Below are positions 1 to 49,761 of a DNA stretch of 49,761 bases, piece after piece. The stretch spans positions 1 through 49,761 of the forward strand of contig NZ_CANMRA010000029.1 in assembly GCF_947500125.1 (NCBI RefSeq), written 5' to 3'. Each line of letters opens with the position of its first letter. Positions within the stretch are counted from its first letter, which is position 1. Below the pieces are notes generated by a model. That model did not search any database. It saw only the letters and a list, made by a program, of their open reading frames with translations, and was not told where the DNA came from. Made by a program: the position numbers and the translations under genes. Source of the stretch: an uncultured Kocuria sp. (lineage in GTDB: Bacteria; Actinomycetota; Actinomycetes; Actinomycetales; Micrococcaceae).

Positions 1-332
1 AGATCTCACGGTGGCCGCACCCTCGTCCGGAACGACGAGCAGGGCCACCGCGCTACACCACTATCGGGGGCTCAACTGGGACTGTGCAGAGATTCGTTGG
101 TTCTCCAATCAACCTTCGACGACGATCACAGGCATCTAATGGTTGTTCTATCAATAAAAAACGACAGGCAATTTACCGGTAGGGTAACCAGTACGCGGAA
201 TCGCTCACCACAATCGGCGCCACTTCGACTTCCCCCAGAGAGCACGCGGGAAAGGAGGTCGGTGCCAGGGCCGGGTTACTGCTTGTGGGCGTATTCCAGC
301 GAAAGACATGACGAGACAAAGGGAAAGGTGTT
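1..332. other. Upstream region of lsr2, no gene seen
   Basis: I see no convincing coding region here. The stretch from about 140 to 190 is relatively AT-rich, including a run of A near 157-162, and probably holds the lsr2 promoter. A purine-rich ribosome-binding site lies at about 321-328, just before the lsr2 start. Confidence 0.4.
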
Positions 333-335
333 GTG

Positions 336-665
336 ATGGCCCAGAGCGTGCAGATCATTCTGGAGGACGACCTCGAGGGCGGTCCTGCTGATGAGACCGT
401 CCAGTTCGGTGTGGACGGCCGGCAGTACGAGATCGACCTCTCCACCGCTAACGCGGAGAAGCTGCGGGAGGCCCTGCGCCCCTACGCCGCCGCCGGCCGG
501 CGGGCCCAAGGCAAGATCACCCGGGCCACCGTGCCCCGTTCCTCCTCCGGCGGTAACCCGGAGACGGCGAAGATCCGGGCCTGGGCGAAGGACAACGGTC
601 ACCAGGTCTCCGACCGCGGCCGCATCCACCAGTCCGTCAAGGACGCCTACTACGCCGCCCAGTAG
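336..665 (+). CDS. lsr2: Lsr2 nucleoid-associated protein
   Basis: Lsr2 is the actinobacterial H-NS analogue: it bridges AT-rich DNA and silences horizontally acquired genes. The 109-residue product has the usual family length. The N-terminal half (from MAQSVQIILEDDLEGG to about residue 60) matches the beta-sheet dimerisation domain. The C-terminal half (about residues 70-109) is the DNA-binding domain, with IRAWAKDNGHQVSDRGRI carrying the RGR minor-groove loop. I chose ATG 336 over the in-frame GTG 333 because MAQ is the usual Lsr2 N-terminus and the purine-rich site at 321-328 is better spaced. Being next to partition and conjugation genes, it may be a plasmid-borne 'stealth' silencer rather than the chromosomal copy; that is inference. 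Confidence 0.95.
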   Translation: MAQSVQIILEDDLEGGPADETVQFGVDGRQYEIDLSTANAEKLREALRPYAAAGRRAQGKITRATVPRSSSGGNPETAKIRAWAKDNGHQVSDRGRIHQSVKDAYYAAQ

Positions 666-960
666 ACCCCCACTCCCCCCACCCGGACACCCCCTCGGGG
701 CAGGGCTCGAGCACGAGTACCCTCACCGTGGCCCCTTCCGCATGGTGAGCAGCCGGTGACGGGCTGATGACCCGTTCCCGGTACGGCGCCGCCGGGACGC
801 CCCGCGTCCAGCCTGGTCAGCGCTGGTCGTCCCTTTGGCCCCCGACAACTGCCCTTGCTGGGGGTTGGCCCCGGCAACCTTCGGACCGGGCGTGGGCATC
901 CGCGTCGTTCGAAGACCCACGGAACCACCCACCCCATCCCGCCGCCTGTCCAAAGAGTGA
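666..960. other. Intergenic, no gene seen
   Basis: GC-rich sequence between lsr2 and the converging gene at 1060-1407. Open frames exist on both strands but have low-complexity Arg/Pro/Gly compositions typical of antisense reading, with no recognisable motif. Confidence 0.4.
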
Positions 961-996
961 GGAACCCGGCCCACCGGCAAAGGTGAGCCGGGTTCC
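961..996. terminator. Bidirectional stem-loop terminator
   Basis: A perfect 10-bp inverted repeat, GGAACCCGGC at 961-970 and GCCGGGTTCC at 987-996, separated by 16 bases. It lies between lsr2 and a gene converging from the right, so it could stop transcription from both sides. A long U-tract is absent, as is common in GC-rich actinobacteria. Confidence 0.6.
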
Positions 997-1059
997 TTCG
1001 TCGCCGACCATGGGCAAGCCGCCCGCAGCCGGTCCCCTCTCCCCTATCGGGGGCCGGTG

Positions 1060-1407
1060 TTATCGGTTGAGCTGTTGGGCGTAGGCGCGCACCGCGTTCT
1101 CAATCACCGCTCTCGCGGTGCCGTCGTGCTCGGTGAGCTCTTCAATCAGATCGGAGACGTCCTGGGCCACCCGCACCCCGAGTTGGATCGTGGGTTCCCG
1201 GCGCGGCCGGCCCCTCCCGCGCTTCGGTGCCGCCGGGGGTTCCGCCATCGGTGCCGCTTGCACCGGTGGGGACGACACCTGCGGTGTCGCGGGCTGGGGT
1301 GAGGTAGCGCGTGGGGGTGTGTAGTCGACCGGGTCGATGTGCTCATCCGGTGCTGGGCGGGGCCGGCGACGGGCCAGCGAGGCGGGACGCTCGGGCTGCT
1401 CGGTCAT
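1060..1407 (-). CDS. Small ParB-like partner (C-terminal RHH-type), partner of a decayed ParA
   Basis: A 115-residue protein. The first ~60 residues are proline-rich and disordered, followed by a basic patch (PKRGRGRPRR, AT-hook-like) and a folded C-terminal segment, IQLGVRVAQDVSDLIEELT to the end, that looks like a ribbon-helix-helix/ParB-partner domain. Its ATG overlaps the stop of the upstream ParA fragment (ATGA at 1404-1407), the normal arrangement of a type Ib partition pair. Because the ParA is broken, this gene is probably an orphan centromere-binding protein. The family assignment is by context and composition, not by a strong motif. Confidence 0.6.
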   Translation of the reverse strand: MTEQPERPASLARRRPRPAPDEHIDPVDYTPPRATSPQPATPQVSSPPVQAAPMAEPPAAPKRGRGRPRREPTIQLGVRVAQDVSDLIEELTEHDGTARAVIENAVRAYAQQLNR

Positions 1408-1890
1408 CGCAGCACCTTCTTCGCGATCGCGGTGTAGGCCTCCAGCACGCGGGCGCCCTTGCGGTATTGGCCGTACCACTCCTCCGAAATCCGCACCTCC
1501 TGGACGATGGCCCGGTCCGGGATTAACGGCTCCAGGAACGACCCGGTGGCGCGCAGCTCCTCGAGGCCGGCCACCGCCGCCCGGCTCATGATCGTTTCCT
1601 TCACCCCACCGACCACGATGCCGGCCTCCGTGAGGGTGTCCGGGGCACCGAGCTGCTGGCGGGGCCGGGGAGAACTGGGCGACCGTGCGCCGACCCCCGT
1701 CCACCTGCATCGATGCCGTCACTGGTGGCGGTGGCGGCGTAGACCACGGTGTCCGCCGCATTCAACGCCGACAGCGTCAGCGGGCCGCCGTGGCCGGTTG
1801 GGGCAGTGGATGACCACCACATCCGCTTGCAGACCGGTCAGGGAGATCAACAGCGGCAGCTCGTCCATGATCGGCCCGGTCGGTTTCCCG
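1404..1890 (-). pseudogene. ParA partition ATPase remnant (no Walker A, frameshifted)
   Basis: Three reading frames must be joined to recover a ParA C-terminal half. Around 1800-1870 one frame gives MDELPLLISLTGLQADVVVI, matching the segment leading to the ParA D/CPP motif. A second frame gives PTGHGGPLTLSALNAADTVV (about 1740-1795). A third (1404-1616) gives VGGVKETIMSRAAVAGLEEL and the C-terminus ending in AIAKKVLR. The frame breaks lie near 1795 and between about 1640 and 1710. The N-terminal third with the deviant Walker A motif is missing to the right of about 1890. It is therefore a dead ParA, replaced functionally by the intact ParA at 4888-5661. Confidence 0.75.
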
Positions 1891-1991
1891 GTGGGAGACG
1901 GTGCGGGGTCGAGGGCATCACCCGGAGAGGGGGCAGGGGATGCCGGTACCGGCGGAAGCGATGTGGAAGGGAGCTCGTCCGCTCGGTGTTC

Positions 1992-2561
1992 TCAGGTGAT
2001 CCAGGCGTGCTGGTCCGAGGACCAGAACACGGCCCCGGCCCCGTGGTGGACCAACTGCTCGCGGATCTGCTCATCGGTCATCGAGGAGGACCCGGACAGG
2101 GGATGGAAGTCCTGGCGCGCCACCGCGGTCCGGGAGGCGGCGTAGAAGCGGTCGGTCTCCTGGGCGAGAATCGCGGTGAGCTCCGCTTCGGCCAGCAAAG
2201 CGATGGCCACCAGCTCCCGGTCGTAGCCGACCTCATAGAGGCGGCCGCCGATGACCTCTTGGTAGCTCAGCCCGGCCCGGGTGAAGTCCCCGATCCACGC
2301 CTCCATCTGCTCCTCACGCAGCTGGCGTTCCTGCTCGGTGGCACCCCGGACGCTCAGTTGCTCCGGTTCCCCGTCGCCCTCGGTGACCACCGCGACCACG
2401 GTGCCCTCCAGGAGCAATTCCAGGCTCTGGGCCGGGTCCGCCCCCGGGTAGGCCTCCTGGGTGGCGGTGTAGGCGCCCAGGACGTAGTCCGGGGTGGCCG
2501 GGACGCACCGCAATGTGGCCGGCAGCAGGCGGGTCGGGATCGTGCTGTGCGTGGGTGCCAT
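1992..2561 (-). CDS. Hypothetical protein, 189 aa
   Basis: I do not recognise this protein. It is soluble, acidic and mixed alpha/beta, with no signal peptide or membrane segment. The start MAPTHSTIPTRLLP is preferred because no better start precedes a helix-rich middle (EQERQLREEQMEAWIGDFTR). The C-terminus contains SSSMTDEQIREQLVHH. It lies on the same strand as the decayed partition locus and may once have been its neighbour. Codon use is normal for the window, so it looks like a real gene of unknown function. Confidence 0.55.
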   Translation of the reverse strand: MAPTHSTIPTRLLPATLRCVPATPDYVLGAYTATQEAYPGADPAQSLELLLEGTVVAVVTEGDGEPEQLSVRGATEQERQLREEQMEAWIGDFTRAGLSYQEVIGGRLYEVGYDRELVAIALLAEAELTAILAQETDRFYAASRTAVARQDFHPLSGSSSMTDEQIREQLVHHGAGAVFWSSDQHAWIT

Positions 2562-2895
2562 CGGTTCTTCCGGGATGCGGGGCGGGAGGGACAGCCCCTA
2601 GTCTCGGCCACCGCCGCGGTGATCCGGTGACGGCGCGGCCCAGCCCCCGGTGCCCGGCGTGTCACCGCGCAGGGGTGGCTGAGCACCAGAGCACCGCACC
2701 CCTCCAGGAGCACCGAGCGGGGACCGGGCCAGTGGCCCGGTCGTGGCCGAGGCGAGGACCCACCAGCGGCCCCCGAAGCGGTGCCGCAGGCTCGGCGGGG
2801 CGTCATCTTCCCGACCTCGTCGCACCGGCACTCCGGCCTGGGGCGTGCACGTGAGAGGCAGTCCCCGTCCCCGCCGCTGCCCCACGGAAGTACCC
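2562..2895. other. Divergent intergenic region
   Basis: About 330 bases between two divergently oriented hypothetical genes. It presumably contains both promoters. I see no strong hairpin or RNA gene. Confidence 0.35.
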
Positions 2896-3411
2896 ATGAG
2901 CGCTGCCACCCCACCCGCCACGCACGCCCCTGCGGTGGACGACGTCCCGGTCGTGGACTCTTTCGCCGTCGCCGCCCGACTGCGCATGACCGCCACGGGC
3001 ACCCGCGCGCGGCTGAGCGTGGTCCTGCCCGCCGAGACGACGCTCACCCCCGCTACTCTGGTGCCGGCGTTGCTGAGCCTGGGACAGCAAGTCCTGGTCG
3101 ACTATCGGCTCACAGGACACGAGTTGCCCGAGGTTCAGGTCACCGCCGTGGAAAGGGTGGAGACCGTCCCGGCCACCGCCCGGGCGACCGGATTCACCGT
3201 AGGCGTCACCAACGACCTGAAGGCCAGGCGCTCCTGGCTCGTTGTGGACTCGGACCTGCTGCTGGGCAACGACGGCGGGGTGCTGCTGATCGCGGCCACC
3301 CTCTTCGCCGGGGCCGAACACCTGCTCGAGTCCCAGGGCTCCCCCGTGGACCGGCACACCCCGGCCAAGCGCCGGTCACCCCGGAGCCGCGGTCCGCGCG
3401 CCCGGCGCTGA
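2896..3411 (+). CDS. Hypothetical protein, 171 aa
   Basis: An unrecognised soluble protein. I chose ATG 2896 (MSAATPPATHAP) because the sequence upstream in the same frame is arginine-rich shadow, while the downstream composition is normal. The middle contains alternating beta-type stretches (RARLSVVLPAETTLTP, RSWLVVDSDLLLGNDGGVLL), and the C-terminus is strongly basic (KRRSPRSRGPRARR), which could bind nucleic acid. No domain can be assigned. Confidence 0.55.
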   Translation: MSAATPPATHAPAVDDVPVVDSFAVAARLRMTATGTRARLSVVLPAETTLTPATLVPALLSLGQQVLVDYRLTGHELPEVQVTAVERVETVPATARATGFTVGVTNDLKARRSWLVVDSDLLLGNDGGVLLIAATLFAGAEHLLESQGSPVDRHTPAKRRSPRSRGPRARR

Positions 3412-3761
3412 CCTGCGCCCGACACCGGCACCTCAACGCTTTTCACACCGCCACACCCTGCCCGGGCTACCCCGTCACGACCCCGCCCAGGGCCCCGACC
3501 CCTCCCCGGCCGCCCGGTGCGGCCCCTGTGGTCGGGCCGGTGAGCCGGCCGGAGACCACACGTCCGGTCGCCACAGCGCTCAGCGCGGCATCACCGCCAC
3601 CCCCCCCGGGAGGCAGGGTGGCCCATGCGTCGCAATACGATCAGCCCCTGTCCGGGAACGGGCCTTTCTGCCAAGGTAGGGAACGCACGTCCCGGACGTG
3701 CACGAGCCCTCCGAACCTCGGGGAAGCTCGATAGATCGCAGAACAGAAGTAGGTAGAAGAT
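3412..3761. other. Upstream region and probable long leader of csp gene
   Basis: No gene seen. Cold-shock genes usually have long 5' untranslated leaders that act as RNA thermosensors, and this 350-base gap is compatible with one; I cannot demonstrate the structure by eye. Confidence 0.35.
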
Positions 3762-3968
3762 ATGACTACTGGTGTGGTCAAGTGGTTCAACGCCGACAAG
3801 GGCTTCGGCTTCATCACCCCCGACGACGGCTCCAAGGACGTGTTCGCCCACTACTCCGCCATCGCCTCCAGCGGATTCCGCTCCCTCAACGAAGGCGACC
3901 ACGTGGAGTTCGAGACCCAGGCCGGCCCCAAGGGCCCCCAGGCCGCGAACGTCACCGTCCTCCCCTAA
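3762..3968 (+). CDS. cspA: Cold-shock protein, CspA family
   Basis: A 68-residue single-domain OB-fold RNA/DNA chaperone that melts RNA secondary structure during cold shock or growth transitions. The diagnostic N-terminus [20 protein letters not shown] contains RNP1 (KGFGFI), and RNP2 follows as DVFAHYSAI. Length and ending (ANVTVLP) match the family. The start is fixed by homology and a purine-rich site (about 3747-3757). A strong terminator follows at 4028-4071. Plasmid-borne copies occur, so it does not prove a chromosomal location. Confidence 0.95.
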
Positions 3969-4027
3969 CCCATTTCGCGGTCTTCAAGCTGAGGTCCGAG
4001 GCGACCGGCACATGCCGGTCCACTACC

Positions 4028-4071
4028 AAAGCCATCGCCCCCTCACCCTCAGGCGGGGTGGCGATGGCTTT
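4028..4071 (+). terminator. Intrinsic terminator after csp gene
   Basis: A 12-bp perfect stem, AAAGCCATCGCC at 4028-4039 and GGCGATGGCTTT at 4060-4071, with a further GC-rich pairing inside. It lies 60 bases after the cold-shock stop and between convergent genes, so it may work in both directions. Confidence 0.85.
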
Positions 4072-4156
4072 GTCGTCCATGATCTCGAAGTCTCCCTACC
4101 AGGCGCCCCATATTGCCTAGCAAGCAATCCGATTCGGACTTCACACGGAACAACTT

Positions 4157-4166
4157 ATTGAATATA
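4157..4166 (-). repeat. TATATTCAAT repeat, copy 1 (inverted)
   Basis: Reads ATTGAATATA on the plus strand, just downstream of the partition operon. It belongs to a family of at least six copies scattered around parA and the initiator tRNA, and is a candidate partition (parS-like) or iteron site. Confidence 0.6.
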
Positions 4167-4228
4167 CACACTGGATGCAGGACACTCACTTGACGCAATA
4201 CATGCGCTAATGGAACTCGTTTGCCTGC

Positions 4229-4888
4229 TTAGCGGGTGGGCTTGTTGGGCAACCGCTTGGGGGCCACCGGCAGGGTGCCGCCGTTGCGCTCTCTAGCTTC
4301 GTGAATAGCGATGCGCAGGGCCTCGGCGGCCAGCTGGCTCACCGACTGCATACGCCCGGCCCGTCGGTCGATGCCGGTGGTCTCTTCCATACGAGCGATA
4401 GTGTCCACGGGCAGAATGAAGGCGCGATTAACTCCGCGATTGCCTTCCTCCGGGTCCGGATGCACTTCAGCTAGTTGGGCTCGGTCGGCGGGGGTCCGTC
4501 CGATATGGGCATCCAACGCGCCTGCGATCCAGCGGGCGAAACTGCTGGGCGGGTCGGTGAGGGTGTCCAGATCGGCCACGTATGCGGACTTAGCGCCCTC
4601 CAGGGTGCCTTGGCGAAGATACAGACCCAGGCGAGCCGTCCCAGCCGGCAGCACCTGGGCCCGACGCGCAGTGCCACCATTCCTCACAGCTCCGGTCGGC
4701 CCCTCTGTCAGCTCGGCGACGGCGGGTTGCGAGATGGACTGCTCCCCCACCGACCGTGCCTGCGTTTTCACCACAGGGGCAGCAGCCGGCTCGGAAGACA
4801 CCATGGTTGCGGATTCCATGGTGGGCTCTTCGAGAGGCCCGGTGATAGCGGCCTTGTTGCGGTCTTTGAGGGACTTGCGGGCGGGCAT
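4229..4888 (-). CDS. ParB-like centromere-binding partner of ParA
   Basis: A 219-residue protein translated with ParA: its ATG shares one base with the ParA stop (TGATG). The N-terminal ~90 residues are low in complexity. The C-terminal part (residues ~125-205) contains RAFILPVDTIARMEETTGID and QSVSQLAAEALRIAIHEARE, compatible with an RHH/MetJ-Arc-like DNA-binding fold. By position it is the adaptor that binds the centromere and stimulates the ParA ATPase. AT-rich TATATTCAAT repeats on both sides of the operon are the obvious candidate binding sites. The family is inferred from context rather than from a clear ParB motif. Confidence 0.65.
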   Translation of the reverse strand: MPARKSLKDRNKAAITGPLEEPTMESATMVSSEPAAAPVVKTQARSVGEQSISQPAVAELTEGPTGAVRNGGTARRAQVLPAGTARLGLYLRQGTLEGAKSAYVADLDTLTDPPSSFARWIAGALDAHIGRTPADRAQLAEVHPDPEEGNRGVNRAFILPVDTIARMEETTGIDRRAGRMQSVSQLAAEALRIAIHEARERNGGTLPVAPKRLPNKPTR

Positions 4889-5661
4889 CAGACTCGAACT
4901 CCTGTGCTGACGGCGATGATTGGGGACACGGCGGCTTTGTAGTCGGCGGTGACCTTAGAAGATGGGTCATAGACGGACACCGGCATCCCGGCGGTGTAGG
5001 CGTCACGCACGGATACTGCCTCACGCACCGGTGCGGTGACCTTGCCCGGATGCATCTCCTCGAGCATTTCCACCACCTCCTTATCCAGGGTCCGGCGCCC
5101 GTCATAGCGGGTGGGCACCACCCAAGACACGGCCAACCCAGGGCGGATCCGGCGGGCCAGGCGGGCTTCGATGACGTCAGTGAGTCGGGTGAGCTGATCC
5201 AGTGCCTCGACCTCACAGGCCACCGCCGCTACCACCACATCAGCAGCAGCTAAACCCGCCAGGGTCAGCCCGGACAGTGCCGGCGGGGTGTCGATGACGA
5301 TGTCATCGAAACGGTCCGCCACGGTGGGCAGATGATCGCGCAGGGCAGTCACCAGGTCCGGAACCTGGTGGGTGTCCATGTCAGCTAGATCATGGGTGCC
5401 GGCCAGCACATGCACCCCCGGAACAGTCGGGCTCGGTGCCGCGGCATCGGCGGCAGTGGCTGCCCCGGTCAGCACCTCGGCAGCAACCGCGGTGACTTCG
5501 CTGTCATCGGTGAGCCCGAGTCGCGTGGTGAGGTTTCCCTGTTGGTCCAGGTCGATGGCCAACACCCGGCGTCCAGCCGAAGCCAGAGCAGCTGCGATTT
5601 CTGCAGCTGTGGTGGTCTTGGTGGAGCCGCCCTTGGACAAGGCGACGGTATAGACGGTCAT
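4888..5661 (-). CDS. parA: ParA-family partition ATPase
   Basis: A 257-residue P-loop ATPase that segregates low-copy DNA by forming gradients on the nucleoid. The deviant Walker A motif KGGSTKTT lies at residues 10-17, following MTVYTVAL. Walker A' is LAIDLDQQGN (about residues 34-43), and Walker B is DDIVIDTPPALSG (about residues 119-131). Length fits the short type Ib ParA group, which lacks an N-terminal regulatory domain. The neighbour at 4229-4888 is translationally coupled. Its promoter region contains the repeat at 5717-5726, suggesting autoregulation by the partner. Confidence 0.92.
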   Translation of the reverse strand: MTVYTVALSKGGSTKTTTAAEIAAALASAGRRVLAIDLDQQGNLTTRLGLTDDSEVTAVAAEVLTGAATAADAAAPSPTVPGVHVLAGTHDLADMDTHQVPDLVTALRDHLPTVADRFDDIVIDTPPALSGLTLAGLAAADVVVAAVACEVEALDQLTRLTDVIEARLARRIRPGLAVSWVVPTRYDGRRTLDKEVVEMLEEMHPGKVTAPVREAVSVRDAYTAGMPVSVYDPSSKVTADYKAAVSPIIAVSTGVRV

Positions 5662-5716
5662 GCGTGGGTGCCCCTTTCGGTAGTACCGGCAGTTTGGAAG
5701 TGTCCAACCTGTTGCG

Positions 5717-5726
5717 TGTATTCAAT
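5717..5726 (+). repeat. TATATTCAAT-type repeat, copy 2 (TGTATTCAAT)
   Basis: One mismatch from the consensus. It lies 56 bases upstream of the parA start, in the likely promoter, so binding here could repress the operon. Confidence 0.55.
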
Positions 5727-6022
5727 CTATCGCAACTGACCACTATGAGTTGTCAATCCCAACCCTCGAGTCGGGCGCGTATGAGTCGTGGATGCATTCT
5801 CGCCAATCCCTACCCCTCTCCCCCGACAGGCATGCCGGTACGCAGTGAGGACAAGACGATGCACGTGACCCAGCTGAGTCCAATCTCGTTGGCTCGGAGT
5901 GTCCAACACCTCTCGCCCCCGGCCCGCCCGCTGTGGGGGAGAGGGCTGCACACAAGGTAGGCAGACGTCGCTCCTCGGGAACAGCGACCAATGCGGCTAC
6001 CGCTGCTATGGAATGCATAACG

Positions 6023-6032
6023 TATATTCAAT
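6023..6032 (+). repeat. TATATTCAAT repeat, copy 3
   Basis: Exact copy in an AT-rich stretch between parA and the initiator tRNA terminator. Confidence 0.6.
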
Positions 6033-6161
6033 ACAGTGTTTTTAGCGATTCCAGTGATTCTATCGACATAGGCCTGCCAGCCTCCCCATAGACCGCCGAT
6101 GCAGGCAAGGTAGCGAAAGTCCCGCTGGAAGCGTGGCCCAGACCCTAGCTCGCACAGAACA

Positions 6162-6189
6162 AAGGCCCCCAGATCAATCTGGGGGCCTT
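6162..6189 (-). terminator. Terminator of the initiator tRNA gene
   Basis: A near-perfect stem: AAGGCCCCCAGA at 6162-6173 pairs with TCTGGGGGCCTT at 6178-6189 around a 4-base loop. It begins 3 bases past the encoded CCA end of the leftward tRNA. Confidence 0.85.
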
Positions 6190-6192
6190 GCC

Positions 6193-6269
6193 TGGTTGCG
6201 GGGGCAAGATTTGAACTTGCGACCTCTGGGTTATGAGCCCAGCGAGCTACCGAACTGCTCCACCCCGCG
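6193..6269 (-). tRNA. Initiator tRNA-fMet (CAT anticodon), CCA encoded
   Basis: Read leftward, the 77-nt sequence folds as a full cloverleaf. The acceptor CGCGGGG faces CCCCGCA, leaving the C1:A72 mismatch typical of bacterial initiators. The D arm closes GAGC/GCTC. The anticodon stem CTGGG-CTCATAA-CCCAG carries the three G-C pairs diagnostic of initiator tRNA. The T arm is GCAAG-TTCAAAT-CTTGC, and CCA is encoded. These features favour fMet over elongator Met. A terminator follows directly. An initiator tRNA among plasmid maintenance genes is unusual: it could be cargo, a recombination target, or a sign that this part is chromosomal. Confidence 0.93.
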
Positions 6270-6391
6270 GCGACCGTCTGACTATATGTGCCGCAAGGCG
6301 TTCGCGCACATCGAAGACGACGGACCAACCTCAGCGGCCATCCGTCGCGGCTTCACGCTCCGACCGGCCACTTTACATAGCTTTTGCCGCG

Positions 6392-6431
6392 TATATTCAA
6401 TCTAACCATGTATAAAAATAGATTGAATATA
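6392..6431. repeat. Inverted repeat of the TATATTCAAT motif (13-bp arms)
   Basis: TATATTCAATCTA at 6392-6404 and its exact reverse complement TAGATTGAATATA at 6419-6431 flank a 14-base AT-rich spacer. It contains two repeat copies head to head and is the strongest candidate for a dimeric binding site, either a centromere core or an operator. Confidence 0.7.
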
Positions 6432-6580
6432 CTTTCTAAAGTAACTATACGCTTCGGAGCAGTACTCGTCCCGGAAGGACTGACTCAAGCAATCTAAGTG
6501 CAGCACCCTGCCCTAAGCCCTCGCAGACCGAAGAGCGATGTCCCGTCGGTGTAGGCAAAAGATGTCGCCCATGCCACGCC

Positions 6581-6600
6581 TATATTCAATGCATGCATTG
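6581..6600 (+). repeat. TATATTCAAT copy fused to a 14-bp palindrome
   Basis: An exact TATATTCAAT at 6581-6590 overlaps the perfect palindrome CAATGCATGCATTG at 6587-6600. The arrangement again suggests a protein-binding site. Confidence 0.55.
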
Positions 6601-7368
6601 CCGTGTTTTTAACGCATCCCATATGATCTCTCATTCGAGGGAAGTGGCTGCCCCTAGGCGACAGACCCTCCCTCCATCACTCGCCCCACCGGCACGGCGT
6701 TTTCAGAGGGACCTCCTGCGAGGCGAGCATCAGAACCATGGAAGGCAAAGCCATCCCCAAGCACCAATAATGCACCATCGAATATATTGCATATAGGCAA
6801 CACAATGTAGTACTTGAATGATCCCCTCCCGACTCCGAGGAAGCGTGGGGAAAACGGTGCAGCGCTCCATTTGCCGTGCTGATCAACCCATGTGCGGAGG
6901 TGCCCTTGCTCCTCGTGGGCAATCATTTCGGAGGCCCGCCAGGGCCGAGGAAATGTGCGGCAGCCTTCGTCTCTCGCCTGACCCCTTGCGTATCCCTCTC
7001 CATACACCCGAGGCCGCCGAGATAGGCCATGACACCCGTGGGCGCCTCGCGCTGGGGTCCGCCTTGCATAGCACGGCTGGGAGGCGGGTCGAGGTCGTGG
7101 TCGGCGAGCTGGCCGCCATGATCGCCGCGGCTGGGTCGGCCCCGGATCAGACATTGCATGATGTCCAGTGGTTGCGGGGCTGGGGCGAGGAAGCCGTACA
7201 CGGAATCCGAGAACTGCGGACCGGGCGGACTACCGCCCGGGACAGGGTGCGCACCTTGGAAGCGGGGGCACAGATCGAGTCGTCCCAACGGTTTTAGTAA
7301 CGCCATCACTAGAGACAATGGAATGAATAGATTTGATTGACTGCACAGAACTATGGAATGTACCGCGC

Positions 7369-8063
7369 TCAACTGACGGTGCGTAGTTCGTTCCAGTCGG
7401 TGGTGTACCTGGGGGAGAGGTCGGTTTGGCGGTTGGCCCAGGGGGCGGGGGAGTGGGTGCCGAGCCGGCCCAGGGCGAGGGTGCCGGTGCCAAAGCGGCG
7501 GTTGACCGCGTCGATGAGCTCCCCGATCGGGGCGGGTTGTTCGAGCACTCCGGGAAGGACGGGCACGGCGCCCTCGGGGGCGAGGTCCACGCAGAGGATG
7601 CCGGCGCGCATGTAGGACATCCCGTGCATGAGCTTGGGCACCAGGGCCGCCCGGCCTGCGGCCACCAGGGGTCCGGGCTCGTTGGTGGGCACGGCCAGAC
7701 GCACCTGGGCGGAGACGTTGTGGGTGGGCCCGGGCCGGTGCGGTGAGGTGGTGGCGAAGACGGTGAGGCGCCCGATGACCTCGCCTTCCTTCCGGAGCCG
7801 GCGGGAGGCGCGTTGGGCGAACTCTGCCACCGCGGCCCCGACGATCTCCGGGTCCCAGATTGGGACCGGGAAGGACCGGGAAGGACCGGGAGACCAGGAT
7901 CTGCTGCTTGGTCGCTACCTCGTCCTCCACTGGGATGGCGGGGAAGCCGTTGAGCTCCAGCACGGTGCGCATCTGCACCACGGAGAACTTGTCCCGGATG
8001 GCCACCGGGTCGGCATCACGCAGCTGGGCGAAGGTCTCGATCCCAGACCTCGGTTAGCAGCGG
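7369..8063 (-). pseudogene. UmuC-type Y-family DNA polymerase remnant
   Basis: The C-terminal half of an SOS translesion polymerase survives in two frames. The right part (about 7885-8045) reads AQLRDADPVAIRDKFSVVQM and VLELNGFPAIPVEDEVATKQ, the finger/little-finger junction of UmuC. The left part (7369-7830) contains GMSYMRAGILCVDLAPEG and ends with the DUF4113-like tail WANRQTDLSPRYTTDWNELR. The frames part at 7860-7895, where a 10-base unit (gaccgggaag) is repeated. The catalytic palm with its acidic residues is missing to the right, and no umuD partner is present. It cannot be active. Confidence 0.8.
7862..7894. repeat. Tandem 10-bp repeat at umuC frameshift
   Basis: Three successive copies of a 10-base GACCGGGAAG-like unit lie exactly where the two umuC frames separate. 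Gain of two units adds 20 bases and would shift the frame. Confidence 0.65.
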
Positions 8064-8180
8064 CCGAACTATGAGTCGGTTCCCGTACCCGCCCGGGACC
8101 TGGCCCTAAATCATGCCTCCATGCGCGGGCAGGATCTTCTGGGCGGCCTCGGTGGCGATCTTAACCAGCCCCTAAACTGC

Positions 8181-8197
8181 ACAGAAAACTGTATACT
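8181..8197 (+). promoter_or_regulatory. Toxin-antitoxin promoter and operator
   Basis: A -10 like TATACT lies at 8192-8197, only 6 bases before the antitoxin ATG at 8204, so the transcript is probably leaderless. The overlapping inverted repeat ACAG-AAAA-CTGT (8181-8192) is a candidate operator for Phd-type autorepression. Confidence 0.55.
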
Positions 8198-8203
8198 TTG
8201 GGT

Positions 8204-8530
8204 ATGTCTCTTCTGGATCTTTCCCATCCCATCTCGGTCACCGAGGCCTCCCAGCGCGGTGTGGCCGGGTTGATCAAAGACGCCGAGGCCGGGGAGGAGG
8301 TCGTGGTCTCCCGCCACGGCAAAACCGTGGCCGCCGTTGTGAGCGCCCGCCAATTGGAGCAGCTGCGCACCCTGGAGGGAGACCTGCGCGACGCGGCCCT
8401 AGTCATCGTGCGAGCTGCCACCGACAGCGGAGTGCGCGGCTCCCTGGATGAGGCACTGACCGCCTTCGGCCTGAACCGGGCCCAGCTAGAGGCGGAATTG
8501 GACGCCGATCTGGCCGCTGGCAGACCGTGA
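8204..8530 (+). CDS. Phd/YefM-type antitoxin
   Basis: A 108-residue antitoxin. The N-terminal ~55 residues, with HPISVTEASQRGVAGLIKDA and GEEVVVSRHGKTVAAVVS, have the Phd/YefM fold that binds DNA and represses the operon. The C-terminal part is expected to thread into the toxin. I chose ATG 8204 (MSLLDLSHP) rather than the upstream GTG because the -10 hexamer would overlap an earlier start. The stop overlaps the next gene (GTGA at 8527-8530), as in many type II toxin-antitoxin pairs. Confidence 0.85.
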   Translation: MSLLDLSHPISVTEASQRGVAGLIKDAEAGEEVVVSRHGKTVAAVVSARQLEQLRTLEGDLRDAALVIVRAATDSGVRGSLDEALTAFGLNRAQLEAELDADLAAGRP

Positions 8531-9102
8531 GCACACCCGGGCCTTCCACCCCGGATGCTCCACGGGCGGTAGTCCGACTCACCGAAGACGCCATCGCCGA
8601 TCTGCACCGGTTGCACCGCAAGGACCCCCAAATCGTGCGCTGGGCCTTCAAGAAGATGCTCCTGCTGGAGCGCTCCGTCGAGGCCGGCGAACCGCTGCTG
8701 GGAGACCTGATCGGCTTCCGCAAACTGGTGGTCGGTGACCGCGACTGGCGCATCGTGTGGCGAACGACCACCGACACCGTCGGGGCCACCGTGATCGATG
8801 TCGCCGAGGTCTGGGCCGCCGGCGCCCGATCCGATGATGAGGTCTACCAGGAGATGACCGCCCGTGTCGCCGCCCTGGGCACCTCGCCCCAGGCAACCGC
8901 TCTCACCACGGTGCTGGAGTCCATGGGCCGTCTCTTCGCTGACCTAGAGGCCACCCCCGAACCGGTCCCGGTGGAGGCCGTCCCGGACTGGCTCGCCCGC
9001 CGCCTCATCACCCAGGTCGGACTGAGCGCTCAAGAGGTCGCCGCGATGACTCCCGAAGACGCCATGGCGCGGCTCGAGGCGTACTGGTCCACCCCGCGGT
9101 GA
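8527..9102 (+). CDS. RelE/ParE-type toxin with C-terminal extension
   Basis: A 191-residue product starting at GTG 8527, coupled to the antitoxin. Residues ~15-100 follow the RelE/ParE pattern: VVRLTEDAIADLHRLHRKDP, FRKLVVGDRDWRIVWRTTTD and VIDVAEVWAAGAR, the last matching the family's final beta strand. RelE members cleave ribosome-bound mRNA, while ParE members poison gyrase; the sequence does not decide between them. The extra ~90 residues are about as long as the toxin domain and end with LSAQEVAAMTPEDAMARLEA, an unassigned helical segment. Function is inferred from fold and pairing. Confidence 0.8.
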   Translation: MSTPGPSTPDAPRAVVRLTEDAIADLHRLHRKDPQIVRWAFKKMLLLERSVEAGEPLLGDLIGFRKLVVGDRDWRIVWRTTTDTVGATVIDVAEVWAAGARSDDEVYQEMTARVAALGTSPQATALTTVLESMGRLFADLEATPEPVPVEAVPDWLARRLITQVGLSAQEVAAMTPEDAMARLEAYWSTPR

Positions 9103-9441
9103 GCTCTCCCGTGTGCCCTAGCGCGATAGAGAGTTGGAACATCGTCCAGGGCCGGGCCAGGCGGTGGGGGCACCTCGGGCACCGGCCGACCGGGAGGTGG
9201 CCATGCCCAGCCTCCACATGAGGAGGGCCTATGAAGATTCGGCCTCTCTCAGCGGTCCGTGACCACTGGACCAAATGCCGTCGACACCACCGGACCATCG
9301 ATGACCGGGGCAACGATCACGACGGCGGTCGGCCGATCAACACCCCTACATCTTCTTGGACCGGCGAGGCACACAAAAGTAATGGGGGAGTGGGAGACAG
9401 TTGTGCATGGCGCGGCTCGACACACTGATCGGGGAGGTTCC
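9103..9441. other. Intergenic, promoter of the VbhA-like antitoxin
   Basis: 340 bases with no recognised gene. A GGGGAGG ribosome-binding site at 9431-9437 fixes the start at 9442. Confidence 0.4.
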
Positions 9442-9639
9442 ATGGCTCAGCAGCACATTCTGCCGCCGGCTCTTGAGGTGGACCGGGCACGACAGGTGGC
9501 CTCCGTGGTACACAGTGCGGCCATGGAAGGACTTCACGTCACCACAGCGACCCGGGCGGAGCTGGATCGTTTCGCCGCCGGTGGGCTCGAGGTCGAGGAG
9601 CTGGTTCGGCGCACTCGCGCCCGCTACGGCCTTGGGTGA
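9442..9639 (+). CDS. VbhA-like antitoxin of a Fic toxin
   Basis: A 65-residue protein with the class I Fic inhibitor motif (S/T)xxxE(G/N), seen as SAAMEG at residues 25-30. In this family the glutamate enters the Fic active site and blocks ATP positioning, so AMPylation is prevented. The C-terminus (LEVEELVRRTRARYG) is typical of VbhA-type antitoxins. It has a good ribosome-binding site and ends where a broken fic frame begins. With its toxin lost, it is either a relic or could act on another Fic protein in the cell. Confidence 0.8.
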   Translation: MAQQHILPPALEVDRARQVASVVHSAAMEGLHVTTATRAELDRFAAGGLEVEELVRRTRARYGLG

Positions 9640-10085
9640 GGCCCCCGGCCCGCACCGTGACCCGTATCTGGACCCACACACCGGGATCCTGACCAAGCTG
9701 ATCGGCGCCTACACCACGACAGAGCTCGCCACTGGGGAAGCTGACCTGGTGACGGCCCACATCCGGCAGATGTTCCGCCACCCACCCTCACCTGTTCCAG
9801 GACATCTTTCCCTGGGCGGGGCAGCTTCGCACCGTGGATCTGCGCAAAACGGTCCCGGGGGCGCAGCCGTTCCTACCGGCGTCGTTGACCACCCGCTCGG
9901 CGGGTTTCGTCTTCGATCGTCTGGCCACAGCCGCCGACTGGTGGCTGGACCGGACCCAGATCACCGGGGCGGTCAACGATGCCGCCTCCCGGGCCGCAGC
10001 CGAAGACCACGACCTCGCTGCGTTGCAAGAGATGTTCGCGATGATCCTCCCTCCCGCACCACACCACCGTCTTCCGCACTCATAA
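9632..10085 (+). pseudogene. Fic-domain AMPylase toxin, truncated and frameshifted
   Basis: The first frame overlaps the antitoxin end and reads DPYLDPHTGILTKLIGAYTT followed by ELATGEADLVTAHIRQMF, the usual N-terminal region of VbhT-like Fic proteins. After a break near 9780-9790 another frame continues HLFQDIFPWAGQLRTVDLRK and GFVFDRLATAADWWL. The sequence stops at 10085 before the catalytic Fic motif HPFx(D/E)GNGR, and part of the segment before the break is also missing. It should therefore be inactive as an AMP transferase. Confidence 0.85.
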
Positions 10086-10149
10086 CCGGCCCAGCTAACG
10101 GTCGGACAGACACTGGGAGCACTGCCAGACTGGTCCCAGACACGCCCTG

Positions 10150-11796
10150 TCAGTGAACGATGTAGCCGGGGAACCGTGCTGACCACCGGGAGTCGCCAGC
10201 GACTCGAGTGACTTCGTAAGACACTGCGGTCAGGTGTGGGAAGCGCAGTCCGTGGAGTTCGCCAACCCGGGCACCCACTTCAGTGACGTGCAGTTCTCCG
10301 CCACCCAGCGCAGCGCCGTGAAACGGTCCGTCCTTGACTGTCTCCCAATAGTCGGAGGCGGTCGTAAAAGACCAGTACCCGGAGCCAATGGGATGATCCT
10401 CCAGGTAGTCCAGGGGCACCCAGAGAGTGAGGCCGCGGTGCTCAGGGAGGAGCCGGTCCTGGAAGCCGGGGTCTGGTTCTCCGGGCAGGACGCCTTCGGG
10501 CCACTGGTAGGCGGGTTCACTCGTCACGGGGGCATCCTCTTCATCGGCAGGTCCGGGGGGCACTTCCAGGCTAGGGGAGGGGGCGGGGCCCACCTCAGGG
10601 ACGGAGCCAATACCTGTTGCTTGGAGAACTTCACCCTCTCCCACGGTGTTGTAGATGGGCGCGTTCTTCAGCCAGGCCATCACGGTGCGGGCGGTACGCC
10701 CCACGGCCTCAGCGATGGCCCGGTAGGTCGCCCCTGCCGCCCGCAACCGCACTGCTTGGGCCCGCAGCTGCCCCGCACGGTCGGTGCGGGCCTGGCGGGC
10801 GTGGGCGGCGTTGTCCGCCGCCGCACGCACCTTGGCCTCGGTGCGGGCCTTCCCGCCGCGCCGTCCCATCCGGGACAGGTACTCGTGTGCCGCATCAGAG
10901 CCGCTGGTGGAGGTAGGGCGTCCTTTGCCGGCGTTGACCTGGCGTACGGCCGAGCGCGCCAGACACGTCACCTCCCCATCAGCCAGGGGGTGGGGCAGCT
11001 GGGCGTTGAGCGCCCTAGCGTGGGCGATCGAGGCGGCCTCCGTCGGGGTCTGCTGGCGGGCCTGCCGCTGGTCCCACAGCCACCGGCGCGTAGCGCGGAA
11101 GACCGCGGTGTTGCGCCCCACCTCCGTCGCGGTGTCCACCACCGGGACCCGCGGGATGCCGGCTCGCCCCAACAGGGCCGTGCCCGGGTCCCAGGCCGGT
11201 GCTGCTGGCCCGTCGATGGCCTCGTCGTGGAACGGGTCGGTGTACTCGGCCATGTGCGCCTTGAGACCCCCCAGAGACCATGGGCTGGTTCTGCGGCCCC
11301 ACCACACGCGCCCGGCCGGGAACGCAGCAGCCGGGTTGCGCACCAGGTACCGGGTGAAGCACGGGTCACCGTCCACCAGCCGGTCTAGGGCCCGCTGCAC
11401 CGCCTCCGCGTAGCGGATCGGACCCGGCCGAGCACCCTCGCCCCGGTAGACCGGCTCGATGGCCCACCCGGCCTGGACATGACCGGTGTCCGGGTTCTCG
11501 ATGATCCAGGTCGGCTCCGGCACGGCCGGGTGCATCAAGTTCAACAACGCGTCCTCGTCATCGACGTCCACGACGAGGAAGTTCAACCAATCGGCCGGAT
11601 TGAGCTGGATGAACGCGAAGTCACCAGCAGGCCGCCCACGGTTCGGGAACGCCTGCGACTTGGTCTGACCGCACCGGAAGTACTCAATCCGGTGGTGCGC
11701 CAGAAACCGGCGGGCCGGGGTCTCGGGGCAAAAAAGGGCAACATCCAGCAAGGCGGGGTCCACTTGCGGACGCGCCTCAGGTACACTAGGGGACAC
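10150..11796 (-). CDS. repA: Plasmid replication initiator (replicase/PriCT type)
   Basis: A 548-residue protein resembling theta-plasmid initiators of the ColE2/pAL5000-like replicase family. The first ~200 residues form the replicase domain, with ARRFLAHHRIEYFRCGQTKS, FIQLNPADWLNFLVVDVDDED (shown shortened, acidic cluster VDVDDED) and WIIENPDTGHVQAGWAIEPV. Residues ~210-300 resemble the primase C-terminal (PriCT) module. An HTH (GATYRAIAEAVGRTARTVM) follows at about 360-380, and residues after ~400 are a variable tail. The GTG start at 11794-11796 lies in a hairpin that hides the ribosome-binding site. This gene is the main evidence for an autonomous replicon. Confidence 0.85.
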   Translation of the reverse strand: MSPSVPEARPQVDPALLDVALFCPETPARRFLAHHRIEYFRCGQTKSQAFPNRGRPAGDFAFIQLNPADWLNFLVVDVDDEDALLNLMHPAVPEPTWIIENPDTGHVQAGWAIEPVYRGEGARPGPIRYAEAVQRALDRLVDGDPCFTRYLVRNPAAAFPAGRVWWGRRTSPWSLGGLKAHMAEYTDPFHDEAIDGPAAPAWDPGTALLGRAGIPRVPVVDTATEVGRNTAVFRATRRWLWDQRQARQQTPTEAASIAHARALNAQLPHPLADGEVTCLARSAVRQVNAGKGRPTSTSGSDAAHEYLSRMGRRGGKARTEAKVRAAADNAAHARQARTDRAGQLRAQAVRLRAAGATYRAIAEAVGRTARTVMAWLKNAPIYNTVGEGEVLQATGIGSVPEVGPAPSPSLEVPPGPADEEDAPVTSEPAYQWPEGVLPGEPDPGFQDRLLPEHRGLTLWVPLDYLEDHPIGSGYWSFTTASDYWETVKDGPFHGAALGGGELHVTEVGARVGELHGLRFPHLTAVSYEVTRVAGDSRWSARFPGYIVH

Positions 11797-11807
11797 AACA
11801 GTCCCCT
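11788..11807 (-). promoter_or_regulatory. Hairpin over the rep ribosome-binding site and start codon
   Basis: On the coding strand, AGGGGAC (which includes the Shine-Dalgarno sequence) pairs perfectly with GTCCCCT immediately after, with TGTTGT as the loop. The GTG start codon spans the loop/stem border. Such a structure would limit initiation and could be a copy-number control. Confidence 0.65.
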
Positions 11808-11850
11808 GGTAATGGGTTCATATGCAGTTCTCATCCGGTTTCTGTTGACT

Positions 11851-11882
11851 GGCTGTCGAGAGTTTGGCGACACGAGACAGCC
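11851..11882. repeat. Inverted repeat upstream of rep
   Basis: GGCTGTC at 11851-11857 and GACAGCC at 11876-11882 flank an 18-base centre between rep and the small RHH gene. It may be a binding site in a rep promoter or origin. Confidence 0.4.
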
Positions 11883-11891
11883 GATGACTTC

Positions 11892-11919
11892 GACGGCCCG
11901 CCCTTCACGGCGGGCCGTC
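11892..11919 (-). terminator. Stem-loop terminator after the small RHH gene
   Basis: A perfect 11-bp stem, GACGGCCCGCC at 11892-11902 and GGCGGGCCGTC at 11909-11919, with a 6-base loop, 7 bases past the stop of the leftward gene at 11926. Confidence 0.75.
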
Positions 11920-11925
11920 AGTCGT

Positions 11926-12141
11926 TTAAGCGGTGTTCTTGAGCGGGAGTTCCGCCTCCTGAAGATTGTCGAGCTTGTTGGGACGGCCAGCAGCACGCTC
12001 AATGAGGGCGCCGATGTACTCAGCCATAGACAGGCCCGCCTTCGAAGCATCCTCTGCTGCGAGGCGATGCTGCTCAGGAGTCAGGCGCGTGCTAAACGGC
12101 ACCTTTCGTCCCTGCATCTTGGGGGCCCTGTAGTCATTCAT
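11926..12141 (-). CDS. Small ribbon-helix-helix-like protein, 71 aa
   Basis: A short basic protein: MNDYRAPKMQGRKVPFSTRL, then TPEQHRLAAEDASKAGLSMA and EYIGALIERAAG. The layout of one beta strand (KVPFSTRLT) and two helices matches the plasmid MobC/CopG-type RHH pattern, in which residues before TPEQ contact DNA. I chose ATG 12141 because homologous proteins begin near the basic strand. Located between rep and the conjugation genes, it could be a copy-number repressor or a relaxosome accessory (MobC-like) protein; the sequence cannot separate these. Confidence 0.65.
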   Translation of the reverse strand: MNDYRAPKMQGRKVPFSTRLTPEQHRLAAEDASKAGLSMAEYIGALIERAAGRPNKLDNLQEAELPLKNTA

Positions 12142-12196
12142 GGACCCAGTCTTGCACGGCGCATGCGCATGCGCCAGACGTGCAGGCCGCGTGTCG

Positions 12197-12778
12197 TCAT
12201 TGAGGTGGATAGCTGGATTGGTGGCCAACGACGTCCCACTGGCCGTTGTGCTTCTCGAGGTAGATGACGACTTGGCGTTGGCCGGTGGCCTCGATCTGGT
12301 GGTCGTCGCGGCTGATCCATCGCCAGGTGAGGTCGTAGGCGCGGATGGCTTTGTCGTCGGCGACGTCGCGGGAGACGTCGCCGACGGCCGGGATGAGGCT
12401 GGGGGCGCTGTAGGCCTGGTGTTCGGCTGGTTCGAGCCAGGCGGCCTGGTTGCCGTTGCGTTCAGGCTCGACCTGATTAGCGGCCCAATCCTGGGACATC
12501 AGCGGTTTGGTGCGGATGGCGGCGGCGGTTTGGGTGCGGTCGGTGGCGGTGTCCCAGGAGTGCAGCATCAGCGCGGCGGTTTCGGCGGTGGCCTCCACAT
12601 CGGCCCGGTCCACCATGGTCGGATCGGGGAAAGAACCTTGCCCGGGGGTGAGCTCGGTGGGGGAGGGCGTGGCCGTGGCGGTGGTCTGCTCGCTGGTCTG
12701 CTGTGCCCGCTCGGGCCCGCAGGCGGTCAGGGGCAGCAGGCACAGGGCCAGGGCGGTGATCAGGCGGTGTCGGGTCAT
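12197..12778 (-). CDS. Conjugation-associated lipoprotein
   Basis: A 193-residue exported lipoprotein. The N-terminus MTRHRLITALALCLLPLTAC is a type II signal peptide with lipobox LTAC, so Cys20 would be lipidated. A Thr/Ser/Pro-rich spacer follows. The C-terminal ~110 residues (WDTATDRTQTAAAIRTKPLM; YDLTWRWISRDD; GQWDVVGHQSSYPPQ) look like an NTF2/VirB8-like cone fold of the kind seen in actinobacterial conjugation lipoproteins; this is tentative. It overlaps the upstream hydrolase by ATGA (12775-12778), so the two are co-translated and probably act together at the cell envelope. Confidence 0.7.
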   Translation of the reverse strand: MTRHRLITALALCLLPLTACGPERAQQTSEQTTATATPSPTELTPGQGSFPDPTMVDRADVEATAETAALMLHSWDTATDRTQTAAAIRTKPLMSQDWAANQVEPERNGNQAAWLEPAEHQAYSAPSLIPAVGDVSRDVADDKAIRAYDLTWRWISRDDHQIEATGQRQVVIYLEKHNGQWDVVGHQSSYPPQ

Positions 12779-13893
12779 TTCGGCCATGCTCCTTTCTGTT
12801 TGAGGATGGGCTCGGGGTCGAGGTTGTGCCCTTGGTAGGGGAAGACCAACTCCGGGGCGTTGGGTTTGTAGATCTCGAAGTGCAGGTGTGTGGCCATGCC
12901 GAAGCGTCCGCGGTTGCCCTCGGTGCCGATGACGTCGCCGCGTTTGAGCTTCTGGCCTTTGGTCACGTCCCAGGAGTGCAGGTGGCAGAAGGCGAAGCCG
13001 AAGTCGGGGTCGTCCCCGTTCTCCTTGGCGATCACGCACCCGTCGGTGGCGTTGAACCCGGTGATCCGTAAGGACGTGGGGGCGACGACGACCCCACCGC
13101 TTCCCTGGCCGGCCCCGGGGGTGGCGATGTCCACGCCCTCGTGCTGGTTGGCCCACCCGGGAACCCCTGCCAGGGCGCGGCCGCCGTAGCCGGAGGTGAA
13201 CACGCCCCCGGGCAGTGGGGTGGTCCACTCTCCGTCGCCGAGGTCTCCGTCCCAGGCCAGGGCCCCGGTGGGGGCTTGGCAGTGGGCGGAGAACTGGGAC
13301 TGGCCGGTGTCCAGGATCGTGTCGATGTAGTCGCGGGTCTCCTGATACGGCGGCACACCTTGGTGCTGTTCAACGGCCCCGGGGCCGGCGTTGTAGGCGG
13401 CCAGGGTCAGGCGCACGAGCTCACCGGCGTCCTCGCCGGCGATCGGTTGCACGTCGGTCTTCAGTGCGGCCATGTAGCGGCCGTAGGCGGGGATCGCGTC
13501 GTCGGGGTCGTAGGGGTCCCCACCGTTGCCGTAGGTGGCCCAGGTGGCGGGCATGAATTGGGCAATGCCCTGGGCGCCGGCCGGGCTGGTGGCGTCCGGG
13601 TTCCACCCGGATTCCTGGGCCAATTGTGCCGCCACCACGCTCACGGGCAACCCTGCCGTCCGGGCGGCTTCTTCCACCAGCGGCGCCCAACCGTTGGGGA
13701 TGTTCGGTGCCCGCTCCTTACTGCTGTCGTTGCCCGTGGTGACGGCGGTGACGGTGCAGGAGCTGGCTGAGGCCTGTTCTTCGTCTTCGGCCAGGGTGGC
13801 GACGAGCACGGCGAGGGCCACGATCGAGCCGATGGCGAAGACGAGCAGCAGCGCCACGACGGCGCCGAGGGCACGGGGGGATCCAGCCGACAT
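12775..13893 (-). CDS. Lytic transglycosylase/M23 peptidase cell-wall hydrolase of T4SS
   Basis: A 372-residue bifunctional enzyme that would open peptidoglycan for the secretion channel (VirB1-like role). A membrane anchor spans residues ~9-34. The SLT domain follows, with the catalytic Glu at about residue 94 (AAQLAQESGWNPD), GAQGIAQFMPATWATYG, and LAAYNAGPGAV. The M23 LytM domain has HEGVDIATP and HLHFEI, both halves of the zinc site. ATG 13893 was chosen for its GGAGG site five bases upstream. Both active sites look intact. It is coupled to the lipoprotein downstream and lies 34 bases from the ParA-like gene upstream. Confidence 0.92.
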   Translation of the reverse strand: MSAGSPRALGAVVALLLVFAIGSIVALAVLVATLAEDEEQASASSCTVTAVTTGNDSSKERAPNIPNGWAPLVEEAARTAGLPVSVVAAQLAQESGWNPDATSPAGAQGIAQFMPATWATYGNGGDPYDPDDAIPAYGRYMAALKTDVQPIAGEDAGELVRLTLAAYNAGPGAVEQHQGVPPYQETRDYIDTILDTGQSQFSAHCQAPTGALAWDGDLGDGEWTTPLPGGVFTSGYGGRALAGVPGWANQHEGVDIATPGAGQGSGGVVVAPTSLRITGFNATDGCVIAKENGDDPDFGFAFCHLHSWDVTKGQKLKRGDVIGTEGNRGRFGMATHLHFEIYKPNAPELVFPYQGHNLDPEPILKQKGAWPK

Positions 13894-13927
13894 CACAGCC
13901 TCCTGGGGGGATGGGAGGGGGCGTGGG

Positions 13928-15409
13928 TCAGAGCTGGTCGATCAGGGTGGCGGTGGCTTCCTCGTAGGCCCGCACGGTGGCTGGGTGCAGGGCGTCGTAG
14001 TAGAAGGCGCGTCCTTCTTGGAGGGACTTGTCGAAGGGGATGACGACGGTCCCGGCCAGCCCGACGGCTTGGGCGTACTCGCGTAGGCGGGTGAGGCGTT
14101 CGGTGTTGTTGGTGGCGGTGTTGGAGACCACCAGCACGGACCGGGTCAGCTTCTGCCCGTGGCCTTCGGCGGCGACGGCGGCCACGGTGGCTTCCAGCAG
14201 GCGGGCGTCGTCTTCGCGGTTGTGGGCCACCAGCACCAGGGAGTCGGCGACGTCCACGGCGGCGCGCCAGGTGGAGGACTGGGCGGAGTTGCCGGTGTCG
14301 AGCAGGATCAGGCTGTAGAGAGACCGCAAGGTCTCATGCGCGGCCCTTACGGAGCGTCCGTCCACACGGGTGCGGTCGGTGCCCTCGGGTGGGGAGGCGA
14401 GCACGTGGATCCGGTCGTCGCCCTGGGGGCGCACGTAGCGCACGAGGTCGGCGGTGCGGCGGGTGACGGTGTCCAGGTTGCGGATCAGGTCCAGGGTGGT
14501 GCGGTCGTGGCCGCCGGCCAGGGAGCGTTCGGCCAGGGTGCCCTGGTTCTCGTTGAACTCCCCGGCCAGGATGTTGCCCCCGCGCACCCGCCCGGCGGTG
14601 GCGGCCAGGTGGTAGGCGGTGGTGGTCTTCCCACCGCCGCCTTTGAGCTGGAGCACGGCCACGGTGCGGTGGGTTTCCAGCGGCCGCTGGATCCGCACCC
14701 GGCGGGCCCGGGATGCCCGCTCGGCGGCCGAGGCCGCCAGGGACAGTCCAAGGGTCTGGTTGCACCAGCCGCGCCAGCCGTACCGGGCGGGGGATTCGGG
14801 CTGATCCGTGGTCGTCTCCCGGCGCAGCTGCAGGCGGGGATCTCCGGCCTCGGCGACGACCGGGGTCGGTGTGGAGCTGCTGGGCGCCGGGTCGTCGGCG
14901 GGCGTGTCGCCCGCGGTGGTCTCGGGCCGTGGGTCCGTAGCTGAGAGCTCGGATGCGTCCCCCGAATGGGGGACATCGGCCTCGGGAAGCCTCTGCGGGG
15001 TCTCAGCATCGATGGAAGACTCCGCGGGCTGGTGTTCGCCCAGGTCAGCGGTTGGTTCGGTGACCGCTACCGGGCGTGTCGTCTGCTCAGGCTCCGCTAC
15101 GAGGTCGTCGACTGTGACAACACGTGAAGAGCCTCCACGGGAGGGTCGTTTCTTGGCCGAGGCACTGGCATCTGCTGTCACGGATCCGTCCGCGGCGACG
15201 ATCAGTCGCGTCTCCGGCTCGGTCACCGAGGCCGGGTCGATGGCCGTCAGCTTCACCGGTCGCCCCAGGTCATCGGCGATAGAGACGACGTGGGCGATGG
15301 CTGCCGGCATCGAGGCGAACTCGTAGGGGACCCGGTCGATCGTCACCTCCACGCTGTCGTCGGCGGCGATCCTCGCCGTGCAGACCGGCCGCTCCAGTGC
15401 CTGAGCCAT
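13928..15409 (-). CDS. ParA/MinD-like ATPase of the conjugation region
   Basis: A 493-residue protein. Residues ~1-70 form a small domain (CTARIAADDSVEVTIDRVPY). A long disordered acidic linker runs from ~75 to 240, and the ATPase from ~245 on. The deviant Walker A KGGGGKTT lies at residues 256-263, and a Walker B-like SLILLDTGNSAQS follows. This differs from plasmid ParA partners in size and context; similar proteins accompany actinobacterial T4SS clusters and may position the machine or the plasmid at the cell pole. The start MAQALERP has GGGAG upstream; a longer frame lacks a ribosome-binding site. Exact role unknown. Confidence 0.8.
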   Translation of the reverse strand: MAQALERPVCTARIAADDSVEVTIDRVPYEFASMPAAIAHVVSIADDLGRPVKLTAIDPASVTEPETRLIVAADGSVTADASASAKKRPSRGGSSRVVTVDDLVAEPEQTTRPVAVTEPTADLGEHQPAESSIDAETPQRLPEADVPHSGDASELSATDPRPETTAGDTPADDPAPSSSTPTPVVAEAGDPRLQLRRETTTDQPESPARYGWRGWCNQTLGLSLAASAAERASRARRVRIQRPLETHRTVAVLQLKGGGGKTTTAYHLAATAGRVRGGNILAGEFNENQGTLAERSLAGGHDRTTLDLIRNLDTVTRRTADLVRYVRPQGDDRIHVLASPPEGTDRTRVDGRSVRAAHETLRSLYSLILLDTGNSAQSSTWRAAVDVADSLVLVAHNREDDARLLEATVAAVAAEGHGQKLTRSVLVVSNTATNNTERLTRLREYAQAVGLAGTVVIPFDKSLQEGRAFYYDALHPATVRAYEEATATLIDQL

Positions 15410-15419
15410 GGTGCTCTCC

Positions 15420-15689
15420 CTACTCCTCGTTCGTGTGCGCCCCGTCATTGTCGGTGGAATGGGGGACGTTGTACTGAGAGCGAAGGTGTTCCTTGATGTC
15501 GTCACGCAGGATCAGCCAGGTCTTGCCGAGCTTGATCGCCGGCACGATGCCGTCGCGCAACCAGCGGTAGGTGATGGTGCGATCACCGAGTCCGAGCACC
15601 TGCGCGAGCTGGTCGACGGTCAGCCGCTCGGGCAGGCCCTCGAAGAGCCGATCCAGCGCGTCAGACACGACGATCACCTGCGCCCTCAT
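15420..15689 (-). CDS. Small HTH/excisionase-like DNA-binding protein
   Basis: An 89-residue protein whose centre, RLTVDQLAQVLGLGDRTITY followed by WLRDGIVPAIKLGKTWLI, matches the winged-helix 'helix-turn-helix 17'/excisionase pattern (YRWLRDGxxPAxKxG). Such proteins regulate or direct recombination of mobile elements. It is the first gene leftward and diverges from the T4SS operon, with repeated GTTGTYTA boxes and a small inverted repeat (15697-15708) in between, making it the likely regulator of both. The start could also be GTG 15698. Confidence 0.75.
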   Translation of the reverse strand: MRAQVIVVSDALDRLFEGLPERLTVDQLAQVLGLGDRTITYRWLRDGIVPAIKLGKTWLILRDDIKEHLRSQYNVPHSTDNDGAHTNEE

Positions 15690-15696
15690 ACTGGGC

Positions 15697-15767
15697 ACTG
15701 TACACAGTCATACTCACTTGTTGTCTAGTGTTGTTTAACATTGCTAATCCTCTCTCAGTGTTGTCTA
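15697..15767. promoter_or_regulatory. Divergent control region of the conjugation genes
   Basis: It contains ACTGT-AC-ACAGT (15697-15708) and three copies of GTTGT(C/T)TA starting at 15720, 15730 and 15760, the first two one helical turn apart. The AT-rich stretch between them suits promoters. These are likely operators for the HTH protein at 15420-15689. Confidence 0.6.
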
Positions 15768-15816
15768 ATGCACATAGGGTCCAGTCTATTGGAGGCCCTG
15801 CAAGCGAGGAGGTGTG

Positions 15817-16452
15817 ATGGACAACCGTTGGGCTGAGTTGGTATCGCCCTCCACCCAGGAGCAGACCCGCCCGATCTTCGAAGACGTCCCCGAGGAGACC
15901 GTCACGGTCTTGCGCGGCGCCTCAGGTCCCCAGCGAGGCGTGACCGGTCTTTCCGAGGACGAGGGGCGACTGGGGCGGTTTCTCACCACCACCCATGACG
16001 CGTTCTGGCTCGGTGTCCACGGTGGGGCCGGGGAGTCCGTGCTGGCCGAACTGCTCGGCGGCGTGGCCTGCCATCACCGGTGGCCCGCCCGCCCTGATGA
16101 GGAGACCCAGCACGCCCCCGCGCCGGTCTTCCTCGTGGCCCGGCAGAACAAGCGGGGCCTCGACGCCGCCCGCCTCGCCGCCCGCGACTGGGCCGCCGGC
16201 GCCCACCCCGATGTCGATCTCCAAGGCCTGGTCCTGGTGGCCGATGCCCCAGGCCGCCCCCCGAAGTCCTTGGCCGCAGCGACCCGGGTGATCTCCGGCG
16301 GTGTGCCCTCCACCTGGGTGGTGCCCTGGATCGAAGAGCTCCGGCTCACCGGGACCGTGGACTGGGAATCCATGGCCCGGGAGCCGAGAAAAGTCCTCAC
16401 CGCCCTCGGTGAGGCAGCCGATGAAGCAATATCTGAGAGGACCCCCCAATGA
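15817..16452 (+). CDS. Degenerate P-loop protein of the T4SS operon (DUF6668-like)
   Basis: A 211-residue soluble protein that begins the rightward operon. The segment WLGVHGGAGESVLAELLGG (about residues 66-84) resembles a Walker A loop but lacks the Lys-Ser/Thr pair. FLVARQNKRGLDAARLAA and GLVLVADAPGRPPKSLAAAT follow like a ParA/SIMIBI core. It appears to be a catalytically dead ParA-like protein, resembling DUF6668 members seen beside actinobacterial conjugation genes. AGGAGG at 15807-15812 favours ATG 15817 over GTG 15814. Its stop overlaps the next start (ATGA). Confidence 0.65.
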   Translation: MDNRWAELVSPSTQEQTRPIFEDVPEETVTVLRGASGPQRGVTGLSEDEGRLGRFLTTTHDAFWLGVHGGAGESVLAELLGGVACHHRWPARPDEETQHAPAPVFLVARQNKRGLDAARLAARDWAAGAHPDVDLQGLVLVADAPGRPPKSLAAATRVISGGVPSTWVVPWIEELRLTGTVDWESMAREPRKVLTALGEAADEAISERTPQ

Positions 16453-16748
16453 TCGACCTCGTACTGGCTGCACAGGACACCGTGCTCGCGCTGCCGGCCG
16501 CCCTGCCCGACTCCGACCCGCTGGCCCCTCCCGGGATCGGCGACACCTGGAACCGCATGGTCGGTGTCGGCAAGTGGATCGCCCTGGGCATCGCCGTACT
16601 GGGGCTGCTGGTGGTCGGCGGAAAGATGGCCTTCGACGCCCGCCGCGGGGAGACCACCGAGGAGGTCTCCGGGATCATCAAGATCGTGCTGGCCGTGGCT
16701 CTGATCTCCGGGGGCGCCTCGATCCTCTCCTTCATCTCCGGGGCATGA
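16449..16748 (+). CDS. Small membrane protein, VirB2/TrbC-like
   Basis: A 99-residue protein with a short exported N-terminal part and two membrane helices: KWIALGIAVLGLLVVGGKMA, then a basic loop FDARRGE, then IIKIVLAVALISGGASILSF. Size, topology and position before VirB8- and VirB6-like genes match the pilin-like VirB2/TrbC subunit of T4SS, although Gram-positive systems make no true pilus. Assignment is by topology and gene order. The start overlaps the previous gene by ATGA. Confidence 0.7.
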   Translation: MIDLVLAAQDTVLALPAALPDSDPLAPPGIGDTWNRMVGVGKWIALGIAVLGLLVVGGKMAFDARRGETTEEVSGIIKIVLAVALISGGASILSFISGA

Positions 16749-16794
16749 CCTCTGGCCTCCGCAAGACCAACCCCCCGCATCAGAGGAGCAGCAG

Positions 16795-17544
16795 GTGACA
16801 GATCAGATCGAGACCGACGACAACAGCACCTGGTGGAAGGCCCCCCGCTTCCTCATCTCAGCGGTCCTGGTCGCGCTGCTGATCGTGCTGGGGGTGGTTC
16901 TGTGGCTGTGGCCCGACGGTGAAGAGCCCACCCAGGCCGCCCCGGCGCCAGCCGCCACCGCCGAACCGGTGGCGGGCGGAGAGTCGGAGTGTGGTTTGGA
17001 CGCCTCCGGCGGCACCACGCTCACGAAAGCGCCCGAGGACGTCGAATGGACCGCCCTGGGCGCGATCTACGCACCGTCCTCGGAGGAGCACGGACCGGGC
17101 ACCGTAGACGAGTCAACGGGTGTGCGCTCCTGCTACTCCCACACTCCCGAAGGGGCGTTACTGAGCGTCGCGAACATGTTGGCCTCCAGCAATGACCCAC
17201 AGCTCCTCCTGGACACGACTCAAGCCTTGGCTTTGGACGGCCCGGGCAAGGACATCAACATCGGGCAGATCCGACAGCGCATCGCGGAGAACGACGCATC
17301 TACCACTCCTGTGCAGATTGCCGGCTTCCGTCTTCTCTCCTACACCGGCGACAAGGCCAGCGTTGAAGTAGTGGCCGCTGCAGACGACGGATCAGAGAAG
17401 ACGTACATCACCAGCAGCGCTGACATGGTTTGGCAGGACGGTGATTGGCGCTTCGTATTCCGCGACAACGGAGACACAGGCCCTGTTGCCGGCCAGGTGT
17501 CAGACCTGAACGGGTACATCACGTGGGGACCTCACGATGGCTGA
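16795..17544 (+). CDS. VirB8-like membrane-anchored conjugation protein
   Basis: A 249-residue bitopic protein. A cytoplasmic N-terminus (MTDQIETDDNSTWWK) is followed by a membrane helix at about residues 20-40 (LISAVLVALLIVLGVVLWLW), an Ala/Pro linker and an external domain. The last part (IAGFRLLSYTGDKASVEVVA; DMVWQDGDWRFVFRDNG) has the strand pattern of NTF2-like/VirB8 cores. VirB8 proteins are the assembly nucleus of the T4SS inner membrane complex. GTG 16795 is preceded by a GAGGAG site. Its C-terminus overlaps the next gene by 8 bases. Confidence 0.72.
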   Translation: MTDQIETDDNSTWWKAPRFLISAVLVALLIVLGVVLWLWPDGEEPTQAAPAPAATAEPVAGGESECGLDASGGTTLTKAPEDVEWTALGAIYAPSSEEHGPGTVDESTGVRSCYSHTPEGALLSVANMLASSNDPQLLLDTTQALALDGPGKDINIGQIRQRIAENDASTTPVQIAGFRLLSYTGDKASVEVVAAADDGSEKTYITSSADMVWQDGDWRFVFRDNGDTGPVAGQVSDLNGYITWGPHDG

Positions 17545-19417
17545 GGAGGAAAGCTGCGGCAGGCTCGACCTCGTCTGCAACACGAAGGAAGGAATCAGCG
17601 ATGCGCTCACCGGGGCAGCCGGGGATGCGCTGGATCAGATCGCCGACGGTGTGACTTCGGCCGTGGTGGAGACGATCGCCTCTCTGGGATCCATGTGGAC
17701 CACGGTTGGCAGCGCCAGCCTCACCAGCGAGAACGGCGGCGCTGCTGAGGCTCCGGTCCGGGGAGCGTTCAACGATCAGGTCGATCTGCTGCTGAGCTAC
17801 GCGAGCTGGATCGGGCTGGGGGTGTGCGTGTTCGGGGTGCTGTTCCTGGGCATCGTGCTGGCCACCAACGCCCGCCGCGGCGACGGGGCCGGGCTGGTCA
17901 ACACGGCCACCGTGCTGGCCTCCGGGGCGGCGCTGATCGGTGGGGCCACCAGCCTGATCGGCTTCCTCATCCCGGCCCGGGCGCCGAACCTGTCCGGGTC
18001 GGTGGGTTTCATCCAGGACCAGACCTTCTACCTCACCCTGGCCGTGGCCGCACTGAGCGTGATGATCGCCGGGGCCCAGATGGCCTGGACCCAGCGTGCC
18101 GAACCGGCCCGCGAGCTGCTGAAGAATCTGCTCACCCTGGCCGTGGTGACGGCCTCCGGGGTGACGATTCTCAACGTCCTGGTGGCCGGCACCGACGCCC
18201 TGGCCGTGCAGATCATCGACTCCGCCATCGGCGAGGACTTCCAGACCGATGTACTCAAACTCCTGGCCCTGGACAACGCCACCAGTACTGGGGCGGCGGA
18301 TCCGGTGTGGTTGGGCGGCAACGTCATCCTGATCATCGTCGGCGGGGTCGTGGCGATCATCGTGAACATCATCCAGTTGATGCTGATGGTGCTGCGCACC
18401 GGGATGCTGTTCCTGATGGCCGGGATCCTGCCACTCTCCGCCGCGTTCCTGAACACCGAGACGGGCAAGAACTTCTTCCAGAAGGTCATCGCCTGGACCC
18501 TGGCCTTCGCCTTCTACAAGCCCGCCGCGGCGCTGATCTATGGGTTGGCGATCAAGATGTCCACCACCGGGGTGTGGGAGGACGCCGGCAGCGGGCTGAT
18601 CCAGTTCGCCGCCGGGCTGATGATGATCGTCGCCTCCGTGTTCGCCCTGCCCGTGCTCATCGGCTTCCTCAGCCCCGTGCTGGGCTCGATGTCCTCCTCC
18701 GGCGGTAGTAGCGGCGGGGCGCTGGGCATCGCGGCGATGGGCGCGGCGATCCCGCAGGGCGCATCTCACCTGGCTCGGTCGGGCCGCGGCTTCGGCTCCG
18801 ACAGCTCGACTGCCCAGCCGCCCAGCAAGGCCAGCGCCCCCACCAACTCGAGCCCCGCTCCCACCGGCGGTGGGGGCACGGGAACGACTGGGGCCGGTGC
18901 CGCAGGGACCACAGGAACGAGTGCCGCGGGCACCGCAGGCACTGCCGCCGCTGGTGCGGCCGCGGCCCCGGTCGCGGCCGGAATGATGGCCGCGGACGCG
19001 GTGAAGAAGACCGGGGAAACCGTCTCCGAGGCCACTCAGTCCAGTGCCGGAGGCGGCACCTCCGCTGGGAGCTCCACCTCACCCAACAGCTCGGCAGGTG
19101 CAGCCTCTGCCGTGGTACCTGGCCACGACGGAGCCGGAAAACCCTCCACGGGCACCGGGGCGCAACCCGCCCCAGGTCATGGTGCGGGTACGGCAGCACC
19201 GGGCAGCGGGGCCCGCCCGACAACGAGCACCGGAGCCCGCCCGTCCCCAGGCAGTGGCTCCGGTGCGACACCGCTGCGTACCGGGGCGCGGCCGACTGGC
19301 CCCGCCGGTGCGGGACAGCTCGGGAAGGCCGCACAGCAGCAGGCACGTGCCGTCAAGGCGCAGATCGCCAACGAGACCGGAAATGAGGGCCGCCCTGATG
19401 GCGCAGACCGAAGCTAG
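17537..19417 (+). CDS. VirB6/TrbL-like polytopic membrane protein
   Basis: A 626-residue channel subunit. An N-terminal extracytoplasmic part (residues 1-80) precedes about seven to eight membrane helices between ~85 and 395, for example YASWIGLGVCVFGVLFLGIV, WLGGNVILIIVGGVVAIIVN, MLMVLRTGMLFLMAGILPLS and FAAGLMMIVASVFALPVLIG. The central pattern of a polar region plus LRTGMLF and NTETGKNFFQKVIAW is typical of Gram-positive VirB6/TrbL proteins. The last ~220 residues are a Gly/Ala/Thr/Pro-rich low-complexity tail that probably faces the cytoplasm. It overlaps the following gene. Confidence 0.82.
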   Translation: MAEEESCGRLDLVCNTKEGISDALTGAAGDALDQIADGVTSAVVETIASLGSMWTTVGSASLTSENGGAAEAPVRGAFNDQVDLLLSYASWIGLGVCVFGVLFLGIVLATNARRGDGAGLVNTATVLASGAALIGGATSLIGFLIPARAPNLSGSVGFIQDQTFYLTLAVAALSVMIAGAQMAWTQRAEPARELLKNLLTLAVVTASGVTILNVLVAGTDALAVQIIDSAIGEDFQTDVLKLLALDNATSTGAADPVWLGGNVILIIVGGVVAIIVNIIQLMLMVLRTGMLFLMAGILPLSAAFLNTETGKNFFQKVIAWTLAFAFYKPAAALIYGLAIKMSTTGVWEDAGSGLIQFAAGLMMIVASVFALPVLIGFLSPVLGSMSSSGGSSGGALGIAAMGAAIPQGASHLARSGRGFGSDSSTAQPPSKASAPTNSSPAPTGGGGTGTTGAGAAGTTGTSAAGTAGTAAAGAAAAPVAAGMMAADAVKKTGETVSEATQSSAGGGTSAGSSTSPNSSAGAASAVVPGHDGAGKPSTGTGAQPAPGHGAGTAAPGSGARPTTSTGARPSPGSGSGATPLRTGARPTGPAGAGQLGKAAQQQARAVKAQIANETGNEGRPDGADRS

Positions 19418-20915
19418 AACGGACGAGAACCGTCCGCGGGTGTACGGCAACTTCCGCACTCCCACCTCCAAGGGCCTGGCCGGGCTCTCCACCGCCGGCA
19501 CGGTCCTGCTGATCGGTGGCGTGGTCGGCGGGATCCTGCTGATGATGCTCAACCTGTGGCTGGTCGCCCTGGCCTTCGAGGCGGTGATCTTGGTCCTGAT
19601 CGCGCTGTCGATGAGCAAGAACAAGCACGGACGCACCCTCATCGAGCGCATCGTGCGCCGGGCCGGGTGGGCCAACGCCGTCTACAGCGGGGCCAACGTC
19701 TACCGGGCCGGGCCGGTGTCCCGGGTGCCGTCAGGGACCACGAAGCTGCCCGGAATCTCGGCCCGCTCCACGATCACCGAGCACGTCGACGGCTACGGCC
19801 GCCCCTTCGCCTTGGTCGAGGTCCCGCAGGAACACCACTACACCGTGGTGTTCTCCTCCGAACCCGACGGCGGAGGCATGGTCGACCAAGAGCACATCAA
19901 CCGGTGGGTGGACCGCTGGGCGCACTGGCTGGGCATGCTCACCGACGAGCCCGGCCTGACCGCCGCCTCGGTGACCATCGAGACCGCCCCGGACTCCGGG
20001 TACCGCCTGGCCCGAAAGATCGAGGCCCGGATGGCCGAGAACGCCCCGGCCTTCGCCCGCGACGTCATCAACGAGACCGTGCAGATGCTGCCCACCGGGG
20101 CCACCGTCACTCGGGCCTACATCGCGGTGACCTTCAAAGCCTCCGTGCGGGCCGGCGGGCGGATCCGCAACGCTCAAGAGGTCGCCAATGATCTGGCCGC
20201 CCGGCTGCCCAACCTCACCCTGTCGCTCAACGACACCGGCGCCGGGGTGGCCGCCCCACTCACGGCTCAGCAGCTGTGCGAGGTCATCCGGGTGGCCTAC
20301 GACCCGGCCGAGGCAGTGCTCTTCGACCGGGCCCACGCCCAGGGGGTGGCCCCGGAGCTGGATTGGAGTGAGGTCGGCCCGCAGGCCGCCGACACCTTCT
20401 GGGACTGCTACCACCACAACAACTCCTGGTCGAAGTCCTGGGCGATGTCCGTGCCCCCACGCTCCGCCGTCCAAGCCAACGTGCTCCAAGCCCTGATCGC
20501 CCCGAACCCGGAACTGGTGCGCAAGCGCGTCACCCTGCTCTACCGCCCCATCGACCCCGCGAGGGCCGCGCAGATGGTGGAGAACGACATCAACACCGCC
20601 ACCTTCAACGCCTCCTCCCGCAACCGCGCCACCGCACGGGACACCCGCGAAACCCGCGCCGCCCAGGCCACCGCAGCCGAAGAAGCCGACGGGGCGGGGT
20701 TGCTGAACTTCGGGCTCGTCGTCACCGCCACCGTCCGGACACGGGGCGAGCTGGATGAGGCCGAAGCCATCATCGAGAACCTCGGGACCTCGGCGAGGAT
20801 CCGCCTGGAGGAGGCCTACGGTGCCCAGGACTCGACCTTTGCCGCCAGCCTGCCTCTGGGTGTGGTGATCCCGGACCACCTGGCCCTGCCCTCGACCGTG
20901 AGGAACGCCCTGTGA
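19398..20915 (+). CDS. SCO6880-family T4SS protein
   Basis: A 505-residue protein of the 'SCO6880' family specific to actinobacterial conjugation systems. The N-terminus RVYGNFRTPTSKGLAGLSTA precedes two close membrane helices (TVLLIGGVVGGILLMMLNLW and ALAFEAVILVLIAL), which resembles a VirB3/PrgI module. The long soluble part resembles the N-terminal non-ATPase region of VirB4 (HYTVVFSSEPDGGGMVDQEH; ITAAS-type beta segments; VTLLYRPIDPARAAQMVEND). In other words, VirB4 appears split into this protein and the ATPase that follows. I prefer ATG 19398, with GAGGG eight bases upstream; ATG 19383 is possible. Confidence 0.85.
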   Translation: MAQTEARTDENRPRVYGNFRTPTSKGLAGLSTAGTVLLIGGVVGGILLMMLNLWLVALAFEAVILVLIALSMSKNKHGRTLIERIVRRAGWANAVYSGANVYRAGPVSRVPSGTTKLPGISARSTITEHVDGYGRPFALVEVPQEHHYTVVFSSEPDGGGMVDQEHINRWVDRWAHWLGMLTDEPGLTAASVTIETAPDSGYRLARKIEARMAENAPAFARDVINETVQMLPTGATVTRAYIAVTFKASVRAGGRIRNAQEVANDLAARLPNLTLSLNDTGAGVAAPLTAQQLCEVIRVAYDPAEAVLFDRAHAQGVAPELDWSEVGPQAADTFWDCYHHNNSWSKSWAMSVPPRSAVQANVLQALIAPNPELVRKRVTLLYRPIDPARAAQMVENDINTATFNASSRNRATARDTRETRAAQATAAEEADGAGLLNFGLVVTATVRTRGELDEAEAIIENLGTSARIRLEEAYGAQDSTFAASLPLGVVIPDHLALPSTVRNAL

Positions 20916-22666
20916 TGAAGCAGAAGCAGCGAGACCAGATCATCCTCCCCGAGAGCCGGGGGAACGCCTCGACCACCGTCCTGGAGAGGGCCTTCGCCCG
21001 GGTGAAGGGCGGCAAGGTGTTCGCCAAGCCCAAGCGCACCGGCAGCACCTCGGTCACTGCCCAGACCGCCCGTCGCCCGGGTCCGCGGGGGCACAAGGGT
21101 CGGGGGTTGGGTGAAGCGCGACTGTTGCACCCGATCCGGGAGATGCGCGGGACCAACTACCAGGTGTGCGGGCTGTTCCCCTTCCCCATGGGCGGTGGGT
21201 CCCCGCTGGAGGGGGTGCCGTTGGGGCGGAACCTGCTCTCGGGGGAACCGGTGTGCTGCGACCCGATCTCCTGGTTCCTGAAGCTCCGAGTGATCTCCAA
21301 TCCCTCGGCCTTCGTGATGGCCAACCCAGGGCTGGGCAAGTCCTCCCTGCTGCGCCGGATGGCCATCGGTTTGGCCGCCTTCGGGGTGTGGCCGCTGATC
21401 CTCGGCGACATCAAGGGCGAGCACGTGGCCATGATTGAAGCCCTCGGCGGAGCCGTCCTTCCCCTGGGCCGCGGTGTCGGACACATCAACCCCCTCGATG
21501 ACTGCGGAGCCATGGCGGCCGCCAAGCTGCTCTTGCCCGCGCGGGCGGAGGAGCTGCTGGACGAGCTGCATTCGCGGCGTCGGTCGCTGATCGCCTCGTT
21601 GATCGCGATCCTGCGGAAGAAGCCGTTGGATGAGCGGGAGGAGTCGATCCTGGACCGGTGCCTCACCGTCCTCGAGGCCCGCCACGCCGAGTCGGGCACG
21701 GTGCCGGTGATGGCCGATCTGCGCCAGGTCCTGAAGGACAAGCCGGTCGAGGTGCGCGAGGTCGCCCTGGACCGCGGCAACGACGCCCGCTACGAGGACA
21801 TCACCGAGGGTCTGGAGTCCTCGCTGAACTCCTTGTGCGGCTCCGGGGCCTTCGGGCAGATGTTCGCCCACCCCTCCACCAACAAGATCGACGCCTCGAG
21901 GCCGATGGTCTTCGACCTCTCCCGCATCTCCCAAACCGAGTCCGACCTGCGGTCGGCGACCCTGATGGCCTGTTGGTCGGCCGGCTTCGGCACCGTCACC
22001 ACCTCGAACATGCTCGCCGATGACGGGGTGATCGAACGTCAGCGGTTCCTGGTGATCCTCGATGAGCTGTGGAACACCCTGGCGGCCGGGCCCGGCATCG
22101 TGGACCAGGTCAACGCCCTGACCCGGCTGAACCGGGAATGGGGGGTGGGCCAGATCATGGCCTCCCACACCCCCTCCGATCTCATGGCCGTCCGGGGAGA
22201 AGAGGACCGGGCGAAGGCCAAAGGCATCATGGACCGCTGCGGCATCAAGATCCTCGGCGGCCTCGCCAAGTCCGAGATGCCGCTGCTCACCGAGTCCGTG
22301 CCCCTGTCCATGCGTGAGCAGGAGCAGCTGGCGAACTGGCAGGACCCGCCCGCCTGGAACCGCCGCGGCGACGAAGCCCTGGAGTACACCAACGACGACG
22401 TCTACCAACCCACCGACCAGGCATTCACCGACGATGAGCTCACTCAGTGGCTGGCCGATGACGAGAACGCCGCCTGGTACTTCGACGACCGCACCACCAC
22501 CCCACCCCCGGGCCAGGGGAAGTTCTTCATCAAAGTCGGCTCGAGGGCCGGGATCCCGTTCTCGATGGAGTTCACCCCCACCGAACGCCGGTCCCAGGTC
22601 CACGACACCGAGAAGAAGTGGCACGAGGCCAAGTCCCGCGCCGCTCAGGAGAGAGGCGACCGGTGA
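20915..22666 (+). CDS. VirB4/TraC-like T4SS ATPase
   Basis: A 583-residue motor ATPase that energises assembly and transfer. Walker A, ANPGLGKSSLLRR, lies at residues ~136-148, and Walker B is RFLVILDELWNTLAAGPGI. Further HerA/FtsK-family signatures are WPLILGDIKGEHVAMIEALG, the hydrophobic strand MVFDLSRI and GVGQIMASHTPSDLMAV. It lacks the large N-terminal domain of classical VirB4, which the preceding SCO6880 protein seems to provide. The TGATG overlap with that gene supports coupled translation and a shared complex. Confidence 0.9.
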   Translation: MKQKQRDQIILPESRGNASTTVLERAFARVKGGKVFAKPKRTGSTSVTAQTARRPGPRGHKGRGLGEARLLHPIREMRGTNYQVCGLFPFPMGGGSPLEGVPLGRNLLSGEPVCCDPISWFLKLRVISNPSAFVMANPGLGKSSLLRRMAIGLAAFGVWPLILGDIKGEHVAMIEALGGAVLPLGRGVGHINPLDDCGAMAAAKLLLPARAEELLDELHSRRRSLIASLIAILRKKPLDEREESILDRCLTVLEARHAESGTVPVMADLRQVLKDKPVEVREVALDRGNDARYEDITEGLESSLNSLCGSGAFGQMFAHPSTNKIDASRPMVFDLSRISQTESDLRSATLMACWSAGFGTVTTSNMLADDGVIERQRFLVILDELWNTLAAGPGIVDQVNALTRLNREWGVGQIMASHTPSDLMAVRGEEDRAKAKGIMDRCGIKILGGLAKSEMPLLTESVPLSMREQEQLANWQDPPAWNRRGDEALEYTNDDVYQPTDQAFTDDELTQWLADDENAAWYFDDRTTTPPPGQGKFFIKVGSRAGIPFSMEFTPTERRSQVHDTEKKWHEAKSRAAQERGDR

Positions 22667-24471
22667 GCTCCCTGGACCGCAAGTACAAGACCGGCGGCGG
22701 GGAGGTCGCCCTGCTGCTGACCCTGCTCTTCACCCTGGTCGGCATCCCGGCCATCCTCTACACGGTGGTCAGCGCCGGCCATGCCCTAACCCCGCGCACC
22801 GACCCGCTGCCCACCGGGTACTGGGAGCGGTCCCTGAGCACCTTCACCGGCGATCTCCCCTGGCGGACCACCGAGATCGTCCTGGCCGCCACGGTCTGGT
22901 TGCTCCTGACCGGGCTATTCGTGCTGTGGGGCTTCAAGCGTCACCAGAAGGCGAAGAAGTTGGTCAAGCACGACCGGGCGGCCGTGCGCATGGCCACCGT
23001 CCGCGACGTCGCTCCCTTCACCGAGAAGGAAGCGAAGGCCAAGGCTGCCCGCTTCGGTGTGGAGGCCCCGGGGGTGATGATCGGGAAGATGGTCCGCGGC
23101 GGGCATACGTTGTATGCCTCTTGGGAGGACACCCTGGTGCACATTTGGGGCACCCGCACCGGCAAGACCACCTCCCAGGCGGCCCCGTCGATCATCGAGG
23201 CCCCGGGCCCGGTGATCGCCACTTCCAACAAACGCGACCTCTCCGATCTGACCCGCGACATCCGCGCCGCCGACGGTGACGTGTGGGTCTTCGATCCGCA
23301 GGGTGTGGCCGGGGAGGCCCCGACCTGGTGGTGGAATCCGCTGAGCTACGTCACCGACAGTGAGCGGGCGGCGGAGATGGCCACGAACTTCTCGATCGGA
23401 TCGCGTCCGGCCGGGGCGAAGATGGGTGATGCCCACTTCGACTCCGCCGGCAAGGACCTGTTGGCCGGGCTCCTGCTTGCCGCCGCGGTGGGTGGGGAGC
23501 CGATTGAGCGCGTGCACTACTGGCTGACCCGCTCCACCGATGACACCCCCGCCAAGCTGCTCGACGCCCACGGCTGGTCCAAGGAGGCCGACTCGATGGC
23601 CAGCACCATCCGTCAGCCCGAGAAGTACCGGGGCAGCGTCTACTCCACCGCCCTGCAGATGGCCGCGTGTCTGAAGAACGAAAAGATCTCCGCCTGGGTC
23701 AACCCTTTGGATCCCGATGACGACCGCCCGCAGTTCGACCCCCGAGCGTTCGTGACCGGCAAGCACACCCTCTACGCCCTGTCCAAGGAAGGGGCCGGCA
23801 CCGCCGGGCCTCTGGTGACCGCCCTGACCGTGGCCACCGTGACAGCGGCCGAGGAGCACGCCGTGACCCAGACCGGAGGCCGACTCAGTACGCCCATGCT
23901 GTGCGTGCTCGATGAGGCCGCCAACGTCTGCCGGTGGGCGAACCTGCCCGACCTCTACAGCCACTACGGGTCGCGGGGCATCGTGGTCTCCACGTTCTTG
24001 CAGTCCTGGTCCCAAGGCGTGGACGTCTGGGGCGAATCCGGGATGCGCAAGCTGTTCTCCACCGCCAACGTCGTCACCTACGGCGGCAACGTCAAGGAAG
24101 AGGGCTTCCTCAAAATGCTCTCCGAGCTGATCGGCAAGTACACCTACACCTCCGTCTCCTCCTCGAGGCAGAAGGACTCCGGGTCCACCTCCCGCCAGGA
24201 CGCCACCGACGACATCCTCTCCGTCGCCGACCTCGCCGCCCTGCCCAAGGGCCGGGCCGTGATGCTCGGCTCCGGGGCCCGGGCCGTACTGGTCCGCACC
24301 GTCCCGGTCAGTGCCCGCCCCTACGCCCAAGCGGCCGCGGCCTCCGAAGCCGCACACAACGCACCCACCGCCGCCCCCGCCGCAGCAGGTCCCGCACCCG
24401 AGTCCCAGGAGGATGAGCCGAGCCCGGCCGCACCCACGGGGAACCGGTGGGCGGCCCTGGTGAAAGAGTAA
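22663..24471 (+). CDS. VirD4/TraG-type coupling protein (T4CP)
   Basis: A 602-residue membrane ATPase that brings the DNA-relaxase complex to the channel. Two membrane helices lie at ~15-38 and ~72-92. Walker A is GTRTGKTT at 163-170 and Walker B is MLCVLDEAANVCRW. TraG features follow: GPVIATSNKRDLSDLTRDIR, WWWNPLSYV and YGSRGIVVSTFLQSWSQG, with a disordered Ala/Pro tail at the end. GTG 22663 overlaps the previous stop (GTGA) behind AGGAGAGAGG. Intact. Without a relaxase gene in the window its substrate is not apparent. Confidence 0.93.
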   Translation: MSSLDRKYKTGGGEVALLLTLLFTLVGIPAILYTVVSAGHALTPRTDPLPTGYWERSLSTFTGDLPWRTTEIVLAATVWLLLTGLFVLWGFKRHQKAKKLVKHDRAAVRMATVRDVAPFTEKEAKAKAARFGVEAPGVMIGKMVRGGHTLYASWEDTLVHIWGTRTGKTTSQAAPSIIEAPGPVIATSNKRDLSDLTRDIRAADGDVWVFDPQGVAGEAPTWWWNPLSYVTDSERAAEMATNFSIGSRPAGAKMGDAHFDSAGKDLLAGLLLAAAVGGEPIERVHYWLTRSTDDTPAKLLDAHGWSKEADSMASTIRQPEKYRGSVYSTALQMAACLKNEKISAWVNPLDPDDDRPQFDPRAFVTGKHTLYALSKEGAGTAGPLVTALTVATVTAAEEHAVTQTGGRLSTPMLCVLDEAANVCRWANLPDLYSHYGSRGIVVSTFLQSWSQGVDVWGESGMRKLFSTANVVTYGGNVKEEGFLKMLSELIGKYTYTSVSSSRQKDSGSTSRQDATDDILSVADLAALPKGRAVMLGSGARAVLVRTVPVSARPYAQAAAASEAAHNAPTAAPAAAGPAPESQEDEPSPAAPTGNRWAALVKE

Positions 24472-24474
24472 GCC

Positions 24475-24906
24475 ATGGACATCGGTGCCCGCCGCACCAG
24501 CAGCCACGACGACATCGACGACGAACCCCTCGAGGAAGCCGAACCGGGGGAGGGGGAGCGGGATCTCGTCTACGCCAACGTCGCCGAGTTCGTCACCGAA
24601 CACCTCGCCTACCAGTACCGCCGCGACATCGACCTCGCCGGCCGCTCCACCACCTTCACCTGGTGCGCCCAATGGTGGCGACACGAAGAAGCCGTCAGCC
24701 GCCTCACCGGCCTCTGGCGGGCCTGGGAGAACCTGCGCACCGACCCCACCACCGGCCTGGCCGTGTGGTGGCGCGACTACGCCGACCCCACCATGCGGGC
24801 GCTCTTCGACGAAAAGGGGCCCTTCCACGGCTGCACACCCAGAGCACACAGCCCCAAAGGGATACCGCTTCCGCTGGACCTTCCACCAGCCGGGCTTTTC
24901 GAGTAA
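24475..24906 (+). CDS. DUF4913 protein at the end of the T4SS operon
   Basis: A 143-residue soluble protein. The DUF4913 signature is visible as VYANVAEFVTEHLAYQYRR, then WCAQWWRHEEAVSRLTGLWR, then AVWWRDYADPTMRALF and GPFHGCTPRAH. Such proteins regularly follow T4CP genes in actinobacterial mobile elements, but their function is unknown. The gene is complete, ending at 24906 in the usual way (PAGLFE). An IS element begins only 5 bases later, so any downstream operon genes are cut off. Confidence 0.85.
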   Translation: MDIGARRTSSHDDIDDEPLEEAEPGEGERDLVYANVAEFVTEHLAYQYRRDIDLAGRSTTFTWCAQWWRHEEAVSRLTGLWRAWENLRTDPTTGLAVWWRDYADPTMRALFDEKGPFHGCTPRAHSPKGIPLPLDLPPAGLFE

Positions 24907-24915
24907 GACATGGTT

Positions 24916-25401
24916 TCAATAGTCCTTTGGGGTCAGTCGGCGGGCGCAGATGACAGTGATGGCCAGGGTCGCCACGGCGGTGATCGTGGTGGCGCTGCGG
25001 TCGTAGCGGATGGCCAGGCGGCGGAAGGCCAGTAGCCAGGAGATGGTTCGTTCCACGACCCAGCGGTGTCGACCGAGCCGTTCACTGGAGTCCTCTCCGA
25101 TCCGGGCGATGCGGGCTGTGATCCCGCGCCGGCGCAGGTAGCGGCGCACCCTCTTGTTGTCGTAGGCCTTGTCCGCGTGCAGCTTCCCCGGGCGGCGCCG
25201 TGGCCGTCCGCGGCCTCGCCCCTTGACCGGGGCCAGTCCGTCCAGGATCGGCTCCACCAGCATGGAGTCGTGCCGGTTGGCTCCGGTGATCGCCACCGCC
25301 AGCGGCAACCCGTCGGCTGTGACCAGCAGGTGGTACTTCGTGCCAAGTTTGCCGCGATCCGTGGGGTTTGGCCCCGTCAGCTCGCCCCCCTTTTGGCCCG
25401 G
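24916..25401 (-). CDS. IS5-family transposase, OrfB part
   Basis: The C-terminal catalytic portion, entered by -1 frameshifting from OrfA. It reads TGPNPTDRGKLGTKYHLLVT, then ITGANRHDSMLVEPILDG (second catalytic region), KLHADKAYDNKRVRRYLRRR with the conserved Asp, and RHRWVVERTISWLLAFRRLA, the Y(2)R(3)E(6)R-like signature holding the catalytic Glu. The last codons lie inside the left inverted repeat region, as is usual. Independent start codons are not evident, supporting translation by frameshift. I place the start at the overlap; the open frame itself extends further right. Confidence 0.82.
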   Translation of the reverse strand, partial: PGQKGGELTGPNPTDRGKLGTKYHLLVTADGLPLAVAITGANRHDSMLVEPILDGLAPVKGRGRGRPRRRPGKLHADKAYDNKRVRRYLRRRGITARIARIGEDSSERLGRHRWVVERTISWLLAFRRLAIRYDRSATTITAVATLAITVICARRLTPKDY

Positions 25402-25763
25402 ACGCTCACCGAGTCCAGGGACGCTCTCGACCAGTCCAGCACCCCGTCCTGCCCGAGCTGGTCGAGGACGGCGTGGTGGAGCTTCTCCCACACCCCGGCC
25501 TCCTGCCATGCCCGCAGTCGGCGCCAGCAGGTGATCCCGGAGCCGAAGCCCAGCTCTGTGGGGAGCTTCTTCCACGCGATGCCGTTCTCGGCCACGAACA
25601 GGATGCCCTCCAGTGCGGCCCGGTCATCGACCCGCGGCCTGCCGGTGCGCCCGTTCTTCGCCGGTGGGGGTTGCGGGATCAAGGGTTCCAGCAGCTCCCA
25701 CAACTGGTCGCTGACCAGCCGCTGAGACACTTTCAGCCTCGTCATGGCGACCATGATCGTCAC
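25377..25763 (-). CDS. IS5-family transposase, OrfA
   Basis: A 128-residue N-terminal part of the transposase. It contains the helical DUF4096 domain (LVSDQLWELLEPLIPQP; GRPRVDDRAALEGILFVAEN; WKKLPTELGFGSGITCWRRL) and continues to the first catalytic Asp (ASLDSVSVRAKRG). It stops shortly after an A4G6 run (coding strand, near 25390-25399), where ribosomes are expected to slip by -1 into OrfB to make the full transposase. An upstream in-frame ATG gives MTIMVAMTRLK; MTRLKVSQ may be the true start. Confidence 0.85.
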   Translation of the reverse strand: MTIMVAMTRLKVSQRLVSDQLWELLEPLIPQPPPAKNGRTGRPRVDDRAALEGILFVAENGIAWKKLPTELGFGSGITCWRRLRAWQEAGVWEKLHHAVLDQLGQDGVLDWSRASLDSVSVRAKRGAS

Positions 25764-25962
25764 CGCGCCGCGGGCCTGGCTACCCCCGACCGCAAACTAT
25801 TGAAACCATTTCTAAGTGGTCTGATTCCACGCACAATCGCAGTAGGAGCTTCATAACTTCCATCTCTCCCGGGTCATCACGCCATCTATTGGGAAAATTT
25901 CCCAATTCGAAAGATGCATCGACATCTGACAATTCCCGTAGATGCGCACCTCAATACAGGGA

Positions 25963-26079
25963 TGCGAGACGTCTCGTCCGTCAAATTTGTTCCTGCGAGT
26001 TTCCGCGATTCGGACTGTCTCGCATCCTTGTGCCTTATCCGCACCCTTAGAATCGGATACTCAACGTAGGTTGCGAGAC
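25963..26079. promoter_or_regulatory. Candidate res site of the serine recombinase
   Basis: Three copies of TGCGAGAC, at 25963-25970, inverted at 26017-26024, and at 26072-26079, lie directly upstream of the recombinase gene. The first is part of the palindrome CGAGACGTCTCG (25965-25976). Multiple subsites next to the gene are typical of resolvase res sites, where binding also autoregulates the gene. Confidence 0.6.
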
Positions 26080-26086
26080 AGGTGAG

Positions 26087-26689
26087 GTGGGTACGGGGAA
26101 GCTGATCAGGTACGCCAGAGTGTCGACGCGTCAGCAAGACGCAGACCGTCAAGTGTCTGACATCTTGGCCGCTGGCGTGCGACCTGATGACATGTACGTC
26201 GACAACAGATTGTCTAGAAGCCGTGCATTCCGCCCCACCTTCGACAACAAGGCGGTCGCCGCTCTTGAGGAGGGCGACACGCTGGTGATCACGACGCTGG
26301 ACCGGTTGGGGCGGTCGGCGCAGAACATGCTGGCCTTCGCCGAAGCCCTACGAAGCCAGGGAGCCGGTTTGCGGGTGCTGAACCTCGGCGGGAGAGACGT
26401 GGACACCGCCACACCGATGGGCTCGACGGTCTTCACCGCCATGGCCGCCCTGGCTCAGATGGAACTGGGGATCAAACGGGAACGGATCACCGACTCGGTG
26501 TCCGAACGCAGGGCCGCCGGCAAGGACCTCGGCGGGCGGCGCCAGGCTTTCAGCGGCTCTCAGATCCGCAACGCGCTGAGGCTGATCGAGTCCGAGGAGC
26601 CGGTCGCCCAGGTCGCATGGGACCTCGGCATGTCCCGGGCGACGCTCTATCGGCGGATCCGAGAGCTGTTGCCCCCCCACGGTGGCTAG
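26087..26689 (+). CDS. Serine recombinase (resolvase/invertase family)
   Basis: A 200-residue site-specific recombinase. The N-terminus LIRYARVSTRQQDADRQVSD holds the catalytic Ser (RVST). The core continues with DTLVITTLDRLGRSAQNMLA (catalytic LDRLGRS motif). Then come TPMGSTVFTAMAALAQMELG and the long E-helix, and a C-terminal HTH (PVAQVAWDLGMSRATLYRRI). Length fits Tn3-type resolvases. It could resolve plasmid multimers or cointegrates; three repeats upstream form a plausible res site. GTG 26087 has only a weak ribosome-binding site. Confidence 0.92.
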   Translation: MGTGKLIRYARVSTRQQDADRQVSDILAAGVRPDDMYVDNRLSRSRAFRPTFDNKAVAALEEGDTLVITTLDRLGRSAQNMLAFAEALRSQGAGLRVLNLGGRDVDTATPMGSTVFTAMAALAQMELGIKRERITDSVSERRAAGKDLGGRRQAFSGSQIRNALRLIESEEPVAQVAWDLGMSRATLYRRIRELLPPHGG

Positions 26690-26937
26690 AAGCTTCAGCT
26701 GGTGCGCTTGGCTAGCTCTCGATGGATCGTGCGGTAGACGGTCGGCTCAGCAGATCATGTCCGGGTCTCTCAGCATCGGCCCGCGCTGACTCCGCACGAG
26801 CGCGGCAGGAGGTCCCGGCCCGGTGACTCCGATCCACCTGGATTCCCCGGTAGTCCCTGCGGCCGCCGTCCGCGTCCTACTGGATCACTGTGCATACGGA
26901 GGGTTCCTGCACGCCGCCTGGTTCAAGGGTGTAGGTT

Positions 26938-27471
26938 CTATCGGGCTGAGTCAGGCAACCCGAACACCCGGTCGAAGCACCAGGCGTAGCCAGCGTTGTA
27001 GACCAGGAAGAAGAGGATCAATCCGGCTTCGTAGAGCAACGCCTCCCACAAGGACACCTGCAGGATCAGAGCCACCAGCGGGACCAGAACGACCACCAAC
27101 CCGCTTTCGAACAGGAATGTGTGCACGACCCGGACCTTCAGGGGCCGGCCGGTGCTTCCGCTGCGCTTCTCCCAGCGCTCGAACAACGTGTTGAAGACCA
27201 TGTTCCAGATCAACGCGACCACCGAGGAAACCACGCCGATCAGGGCGCTGGCTCCGGTCGAGTTGCCCAGTGCAGCCAGAATTAGGGTGGTGAACACGAT
27301 CGCCAAGGCCTCGAAGACCAGCGCGTAGACGACCCGGCGGTGTATCGGTGTGGGGAAGACCCGGCGCTGCATCAGCGGTGGTCGCCCACCTGGGCCCATC
27401 GGGATGGGCGGTGTGCTGGGAACCGTCTTCGTTGGTGTTGTCTGCGTGTTGCTCGAACCGGTCAATGGCAT
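26938..27471 (-). CDS. PACE-family multidrug/biocide efflux transporter
   Basis: A 177-residue membrane protein with four helices arranged as two BTP (bacterial transmembrane pair) domains. The first has RRVVYALVFEALAIVFTTLI and IWNMVFNTLFERWE; the second has RVVHTFLFESGLVVVLVPLV and FFLVYNAGYAWCFDRVFG. PACE proteins (AceI relatives) export chlorhexidine, acriflavine and short diamines by proton exchange. The paired NxxFxxWE and NxxYxxxFDxxF motifs and the conserved Glu in each first helix are present. The natural substrate is unknown; a polyamine link with the agmatinase in this window is possible but speculative. Confidence 0.85.
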   Translation of the reverse strand: MPLTGSSNTQTTPTKTVPSTPPIPMGPGGRPPLMQRRVFPTPIHRRVVYALVFEALAIVFTTLILAALGNSTGASALIGVVSSVVALIWNMVFNTLFERWEKRSGSTGRPLKVRVVHTFLFESGLVVVLVPLVALILQVSLWEALLYEAGLILFFLVYNAGYAWCFDRVFGLPDSAR

Positions 27472-27729
27472 CAAAAAGGACCCCCCTGGTCAGTCCATGG
27501 GAAGTCCTCCACCGGTTTCGCGTCCATGGAACGGAAGCTGGACGCCGCCAGCCCTGTGCCGGCACGGTCGTCTTGTCATCAGTCTACCAAGCACCCCAGG
27601 CGCACCACCCAGGCCCATCGCGTAGGCGGACAGGACAGATCTGCGGATAGGTGACAGCTCGTCCGGCTTACCTGACGAGCCGCCGAAAAGGATGAAATTG
27701 AATCCCCCTTAGCTCTCTGCCGCTCTCAT

Positions 27730-28020
27730 ACTGGGTACCCCTCGTGAATGAGGGAGGTGTAGTGAACGTGTACGCGCTCTACCGGCGTGAGGTTTCCCAC
27801 GCTCGAGTGCGGCCGCTGGGAGTTGTACCACCGGCCCAGCCAGCCGTGGCGTACTCGACGTCGGATAGGGTCTTGTAGGCCCCGTCGTGGAAGACCTTCG
27901 TGCGGATGCACTTGGTATTGCAGAGGCCGTTGATCGTCTCCATCAGGGCGTTACCGTAGGCGTCCCCGAGGGTTCCGGTCGAGGGCGCGATGCCCTACAC
28001 CGCCAAGTGCTCGGTGACCC
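27730..28020 (-). pseudogene. IS3-family transposase (OrfB) C-terminal remnant
   Basis: Read leftward, one frame gives LGDAYGNALMETINGLCNTK and VFHDGAYKTLSDVEYATAGW, the DDE-core end containing the catalytic Glu (ALMETINGL). After a frame change near 27835 it continues WYNSQRPHSSVGNLTPVERV, the usual IS3 tail. An in-frame stop interrupts the start (EHLAV-stop-GIAPS near 27990). The rest of the element is gone. Confidence 0.85.
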
Positions 28021-28027
28021 TCAGCGA

Positions 28028-28055
28028 GGTGTTTCGACCACCGGTTGAATCCGCC
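28028..28055. repeat. Solo IS30-type terminal inverted repeat
   Basis: 28 bases differing at only two positions (TTTCGACCA versus TTGCGACGA region) from the right end of the intact IS30 element at 48884-48911, and in the same orientation. It marks a lost or rearranged IS30 copy immediately before the catabolic island. Confidence 0.8.
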
Positions 28056-28109
28056 ATGCTTTCGTCCCTCCCGTTTTGCCTCGAATTTGCGAAGCATCAA
28101 TGCAATAAG

Positions 28110-29480
28110 TCAGGCGTGGCGGTCGGCCACGTCTAGGGCCGCGTCCAGGATTTCCAGACCGCGGCGGGCGTCGGCCTCGCTGATGTTCAGCGGGGGCACC
28201 ACGTGGATGCGGTTGAAGTTGGCGAACGGCAGCAGGCCGGCGGCCTTAAGCGCGGCCACGAGCTCGGTCATCGCGGGCGAGGAACCACCGTAGGGCGCCA
28301 GCGGTTCCTTGGTGGTGCGGTCCTTGACGAGTTCTACCGCCCAGAAGCACCCGATGCCGCGTACGTCGCCCACCGACGGGTGGCGCTGGGCGATCTCGCG
28401 CAGCCCGGGACCGAAGACGTTCTCGCCCAACCATGCGGCGTGATCGATCATGCCCTCGTCCCGCATGGCGTTGATGGCCGCGACCGCGGCGGCGCACGCC
28501 AGCGGGTGGCCCGAGTAGGTCAGCCCGCCGGGGTAGGGCCGGTCGCGGAAGGTGTTGTAGATGGCTTCCGAAATGGCGACACCCCCGAGAGGGACGTAGC
28601 CGGAGTTCACGCCTTTGGCGAAGGTGATCAGATCCGGGACCACCTTCCAGTGCTCGACGGCGAACCATTTTCCAGAGCGCCCGAAGCCGGCCATGACCTC
28701 GTCGGCGATGTAGACGATGCCGTACTTGCGGGTCAGCTCCCGGACGCCCTCCAGATAGCCGGCCGGGGGGAGGTAGATCCCAGCCGTGCCGGGGATCGAC
28801 TCAAGGATCAGCGCGGCGATGTTCTGCGCACCCTCGAGCACGATCATGTCCTCGAGGTGGCGCAGCGCCCGCTCGGTCTCTTCCGCCTCGGTGGTGGCGT
28901 CGAAGTATGAGCGGTAGCGATAGGCGGGCATGAAGTGGACCACGCCGGAGTCGGAGTAGTCGTTGGAGAACCGACGAGGGTCCCCGGTGGCGTTCACGGC
29001 CAGGTGAGTGCCGCCGTGGTAGCTGCGGTAGGCGGAGAGCACCTTGTGTCGGCCGGTGTGCAGGCGGGCCATGCGGATGGCGTGCTCCACGGCGTCGGCC
29101 CCGCCGTTGGTGAAGAACACGTGGTTCAGGTCCCCGGGGGTGAGCTCAGCGATCAACCGGGCCGCCTCGGAGCGGGCCACGTTGGCGTGCGGCGGGGCGA
29201 TGGTGCACAGGGTCTGCGCCTGCTCGACGATGGCGGCCACCACCTTCGGGTGCTGGTGGCCGATGTTGGTGTTGACCAGCTGGGAGGAGAAGTCCAGCAG
29301 CCGGTTGCCCTCGCCGTCCCAGACGTAGGAGCCCTCGGCCTTGAGCACCGTCATGGGGTCGAGGGACCCCTGGGCGGACCAGGAGTGGAACACGTGGGCG
29401 CGGTCCAGGTCGTAGGCCCGGCGGCCGGCCTCGATCTCCTCAGCGGTGAGCGCTGCGGTCTCGGTGGTGGTGTCGGTCAC
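28110..29480 (-). CDS. Class III aminotransferase (beta-alanine/omega-amino acid type)
   Basis: A 456-residue PLP enzyme. Features in order: FSSQLVNTNIGHQHPKVVAA; FTNGGADAVEHAIRMARLHT (cofactor phosphate loop); YRSYHGGTHLAVNATGDPRR; YIADEVMAGFGRSGKWFAVE (Asp binding the PLP nitrogen); LITFAKGVNSGYVPLGGV (Schiff-base Lys in FAKG). Together with the semialdehyde dehydrogenase next door, it probably converts beta-alanine or a similar omega-amino acid to malonate semialdehyde; the exact donor is inferred. GTG 29480 has GGAG six bases upstream. It lies 10 bases from the dehydrogenase, forming an operon. Confidence 0.88.
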   Translation of the reverse strand: MTDTTTETAALTAEEIEAGRRAYDLDRAHVFHSWSAQGSLDPMTVLKAEGSYVWDGEGNRLLDFSSQLVNTNIGHQHPKVVAAIVEQAQTLCTIAPPHANVARSEAARLIAELTPGDLNHVFFTNGGADAVEHAIRMARLHTGRHKVLSAYRSYHGGTHLAVNATGDPRRFSNDYSDSGVVHFMPAYRYRSYFDATTEAEETERALRHLEDMIVLEGAQNIAALILESIPGTAGIYLPPAGYLEGVRELTRKYGIVYIADEVMAGFGRSGKWFAVEHWKVVPDLITFAKGVNSGYVPLGGVAISEAIYNTFRDRPYPGGLTYSGHPLACAAAVAAINAMRDEGMIDHAAWLGENVFGPGLREIAQRHPSVGDVRGIGCFWAVELVKDRTTKEPLAPYGGSSPAMTELVAALKAAGLLPFANFNRIHVVPPLNISEADARRGLEILDAALDVADRHA

Positions 29481-29490
29481 GGTGAGCTCC

Positions 29491-31011
29491 TTAGGCGTCG
29501 TTGGTCGGGAAGCCGAGGTTGAGGCCGCCGTGGCTGGGGTCCAGCCAGCGGCTGGTGACGACCTTGCCGCGGGTGAAGAAGTGCACACCTTCGGCGCCGT
29601 GGGCGTGGGTGTCGCCGAACAGCGAGTTCTTCCAGCCGCCGAAGGAGTAGTAGGCCATCGGGACGGGGATCGGGACGTTGATCCCGACCATCCCGACCTG
29701 GATTTCGTTCTCGAAGCGGCGCGCGGCCCCGCCGTCGTTGGTGAAGATCGCGGTGCCGTTGCCGTAGGGATTGCTGTTGATCAGCGCCACACCCTCGTCG
29801 TAGCTGGGCACCCGCACGGTGGAGAGCACGGGGCCGAAGATCTCGTCGGTGTAGATCGACATGTCGGCGGTGACGTGGTCGAACAGCGTCGGGTTGAGGA
29901 AGAAGCCCTCACCATCGGTATCCGGGTCGACTTGGCGGCCGTCCAGGACCAGGGTGGCGCCGGCCTGCTCGCCGGCGTCGATGTAGCTGGCCACCTTGTC
30001 CCGGTGGGCGGCGGTGACAAGCGGGCCCATGTCGGCCCCGCGGGTGCCATCGCCGATGCGCAGCGTGCGGGTGCGCTCGGCGATCTTCGCCACCAGCTCG
30101 TCGGCGATGGACTCCACGGCCACGATCGCCGAGATCGCCATGCACCGCTCCCCTGCCGCGCCGTAGCCGGCGTTGACGGCCGCGTCGGCAGCGAGATCGA
30201 GATCGGCGTCGGGCAGCACCAACATGTGGTTCTTCGCCCCGCCCAGGGCCTGGACCCGCTTGCCATTGGCAGTGCCGCGCTCGTAGACGTACTGGGCGAT
30301 CGGGGTGGAGCCGACGAAGGACACCGAGGCCACGTCGGGGCTGTCCAGCAGCGCGTCGACGGCTTCCTTGTCGCCGTGCACGACGTTGAAGACGCCGTCG
30401 GGCAGCCCGGCCTCCTTCCACAGTTCGGCCATCCAGATCGCGGCGGTGGGGTCTTTCTCGCTGGGCTTGAGCACCACGGTGTTGCCAGCGGCGATGGCCA
30501 CCGGGAAGAACCACATCGGCACCATGGCGGGGAAGTTGAACGGGGAGATGATGGCGGCGACCCCCAGCGGCTGGCGGACCGAGTGGACGTCCACCTTGGT
30601 GGAAGCGTTCTCGGTGAAGCCGCCCTTCAGCAGGGTCGGGATGCCGCAGGCGAACTCGACCACGTCCTGGCCGCGGGAGACCTCCCCGAGGGCGTCGTCG
30701 AGGACCTTGCCGTGCTCGGCGGTGATGATCTCCGCCAGCTCGCCCTTGCGGGCATTGAGCAGCTCGCGGAAGGCGAAGATGATCTGGGTGCGGCGGGCGA
30801 GGGAGGTGTCGCGCCACGCCGGGAACGCCGTGGCGGCCGCGGCGACGGCCTGGTCGACCGTGCTGGTGGGGGCCAGTGGCACCTGGGAGGTGACTCGGCC
30901 GGTGGCCGGGTTGGTGACCTTTCCGATGCGGGAGTCCTGATCGGCCTCGATGGGCGCACCGTTGATCCAGTGGGTGATCGTACGGATGGTGGTTTGCGTG
31001 GCGGTCTGCAT
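29491..31011 (-). CDS. mmsA: CoA-acylating methylmalonate/malonate-semialdehyde dehydrogenase
   Basis: A 506-residue NAD-dependent enzyme turning malonate or methylmalonate semialdehyde into acetyl- or propionyl-CoA plus CO2. Signatures are VAAIISPFNFPAMVPMWFFP and VLKPSEKDPTAA (NAD site), SFVGSTPIAQYVYERGTANG, and GYGAAGERCMAISAIVAVES with the catalytic Cys. The absence of the general base Glu of ordinary aldehyde dehydrogenases at GGAKNHM (where most have ELGGK) is typical of MMSDH. ATG 31011 starts MQTATQTTIRT. With the aminotransferase it completes omega-amino acid breakdown to acetyl-CoA. Confidence 0.92.
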   Translation of the reverse strand: MQTATQTTIRTITHWINGAPIEADQDSRIGKVTNPATGRVTSQVPLAPTSTVDQAVAAAATAFPAWRDTSLARRTQIIFAFRELLNARKGELAEIITAEHGKVLDDALGEVSRGQDVVEFACGIPTLLKGGFTENASTKVDVHSVRQPLGVAAIISPFNFPAMVPMWFFPVAIAAGNTVVLKPSEKDPTAAIWMAELWKEAGLPDGVFNVVHGDKEAVDALLDSPDVASVSFVGSTPIAQYVYERGTANGKRVQALGGAKNHMLVLPDADLDLAADAAVNAGYGAAGERCMAISAIVAVESIADELVAKIAERTRTLRIGDGTRGADMGPLVTAAHRDKVASYIDAGEQAGATLVLDGRQVDPDTDGEGFFLNPTLFDHVTADMSIYTDEIFGPVLSTVRVPSYDEGVALINSNPYGNGTAIFTNDGGAARRFENEIQVGMVGINVPIPVPMAYYSFGGWKNSLFGDTHAHGAEGVHFFTRGKVVTSRWLDPSHGGLNLGFPTNDA

Positions 31012-31148
31012 GCGCTGCTCTCTCGGACGGGAGTCGGGGCGCGGGGGAGCCCCCGCGGAGGTGGTGTCGAGTCCATCCTGAGCAGCGGTACACCGTGACG
31101 AAACATACAGACTGTAGCGAATATTCGACCGAGCGATACATTGTGTCA
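31012..31148. promoter_or_regulatory. Divergent promoter region of mmsA and pucR-like genes
   Basis: The perfect palindrome CGAATATTCG at 31118-31127 sits between two imperfect AT-richer arms (CATACAGACTGT and GCGATACATTGTGT) midway between divergent genes. It is the likely binding site of the PucR-type regulator. Confidence 0.5.
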
Positions 31149-32852
31149 ATGACGAATCGGGTAGAAGGCAGGACGGAACTCGTCCAGGAGGCCAGCGGGC
31201 TTCCGCGGACCTCTCCGGTGACCGTGCGGGTCGTCCTTGAGCAGGCCGAGATACGAGCCGGACATCCGGAGGTCCTCTCCGGTGCGGAACTGTTGGACAC
31301 TGCGGTGCGGTGGGTGCACATCGCGGACACCGAGCATGTAGGAGCCCTGCTCGAAGGGGGCGAGCTGGTGCTGAGCACCGGCCAGACGTTCCGCGGATCC
31401 TTCGCGGCCACGGCGCGGTTCCTGGGCGATCTGCAGGCCGCCGGAGCCGCCGGAGCCGTGATCGAGCTCGTGGACGCGGCCGGGGAGCCGGCACCCCATG
31501 CGATTGACGTCCTCCGGGCGGCCGCACGGGGTCGGTCCCTGCCGGTGGTGCTGCTGACCGGATCCATCCGCTTCGTCCGGGTCACCCAGGTGGCACACCA
31601 GATGCTGGTCGGTGAACAGCTGGCCCGGGTGGAACGGGCCCGGCGCGTCCACGAAGTCTTCACCCAGCTCAGCCTCGAAAGCGCCAGCGAACAGCAGATC
31701 GTGGACCGTACGGCCGAGCTGCTCACCACCCCCGTCGTGCTGGAGGACGTGGCCCACCGGGTGCTCGCTTTTCAGGCCGGCGCGGAGGACCCCGCGGTCC
31801 TGCTGGAGAACTGGGTGGAGCGCGCGCGCCGGGTCGGGTACCGGGAGGAGACCGGGCGGCGAGCCGACGCGGAGGAGTGGCTGCAAACCCCGGTGGGCGT
31901 CCGCGGCCGGCGGTGGGGACGTCTCGTCGTCCCCGTCGCGCTACCTGGCGACGCCGAGGATACCGACGCCTTCCAGGTGCTGGAACGCGCCGGGCAGGCC
32001 CTGACCATCGCCCGCATGGCCGGCCGCGACGAACAGGACCTGCTGCACCAGGCGCAGACCGGTCTCCTGCACGAGCTGCGCCAACCGCACGCCCTGACCG
32101 AGCAGGAGGCGCGCACCCGCGCCGCCGCCCTGGGGATGGAGGCGGCGGCGTACTATCTGCCGGTCGTCGTGCAGTTGGACCGTCTTCCCGGCGAGGACCC
32201 CACCAGCCTGCAACTGCGGGAGAGAGCGCTCCTGGCGGACCTGGCATACGTCGTCCGCCGGGCCCGCCGGTCCATGCTGGCCGCGGGCATGCACTCCGGC
32301 GCATTGGGCGTGCTGCTGGCAGTTCCCGCCCGCCAGCTCGAGGACCCTGTCCTCGAGCGCATTTTCGAGGACCTGGCCGGGTCCCGGAGCGGGGACACGA
32401 CGTGGTCCGTCGGAGTAGGGCGCAGCCGGGAGTCGTTGCTGGAGGCCGCCGGCGTTCTGGACGAGGCGTCGCAGGTCGCCGGCATCGCTGGCACCCTGGA
32501 GATCCGTCGGCGCCTCTACTACCGCTTCTCCGACGTCCGATTGCGCGGTCTGCTCGCCCTACTGGGGGCGGACCCCCGCGTCACGGCGTTCGCCGAGGCG
32601 GAACTGGCGCCACTGCTCGACGGGCAGGACGCCGCGGCCCTGGACCTACTGGAGCTCTACCTGCAGCACGGCGGCAACAAATCCGCGTTGGCCCGCACCG
32701 GCTACCTCAGCCGCCCGGCCCTCTACGCGCGACTGGCCCGGTTGCAGGAGCGGCTGGGCGTGTCCCTGGAAGACGCCGAATCCCGCGCCGCCCTGCACGT
32801 TGCTGTGCTCTGGTATCGGCTCCGAGAAGTCGGCCGCAGTGCCTCACCGTGA
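31149..32852 (+). CDS. PucR-family transcriptional regulator
   Basis: A 567-residue regulator. The N-terminal PucR ligand-binding domain (TVRVVLEQAEIRAGHPEVLS; VRWVHIADTEHVGALLEGGE; GELVLSTGQTFRG) spans about residues 25-170. A central GGDEF-like region includes YYLPVVVQLDRLP and HSGALGVLLAVPA. The C-terminal HTH_30 domain reads LLELYLQHGGNKSALARTGY then LSRPALYARLARLQERLGVS. PucR proteins activate purine, GABA or beta-alanine catabolism in response to the substrate. It diverges from the dehydrogenase/aminotransferase operon and so probably controls it. ATG 31149 starts just past the promoter palindrome. Confidence 0.9.
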   Translation: MTNRVEGRTELVQEASGLPRTSPVTVRVVLEQAEIRAGHPEVLSGAELLDTAVRWVHIADTEHVGALLEGGELVLSTGQTFRGSFAATARFLGDLQAAGAAGAVIELVDAAGEPAPHAIDVLRAAARGRSLPVVLLTGSIRFVRVTQVAHQMLVGEQLARVERARRVHEVFTQLSLESASEQQIVDRTAELLTTPVVLEDVAHRVLAFQAGAEDPAVLLENWVERARRVGYREETGRRADAEEWLQTPVGVRGRRWGRLVVPVALPGDAEDTDAFQVLERAGQALTIARMAGRDEQDLLHQAQTGLLHELRQPHALTEQEARTRAAALGMEAAAYYLPVVVQLDRLPGEDPTSLQLRERALLADLAYVVRRARRSMLAAGMHSGALGVLLAVPARQLEDPVLERIFEDLAGSRSGDTTWSVGVGRSRESLLEAAGVLDEASQVAGIAGTLEIRRRLYYRFSDVRLRGLLALLGADPRVTAFAEAELAPLLDGQDAAALDLLELYLQHGGNKSALARTGYLSRPALYARLARLQERLGVSLEDAESRAALHVAVLWYRLREVGRSASP

Positions 32853-32912
32853 CCGACGCGCCCCGCAGGGCGTGCTGCGGTCCTGCCTCTGTCACGACCT
32901 CGGCCGGGCGCC

Positions 32913-32972
32913 GGGCGTCGGGCGTCGGGCGTCGGGCGTCGGGCGTCGGGCGTCGGGCGTCGGGCGTCGGGC
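32913..32972. repeat. 7-bp tandem repeat (GGGCGTC), eight copies
   Basis: Eight perfect copies from 32913 to 32968 plus a partial GGGC, between the convergent ends of the pucR-like and M24 genes. It is a simple microsatellite-like array outside coding sequence and is expected to vary in length. Confidence 0.95.
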
Positions 32973-32977
32973 AATGG

Positions 32978-34171
32978 TCAGCAGCCGACCTCGAAGATCT
33001 CCGCCGGGGTCTGCTGCAGAATCTCCGCGCCGGTGCTGGTGACCAGGATGTTGTACCCGAAGATGACGGTGGTCCCGTGGTACTGGGCCACCGAGGGCTC
33101 CAGGGAGAAGATCATCCCGGGCTCGAGCACTTCGTCGTTACCGACGAGGACATCCGGCCGGCCGGCCCACACCGGGGGATAGGCCAGGCCCATGCCAAAG
33201 CCGGCGCGGGCCGGGATGTAATCCGCGTACGCGCGCCGAGCCTCCCGGCTGAGGCGGTCCAGCTCGGACACCGGAGTGCCCGGTCGGACCTGCTCGAACG
33301 GGATCCAGAACGCATCATTGGCAATCTTCCAGAGCTCCTTGAGCATCGGTGAGGCTTCTCCGGCCACCACCGTGCGCACAATGTTGCTGTTGTACCGCCC
33401 GTGGGAGCCGGTGATCTCCAGCATCACCGGATCGCCTTTCTCGACCACCCGCTCGGTCGGGACGCCGTGGAACAGGCCGCTGCGCGGCCCGGCACCGATG
33501 ATGAACGGAAGCGTGGGGTATTCCGAACCTGCCGTCGTCATGGCGGACTGTACCGCTGCCAGCAGGTCCACTTCCCGCACCCCCGGCCGCAGGGTGTCGA
33601 TCGCCGCGCGGAACCCAATGTCGGAGAACTCCGCCGCCTTGCGCATTCTGTTGATCTCGGCCGGCGACTTGATGGTGCGCAGCCTGAGCACCGGGACGGT
33701 GACATCGACGAACTCCACATCCGGGAGAGCCTCCACCAATGCTCGGTAGGTGGAGGCCTTCAGGTACCAGTTGTCCATCTCCAGGCCGACCCGGCTGCCG
33801 GCACGCACTCCGAGATCGCGCAATTGGGCGACAGTCATGCCAATCGGATCGTCGCCGTGCTGCCAATGCCGAATGTCCTGGATCCAGCATTGGATGCGCG
33901 CCAGTTCCTTCTCGCACTTATGGGTGAGCAGCGTCGGCTCGTCGGCACCGGGCGTGAAAGTGAGGTGCTGGTAGAAGTAGAGACCCAGCGGATCGAAACC
34001 GGTGAAGTAGTTCAGATTCTCCGGTGTCGTACCGATATAGACGTCGATGTCCTGCTCCCGCAGGGTCGTGCTCAGTCGGTCCAGCCGGTTTCGATACTCA
34101 ACAGGCGCAAAGTTCATGATGGACTGGTCTGGCAGTTCGCTGATGCCCGTGGTAGGCGGCGGCGTATTCAT
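32978..34171 (-). CDS. M24 'pita-bread' family hydrolase lacking metal ligands (creatinase-like)
   Basis: A 397-residue protein with the two-domain creatinase/prolidase architecture. The N-terminal domain includes DVYIGTTPENLNYFTGFDPL. The C-terminal pita-bread domain begins near LRTIKSPAEINRMRKAAEFS. Normal M24 metallopeptidases use Asp, Asp, His, Glu, Glu. Here the first Asp site reads VMLEITG, the second SNIVRT (Asn for Asp) and the His site GFGMGLA (Phe for His); only late Glu residues (EPGMIFSLEP) remain. That pattern fits metal-free amidinohydrolases such as creatinase, or ectoine-hydrolase-like enzymes, with SGLFHGVP carrying a candidate catalytic His. It lies 68 bases after the amidohydrolase and probably acts in the same pathway. 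Confidence 0.8.
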   Translation of the reverse strand: MNTPPPTTGISELPDQSIMNFAPVEYRNRLDRLSTTLREQDIDVYIGTTPENLNYFTGFDPLGLYFYQHLTFTPGADEPTLLTHKCEKELARIQCWIQDIRHWQHGDDPIGMTVAQLRDLGVRAGSRVGLEMDNWYLKASTYRALVEALPDVEFVDVTVPVLRLRTIKSPAEINRMRKAAEFSDIGFRAAIDTLRPGVREVDLLAAVQSAMTTAGSEYPTLPFIIGAGPRSGLFHGVPTERVVEKGDPVMLEITGSHGRYNSNIVRTVVAGEASPMLKELWKIANDAFWIPFEQVRPGTPVSELDRLSREARRAYADYIPARAGFGMGLAYPPVWAGRPDVLVGNDEVLEPGMIFSLEPSVAQYHGTTVIFGYNILVTSTGAEILQQTPAEIFEVGC

Positions 34172-34239
34172 CGATATTCTCCTTCAATAATGCCAAGCAT
34201 TGGGTGCCCGATGGCGTTCGGGGCTGGTGAGGCGGAACG

Positions 34240-35844
34240 TCAGGACTTCTGCCAAACGCATGCGGCGCCGACCCATGTCGAACGCACCTCAGCGGTTCCG
34301 ATCTCGGACGGTTCCATGGTGGTCAGGTCCTGGTCCAGCACTACGAAGTCCGCCAGGTGCCCAGGTGTCAGGCGTCCCTTGATACGGCTCTCTCCGGTCG
34401 CATGTGCGGAGCCGGATGTGTAGACGGTCAGCGCTTCCGTCACGCTGAGTTGCTGCTCCGGCCCGAGCACGAGTCCCTCGGCGCTGCACCGAGTGACCAT
34501 GCTCTGCACGGCCATGAGCGGATCGGCTGGGACCAGCGGATAGTCGGAGGAACCGGCCACCGCAATCCCGGCGTCCAGCATGGACTTGTGGGCGCAGATC
34601 ATGCGGGACCATTCCGGGCCGTAGAAGGAGTTGATCTCCTTGCCATGGAAATGGATGAACGAACCGAAGGGGACGGGCGTCACACCGGCTGCTCTCATCC
34701 GGGCGATGATCGATCCGTCGACCATGCTGCAGTGCTCGATGCGGTGATTCATCCGCCGCCCCGCCCGGTGCGGCAGGGACTCGTAGATGCGGAGGACCTT
34801 GTCGACGGCCTGGTCGCCGTTGGCGTGGACGGCCACCCGCTGCCCGGCAGCATGGACTCGGTGGACAGTCTCGGTGAACTCGTCATCGTTGAGAATCTGC
34901 AGACCGTTGTCGGATCCTGTCGCGCTCGGGTAGGGGCGATGGCACAAGCAGGTCCCGCCGGAGAGGGCCCCGTCCAGCATCATCTTCACACCCGCCAGCC
35001 GCAGTCGGTCCGGGGCGCCGAAGGAGGGCGCTTCAGCCGTTTCGTCGAAATAGCTGTGCCACTGGAGCATGTTCACACGGGCGGTCAGGACATCATCGGC
35101 CAGCGCGGCGGCATACATCTCCTGCTCCACGGGGGTGACGATCGCATCGCAGTAGGACGTGATGCCGGCTGCGTGCAGTTCGTCGTTTACGGTGCGCAGG
35201 GCCGCGACCTGCGCCTCCATGTCGCCGCCCACCGCGATGGACGTTCTCTGCCGCCCTGGCAACCAGGGGTCGAGCCAGGCCCGTTCGTACATCCACCCAT
35301 TCAGCCGACCGTCGGCATCAGTCATCAGCTCTCCGCCGGCAGGGGCGTCCTGCGGGCTGCCGTATCCCATCAGTTCCAGTGCACGGCTGTTGCCGATCGC
35401 CTTGTGGTAGCTGTAGTGAATTAGCACAACCGGCTGGGTGGCTGACACGCCGTCCAGGAAATGGCGGTCCACGGTGGCAGGAGCGATGCTCCGTTCGTCG
35501 AATGCGTGGCCGAGCACCCACGTGTCCTCGCCAAGCAGCGCAGAGCGCTCTCGCATCGCCTGCCGGAGCTCTTCGGCACCGGTGATGCCAGTCAGATCCA
35601 CTCGGACGCGGGCCAGTGCCGCCTGGGAGACGTGGCAATGCGCGTCGTTGAAGCCGGGGATCACCAGGGCGCCCTCGAGATCAATCCGTTCCGCCCCTCC
35701 GAACCGTTCGGACAGCTCGCGCCGGGATCCGGTGGCGACAACCCTGCCGTCCTGAGTGGCGAAGGCCTCCGGTTCGGTGCCGTCCATGGCCATGATCCGC
35801 TTGGCGGCGAATATCCGTACGGGCCGCTCTGCTTCTGTCTTCAC
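34240..35844 (-). CDS. YtcJ-like amidohydrolase (1)
   Basis: A 534-residue member of the amidohydrolase superfamily, YtcJ/AepA group. The HxH metal motif is VIPGFNDAHCHVSQAALARV. Other family landmarks are LRLAGVKMMLDGALSGGTCL (Lys/Asp region), RVAVHANGDQAVDKVLRIYE, and MNHRIEHCSMVD with the next His. AGSSDYPLVPADPLMAVQSM carries the late Asp. These enzymes hydrolyse cyclic amides, N-acyl groups or exocyclic amides; no substrate can be read from the sequence. GTG 35844 lies behind GAGGGAG, while a longer TTG frame lacks support. It diverges from the MocR-type regulator and precedes the M24 gene. Confidence 0.85.
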   Translation of the reverse strand: MKTEAERPVRIFAAKRIMAMDGTEPEAFATQDGRVVATGSRRELSERFGGAERIDLEGALVIPGFNDAHCHVSQAALARVRVDLTGITGAEELRQAMRERSALLGEDTWVLGHAFDERSIAPATVDRHFLDGVSATQPVVLIHYSYHKAIGNSRALELMGYGSPQDAPAGGELMTDADGRLNGWMYERAWLDPWLPGRQRTSIAVGGDMEAQVAALRTVNDELHAAGITSYCDAIVTPVEQEMYAAALADDVLTARVNMLQWHSYFDETAEAPSFGAPDRLRLAGVKMMLDGALSGGTCLCHRPYPSATGSDNGLQILNDDEFTETVHRVHAAGQRVAVHANGDQAVDKVLRIYESLPHRAGRRMNHRIEHCSMVDGSIIARMRAAGVTPVPFGSFIHFHGKEINSFYGPEWSRMICAHKSMLDAGIAVAGSSDYPLVPADPLMAVQSMVTRCSAEGLVLGPEQQLSVTEALTVYTSGSAHATGESRIKGRLTPGHLADFVVLDQDLTTMEPSEIGTAEVRSTWVGAACVWQKS

Positions 35845-35957
35845 GCAACTCCCTCTGATCAAACACGGCGGGCGCGGCCTCGGCGCCGGGAACCGAGGCC
35901 GGGTGTGCCGGGCGACACACAGAATCTTTATGATGAGAGTACGAGCGATTCATTGCC

Positions 35958-35985
35958 GTTACAATGCAACTATTGTTACGTTACA
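35958..35985 (+). promoter_or_regulatory. Repeated GTTAC(A/G) boxes before the MocR-type gene
   Basis: GTTACA at 35958-35963, GTTACG at 35975-35980 and GTTACA at 35980-35985 lie within 35 bases of the regulator start and face the divergent amidohydrolase gene. MocR proteins typically bind direct repeats in divergent promoters. Confidence 0.5.
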
Positions 35986-35988
35986 TAC

Positions 35989-37332
35989 ATGGAGAGCCCA
36001 CTGTCGGCCATGCGCCGGCATCTCAATGAACCCACTGCCCGGGGCGTCGCCAATGCGGTGAGCAGAGCCATTCGAGACGGCTCCCTGGACATCGGAGCCA
36101 AGCTTCCGCCCATCCGGACCGTGGCCAGGGAACTGCAGCTTTCTCCCACGACGGTCAGCGCAGGATGGTCCTTGCTGGCCCGGTCCGGTGCCATCCGAAC
36201 CGATGGCCGTCGTGGCACCACCGTGGCCGAAACGCGCCCGGACTCGGTGCGCTATCAACGAGCCATGGAACGTCAGCTGTCGTTCCGGCTCGATCTGTCC
36301 ACAGGGACGCCGGATCCAGAACTCCTGCCGGACCTCAGCCAGTCACTGAAGGACCTCACCACCGCTGGTACCCCCAGCAGCTATCTCGACGAGCCCGTGC
36401 TGCCCGCCCTCGTCGAAGTGCTGCGGTCGGACTGGCCCTACGTGGCGGAGGAGTTCGCAATCGTAGACGGCGCCATGGACGCGCTCGACTTGATCATCCG
36501 TTCGCACCTGCGGTTCGGCGACCGGATTGTCGTCGAGCACCCCACCTTCCCGTTACTGCTGGACCTATTGGAGGTGTCCGGTGCCGAAGTGATCGGGGTG
36601 CCGGTGGACGAGGAGGGAATGCGCCCAAGTGCGCTCCGGGCGGCGCTCAAACAGACCTGCTCAGCCATCATCCTGCAGCCGCGTGCGCAGAATCCCACGG
36701 GCGCCTCGCTCACCCAAGACCGGGCGCGGGAGTTGGCGGGGATCATCGCCCCGACGGAGGCCGTGGTGATCGAGGACGATTCGGCCGGATCGATCTCGAC
36801 GGCGGCCCCGATCAGCCTTGGCCGCTGGTTGCCGGATCAGGTGCTGCACATCCGCAGCTTCTCCAAATCCCACGGTCCGGACCTGCGGCTCGCTGCGGTG
36901 AGCGGCAGCGCCGAGCTGCTGGGTCCGATCAACGCCCGGCGGCAGCTGGGGCAGGGGTGGAGCAGCAGGCTGCTGCAGCGCATCCTCCTCGGTCTGCTCA
37001 CCGTCCCGGACGCGGTTGCCCAGGTGGACCATGCCCGCCAGGAATACCAACGACGCCGGGAGGCCGTCGTGCAGGCCCTCGCCGAGCGCGGAGTACATGT
37101 GGATTCCTCCGACGGCATCAACATCTGGGTGCCGGTGCTGGATGAGGCTGCGGCCATCGTGCGTCTGGCCAGCCAGGGCATCGGGGTGACCCCGGGAACG
37201 CCGTTCGCGGTTCTGCCCGACCAAGAGGGGCGTATCAGGGTCACGGTGGGTCTTCTCGCCGACCGGCATGCCGAGATCGCTGAGCAGATCGCACTGGCGG
37301 CCCGCACCGGGGGCTGGGGTGCGGGCCGCTAG
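35989..37332 (+). CDS. MocR-family (GntR-HTH/aminotransferase fusion) regulator
   Basis: A 447-residue regulator. The N-terminal GntR winged helix (residues ~15-80) reads GVANAVSRAIRDGSLDIGAK, then LPPIRTVARELQLSPTTVSA and SGAIRTDGRRGTTVA. The class I/II aminotransferase-like domain follows: YLDEPVLPALVEVLRSDWPY; VVEHPTFPLLLDLLEVSGAE; LQPRAQNPTGASLTQDRARE; IEDDSAG; HIRSFSKSHGPDLRLAAVSG with the PLP-binding Lys. MocR proteins use PLP-ligand chemistry to sense amines or amino acids. It diverges from amidohydrolase 1, so it likely regulates that gene and the M24 gene. Confidence 0.93.
   Translation: MESPLSAMRRHLNEPTARGVANAVSRAIRDGSLDIGAKLPPIRTVARELQLSPTTVSAGWSLLARSGAIRTDGRRGTTVAETRPDSVRYQRAMERQLSFRLDLSTGTPDPELLPDLSQSLKDLTTAGTPSSYLDEPVLPALVEVLRSDWPYVAEEFAIVDGAMDALDLIIRSHLRFGDRIVVEHPTFPLLLDLLEVSGAEVIGVPVDEEGMRPSALRAALKQTCSAIILQPRAQNPTGASLTQDRARELAGIIAPTEAVVIEDDSAGSISTAAPISLGRWLPDQVLHIRSFSKSHGPDLRLAAVSGSAELLGPINARRQLGQGWSSRLLQRILLGLLTVPDAVAQVDHARQEYQRRREAVVQALAERGVHVDSSDGINIWVPVLDEAAAIVRLASQGIGVTPGTPFAVLPDQEGRIRVTVGLLADRHAEIAEQIALAARTGGWGAGR
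37299..37327 (+). terminator. Stem-loop at the end of the MocR-type gene
   Basis: A perfect 10-bp stem: GGCCCGCACC at 37299-37308 pairs with GGTGCGGGCC at 37318-37327. It overlaps the last codons and lies between convergent genes. Confidence 0.65.
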
Positions 37333-37350
37333 CCGGACCTGTCGTGCCGC

Positions 37351-38103
37351 TCAGAACCCGCCGATGACCTGTCCACCGTTGATGGACAGGGTCTGACCCG
37401 TCATGAACGAAGATTCGGGGGAGGCGAGGTACCGGATGAGGTAGGAGATCTCTTCCGGCTCCGCGTAGCGGCGGAGCGGCACGGTCTCGTACTCCTCCGC
37501 CAGTGCGGCTTCGTCCAGTTCCGCCGTCATCGCGGTGTGCACTCCGCCCGGGGCGACGGCGTTGACGGAGATGCCCTTCGGCCCCAGCTCCTTGGCCGCG
37601 TTCTTCGCGAAGGCCATCAGCGCGCCCTTCGCCGCGCAGTAGGCGTACGAGTGCCCGATGCCAGCCTGGCCCCAGATCGAACTGATGAAGATCATCCGGC
37701 CGGTCCCCGAGCGCTCCAGCCAGGGCAGGCAGGCCCGTGAACTGTGCAGAGCCCCGTCGACGTGCACCGCGAAGGTCTTTCTCCAGAAGTCGTCGTCGGT
37801 GTCGGCGAGCAGTTCGTTGCTGTGGATCAGGCCGGCGTTGCTGACCAGCACGTCGATGCCACCGGCCCAGTCCGCCACGGCGCTGACCGCGGCTTCCACA
37901 TCGCTTCGGACCGAGACGTCGGCCTTCAGCCCGAGGGCAGTGCCGCCGCCCTGGGTGATCTCCTCGGCTGCCGCAACGGCGGCGGCCTCGTCCACATCGG
38001 TTAGTCCGACGGCGTAGCCGGCCTCGGCCAATACGGTCGCGTGCGCTTTGCCCATGCCACGGCCGGCTCCGGTGATGAACGCTGTTCTGCGCGGTCCGCT
38101 CAT
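37351..38103 (-). CDS. Short-chain dehydrogenase/reductase (1)
   Basis: A 250-residue NAD(P)-dependent oxidoreductase. The cofactor motif TGAGRGMG lies in RTAFITGAGRGMGKAHATVL. DVDEAAAV after the second strand suggests NAD preference (Asp). VSNAGLIHS is the NNAG-equivalent, ISSIWGQAG provides the catalytic Ser, and YAYCAAKGAL gives the YxxxK pair. The end is PESSFMTGQTLSINGGQVIG. It probably oxidises an alcohol or hydroxy acid intermediate. It lies 89 bases downstream of the second dehydrogenase and is likely co-transcribed with it. Confidence 0.88.
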   Translation of the reverse strand: MSGPRRTAFITGAGRGMGKAHATVLAEAGYAVGLTDVDEAAAVAAAEEITQGGGTALGLKADVSVRSDVEAAVSAVADWAGGIDVLVSNAGLIHSNELLADTDDDFWRKTFAVHVDGALHSSRACLPWLERSGTGRMIFISSIWGQAGIGHSYAYCAAKGALMAFAKNAAKELGPKGISVNAVAPGGVHTAMTAELDEAALAEEYETVPLRRYAEPEEISYLIRYLASPESSFMTGQTLSINGGQVIGGF

Positions 38104-38192
38104 CGAGTGGACACCTCCGTAGTTGTCCGGGCAGCTGCCTGCAGCTGTGTCATGTTCATGTCTTTCCTTTCGTCATGTCTGAGTGGGAGGTG

Positions 38193-38987
38193 TCATTCCG
38201 CTTCATAGCGGACGGTCATGCCGCCGTCGACCACGAGATTGGCGCCGGTGATGTACCGCGCCCGGTCGGAACAGAGAAAGACGACTGCGTCGGCGATGTC
38301 TTCCGGTGTGGCCACCCGGCCCAGCACGCTCAGCGCGGCATTCTCTCGCACCACGGCGCGCGAGTCGCGGCCACCGGCCGAATACAGCTTGTGCAGACCG
38401 GGGGTCTCCGTGACCCCTGGGGAGACGATGTTGGAGCGGATGCCGGCGGGTCCGAAGTCGACGGCGACGGAGCGGGCGATGCCGATGACCGCATGCTTGG
38501 AGGACAGGTAGGCCGGATACTCCGTGGGCGTGCGCAGCGCGGTGTCCGAACCGGTGAAGCACAGGGCTCCACCCTTTCCGGCCGCGACCATGTGACGGAG
38601 GCAGGCGCGGGCGGTGAGGAAGGCGCCGCGGCTGTTAATCGCGAACGTGCGATCCCACTGCTCGACCGAGATCTCGAGCAGGTTGCCGCCGGGAATCATG
38701 GTCGAGGCGTTGATATGGGCGACGTCGATCCCACCCAGCCGCTGTGCGACCTCGTCGGCCATGGTCTCCACGGCTTCCTCGGTGGCGACATCGGCGGCGA
38801 ACGGCTCTGCGGTGCCGCCTGAAGAACGGATGCCCTCCGCCACCCGTGCGGCGGCATCGCCGTCGATGTCCACCACCGCCACGTGCGCTCCGTGAGCGGC
38901 GAACAACCGTGCGGAGGCTTCGCCGATGCCGGATCCGGCCCCGGTGACCAGGGCGCGTTGACCTGTCATTGTGGTTATTGAAGTCAT
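38193..38987 (-). CDS. Short-chain dehydrogenase/reductase (2)
   Basis: A 264-residue oxidoreductase with ALVTGAGSGIGEASARLF for cofactor binding and VAVVDIDGDAAARV (Asp at the second strand end, NAD type). HINASTMIPGG replaces the usual NNAG with INAS. The catalytic Ser lies in LCFTGSDTALRT and the YxxxK pair in YPAYLSSKHAVIG. The C-terminus ITGANLVVDGGMTV is standard. I chose MTSITTMTGQ (38987) over a longer frame because AGAAAG-like purines precede it. A terminator at 39060-39088 separates it from the deacetylase. Confidence 0.87.
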   Translation of the reverse strand: MTSITTMTGQRALVTGAGSGIGEASARLFAAHGAHVAVVDIDGDAAARVAEGIRSSGGTAEPFAADVATEEAVETMADEVAQRLGGIDVAHINASTMIPGGNLLEISVEQWDRTFAINSRGAFLTARACLRHMVAAGKGGALCFTGSDTALRTPTEYPAYLSSKHAVIGIARSVAVDFGPAGIRSNIVSPGVTETPGLHKLYSAGGRDSRAVVRENAALSVLGRVATPEDIADAVVFLCSDRARYITGANLVVDGGMTVRYEAE

Positions 38988-39059
38988 CAAGATCTTTCTG
39001 TTGGGTTCCGGCCTGGATTTCATCCACCGGCCGGCCGATCATCGTGCACAGGCACGGAG

Positions 39060-39088
39060 GGCCCGGTGCTGGGTGGTTGCACCGGGCC
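39060..39088 (-). terminator. Stem-loop terminator after the deacetylase
   Basis: A perfect 10-bp stem: GGCCCGGTGC at 39060-39069 and GCACCGGGCC at 39079-39088, 28 bases past the leftward stop at 39116. It implies that the permease/deacetylase unit ends here. Confidence 0.7.
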
Positions 39089-39115
39089 GCTCGGCGTGCG
39101 GCAGGTGCCGCGCTA

Positions 39116-40027
39116 CTACTGGTAGTCCGCAGGCACTTCGGGTCGCGAAACCGCCCGCGGTTCGAGCTGCAGACCGCGGACGTGCCGGGCGATCTCCTCC
39201 AGGGAAGCCACCCACACGCTTGGATCGTCAGTTGCCTCGGCGATCAACTGCTCCAGCGCCGCCACCCGCGAGGGCCGCCCACTGAGGAAGGGGTGGTTCG
39301 TCAGCACGAAGCATCCGCCTTCGTCCCGGATACCTGCGTACTCCTCGCGCCACGTCTGTACTGTGGCGGTCGGGTTGGCGATGGCGCCGGTGCCGGACAC
39401 TCCCGGGATGTAGCAGTACTGTCCCCAGTCGTCCAGCGCCCACTGGATCGGGATCTCCACGAGCGAGGCGCCCGGTCGATCTGCAATGGCCAGTTCGTAC
39501 GGGTGATCGCTGTCCATCAGCGTCGAGTCGTAGAGGAAGCCGCGGTCCGCGAGCAAGCCGGGGGTGGCATACGTCGGCTCCCACATGGGTGCCCGGTAGC
39601 CCACGGGGCGTACCCCTGCCACGTCTTCCAGCGCGTTGAGGCCCCGGTCCAAGAACTGTGCCTCGACTTCGGGTGGGACACCTTCGAGGGACTCGTGGAG
39701 GTACCCGTGGTGGCCGACCTCGTGCCCGGCCGCCACGATGTCCCGTAAGGCCCCGGGGTAGCGATGGGCGGTATATCCGGGCACGAAGAACGTCGCCCGG
39801 ACCTGCCTCCGGTCAAGCATGCTCAGCAGTCGAGGCAGTCCGGTCAGCGGGCCATAGGCCTGCTGGCTGATCACGCCAGCCCGTCCCGCCATGTCGGCAG
39901 CTCCGTAGAGGACCGCTGACTCTCCGTCGAGGTCGAAGGTGAAACTGGCAGCGGCGCTCCTGCCGTCCGGCCAGGTGACTGGAGCAGCTGGGACCAGTCC
40001 GGCGTGTGCTCCCGCGGATTCTGTCAT
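39116..40027 (-). CDS. Polysaccharide-deacetylase-fold hydrolase (PuuE/cyclic-imidase-like)
   Basis: A 303-residue NodB-fold enzyme. The motif 1 Asp pair is SFTFDLDGESAVLY, the metal histidines are HEVGHHGYLHESLEG, and YRAPMWEPTYATPGLLADRG is motif 3. FVLTNHPFLSGRPSRVAALE is near the end. The TFDLDGE/GHHGYxHE pattern belongs to the PuuE allantoinase/HpPgdA subgroup, which includes bacterial cyclic-imide hydrolases, rather than cell-wall deacetylases; no signal peptide is present. It follows an NCS1 permease, so ring opening of an imported imide or ureide is a good guess. Confidence 0.82.
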   Translation of the reverse strand: MTESAGAHAGLVPAAPVTWPDGRSAAASFTFDLDGESAVLYGAADMAGRAGVISQQAYGPLTGLPRLLSMLDRRQVRATFFVPGYTAHRYPGALRDIVAAGHEVGHHGYLHESLEGVPPEVEAQFLDRGLNALEDVAGVRPVGYRAPMWEPTYATPGLLADRGFLYDSTLMDSDHPYELAIADRPGASLVEIPIQWALDDWGQYCYIPGVSGTGAIANPTATVQTWREEYAGIRDEGGCFVLTNHPFLSGRPSRVAALEQLIAEATDDPSVWVASLEEIARHVRGLQLEPRAVSRPEVPADYQ

Positions 40028-40096
40028 CGGAATCCCTTTCTTGTCGATGTCGTCTCGCCCCGGGCGTGGGTGGTGCAGACGGGACGGTCGAGTGCC

Positions 40097-41698
40097 TTAC
40101 TTCTGGACGACCGAAGGGCTGGCGTCAGCGAATGCGGTTGCCGGCGGCGTTTCCGCCTCGGGAGCAGGCTCCTCCTCCGGGGCGGTGATGCCGGCCATGG
40201 CACTTCCAGTCAGCGCTTCCAGGTGAGCGTTCTTGTTCTCCTTGCCAAAGGCCGGGCCCTCCGGTCCGAAGACATGGGTCGGCATCGGACTGAGGTGAAG
40301 GAAGGCGACGTAGAGGACCGCGCCGACAATGATTGCCACGCCGAAGCTGATGTCCGCGCCACCCGCAACGTTGACGAACGGTCCAGTGAAAATGGGCGGA
40401 GCGGCGCCGAAGAGAAGGCCGACGACGGAGCCGACCAGCCAGGCGACAACAGCGCGCCAGTTCCAGCCGTGCGTGAACCAGTATCGTCCGCCCTTCTTGC
40501 CGTGCGTGAACACCTGCAGATCCCCCGGGTAGTAGTGGCCTCGGCTGTGCAGGTAGCCCACGGCGAGGATGGCCGCCCACGGGCCGGTCACGATGAGCAG
40601 CACCACCAGGAACGCGCTGACCACGGCCAGAGCGTCCCAGACGAAAGCGCCGAGGTAAACAAGAACTGTCGAGACCGCCGAGATCAGGAGGGTGGCCTGG
40701 GCCCGGCTCAGCCTCGGAATCAGTGACGAGGTGTCCAGGCCTGTGCCGTACAGGCCGATCGCTCCCTGGGCCACACCTGCGACCAGGGCGAGCATGATGA
40801 GCCCGATGACGAACCAGCCGGGGGAATTAGCAACCAGGGAGCCCACGAAGTCACCGGAGTCGGCAGGGAAGGTGGAGGCGATGAAGGCACCCCACAGGAT
40901 GGGGACACAGGTGACCATGCCGGAGAAGAACGTCGCCCCGAGCAGGTTCTTCGCCGGTGTGTCGGGGTGGATGTAGCGAGCCCAGTCCCCAACGAAACCG
41001 GCGTACGAGACGAGCAGGCCCGCGATGAGCAGTGTGCTCGCCAGCCACGTGATTCCGAACGAACCGAACGCCAGGTCGCCACCGGCATAGCCGGCGTCGA
41101 AGCGCGGTGCAAAGGCGAAGACGCCGGCCAGCAGCACCAGGCTCATCAGCGGCGCCATGATCCGCTCCTGGACCTTGATGACCAAATGAATGCCGCGGAT
41201 GCACACGAAAAGCACGAGCGCAGCGATTACGGCGTAGCCCAGCACTCGTTGAGCGGTGTCCGACCCCGTGTCGGCGAACCGGTTGATGCTGGTCGAAAGC
41301 GCGTCCCCGCTGGTCCACACCGTCAGGGAGATGAAACCGAGGGCGGAGAAGAGGGCCAGGGCTGTGCCGATGAACCGTCCTGCCACCCCGAAATGCGCGC
41401 CGCTGGACACGGGATTGTTGGTGCCGGTCTTGGGACCGAAGAGGCCCATCGGTGCCAGGACTAGGCCGCCGATGAAGCAACCCGCCAGGACGGATGTCAC
41501 CGATGCCCACCAGCTGAGACCGAAGAGAATCGGGAAAGCTCCGAAGAGGATCGCACTGTACGACAGATTGCTGCCGTACATCGTCATCACAATGTGGTAC
41601 GGCCTGTATGACCGTTCGCGCAGCGGAATGGTGTCCACACCGTGCGTCTCTTTGGTCAGGGCATTGGGCGTTTTCGGTGACGGCGTCATCGACGACAT
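40097..41698 (-). CDS. NCS1-family nucleobase/ureide permease
   Basis: A 533-residue membrane transporter of the purine-cytosine/allantoin/hydantoin NCS1 family, with about 12 helices. The family start is visible: HGVDTIPLRERSYRPYHIVM, then FPILFGLSWWASVTSVLAG and GPKTGTNNPVSSGAHFGVAG (ligand/Na region of helix 1-3). Later parts include SYAGFVGDWARYIHPDTPAK, typical of NCS1 (the DYxRY-like motif), and GRYWFTHGWNWRAVVAWLVG. A charged Glu/Pro tail follows. ATG 41698 has a GGGGGA site. Substrate class: cyclic N-heterocycles; the exact molecule is unknown. Confidence 0.88.
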   Translation of the reverse strand: MSSMTPSPKTPNALTKETHGVDTIPLRERSYRPYHIVMTMYGSNLSYSAILFGAFPILFGLSWWASVTSVLAGCFIGGLVLAPMGLFGPKTGTNNPVSSGAHFGVAGRFIGTALALFSALGFISLTVWTSGDALSTSINRFADTGSDTAQRVLGYAVIAALVLFVCIRGIHLVIKVQERIMAPLMSLVLLAGVFAFAPRFDAGYAGGDLAFGSFGITWLASTLLIAGLLVSYAGFVGDWARYIHPDTPAKNLLGATFFSGMVTCVPILWGAFIASTFPADSGDFVGSLVANSPGWFVIGLIMLALVAGVAQGAIGLYGTGLDTSSLIPRLSRAQATLLISAVSTVLVYLGAFVWDALAVVSAFLVVLLIVTGPWAAILAVGYLHSRGHYYPGDLQVFTHGKKGGRYWFTHGWNWRAVVAWLVGSVVGLLFGAAPPIFTGPFVNVAGGADISFGVAIIVGAVLYVAFLHLSPMPTHVFGPEGPAFGKENKNAHLEALTGSAMAGITAPEEEPAPEAETPPATAFADASPSVVQK

Positions 41699-41738
41699 GG
41701 GTCCCCCTTGATGTGTGCGGGCGTAGATGTTGGGAGAG

Positions 41739-42698
41739 CTAATGGGTGGAGCGGTGCCCCTGCTGGGCGGACATGATGCTGATGAATTCGTAAGCCAGGT
41801 TCGCTGCTGCGACGGCGGTGATGGCCGCGTGGTCGTACGCCGGGGAAACCTCGACTATGTCGGCGGCGACGATGCAGTTGTCGCGCAGGCTACGGATGAC
41901 CCCGAGCAGTTCGCGGCTTGTCATCCCGCCGGACTCCGGGGTGCCGGTAGCCGGCGCGAAGGCCGGATCCAGCACGTCGATGTCGATCGATACGTACAGC
42001 GGGGCATCGCCGACGCGGGCCTGCACCCGCTCGACAATTCCCTGAGTGCCGATCCGGTCGAAGTCCCGGGCATTGATGACGGTGAATCCCAGGCTCTCGT
42101 CGTCCAACAGGTCCTTTTGGTCGTAGAGCGAGCCACGGATCCCTGCGTGCACGGAGCGGTCCTTGCGGATAAGACCTTCTTCCGACGCCCTCCGGAACGG
42201 TGTGCCGTGGGTGTACGGAGCGCCGAAGTAGGTGTCCCACGTGTCGAGGTGGGCGTCGAAGTGCACCAGTGCCAGCGGACCATGATGGGCGGAAGCTGCC
42301 CGTAGGGCGGGCAGGGCGATCGTGTGGTCGCCGCCCAGGCTCACCACCGGCCGTCCGCCGGCCATGAGTCCATCCAGTCCCTGCTGGATTTCATCCATTG
42401 CTTGCGGAATGTCGAAGGGATTGCAGGGGATGTCACCAGCGTCCACGACCTGGGCGTCCGCGAATGGGCGGCTGTCCAGTGCAGGGTTGTACGGCCGCAA
42501 CAGGCGTGATGCCTCGCGGATGGCGGAGGGGCCGAACCGGGCGCCGGGGCGGAAGGTTACACCAGCGTCGAATGGAATTCCCACCACTGACACGTCATAA
42601 TTCGGGACATCTTCAATGCGAGGGAGCCGGGCAAAAGTTGACAACCCCGCATAACGGGGAGACTTCTGACCATCCGCCTGACCGACAATGTCATTCAT
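41739..42698 (-). CDS. Agmatinase-family ureohydrolase
   Basis: A 319-residue Mn-dependent enzyme that releases urea from a guanidino compound. All metal motifs are present: VVSLGGDHTIALPAL, LVHFDAHLDTWDTYFG and YVSIDIDVLDPAFAPATGTP. GIPFDAGVTFRPGARFGPSA and PESGGMTSRE are typical of the agmatinase/guanidinobutyrase/guanidinopropionase branch rather than arginase. Product specificity cannot be read; guanidinopropionate would yield beta-alanine, the likely substrate of the aminotransferase module. Its ATG overlaps the previous gene by ATGA (42695-42698). Confidence 0.9.
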   Translation of the reverse strand: MNDIVGQADGQKSPRYAGLSTFARLPRIEDVPNYDVSVVGIPFDAGVTFRPGARFGPSAIREASRLLRPYNPALDSRPFADAQVVDAGDIPCNPFDIPQAMDEIQQGLDGLMAGGRPVVSLGGDHTIALPALRAASAHHGPLALVHFDAHLDTWDTYFGAPYTHGTPFRRASEEGLIRKDRSVHAGIRGSLYDQKDLLDDESLGFTVINARDFDRIGTQGIVERVQARVGDAPLYVSIDIDVLDPAFAPATGTPESGGMTSRELLGVIRSLRDNCIVAADIVEVSPAYDHAAITAVAAANLAYEFISIMSAQQGHRSTH

Positions 42699-44344
42699 TT
42701 ATTGTTCTGTTCCTTTGTATTGTTTGAATCAAAAACGATTGAACCGCCCACCCAAGTCTGTCGTACCTTGATGTTGAGCAGATCCGAAGGCAGCACGGTC
42801 ACAGGGTCGGCGGACAGTACCACCAGGTCAGCGAACTTTCCTGCCTCGAGCGAACCAATCTCTTCCTCCCGGTGCACCGACGCAGCAGCGCCCAAAGTAT
42901 GTGCGGTCAAGGCTTCTCCCACCGTTAGGCACTGATCCTCGGAGCCAAGAACTTTGCCACTCAAAGTCCGGCGGGTCACTGCTGAGTAGACCGCTTCCAG
43001 CGGGTCTGGTGGGCAGACCGGCGCGTCCGAGGAAAGCACAAGCGGCAGCCCAGCAGCTCGAAGTTCCCCCAGAGGAGCAATGCGATCCGCGCGCTTCCCC
43101 AAGGAATGGGCTAGTTCATCCCCATAGCGGCGAACGTACTGCGGCTGAGTAACCGGCCACAGCTGAAGTTCAGCTGCCCGCTCAACCTGAGCCGGCGTCG
43201 GGCCACCAAAATGTTCAATCCGGTGGCGCACGGTATTGTTGCCTGCCTTGCGGACCTTAGCGTGTGCATCGAGAACGATCTCGATGGCTGCGTCGCCTTG
43301 GGCATGTGTGGCTGTCTGCAGTCCAAGGCCAGCGGCTCGCAGCACCAGGTCCGCCAGCTCGTGAGGTTCGTGGTAGAGATAACCGACGTTTTCACCCCCG
43401 CAGCAGTACGCGTCCTCAAAACGGGCGGTCCCAGCGGTCAGCGCACCATCTGCGTAAAGCTTTATGCCAGCAAAGGCAAGCTGATCATCTCCTAATCGAC
43501 CTCCTAAGCCGAGAGCTTCGATTTCAGAAAGTAAGCTGGAAATAATCAGCATTTCCACCCGCATGGTCAACCCAGACTGACGGCGTAAGCGCAGGTATGT
43601 CTGTAGCTCGCGGGAAGTGACCTGTGCGTCAGCAACCGTGGTGACGCCCATCGAGTGCAGTTCCCGCTGGGCAACTGCTAGGTGCTCCACGAGGGTGTCG
43701 GGCTCATCAGGTATATGAAAATTCGGTCCGTTGTTGGCGATTTTGACGCCCAAAGTACCCGTTAGCCAGTCAGCTGCGGCGTCCCAAACTTCGCCGGTGA
43801 GCTGTCCCGCGGAATTCCGGCCGAAGTGCCCACCTACGGGGTCTGGGGTGTGCTCATTTACCCCCGCAGCGATTAAGGTCCAGGAATTGACGATGGCGCC
43901 ATGTCCGCTGGAATGGAATACCAAAACTTCCCGGGTGGTTGATACTCGATTCAGATCGTCCTTGGTAAGCATCCGCTGTTCGGCAACGTTTCCATGGTGA
44001 AAGCCGTGACCCCGTATCGGTGCAGACGGGTGCTGCGCTGCTCGCGCTTGGAGCGCCGACACGACGCTGTCGATGCTCGGCGCCGCCTCCCAACTACAGT
44101 CCACCCATGATGCGAATTGACCGTACATTAATGGATGGCAGTGGGCGTCCACAAAACCCGGCAGTACGGTCGCACCCTCGAGGTCAATAATTTGGAGTGC
44201 GCCAGTTCCCTCAGCGCGGCAATCCTTTTCGGAACCGACACACGCGATCCGGTCGCCTCGAATCAATAGGGCTTCAGCCGTTTCAAGCCCTGCCATGGTG
44301 CGCACTGTGGCATTGCATAGCAGTAGTTCTTTTTCAGCAACCAT
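42695..44344 (-). CDS. YtcJ-like amidohydrolase (2)
   Basis: A 549-residue paralogue-like member of the same superfamily as the gene at 34240-35844. It contains TVLPGFVDAHCHPLMYGQFA (HxH), LAFAGIKLYADGALTAGTAR, TATHAQGDAAIEIVLDAHAK, VRHRIEHFGGPTP and LSSDAPVCPPDPLEAVYSAV (late Asp). The two copies share layout but differ widely in residues. Base composition is clearly more AT-rich than in genes to its left, suggesting a separate origin with the next transporter. I chose MVAEKELLLC (44344), behind GGAG, over a longer frame. It is translationally coupled to the agmatinase. Confidence 0.85.
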   Translation of the reverse strand: MVAEKELLLCNATVRTMAGLETAEALLIRGDRIACVGSEKDCRAEGTGALQIIDLEGATVLPGFVDAHCHPLMYGQFASWVDCSWEAAPSIDSVVSALQARAAQHPSAPIRGHGFHHGNVAEQRMLTKDDLNRVSTTREVLVFHSSGHGAIVNSWTLIAAGVNEHTPDPVGGHFGRNSAGQLTGEVWDAAADWLTGTLGVKIANNGPNFHIPDEPDTLVEHLAVAQRELHSMGVTTVADAQVTSRELQTYLRLRRQSGLTMRVEMLIISSLLSEIEALGLGGRLGDDQLAFAGIKLYADGALTAGTARFEDAYCCGGENVGYLYHEPHELADLVLRAAGLGLQTATHAQGDAAIEIVLDAHAKVRKAGNNTVRHRIEHFGGPTPAQVERAAELQLWPVTQPQYVRRYGDELAHSLGKRADRIAPLGELRAAGLPLVLSSDAPVCPPDPLEAVYSAVTRRTLSGKVLGSEDQCLTVGEALTAHTLGAAASVHREEEIGSLEAGKFADLVVLSADPVTVLPSDLLNIKVRQTWVGGSIVFDSNNTKEQNNK

Positions 44345-44438
44345 CACTACTCTGCTCCTGATTTCAGGCTTAGCCCGCACCGGGCTTGAGTCTAAGCACG
44401 GTCGGACCTGCCAATAATAGACCTCGAAAATCACCGCG

Positions 44439-45761
44439 TTACGAGATCGGTGTCATGTTTTTCCGCGCTTCCGGGTCTTCCGACTTCGCCTGTGAATGAA
44501 GTTTGCGGATTTGTAGCACACATCCTGCGGAGACTGCGCAGAACAAGGCCAAGTAGCAGAAGATCAGCCAGGGATTGCCTCCGGCAATGCCCAGCAGGCT
44601 AGGAATGACGATGGGCGTGAGCACACCGGCAGTCAATGCCGCTCCCTGGTAAGCGAGGGAGGTGCCGGTGTATCGGATCGCGACCGGAAAAAGTTGCGAA
44701 AGAATATTTGCCATTGGCCCGTAATTGAAGGCGGTAAAAATCGCTGTGATACACAGCATTGCGGTGATAATGAAGGGCGAACCGGTATGCGAGAGCAGAT
44801 AGAGGGGCACGGCCACAATGGCGATGCCACTTAGCCCTACGACCACCACATACTGCGGCTTCCACTTATCGCCCAACAGCCCCGCCAAGGGCATAAATGC
44901 CATTTCGAAGAGCCCGGCAATGATAAGCGCGTTGAGCACGATGGTGACGTCCACTCCAGCTTGCTCGGTGGAGTACGCCAGGAAGAACGACGAGGTGACG
45001 TAGTACCCTCCGGTAGCGACCAGCATGGCGCCAATGCCGATCATTAGCCGGCGCGGCATTCTCATAATAACGTCACGTATTGGCGCGGTAGAAATAGTTC
45101 CCTCAGATGCGGCTTTTGTAAACTCCGGCGATTCAGAGACTTTCAATCGAATCACCAGACCGACAATCAACAATACAATGGAAATCAGGAATGGATATCG
45201 CCATGAACCCTCCACCAGCCCTCCACCAATGTTTTCCGAAATGGCGAACGCAATGGATGAAAGGGTGGCACCTACCGAGGAGCCCAGTTGAGCAAAGGAG
45301 CCGTAGAATGTGCGGCGGTTCTCCGGCGCATGCTCGACCGACAGTAGGGCCGCTCCGCCCCATTCGCCGCCCATGGCCACACCTTGCAGTAGCCGCAGGG
45401 TGATGAGCAGCAACGGAGCCAATGCCCCTACCGACTCATAGGAGGGTAGTAGCCCAATGCCTACGGTACCGACGCCCATCATCATCAATGTGGTGACTAG
45501 GACCGGCTTGCGGCCGATTCGGTCGCCTAGGTGCCCAAAAATTAGTGCACCAAGCGGACGACCGAGGTACCCAAAGGAGGTGGTTCCAAACGCCACGATA
45601 GTGCCCAGCACTGGGTCCATGTCTGGCGGGAAAAAGACCTCTCGAAAGACTAGGGATGCGGCAGTCGCATAGATAAAAAAGTCATACCACTCAATGCTTG
45701 TTCCAGTCAGCGCCGCAAGGGCCGCCTGCCGTGGTTGTGAGCGTGGAGATTTTGTGGCCAT
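44439..45761 (-). CDS. MHS-type MFS metabolite transporter
   Basis: A 440-residue, 12-helix major facilitator of the metabolite:H+ symporter (MHS) family (ProP/KgtP/ShiA relatives). The hallmark is LTGTSIEWYDFFIYATAASL, then FGYLGRPLGALIFGHLGDRI with GRKPVL (motif A), RLLQGVAMGGEWGGAALLSV, and FPVAIRYTGTSLAYQGAALT near the middle of the second half. These usually import organic acids or zwitterions. ATG 45761 has GGTGAGG upstream. Codon use is AT-richer than average for the window. It is first in the leftward run and precedes amidohydrolase 2, so it probably imports that enzyme's substrate. Confidence 0.92.
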   Translation of the reverse strand: MATKSPRSQPRQAALAALTGTSIEWYDFFIYATAASLVFREVFFPPDMDPVLGTIVAFGTTSFGYLGRPLGALIFGHLGDRIGRKPVLVTTLMMMGVGTVGIGLLPSYESVGALAPLLLITLRLLQGVAMGGEWGGAALLSVEHAPENRRTFYGSFAQLGSSVGATLSSIAFAISENIGGGLVEGSWRYPFLISIVLLIVGLVIRLKVSESPEFTKAASEGTISTAPIRDVIMRMPRRLMIGIGAMLVATGGYYVTSSFFLAYSTEQAGVDVTIVLNALIIAGLFEMAFMPLAGLLGDKWKPQYVVVVGLSGIAIVAVPLYLLSHTGSPFIITAMLCITAIFTAFNYGPMANILSQLFPVAIRYTGTSLAYQGAALTAGVLTPIVIPSLLGIAGGNPWLIFCYLALFCAVSAGCVLQIRKLHSQAKSEDPEARKNMTPIS

Positions 45762-45844
45762 GGTTGTCCTCACCTTGTGATGGCAGGCATGGGTGTCGGT
45801 GCACCAACCAAGAGTTGAAAGTTGCCCCGCTTCTGTGTGCTTGT

Positions 45845-45872
45845 GTCACCTGACCATAAGGGAAGGTGACAG
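45845..45872 (-). promoter_or_regulatory. Operator-like inverted repeat upstream of the MHS transporter
   Basis: TGTCACCT at 45845-45852 and AGGTGACA at 45865-45872 form a perfect 8-bp inverted repeat with a 12-base spacer. A related GGCGACAC follows at once (45873-45880). No regulator gene lies beside it. Confidence 0.5.
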
Positions 45873-46057
45873 GCGACACAATCCTTCTTTTGTTCTGTCA
45901 CAAATCGTGATCCTGATGACGGTTCCCCTTCCTAGTCAACGCTCGGATGCACGGTGGCCGGCGGAGTAATCTGAACGCGCATGGAGTAGGGGACTGCCGC
46001 ACGAATAGGCGACATCTGATCTGGCTTGCCGGCAGGGCGGCCTGGAAGGATGCTGAT

Positions 46058-46366
46058 GTGCCCGCTCCCTATCCCCAAGAGTTCCGCGACGACGTCGTGC
46101 GCATGGCCCGCAGTCGCGAAGACGGGGTGACACTCGCGCAGATCGCCAAGGACTTCGCCATCCACGAGATGACCCTGTCGAAGTGGATGCGCCAGGCCTG
46201 CATTGAGGACGGCGAGAAGCCCGGGACCACCAGGGCCGAATCGGCCGAGAACCGCGAGCTGAAGAAGCGGATCCGACTGCTCGAGCAGGAGAACGAGGTC
46301 CTGCGCCGGGCGGCGGCCTACCTCTCGCAGGCGAACCTGCCGGGAAAAGGCTCCACCCGCACGTGA
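46058..46366 (+). CDS. IS3-family transposase OrfA
   Basis: A 102-residue HTH protein of an IS3 element. It shows APYPQEFRDDVVRMARSRED, GVTLAQIAKDFAIHEMTLSK and a leucine-zipper-like tail, RELKKRIRLLEQENEVLRRA. GTG 46058 has GGAAGGA seven bases upstream. OrfA is complete and may repress or form part of the transposase, but the partner OrfB is cut short at 46444, so the element cannot move by itself. Confidence 0.85.
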   Translation: MPAPYPQEFRDDVVRMARSREDGVTLAQIAKDFAIHEMTLSKWMRQACIEDGEKPGTTRAESAENRELKKRIRLLEQENEVLRRAAAYLSQANLPGKGSTRT

Positions 46367-46446
46367 GTGAGCTGGCCGCTGACGGGATCCCCCTCGCGGT
46401 GACGTGCCGGGTCCTGAAGCTCTCCCGCCCGCCCTACTACCGGTGA
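46363..46446 (+). pseudogene. IS3 OrfB, N-terminal stub
   Basis: The frame after OrfA reads VSELAADGIPLAVTCRVLKL and SRPPYYR, the normal OrfB start. It stops at 46444-46446, where unrelated IS630-type sequence in the opposite orientation begins. Confidence 0.8.
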
Positions 46447-46645
46447 CATGGCCCGCCAGGCGATCACCGTGGTGCGGGCCGCGCCGACCTTCTCGGCGAT
46501 CTCAGTATTGGAAACCCCGTCGGCGGCCAGCAGCATGATCCGCGCCCGCTGCGCCAATCCCGCCCGCACCGAGGTGGAACGGATCAGACGGGTCAGCCTC
46601 TGCCGATCGCCTTCCCGCAACAGCAGCGGGGCCGCAGGGTGATTC
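46446..46645 (-). pseudogene. IS630-family transposase N-terminal fragment
   Basis: Read leftward: LREGDRQRLTRLIRSTSVRA, then GLAQRARIMLLAADGVSNTE and IAEKVGAARTTVIAWRA, the first HTH domain of an IS630 transposase. The catalytic DDE part is absent; the frame runs into antisense IS3 DNA, showing a recombination or insertion junction at about 46444. Confidence 0.8.
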
Positions 46646-46869
46646 GCTATAACCCAAGGTCCTACCCGCCAAAGGTTCAGGTAGTTATACGACGGGCCAC
46701 TACGAGGAAAACGCCCTGCATAACGGGACGCGCGCGGTCTCCGCACACAGAGGTGTGGACAGGCTCGAAGGTAGGGGAGTTCAGAGGAGGGAAAGGCCGT
46801 GGCGCGTCGGGACGCGGACTGCTCGGAGAAGCACAATGGGCGTGAACGAACGCGAGTGGAAGGACGCCG
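46646..46869. other. Intergenic, upstream of the PH/SHOCT gene
   Basis: No gene seen. It ends with a GGAAGGA ribosome-binding site at 46857-46863 in front of ATG 46870. Confidence 0.4.
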
Positions 46870-47460
46870 ATGGCCAGGACGCAGAGCGTTCTCGTGGAGT
46901 TCGCCAACCCCGATGGCCGAATGCAGCTCCGTAGCGCATTGGAGGCGATGGGCGCCGGGGTGCGCGAAGACGCGTCCCGGATCCAGGCGAAAATCAGCTC
47001 GGGGTGGCGGATGACCCGCCCCTCCGCCCGGATCTCGGCAACCTGGCGCCCGGACGCCAACGGCGCGGTAGCAGAGGTGTCGGTGGCGATGAACGACGAC
47101 CGGCACCACGAGGTCTTCAGCGAACTGGCCTCTGTTCTCGGAGCTGCTGCCCGCTTGCTGGACAGTGGCTTGTCTGCGGCGATCACGCGGATGGGCAGCG
47201 ATGCCCGCTTCCTCCACCACGACCAGGTTCCTCAGCTGAGACACCTCCTGGACCCGTCTGAGACTGTCACTGAACTCGGATGGGGGACTTTGCTCAAGCG
47301 CCCGGCGCTGGTGGTGCTGACCGACCGCCGGCTCGTGTTCCTGGCCGACGAACGCCGTGACCCGCCGCTGTTTAAGCAGGTCCCGCTAGAGCACATCCGG
47401 TCGCTGCTCACCGGCCGCGGGCAGGGAGGGATGACGTTCCGGCTCGATCATGCTGCACTG
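46870..47460 (+). pseudogene. PH-domain/SHOCT protein, 5' part, split by IS30
   Basis: The first 197 codons of an otherwise intact gene. The N-terminus (TQSVLVEFANPDGRMQLRSA) is an unassigned alpha/beta region. From about residue 115 (HHDQVPQLRHLLDPSETVTE; ALVVLTDRRLVFLADERRDP; VPLEHIRSLLTGRGQGGMTF) it has the strands of a bacterial PH-like (bPH_2) domain. Coding breaks off at DHAAL where the IS30 element begins. Joining to codon 48915 after removing one CTG restores the frame exactly. Confidence 0.85.
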
Positions 47461-48911
47461 GGCGGATTCAACCGGTCGTCGCAACACCCTGACGAGGAGG
47501 ATGTCGATGGGCAGACCGGCTGGATGGTTGAAGGAGTTGACGGGAAGATCGCCGATGATCTCCCCGGGTGCGCCGTCGACGCGGCGGAGCATCGAACGCG
47601 AGTTCTGGAGACAGGTCGCCGTAGGACTCTCCTCGGAGGACGCGGCCGGGGTCGTCGGAGTGTCACCTGCGGTCGGTGCCCGCTGGTTCCGCCAGGGTGG
47701 CGGCATGTCGACGATCGAACTCACCGAACCCGCTGGGCGATACCTCTCGTTCCCCGAACGGGAGGAGATCGCGATCTTGCGGGAGCAGGGCACGGGCGTG
47801 CGCGAGATCGCCCGACGGCTCGATCGTGACCCGGCCACGATCTCACGTGAACTCCGGCGCAATGCCGCCACCCGTGGCAGCAAGCTGCACTACCGGGCAT
47901 CGGTGGCCCAGTGGAAGGCTGAGCTGGTGGCCCGGCGCCCCAAGGCCGCGAAGCTGGTGGAGAACCGGCAGCTGCACGACTACGTGCAACAGCGCCTCGA
48001 CGGTGATCTCCGCCGACCGGACGGTGGGACCGTCACCGGACCCGCGGTGCCGGGGTGGAGGGGCCGATCCAAGCCGCACCGACAGGACCGACGGTGGTCG
48101 ACCGCCTGGAGCCCGGAACAGATCTCCCAGCGCCTCAAGGTCGACTTCCCCGATGATGAGTCCATGCGCATCAGCCATGAAGCGATCTACCAGTCCCTGT
48201 TCATCGAGGGCAGGGGCGCGCTGAAACGTGAACTCGTGGCGTGCTTGCGCACAGGACGGGCACTGCGGGTTCCCCGAGCCAGATCGCGGAACAAGCCGCA
48301 GGGTCACGTCAGCGCCGACGTCGTCCTCAGCGCCCGTCCCGCCGAGGCCGACGACCGGGCCGTTGCGGGGCATTGGGAAGGTGACCTCATCATCGGCACG
48401 CACCGCTCGGCGCTGGGCACGCTTGTAGAGCGCAGCAGCCGGGCCACTCTGCTGGTCCATCTGCCCCGCCTCGAGGGCTATGGCCAGTCCCCGCCAGTGA
48501 AGAACGGTCCCGCACTGGCCGGCTACGGGGCAGTGGCGATGAATGCTGCCCTGGCCGCGTCAATGACTCAGCTACCCGATCAGCTGCGCAAGACGTTGAC
48601 CTGGGATCGCGGCAAGGAGCTTTCCGGCCACGCCCTCTTCACGCTCGACACCGGCACGAAGGTGTTCTTCGCCGACCCCCACTCGCCCTGGCAGCGACCG
48701 ACGAACGAGAACACCAACGGCCTGCTGCGGCAGTACTTCCCGAAGGGCACGGACCTGGCTCGCTGGTCTGCCGAGGATCTCGAAGCCGTCGCTCTGGCCC
48801 TGAACAACCGACCGCGGAAGGTCCTCGGCTGGAAGACACCCGCCGAAGTATTCGCCGAACAACTACAGTCGCTCGAACAAGGCGGTGTTGCGACGACCGG
48901 TTGAATCCGCC
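47461..48911 (+). mobile_element. IS30-family insertion sequence, 1451 bp, complete
   Basis: Perfect 28-bp inverted repeats at 47461-47488 and 48884-48911 (outer bases GGCGGATTCAACC). The 3-bp target duplication CTG is present at 47458-47460 and 48912-48914. One long transposase gene fills it. The element is intact and has split a host gene, so the insertion is probably recent. Confidence 0.95.
47507..48904 (+). CDS. IS30-family transposase
   Basis: A 465-residue DDE transposase. The N-terminal HTH regions are EDAAGVVGVSPAVGARWFRQ and the IS30 HTH LSFPEREEIAILREQGTGVR with DRDPATISRELRRNA. Then comes RWSTAWSPEQISQRLKVDFP. The catalytic core has HWEGDLIIGT (first Asp), LTWDRGKELSGH (second Asp) and SPWQRPTNENTNGLLRQYFP (Glu). 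ATG 47507 is best spaced from GGAGG at 47496-47500; ATG 47501 is too close. The C-terminus runs into the right inverted repeat. Confidence 0.93.
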   Translation: MGRPAGWLKELTGRSPMISPGAPSTRRSIEREFWRQVAVGLSSEDAAGVVGVSPAVGARWFRQGGGMSTIELTEPAGRYLSFPEREEIAILREQGTGVREIARRLDRDPATISRELRRNAATRGSKLHYRASVAQWKAELVARRPKAAKLVENRQLHDYVQQRLDGDLRRPDGGTVTGPAVPGWRGRSKPHRQDRRWSTAWSPEQISQRLKVDFPDDESMRISHEAIYQSLFIEGRGALKRELVACLRTGRALRVPRARSRNKPQGHVSADVVLSARPAEADDRAVAGHWEGDLIIGTHRSALGTLVERSSRATLLVHLPRLEGYGQSPPVKNGPALAGYGAVAMNAALAASMTQLPDQLRKTLTWDRGKELSGHALFTLDTGTKVFFADPHSPWQRPTNENTNGLLRQYFPKGTDLARWSAEDLEAVALALNNRPRKVLGWKTPAEVFAEQLQSLEQGGVATTG

Positions 48912-48914
48912 CTG

Positions 48915-49229
48915 GGATCGACCCTCACCGTGGTGAACTGCTCCCGCGCTGAGGAGCTGGCGGCCGCGTTCATGCGGCTGCGCGAGAGCGCCCCGTGGGT
49001 GGAGCCGGAGGCGGCGGTGGCTGGCGTCTCCGAGAGCTCCGCGGTGACCTTAGGCGGAGAACAGATCGCCCAGCTGGAGTACCTGGGGAGGTTGCACGCC
49101 ACCGGGGTGCTCAGCGACCACGAGTTCGCGGCTGCCAAGCAGAACGTTCTCGCTAGTCTCGCGCCCCGGCAGGAGCTCATCCAGTACGAGCAGCGCTCGA
49201 GCTTCTTCTTCGCTGCCTGGGAAGGCTGA
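48915..49229 (+). pseudogene. PH-domain/SHOCT protein, 3' part
   Basis: 104 codons completing the gene interrupted by IS30. It begins GSTLTVVNCSRAEELAAAFM, finishing the PH-like domain. The SHOCT domain follows: LGGEQIAQLEYLGRLHATGV then LSDHEFAAAKQNVLASLAP. The reconstructed protein has 301 residues. SHOCT domains are short oligomerisation or membrane-associated modules, often joined to PH-like domains; the cell role is unknown. An independent start (GTG near 48931) might still give a short product. Confidence 0.85.
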
Positions 49230-49273
49230 CCCGACGTACCGTTGCTGAGACACCCTGTTGGCCGGAGGCCCCG

Positions 49274-49576
49274 ATGCACTCGATGCATCCGATGTCCAAA
49301 GCCATGAAAGCGGCACTCAACGGCGCGGTGTGCGGTGCGGCCGCCGCGGTACTGCTCGGTCTGGTGCTGGTCCTGGTATCGCTGGTAACCGGCGCCACGC
49401 TGGACGTGCCGGGACTGGTGTCCGCCGTCGGTGTGACGACCAACGGGGCAAGCTCCGTAGATTTCACCCTCGGATGGACGGTACTGGTGGCCGCGGCCGT
49501 TCTCGGTGGCTTGGTGAACCACAAAATCATTCGGAAGAGCCGGGACGCTGCCGTGAGAGAGCTTCCCCGGAGCTGA
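49274..49576 (+). CDS. Small membrane protein, 100 aa
   Basis: An unrecognised protein with two membrane helices: AVLLGLVLVLVSLVTGATL near residues 24-44 and LGWTVLVAAAVLGGLVNHKI near 66-86, with a basic C-terminal tail (RKSRDAAVRELPRS). The N-terminus has three close methionines (1, 4 and 7); GGAG at 49264-49267 favours the first. It lies 44 bases after the PH/SHOCT gene and may share its transcript. Confidence 0.65.
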   Translation: MHSMHPMSKAMKAALNGAVCGAAAAVLLGLVLVLVSLVTGATLDVPGLVSAVGVTTNGASSVDFTLGWTVLVAAAVLGGLVNHKIIRKSRDAAVRELPRS

Positions 49577-49645
49577 GACCGTGGACGGAGCAGGCCCTAC
49601 CCGTTCGACCCCTGGCGCGGGGCGTCAGTGACGGGGGAGTCGTCC

Positions 49646-49676
49646 ATGTTGGCGGATTCGCGCATTCCGCCAACAT
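49646..49676. terminator. Stem-loop near the right end
   Basis: A perfect 11-bp inverted repeat: ATGTTGGCGGA at 49646-49656 and TCCGCCAACAT at 49666-49676, 9-base loop. It may terminate the rightward membrane-protein gene or be an end of another mobile element beyond the window. Confidence 0.5.
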
Positions 49677-49761
49677 GACATCCATTGATGGGAAAGTGCG
49701 TTATCCGTTTCTTCGGTGATCGAGGTCATCGGGGCTGTTGGCGTTTCAGGTCGATGTAGTC

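What the first reader, a model, noticed from the sequence alone, without database searches (positions are those of the whole stretch)
32978..45761. Candidate undescribed catabolic system: two YtcJ amidohydrolases, metal-less M24, PuuE-like hydrolase, ureohydrolase, NCS1 and MHS importers
Six or more C-N bond hydrolases of different superfamilies, two importers, two dehydrogenases and a MocR sensor lie side by side next to a beta-alanine/malonate-semialdehyde exit module. Each family is known, but I do not recognise the combination as a described pathway. A working inference: NCS1 imports a cyclic amide/ureide/imide, PuuE-like and YtcJ-like enzymes open or deacylate it, the ureohydrolase or creatinase-fold enzyme removes urea from a guanidino group, and the resulting omega-amino acid goes through the aminotransferase and MMSDH to acetyl-CoA. 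Guanidinopropionate-like or creatinine-like compounds fit.
Basis: partly seen in the sequence, partly recalled or inferred. Interest (0 to 1): 0.85.

Follow-up and report, generated by a model that had tools for sequence, protein, structure and literature searches.

The report
Guanidine-compound catabolic island on Kocuria-type plasmid
A plasmid of an actinobacterium carries a composite set of nutrient-degrading genes whose core looks like a pathway that opens a nitrogen-rich ring and releases urea from it; related core genes sit together in other actinobacteria, but the compound they consume is not known.

Summary
The block is cargo on a Kocuria-type conjugative plasmid, between transposase/resolvase genes. 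I found the complete set nowhere else. It is a composite of modules, each seen elsewhere: (1) ureohydrolase + CE4 'PuuE-like' hydrolase with SDRs and an importer: in one unnamed actinobacterial genus 54 of 60 fetched PuuE loci are a permease-SDR-ureohydrolase-CE4 cluster (two SDRs in 46), and the window's ureohydrolase groups with that clade (SH-aLRT 86), not with the guanidinobutyrase type; (2) YtcJ1 + metal-less M24, beside an aminotransferase/MMSDH/PucR module in another genus; (3) MHS importer + YtcJ2, paired in two mycobacteria. Best reading: SDRs oxidise a cyclic guanidine, the CE4 enzyme opens it to a guanidino acid, the ureohydrolase splits it into urea and an omega-amino acid, which aminotransferase and MMSDH can finish. 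Substrates and reaction order are inferred. Against one pathway: GC mosaicism, no beta-alanine exit genes in those 60 loci, window SDRs not clear orthologues, and M24 and YtcJ2 never seen together elsewhere.

The parts
44439..45773 (-). MHS-type MFS importer, first gene of the long operon (ATG at 45761)
   Evidence: MFS_1/Sugar_tr; best NCBIfam TIGR00883, 343 bits, below its cut-off 443; 71% and 74% relatives adjacent to YtcJ2 in L033, L034
42695..44434 (-). YtcJ2, Amidohydro_3 amidohydrolase
   Evidence: PF07969 304 bits; HxH, Lys, His, His, Asp motifs present; low GC3 0.59
41739..42698 (-). Ureohydrolase, guanidino-acid type; overlaps YtcJ2 by 4 bases
   Evidence: PF00491 332 bits; metal motifs; nearest solved: proclavaminate amidinohydrolase, 3-guanidinopropionase, guanidinobutyrase; in PuuE-linked clade
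40097..41698 (-). NCS1-family importer
   Evidence: PF02133 158 bits; 40-45% to best relatives in the class
39116..40027 (-). CE4-fold PuuE-like hydrolase with metal motif kept
   Evidence: PF01522 62 bits; 3rxz 391 bits; TFDLD at 30, HHGYLHE at 106
38193..39023 (-). SDR2
   Evidence: PF13561; not grouped with the operon SDRs
37351..38103 (-). SDR1, last gene of the operon
   Evidence: PF13561; weakly beside one operon SDR group, long branch
35989..37332 (+). MocR-type regulator
   Evidence: GntR + Aminotran_1_2; start inferred from domain position
34240..35862 (-). YtcJ1, Amidohydro_3 amidohydrolase
   Evidence: PF07969 281 bits; metal motifs; 41% relatives next to M24 in L041, L042
32978..34171 (-). 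Metal-less M24 hydrolase, EutD/creatinase-like
31149..32852 (+). PucR-type regulator, divergent from MMSDH
   Evidence: PF07905, PF13556; start inferred
29491..31011 (-). CoA-acylating (methyl)malonate-semialdehyde dehydrogenase
   Evidence: TIGR01722 691 bits over cut-off 448.5; start inferred
28110..29480 (-). Class-III aminotransferase, beta-alanine type suggested by its neighbour
   Evidence: NF004718 766 bits over cut-off 472, named only 'hypothetical protein'
24916..25575 (-). IS5-type transposase at the left border
   Evidence: PF01609; IS5 annotations under matches
26087..26689 (+). Resolvase at the left border
   Evidence: PF00239; recombinase annotations
47450..48904 (+). IS30-type transposase at the right border
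   Evidence: PF13936; IS30 annotations under matches

Best explanation
The window is a Kocuria-type conjugative plasmid whose cargo is a composite catabolic island. Its core is a guanidine-compound pathway: an importer (here NCS1, elsewhere an APC permease) takes up a guanidine-bearing compound that is cyclic or can cyclise; SDRs oxidise it to a cyclic acylguanidine; the CE4 PuuE-like hydrolase opens the ring to a linear guanidino acid; the ureohydrolase releases urea, usable by the chromosomal urease, and an omega-amino acid. If that is beta-alanine, the neighbouring aminotransferase and MMSDH carry it to acetyl-CoA. MFS + YtcJ2 and YtcJ1 + M24 are feeder modules that would bring further amide or amidine substrates in. 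Shown: families, kept catalytic residues, conservation of modules, clade of the ureohydrolase, cargo borders. Inferred: substrates, order, role of the SDRs, and that the modules work together.
For: Ureohydrolase, at least one SDR, APC permease and CE4 on one strand in 54 of 60 fetched loci of genus g49 and in 3 of 12 other loci, two of these from g49. Window ureohydrolase with 50 of 51 PuuE-linked rows on one side of a branch, SH-aLRT 86, inner fork 92. Nearest solved relatives hydrolyse guanidino acids; Arg68 aligns with the Arg of guanidinobutyrase, where agmatinase differs. CE4 protein is HpPgdA/3rxz-like with metal motif; HxnM, related to HpPgdA, opens a cyclic imide made by a dehydrogenase (PMC9304392, passages). 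An NCS1 protein imports the guanidine metformin (PMC13390362, passages). Aminotransferase 72% and MMSDH 75% beside the core operon in L116. Urease on the chromosome.
Against: No aminotransferase or MMSDH over 55% identity in any of the 60 loci; near the CE4 gene in 1 of 15 genomes, though 12 have the aminotransferase. Window SDRs are not clear orthologues. The CE4 tree did not sort by linkage and put the window's protein beside an unlinked one. Tyr157, shared with 3-guanidinopropionase, is also in the chromosomal relatives, so chain length is open. GC3 of MFS and YtcJ2 is 0.59-0.63 against 0.76-0.94. The NCS1 is nearest to guanidinobutyrase-type loci, not to the PuuE-linked NCS1 (23-25%).
Confidence: 0.45

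Rival explanations
1. Independent modules: the plasmid collected several catabolic units with unrelated substrates, and only neighbourhood links them.
For: Each module occurs alone elsewhere: MFS + YtcJ2 in L033, L034; YtcJ1 + M24 in L041, L042; core operon without exit genes in 60 loci. GC mosaic. No shared contig of M24 and YtcJ2 relatives.
Against: MFS, YtcJ2, ureohydrolase, NCS1, CE4 and both SDRs run as one operon with a 4-base overlap and gaps of 4-92 bases (coordinates). Exit genes sit beside module 1 in L116 and beside module 2 in L042.
Confidence: 0.35
2. A 4-guanidinobutyrate (arginine-derived) module of the gbuA type with extra genes.
For: Ureohydrolase + NCS1 is a recurrent pair: 14 of 28 NCS1 loci of the class have a ureohydrolase motif within 1.5 kb; P. 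aeruginosa has the pair beside a 5-guanidino-2-oxopentanoate decarboxylase.
Against: The window's ureohydrolase is not in the NCS1-linked group; no TPP decarboxylase, sodium:solute symporter or NTF2 family among the proteins scanned; MMSDH suits malonate or methylmalonate semialdehyde, not succinate semialdehyde (family name).
Confidence: 0.1
3. Ureide catabolism (allantoin, hydantoins): NCS1 imports, the PuuE-like enzyme opens the ring, PucR regulates.
For: PuuE and NCS1 families and PucR are typical of ureide use (family knowledge); CE4 sits with an NCS1 and an Amidohydro_3 gene in L119.
Against: 70 bits against the PuuE cut-off of 424.6; metal motif kept, while PuuE is described as lacking the metal (PMC3084791, passages); a ureohydrolase is not required.
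Confidence: 0.05
4. Creatine- or ectoine-like catabolism built on the M24 enzyme.
For: M24 model closest to EutD, then creatinase; Glu252 aligns with DoeA Glu255, whose covalent role is recalled; MocR regulators serve ectoine clusters (PMC8739950, passages).
Against: 203 and 141 bits against the DoeA cut-offs of 575 and 613; no creatininase, sarcosine oxidase or EutE-type deacetylase family among the proteins scanned.
Confidence: 0.04

Closest known systems
Guanidino-acid ureohydrolases GpuA and GbuA of Pseudomonas aeruginosa
   Same: Fold, metal motifs, Arg in the carboxylate column; 260 and 253 bits
   Different: The window's enzyme belongs to an actinobacterial clade linked to a CE4 hydrolase; substrate untested
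gbuA locus (ureohydrolase + NCS1 + 5-guanidino-2-oxopentanoate decarboxylase)
   Same: Ureohydrolase and NCS1 side by side
   Different: No decarboxylase, sodium symporter or NTF2-like gene; CE4, SDRs and amidohydrolases instead
Metformin uptake and hydrolysis (MetT, MetCaCb)
   Same: NCS1 importer plus ureohydrolase for a guanidine (PMC13390362, passages; PMC11271267, listing only)
   Different: Different ureohydrolase branch: metformin hydrolase chains score 78-88 bits against 262 for the best chain
HxnW/HxnM step of fungal nicotinate breakdown
   Same: Dehydrogenase makes a cyclic imide, an HpPgdA-related enzyme opens it (PMC9304392, passages)
   Different: No ureohydrolase; similarity of the window's proteins to HxnM or HxnW was not tested directly
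Ectoine hydrolase EutD/DoeA
   Same: Closest fold to the M24 protein, Glu255 column kept
   Different: 26% identity; far below the curated cut-offs

Membership tests
Guanidino-acid ureohydrolase | Arginase-family metal motifs (GGDH, DAHxD, DxDxxD) | tested here: met
   Positions 122, 148, 239
Guanidino-acid ureohydrolase | Arg that contacts the carboxylate (human R105, GbuA Arg) | tested here: met
   Arg68 aligns with GbuA Arg; role of R105 from PMC9772407, passages; that R105 is the same column is recalled
3-guanidinopropionase | Tyr157 (role recalled) setting chain length | tested here: inconclusive
   Tyr157 present, but also in the chromosomal relatives printed
3-guanidinopropionase | Activity on 3-guanidinopropionate | not testable with these tools
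   Needs an assay
gbuA-type guanidinobutyrase locus | Ureohydrolase in the gbuA/NCS1-linked group | tested here: not met
   Tree of 87 rows; quick search, branch not starred
PuuE allantoinase | TIGR03212 over its cut-off | tested here: not met
   70 bits, cut-off 424.6
CE4 cyclic imidase (HpPgdA/HxnM type) | Metal motif and HpPgdA-like sequence | tested here: met
   TFDLD, HHGYLHE; 3qbu 113 bits
CE4 cyclic imidase (HpPgdA/HxnM type) | Ring opening of a small cyclic imide or amide | not testable with these tools
   Needs an assay
Ectoine hydrolase EutD/DoeA | NF038259 or TIGR02993 over cut-off | tested here: not met
   203 of 575 and 141 of 613 bits
Metal-free M24 group | Loss of metal-ligand columns | tested here: met
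   Four of five columns differ, invariant in 32 members
CoA-acylating MMSDH | TIGR01722 over cut-off | tested here: met
   691 of 448.5 bits
Beta-alanine:pyruvate-type aminotransferase | Activity on beta-alanine | not testable with these tools
   NF004718 is over cut-off but names no substrate

The most novel reading that the evidence does not exclude
An undescribed pathway for cyclic guanidines: SDRs oxidise a cyclic guanidine alcohol or hemiaminal to a cyclic acylguanidine such as dihydroisocytosine, a CE4-fold amidase opens it to 3-guanidinopropionate, and the ureohydrolase yields urea and beta-alanine, a guanidine counterpart of reductive pyrimidine breakdown. It is conserved as an operon in actinobacteria and mobilised by this plasmid together with extra amidohydrolase feeders.
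Probability: 0.3. Interest if true: 0.7.

Novelty: new variant of a known kind. Interest (0 to 1): 0.5.

Why it matters
A permease-SDR-SDR-ureohydrolase-CE4 cluster that recurs in one large actinobacterial genus and appears in others has no pathway that I could find in the open papers searched. Naming its substrate would correct annotations such as 'agmatinase' and 'polysaccharide deacetylase'. On a conjugative plasmid such genes could spread the use of guanidine compounds, a class that includes pollutants such as metformin.

Tried and rejected
Creatinine/creatine: considered from the creatinase fold; no creatininase or sarcosine oxidase family among the proteins scanned between 28 and 46 kb, and the M24 model is nearer EutD. 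Ectoine: below the curated cut-offs. Gbu-type reading: lowered by the tree. Tyr157 as proof of 3-guanidinopropionate: dropped, because the chromosomal relatives share it.

SDR orthology was tested and not shown (long branches). The CE4 tree did not separate ureohydrolase-linked from unlinked rows (7 changes). Whole-set synteny: the one scan of genome contigs with YtcJ2 gave 2 loci; YtcJ2 in 297 genomes of the order: only the window's own at E <= 1e-150; M24 in 394 genomes of the class: 2 besides the own, both of one unnamed genus, at E <= 1e-70; YtcJ1 in 27 genomes of the genus: only the own at E <= 1e-80, although one search lists 63-64% relatives named Kocuria aegyptia and Kocuria sp. The catabolic block against plasmids: in the 18 records listed the best place lies at MMSDH.

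I first meant to quote 14 of 19 NCS1 regions with a ureohydrolase; those 19 had been picked partly because the motif was already seen, so I use the unpicked count, 14 of 28.

Papers: 10 searches. None of the listings showed a paper on such an operon (chiefly); most subscription journals are not held. PMC13188858 gave no passages on the active site.

Full report
What is there. The window is a whole 49,761-base contig of a 105-contig assembly. Its first half is a plasmid backbone: replicase family, CbiA/ParA-like, transglycosylase, TrbL/VirB6, TraG/TraD, 89.5% identical over 91% of a 16-kb query to a Kocuria rosea plasmid, NZ_CP127860. The 39-kb stretch of that relative that I read lists no such catabolic genes. 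The catabolic block, 28.1-45.8 kb, matches 18 plasmid records in 'near' mode, in each with its best place at MMSDH. It lies between an IS5-type transposase plus resolvase and an IS30-type transposase. It is cargo.

Gene content. Pfam and NCBIfam confirm the named families. Five C-N hydrolases lie in the interval. MFS, YtcJ2, ureohydrolase, NCS1, CE4, SDR2 and SDR1 run in one direction with one 4-base overlap and gaps of 4 to 92 bases (coordinates), so one transcript is likely. MocR, YtcJ1 + M24, then PucR divergent from MMSDH + aminotransferase follow. GC3 is 0.59-0.63 for YtcJ2 and MFS and 0.76-0.94 for the rest: the operon is a mosaic.

Module 1, the conserved core. The CE4 gene has matches at E <= 1e-90 in 16 of 394 genomes of the class, the own included. 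Of 12 loci expanded, three have a ureohydrolase of 66-77% and two SDRs with a permease next to it; others have a 59-61% ureohydrolase next to or about 4 kb from it. In one unnamed genus, g49 (probably Mycobacterium; inferred, not named by the tool), 56 of 198 genomes have the gene. Of 60 loci fetched there, 54 hold APC permease, at least one SDR, ureohydrolase and CE4 on one strand; 46 of 60 hold two SDRs; 6 lack the ureohydrolase, one of them on a 3.8-kb stretch. A genome of the window's own family has PucR, APC permease, two SDRs, ureohydrolase (60%), CE4 (57%) and an NCS1-like gene, with aminotransferase-like pieces in two frames nearby (L214).

The ureohydrolase. The family is near-universal in the window's taxonomic family (221 of 245 genomes at E <= 1e-90; the best listed relative is 64% identical), so presence alone means little. 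In a quick tree of 87 rows the window's enzyme lies with 50 of 51 PuuE-linked rows on one side of a branch (SH-aLRT 86, not starred; inner fork 92), apart from the NCS1-linked rows. Mean identity is 66.6% to 59 PuuE-linked, 58.1% to 16 NCS1-linked (the Pseudomonas enzyme among them) and 60.2% to 28 other rows. Nearest solved relatives are proclavaminate amidinohydrolase, 3-guanidinopropionase and guanidinobutyrase. Arg68 aligns with the guanidinobutyrase Arg; human R105, said to contact the substrate carboxylate (PMC9772407, passages), is the same column by recall. Trp68 of the neighbouring chain is said to matter in E. coli agmatinase (PMC8125230, passages). Tyr157 matches 3-guanidinopropionase but is shared by the chromosomal relatives, so chain length stays open.

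The CE4 hydrolase. It resembles 3rxz (391 bits) and HpPgdA (113 bits) and keeps the metal motif. HpPgdA binds a metal where PuuE does not, and a small substrate is thought likely; it was inactive on allantoin (PMC3084791, passages). HxnM of fungal nicotinate breakdown is described as close to HpPgdA and opens a cyclic imide made by the dehydrogenase HxnW (PMC9304392, passages). That is the model for the SDR and CE4 steps here, and it is analogy: the window's SDRs are not clear orthologues of the operon SDRs, and the CE4 tree did not sort by linkage.

The importer. The NCS1 protein is 40-45% identical to its best relatives in the class. Of those 28 loci 14 have a ureohydrolase motif within 1.5 kb, and the P. 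aeruginosa guanidinobutyrase-type locus has the same pair. The protein there is presumably PA1419 (inferred from the PA1414-family neighbour), for which no substrate was found among those tested (PMC11633122, passages). An NCS1 importer of metformin is known (PMC13390362, passages).

Module 3. MFS + YtcJ2 are adjacent in both loci found (71-74% and 62-63%), with a PucR gene next to one, without the ureohydrolase, NCS1 or CE4.

The exit. The aminotransferase (72%) and MMSDH (75%) are beside the core in L116. They are in none of the 60 g49 loci, and near CE4 in 1 of 15 genomes, 12 of which have the aminotransferase somewhere. The link to beta-alanine is plausible for this plasmid and not general. 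Urea could be used: a urease alpha gene is on contig C8.

Verdict. The whole set is not a conserved system; its core is, and I found no paper on it in the listings. I commit to a cyclic-guanidine to guanidino-acid to urea route at 0.45, substrate unproven; the main rival is a collection of separate modules.

Noticed in passing
L041 4949-18212; L042 2621-17145 (G311, G294): A neighbouring pathway in another actinobacterial genus: YtcJ1, M24, RidA-like, C45/AAT-like, cupin-HTH, MMSDH, PucR, plus a second PucR, an ATC_hydrolase match and, in L041, ABC importer genes.
   Followed up: partly
L038, L039 (Sinorhizobium mexicanum and Mesorhizobium plasmids): M24 relatives of 59-64% follow an amidase gene, with genes annotated as ectoine importers EhuABCD within 10 kb; probably a different amide pathway in root-nodule bacteria.
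   Followed up: no
L119 6976-10660 (G294): NCS1-like, Amidohydro_3 and CE4 PuuE-like genes in a row; a second kind of PuuE context without an adjacent ureohydrolase.
   Followed up: no
window 9401-10156: ORF beside the replication gene, where the related K. rosea plasmid has a Fic family protein with VbhA antitoxin; identity of the window ORF not tested.
   Followed up: no
G000:C8 (L075, L213): The chromosome has a second, gbuA-type ureohydrolase about 10 kb from the urease alpha gene, with decarboxylase-, symporter- and NTF2-like genes near it.
   Followed up: partly
PMC4617892, Table 2: A Mycobacterium smegmatis gene annotated agmatinase, msmeg_4459, rises 3.2-fold under nitrogen limitation (passages); whether it is the operon's ureohydrolase was not tested.
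   Followed up: no
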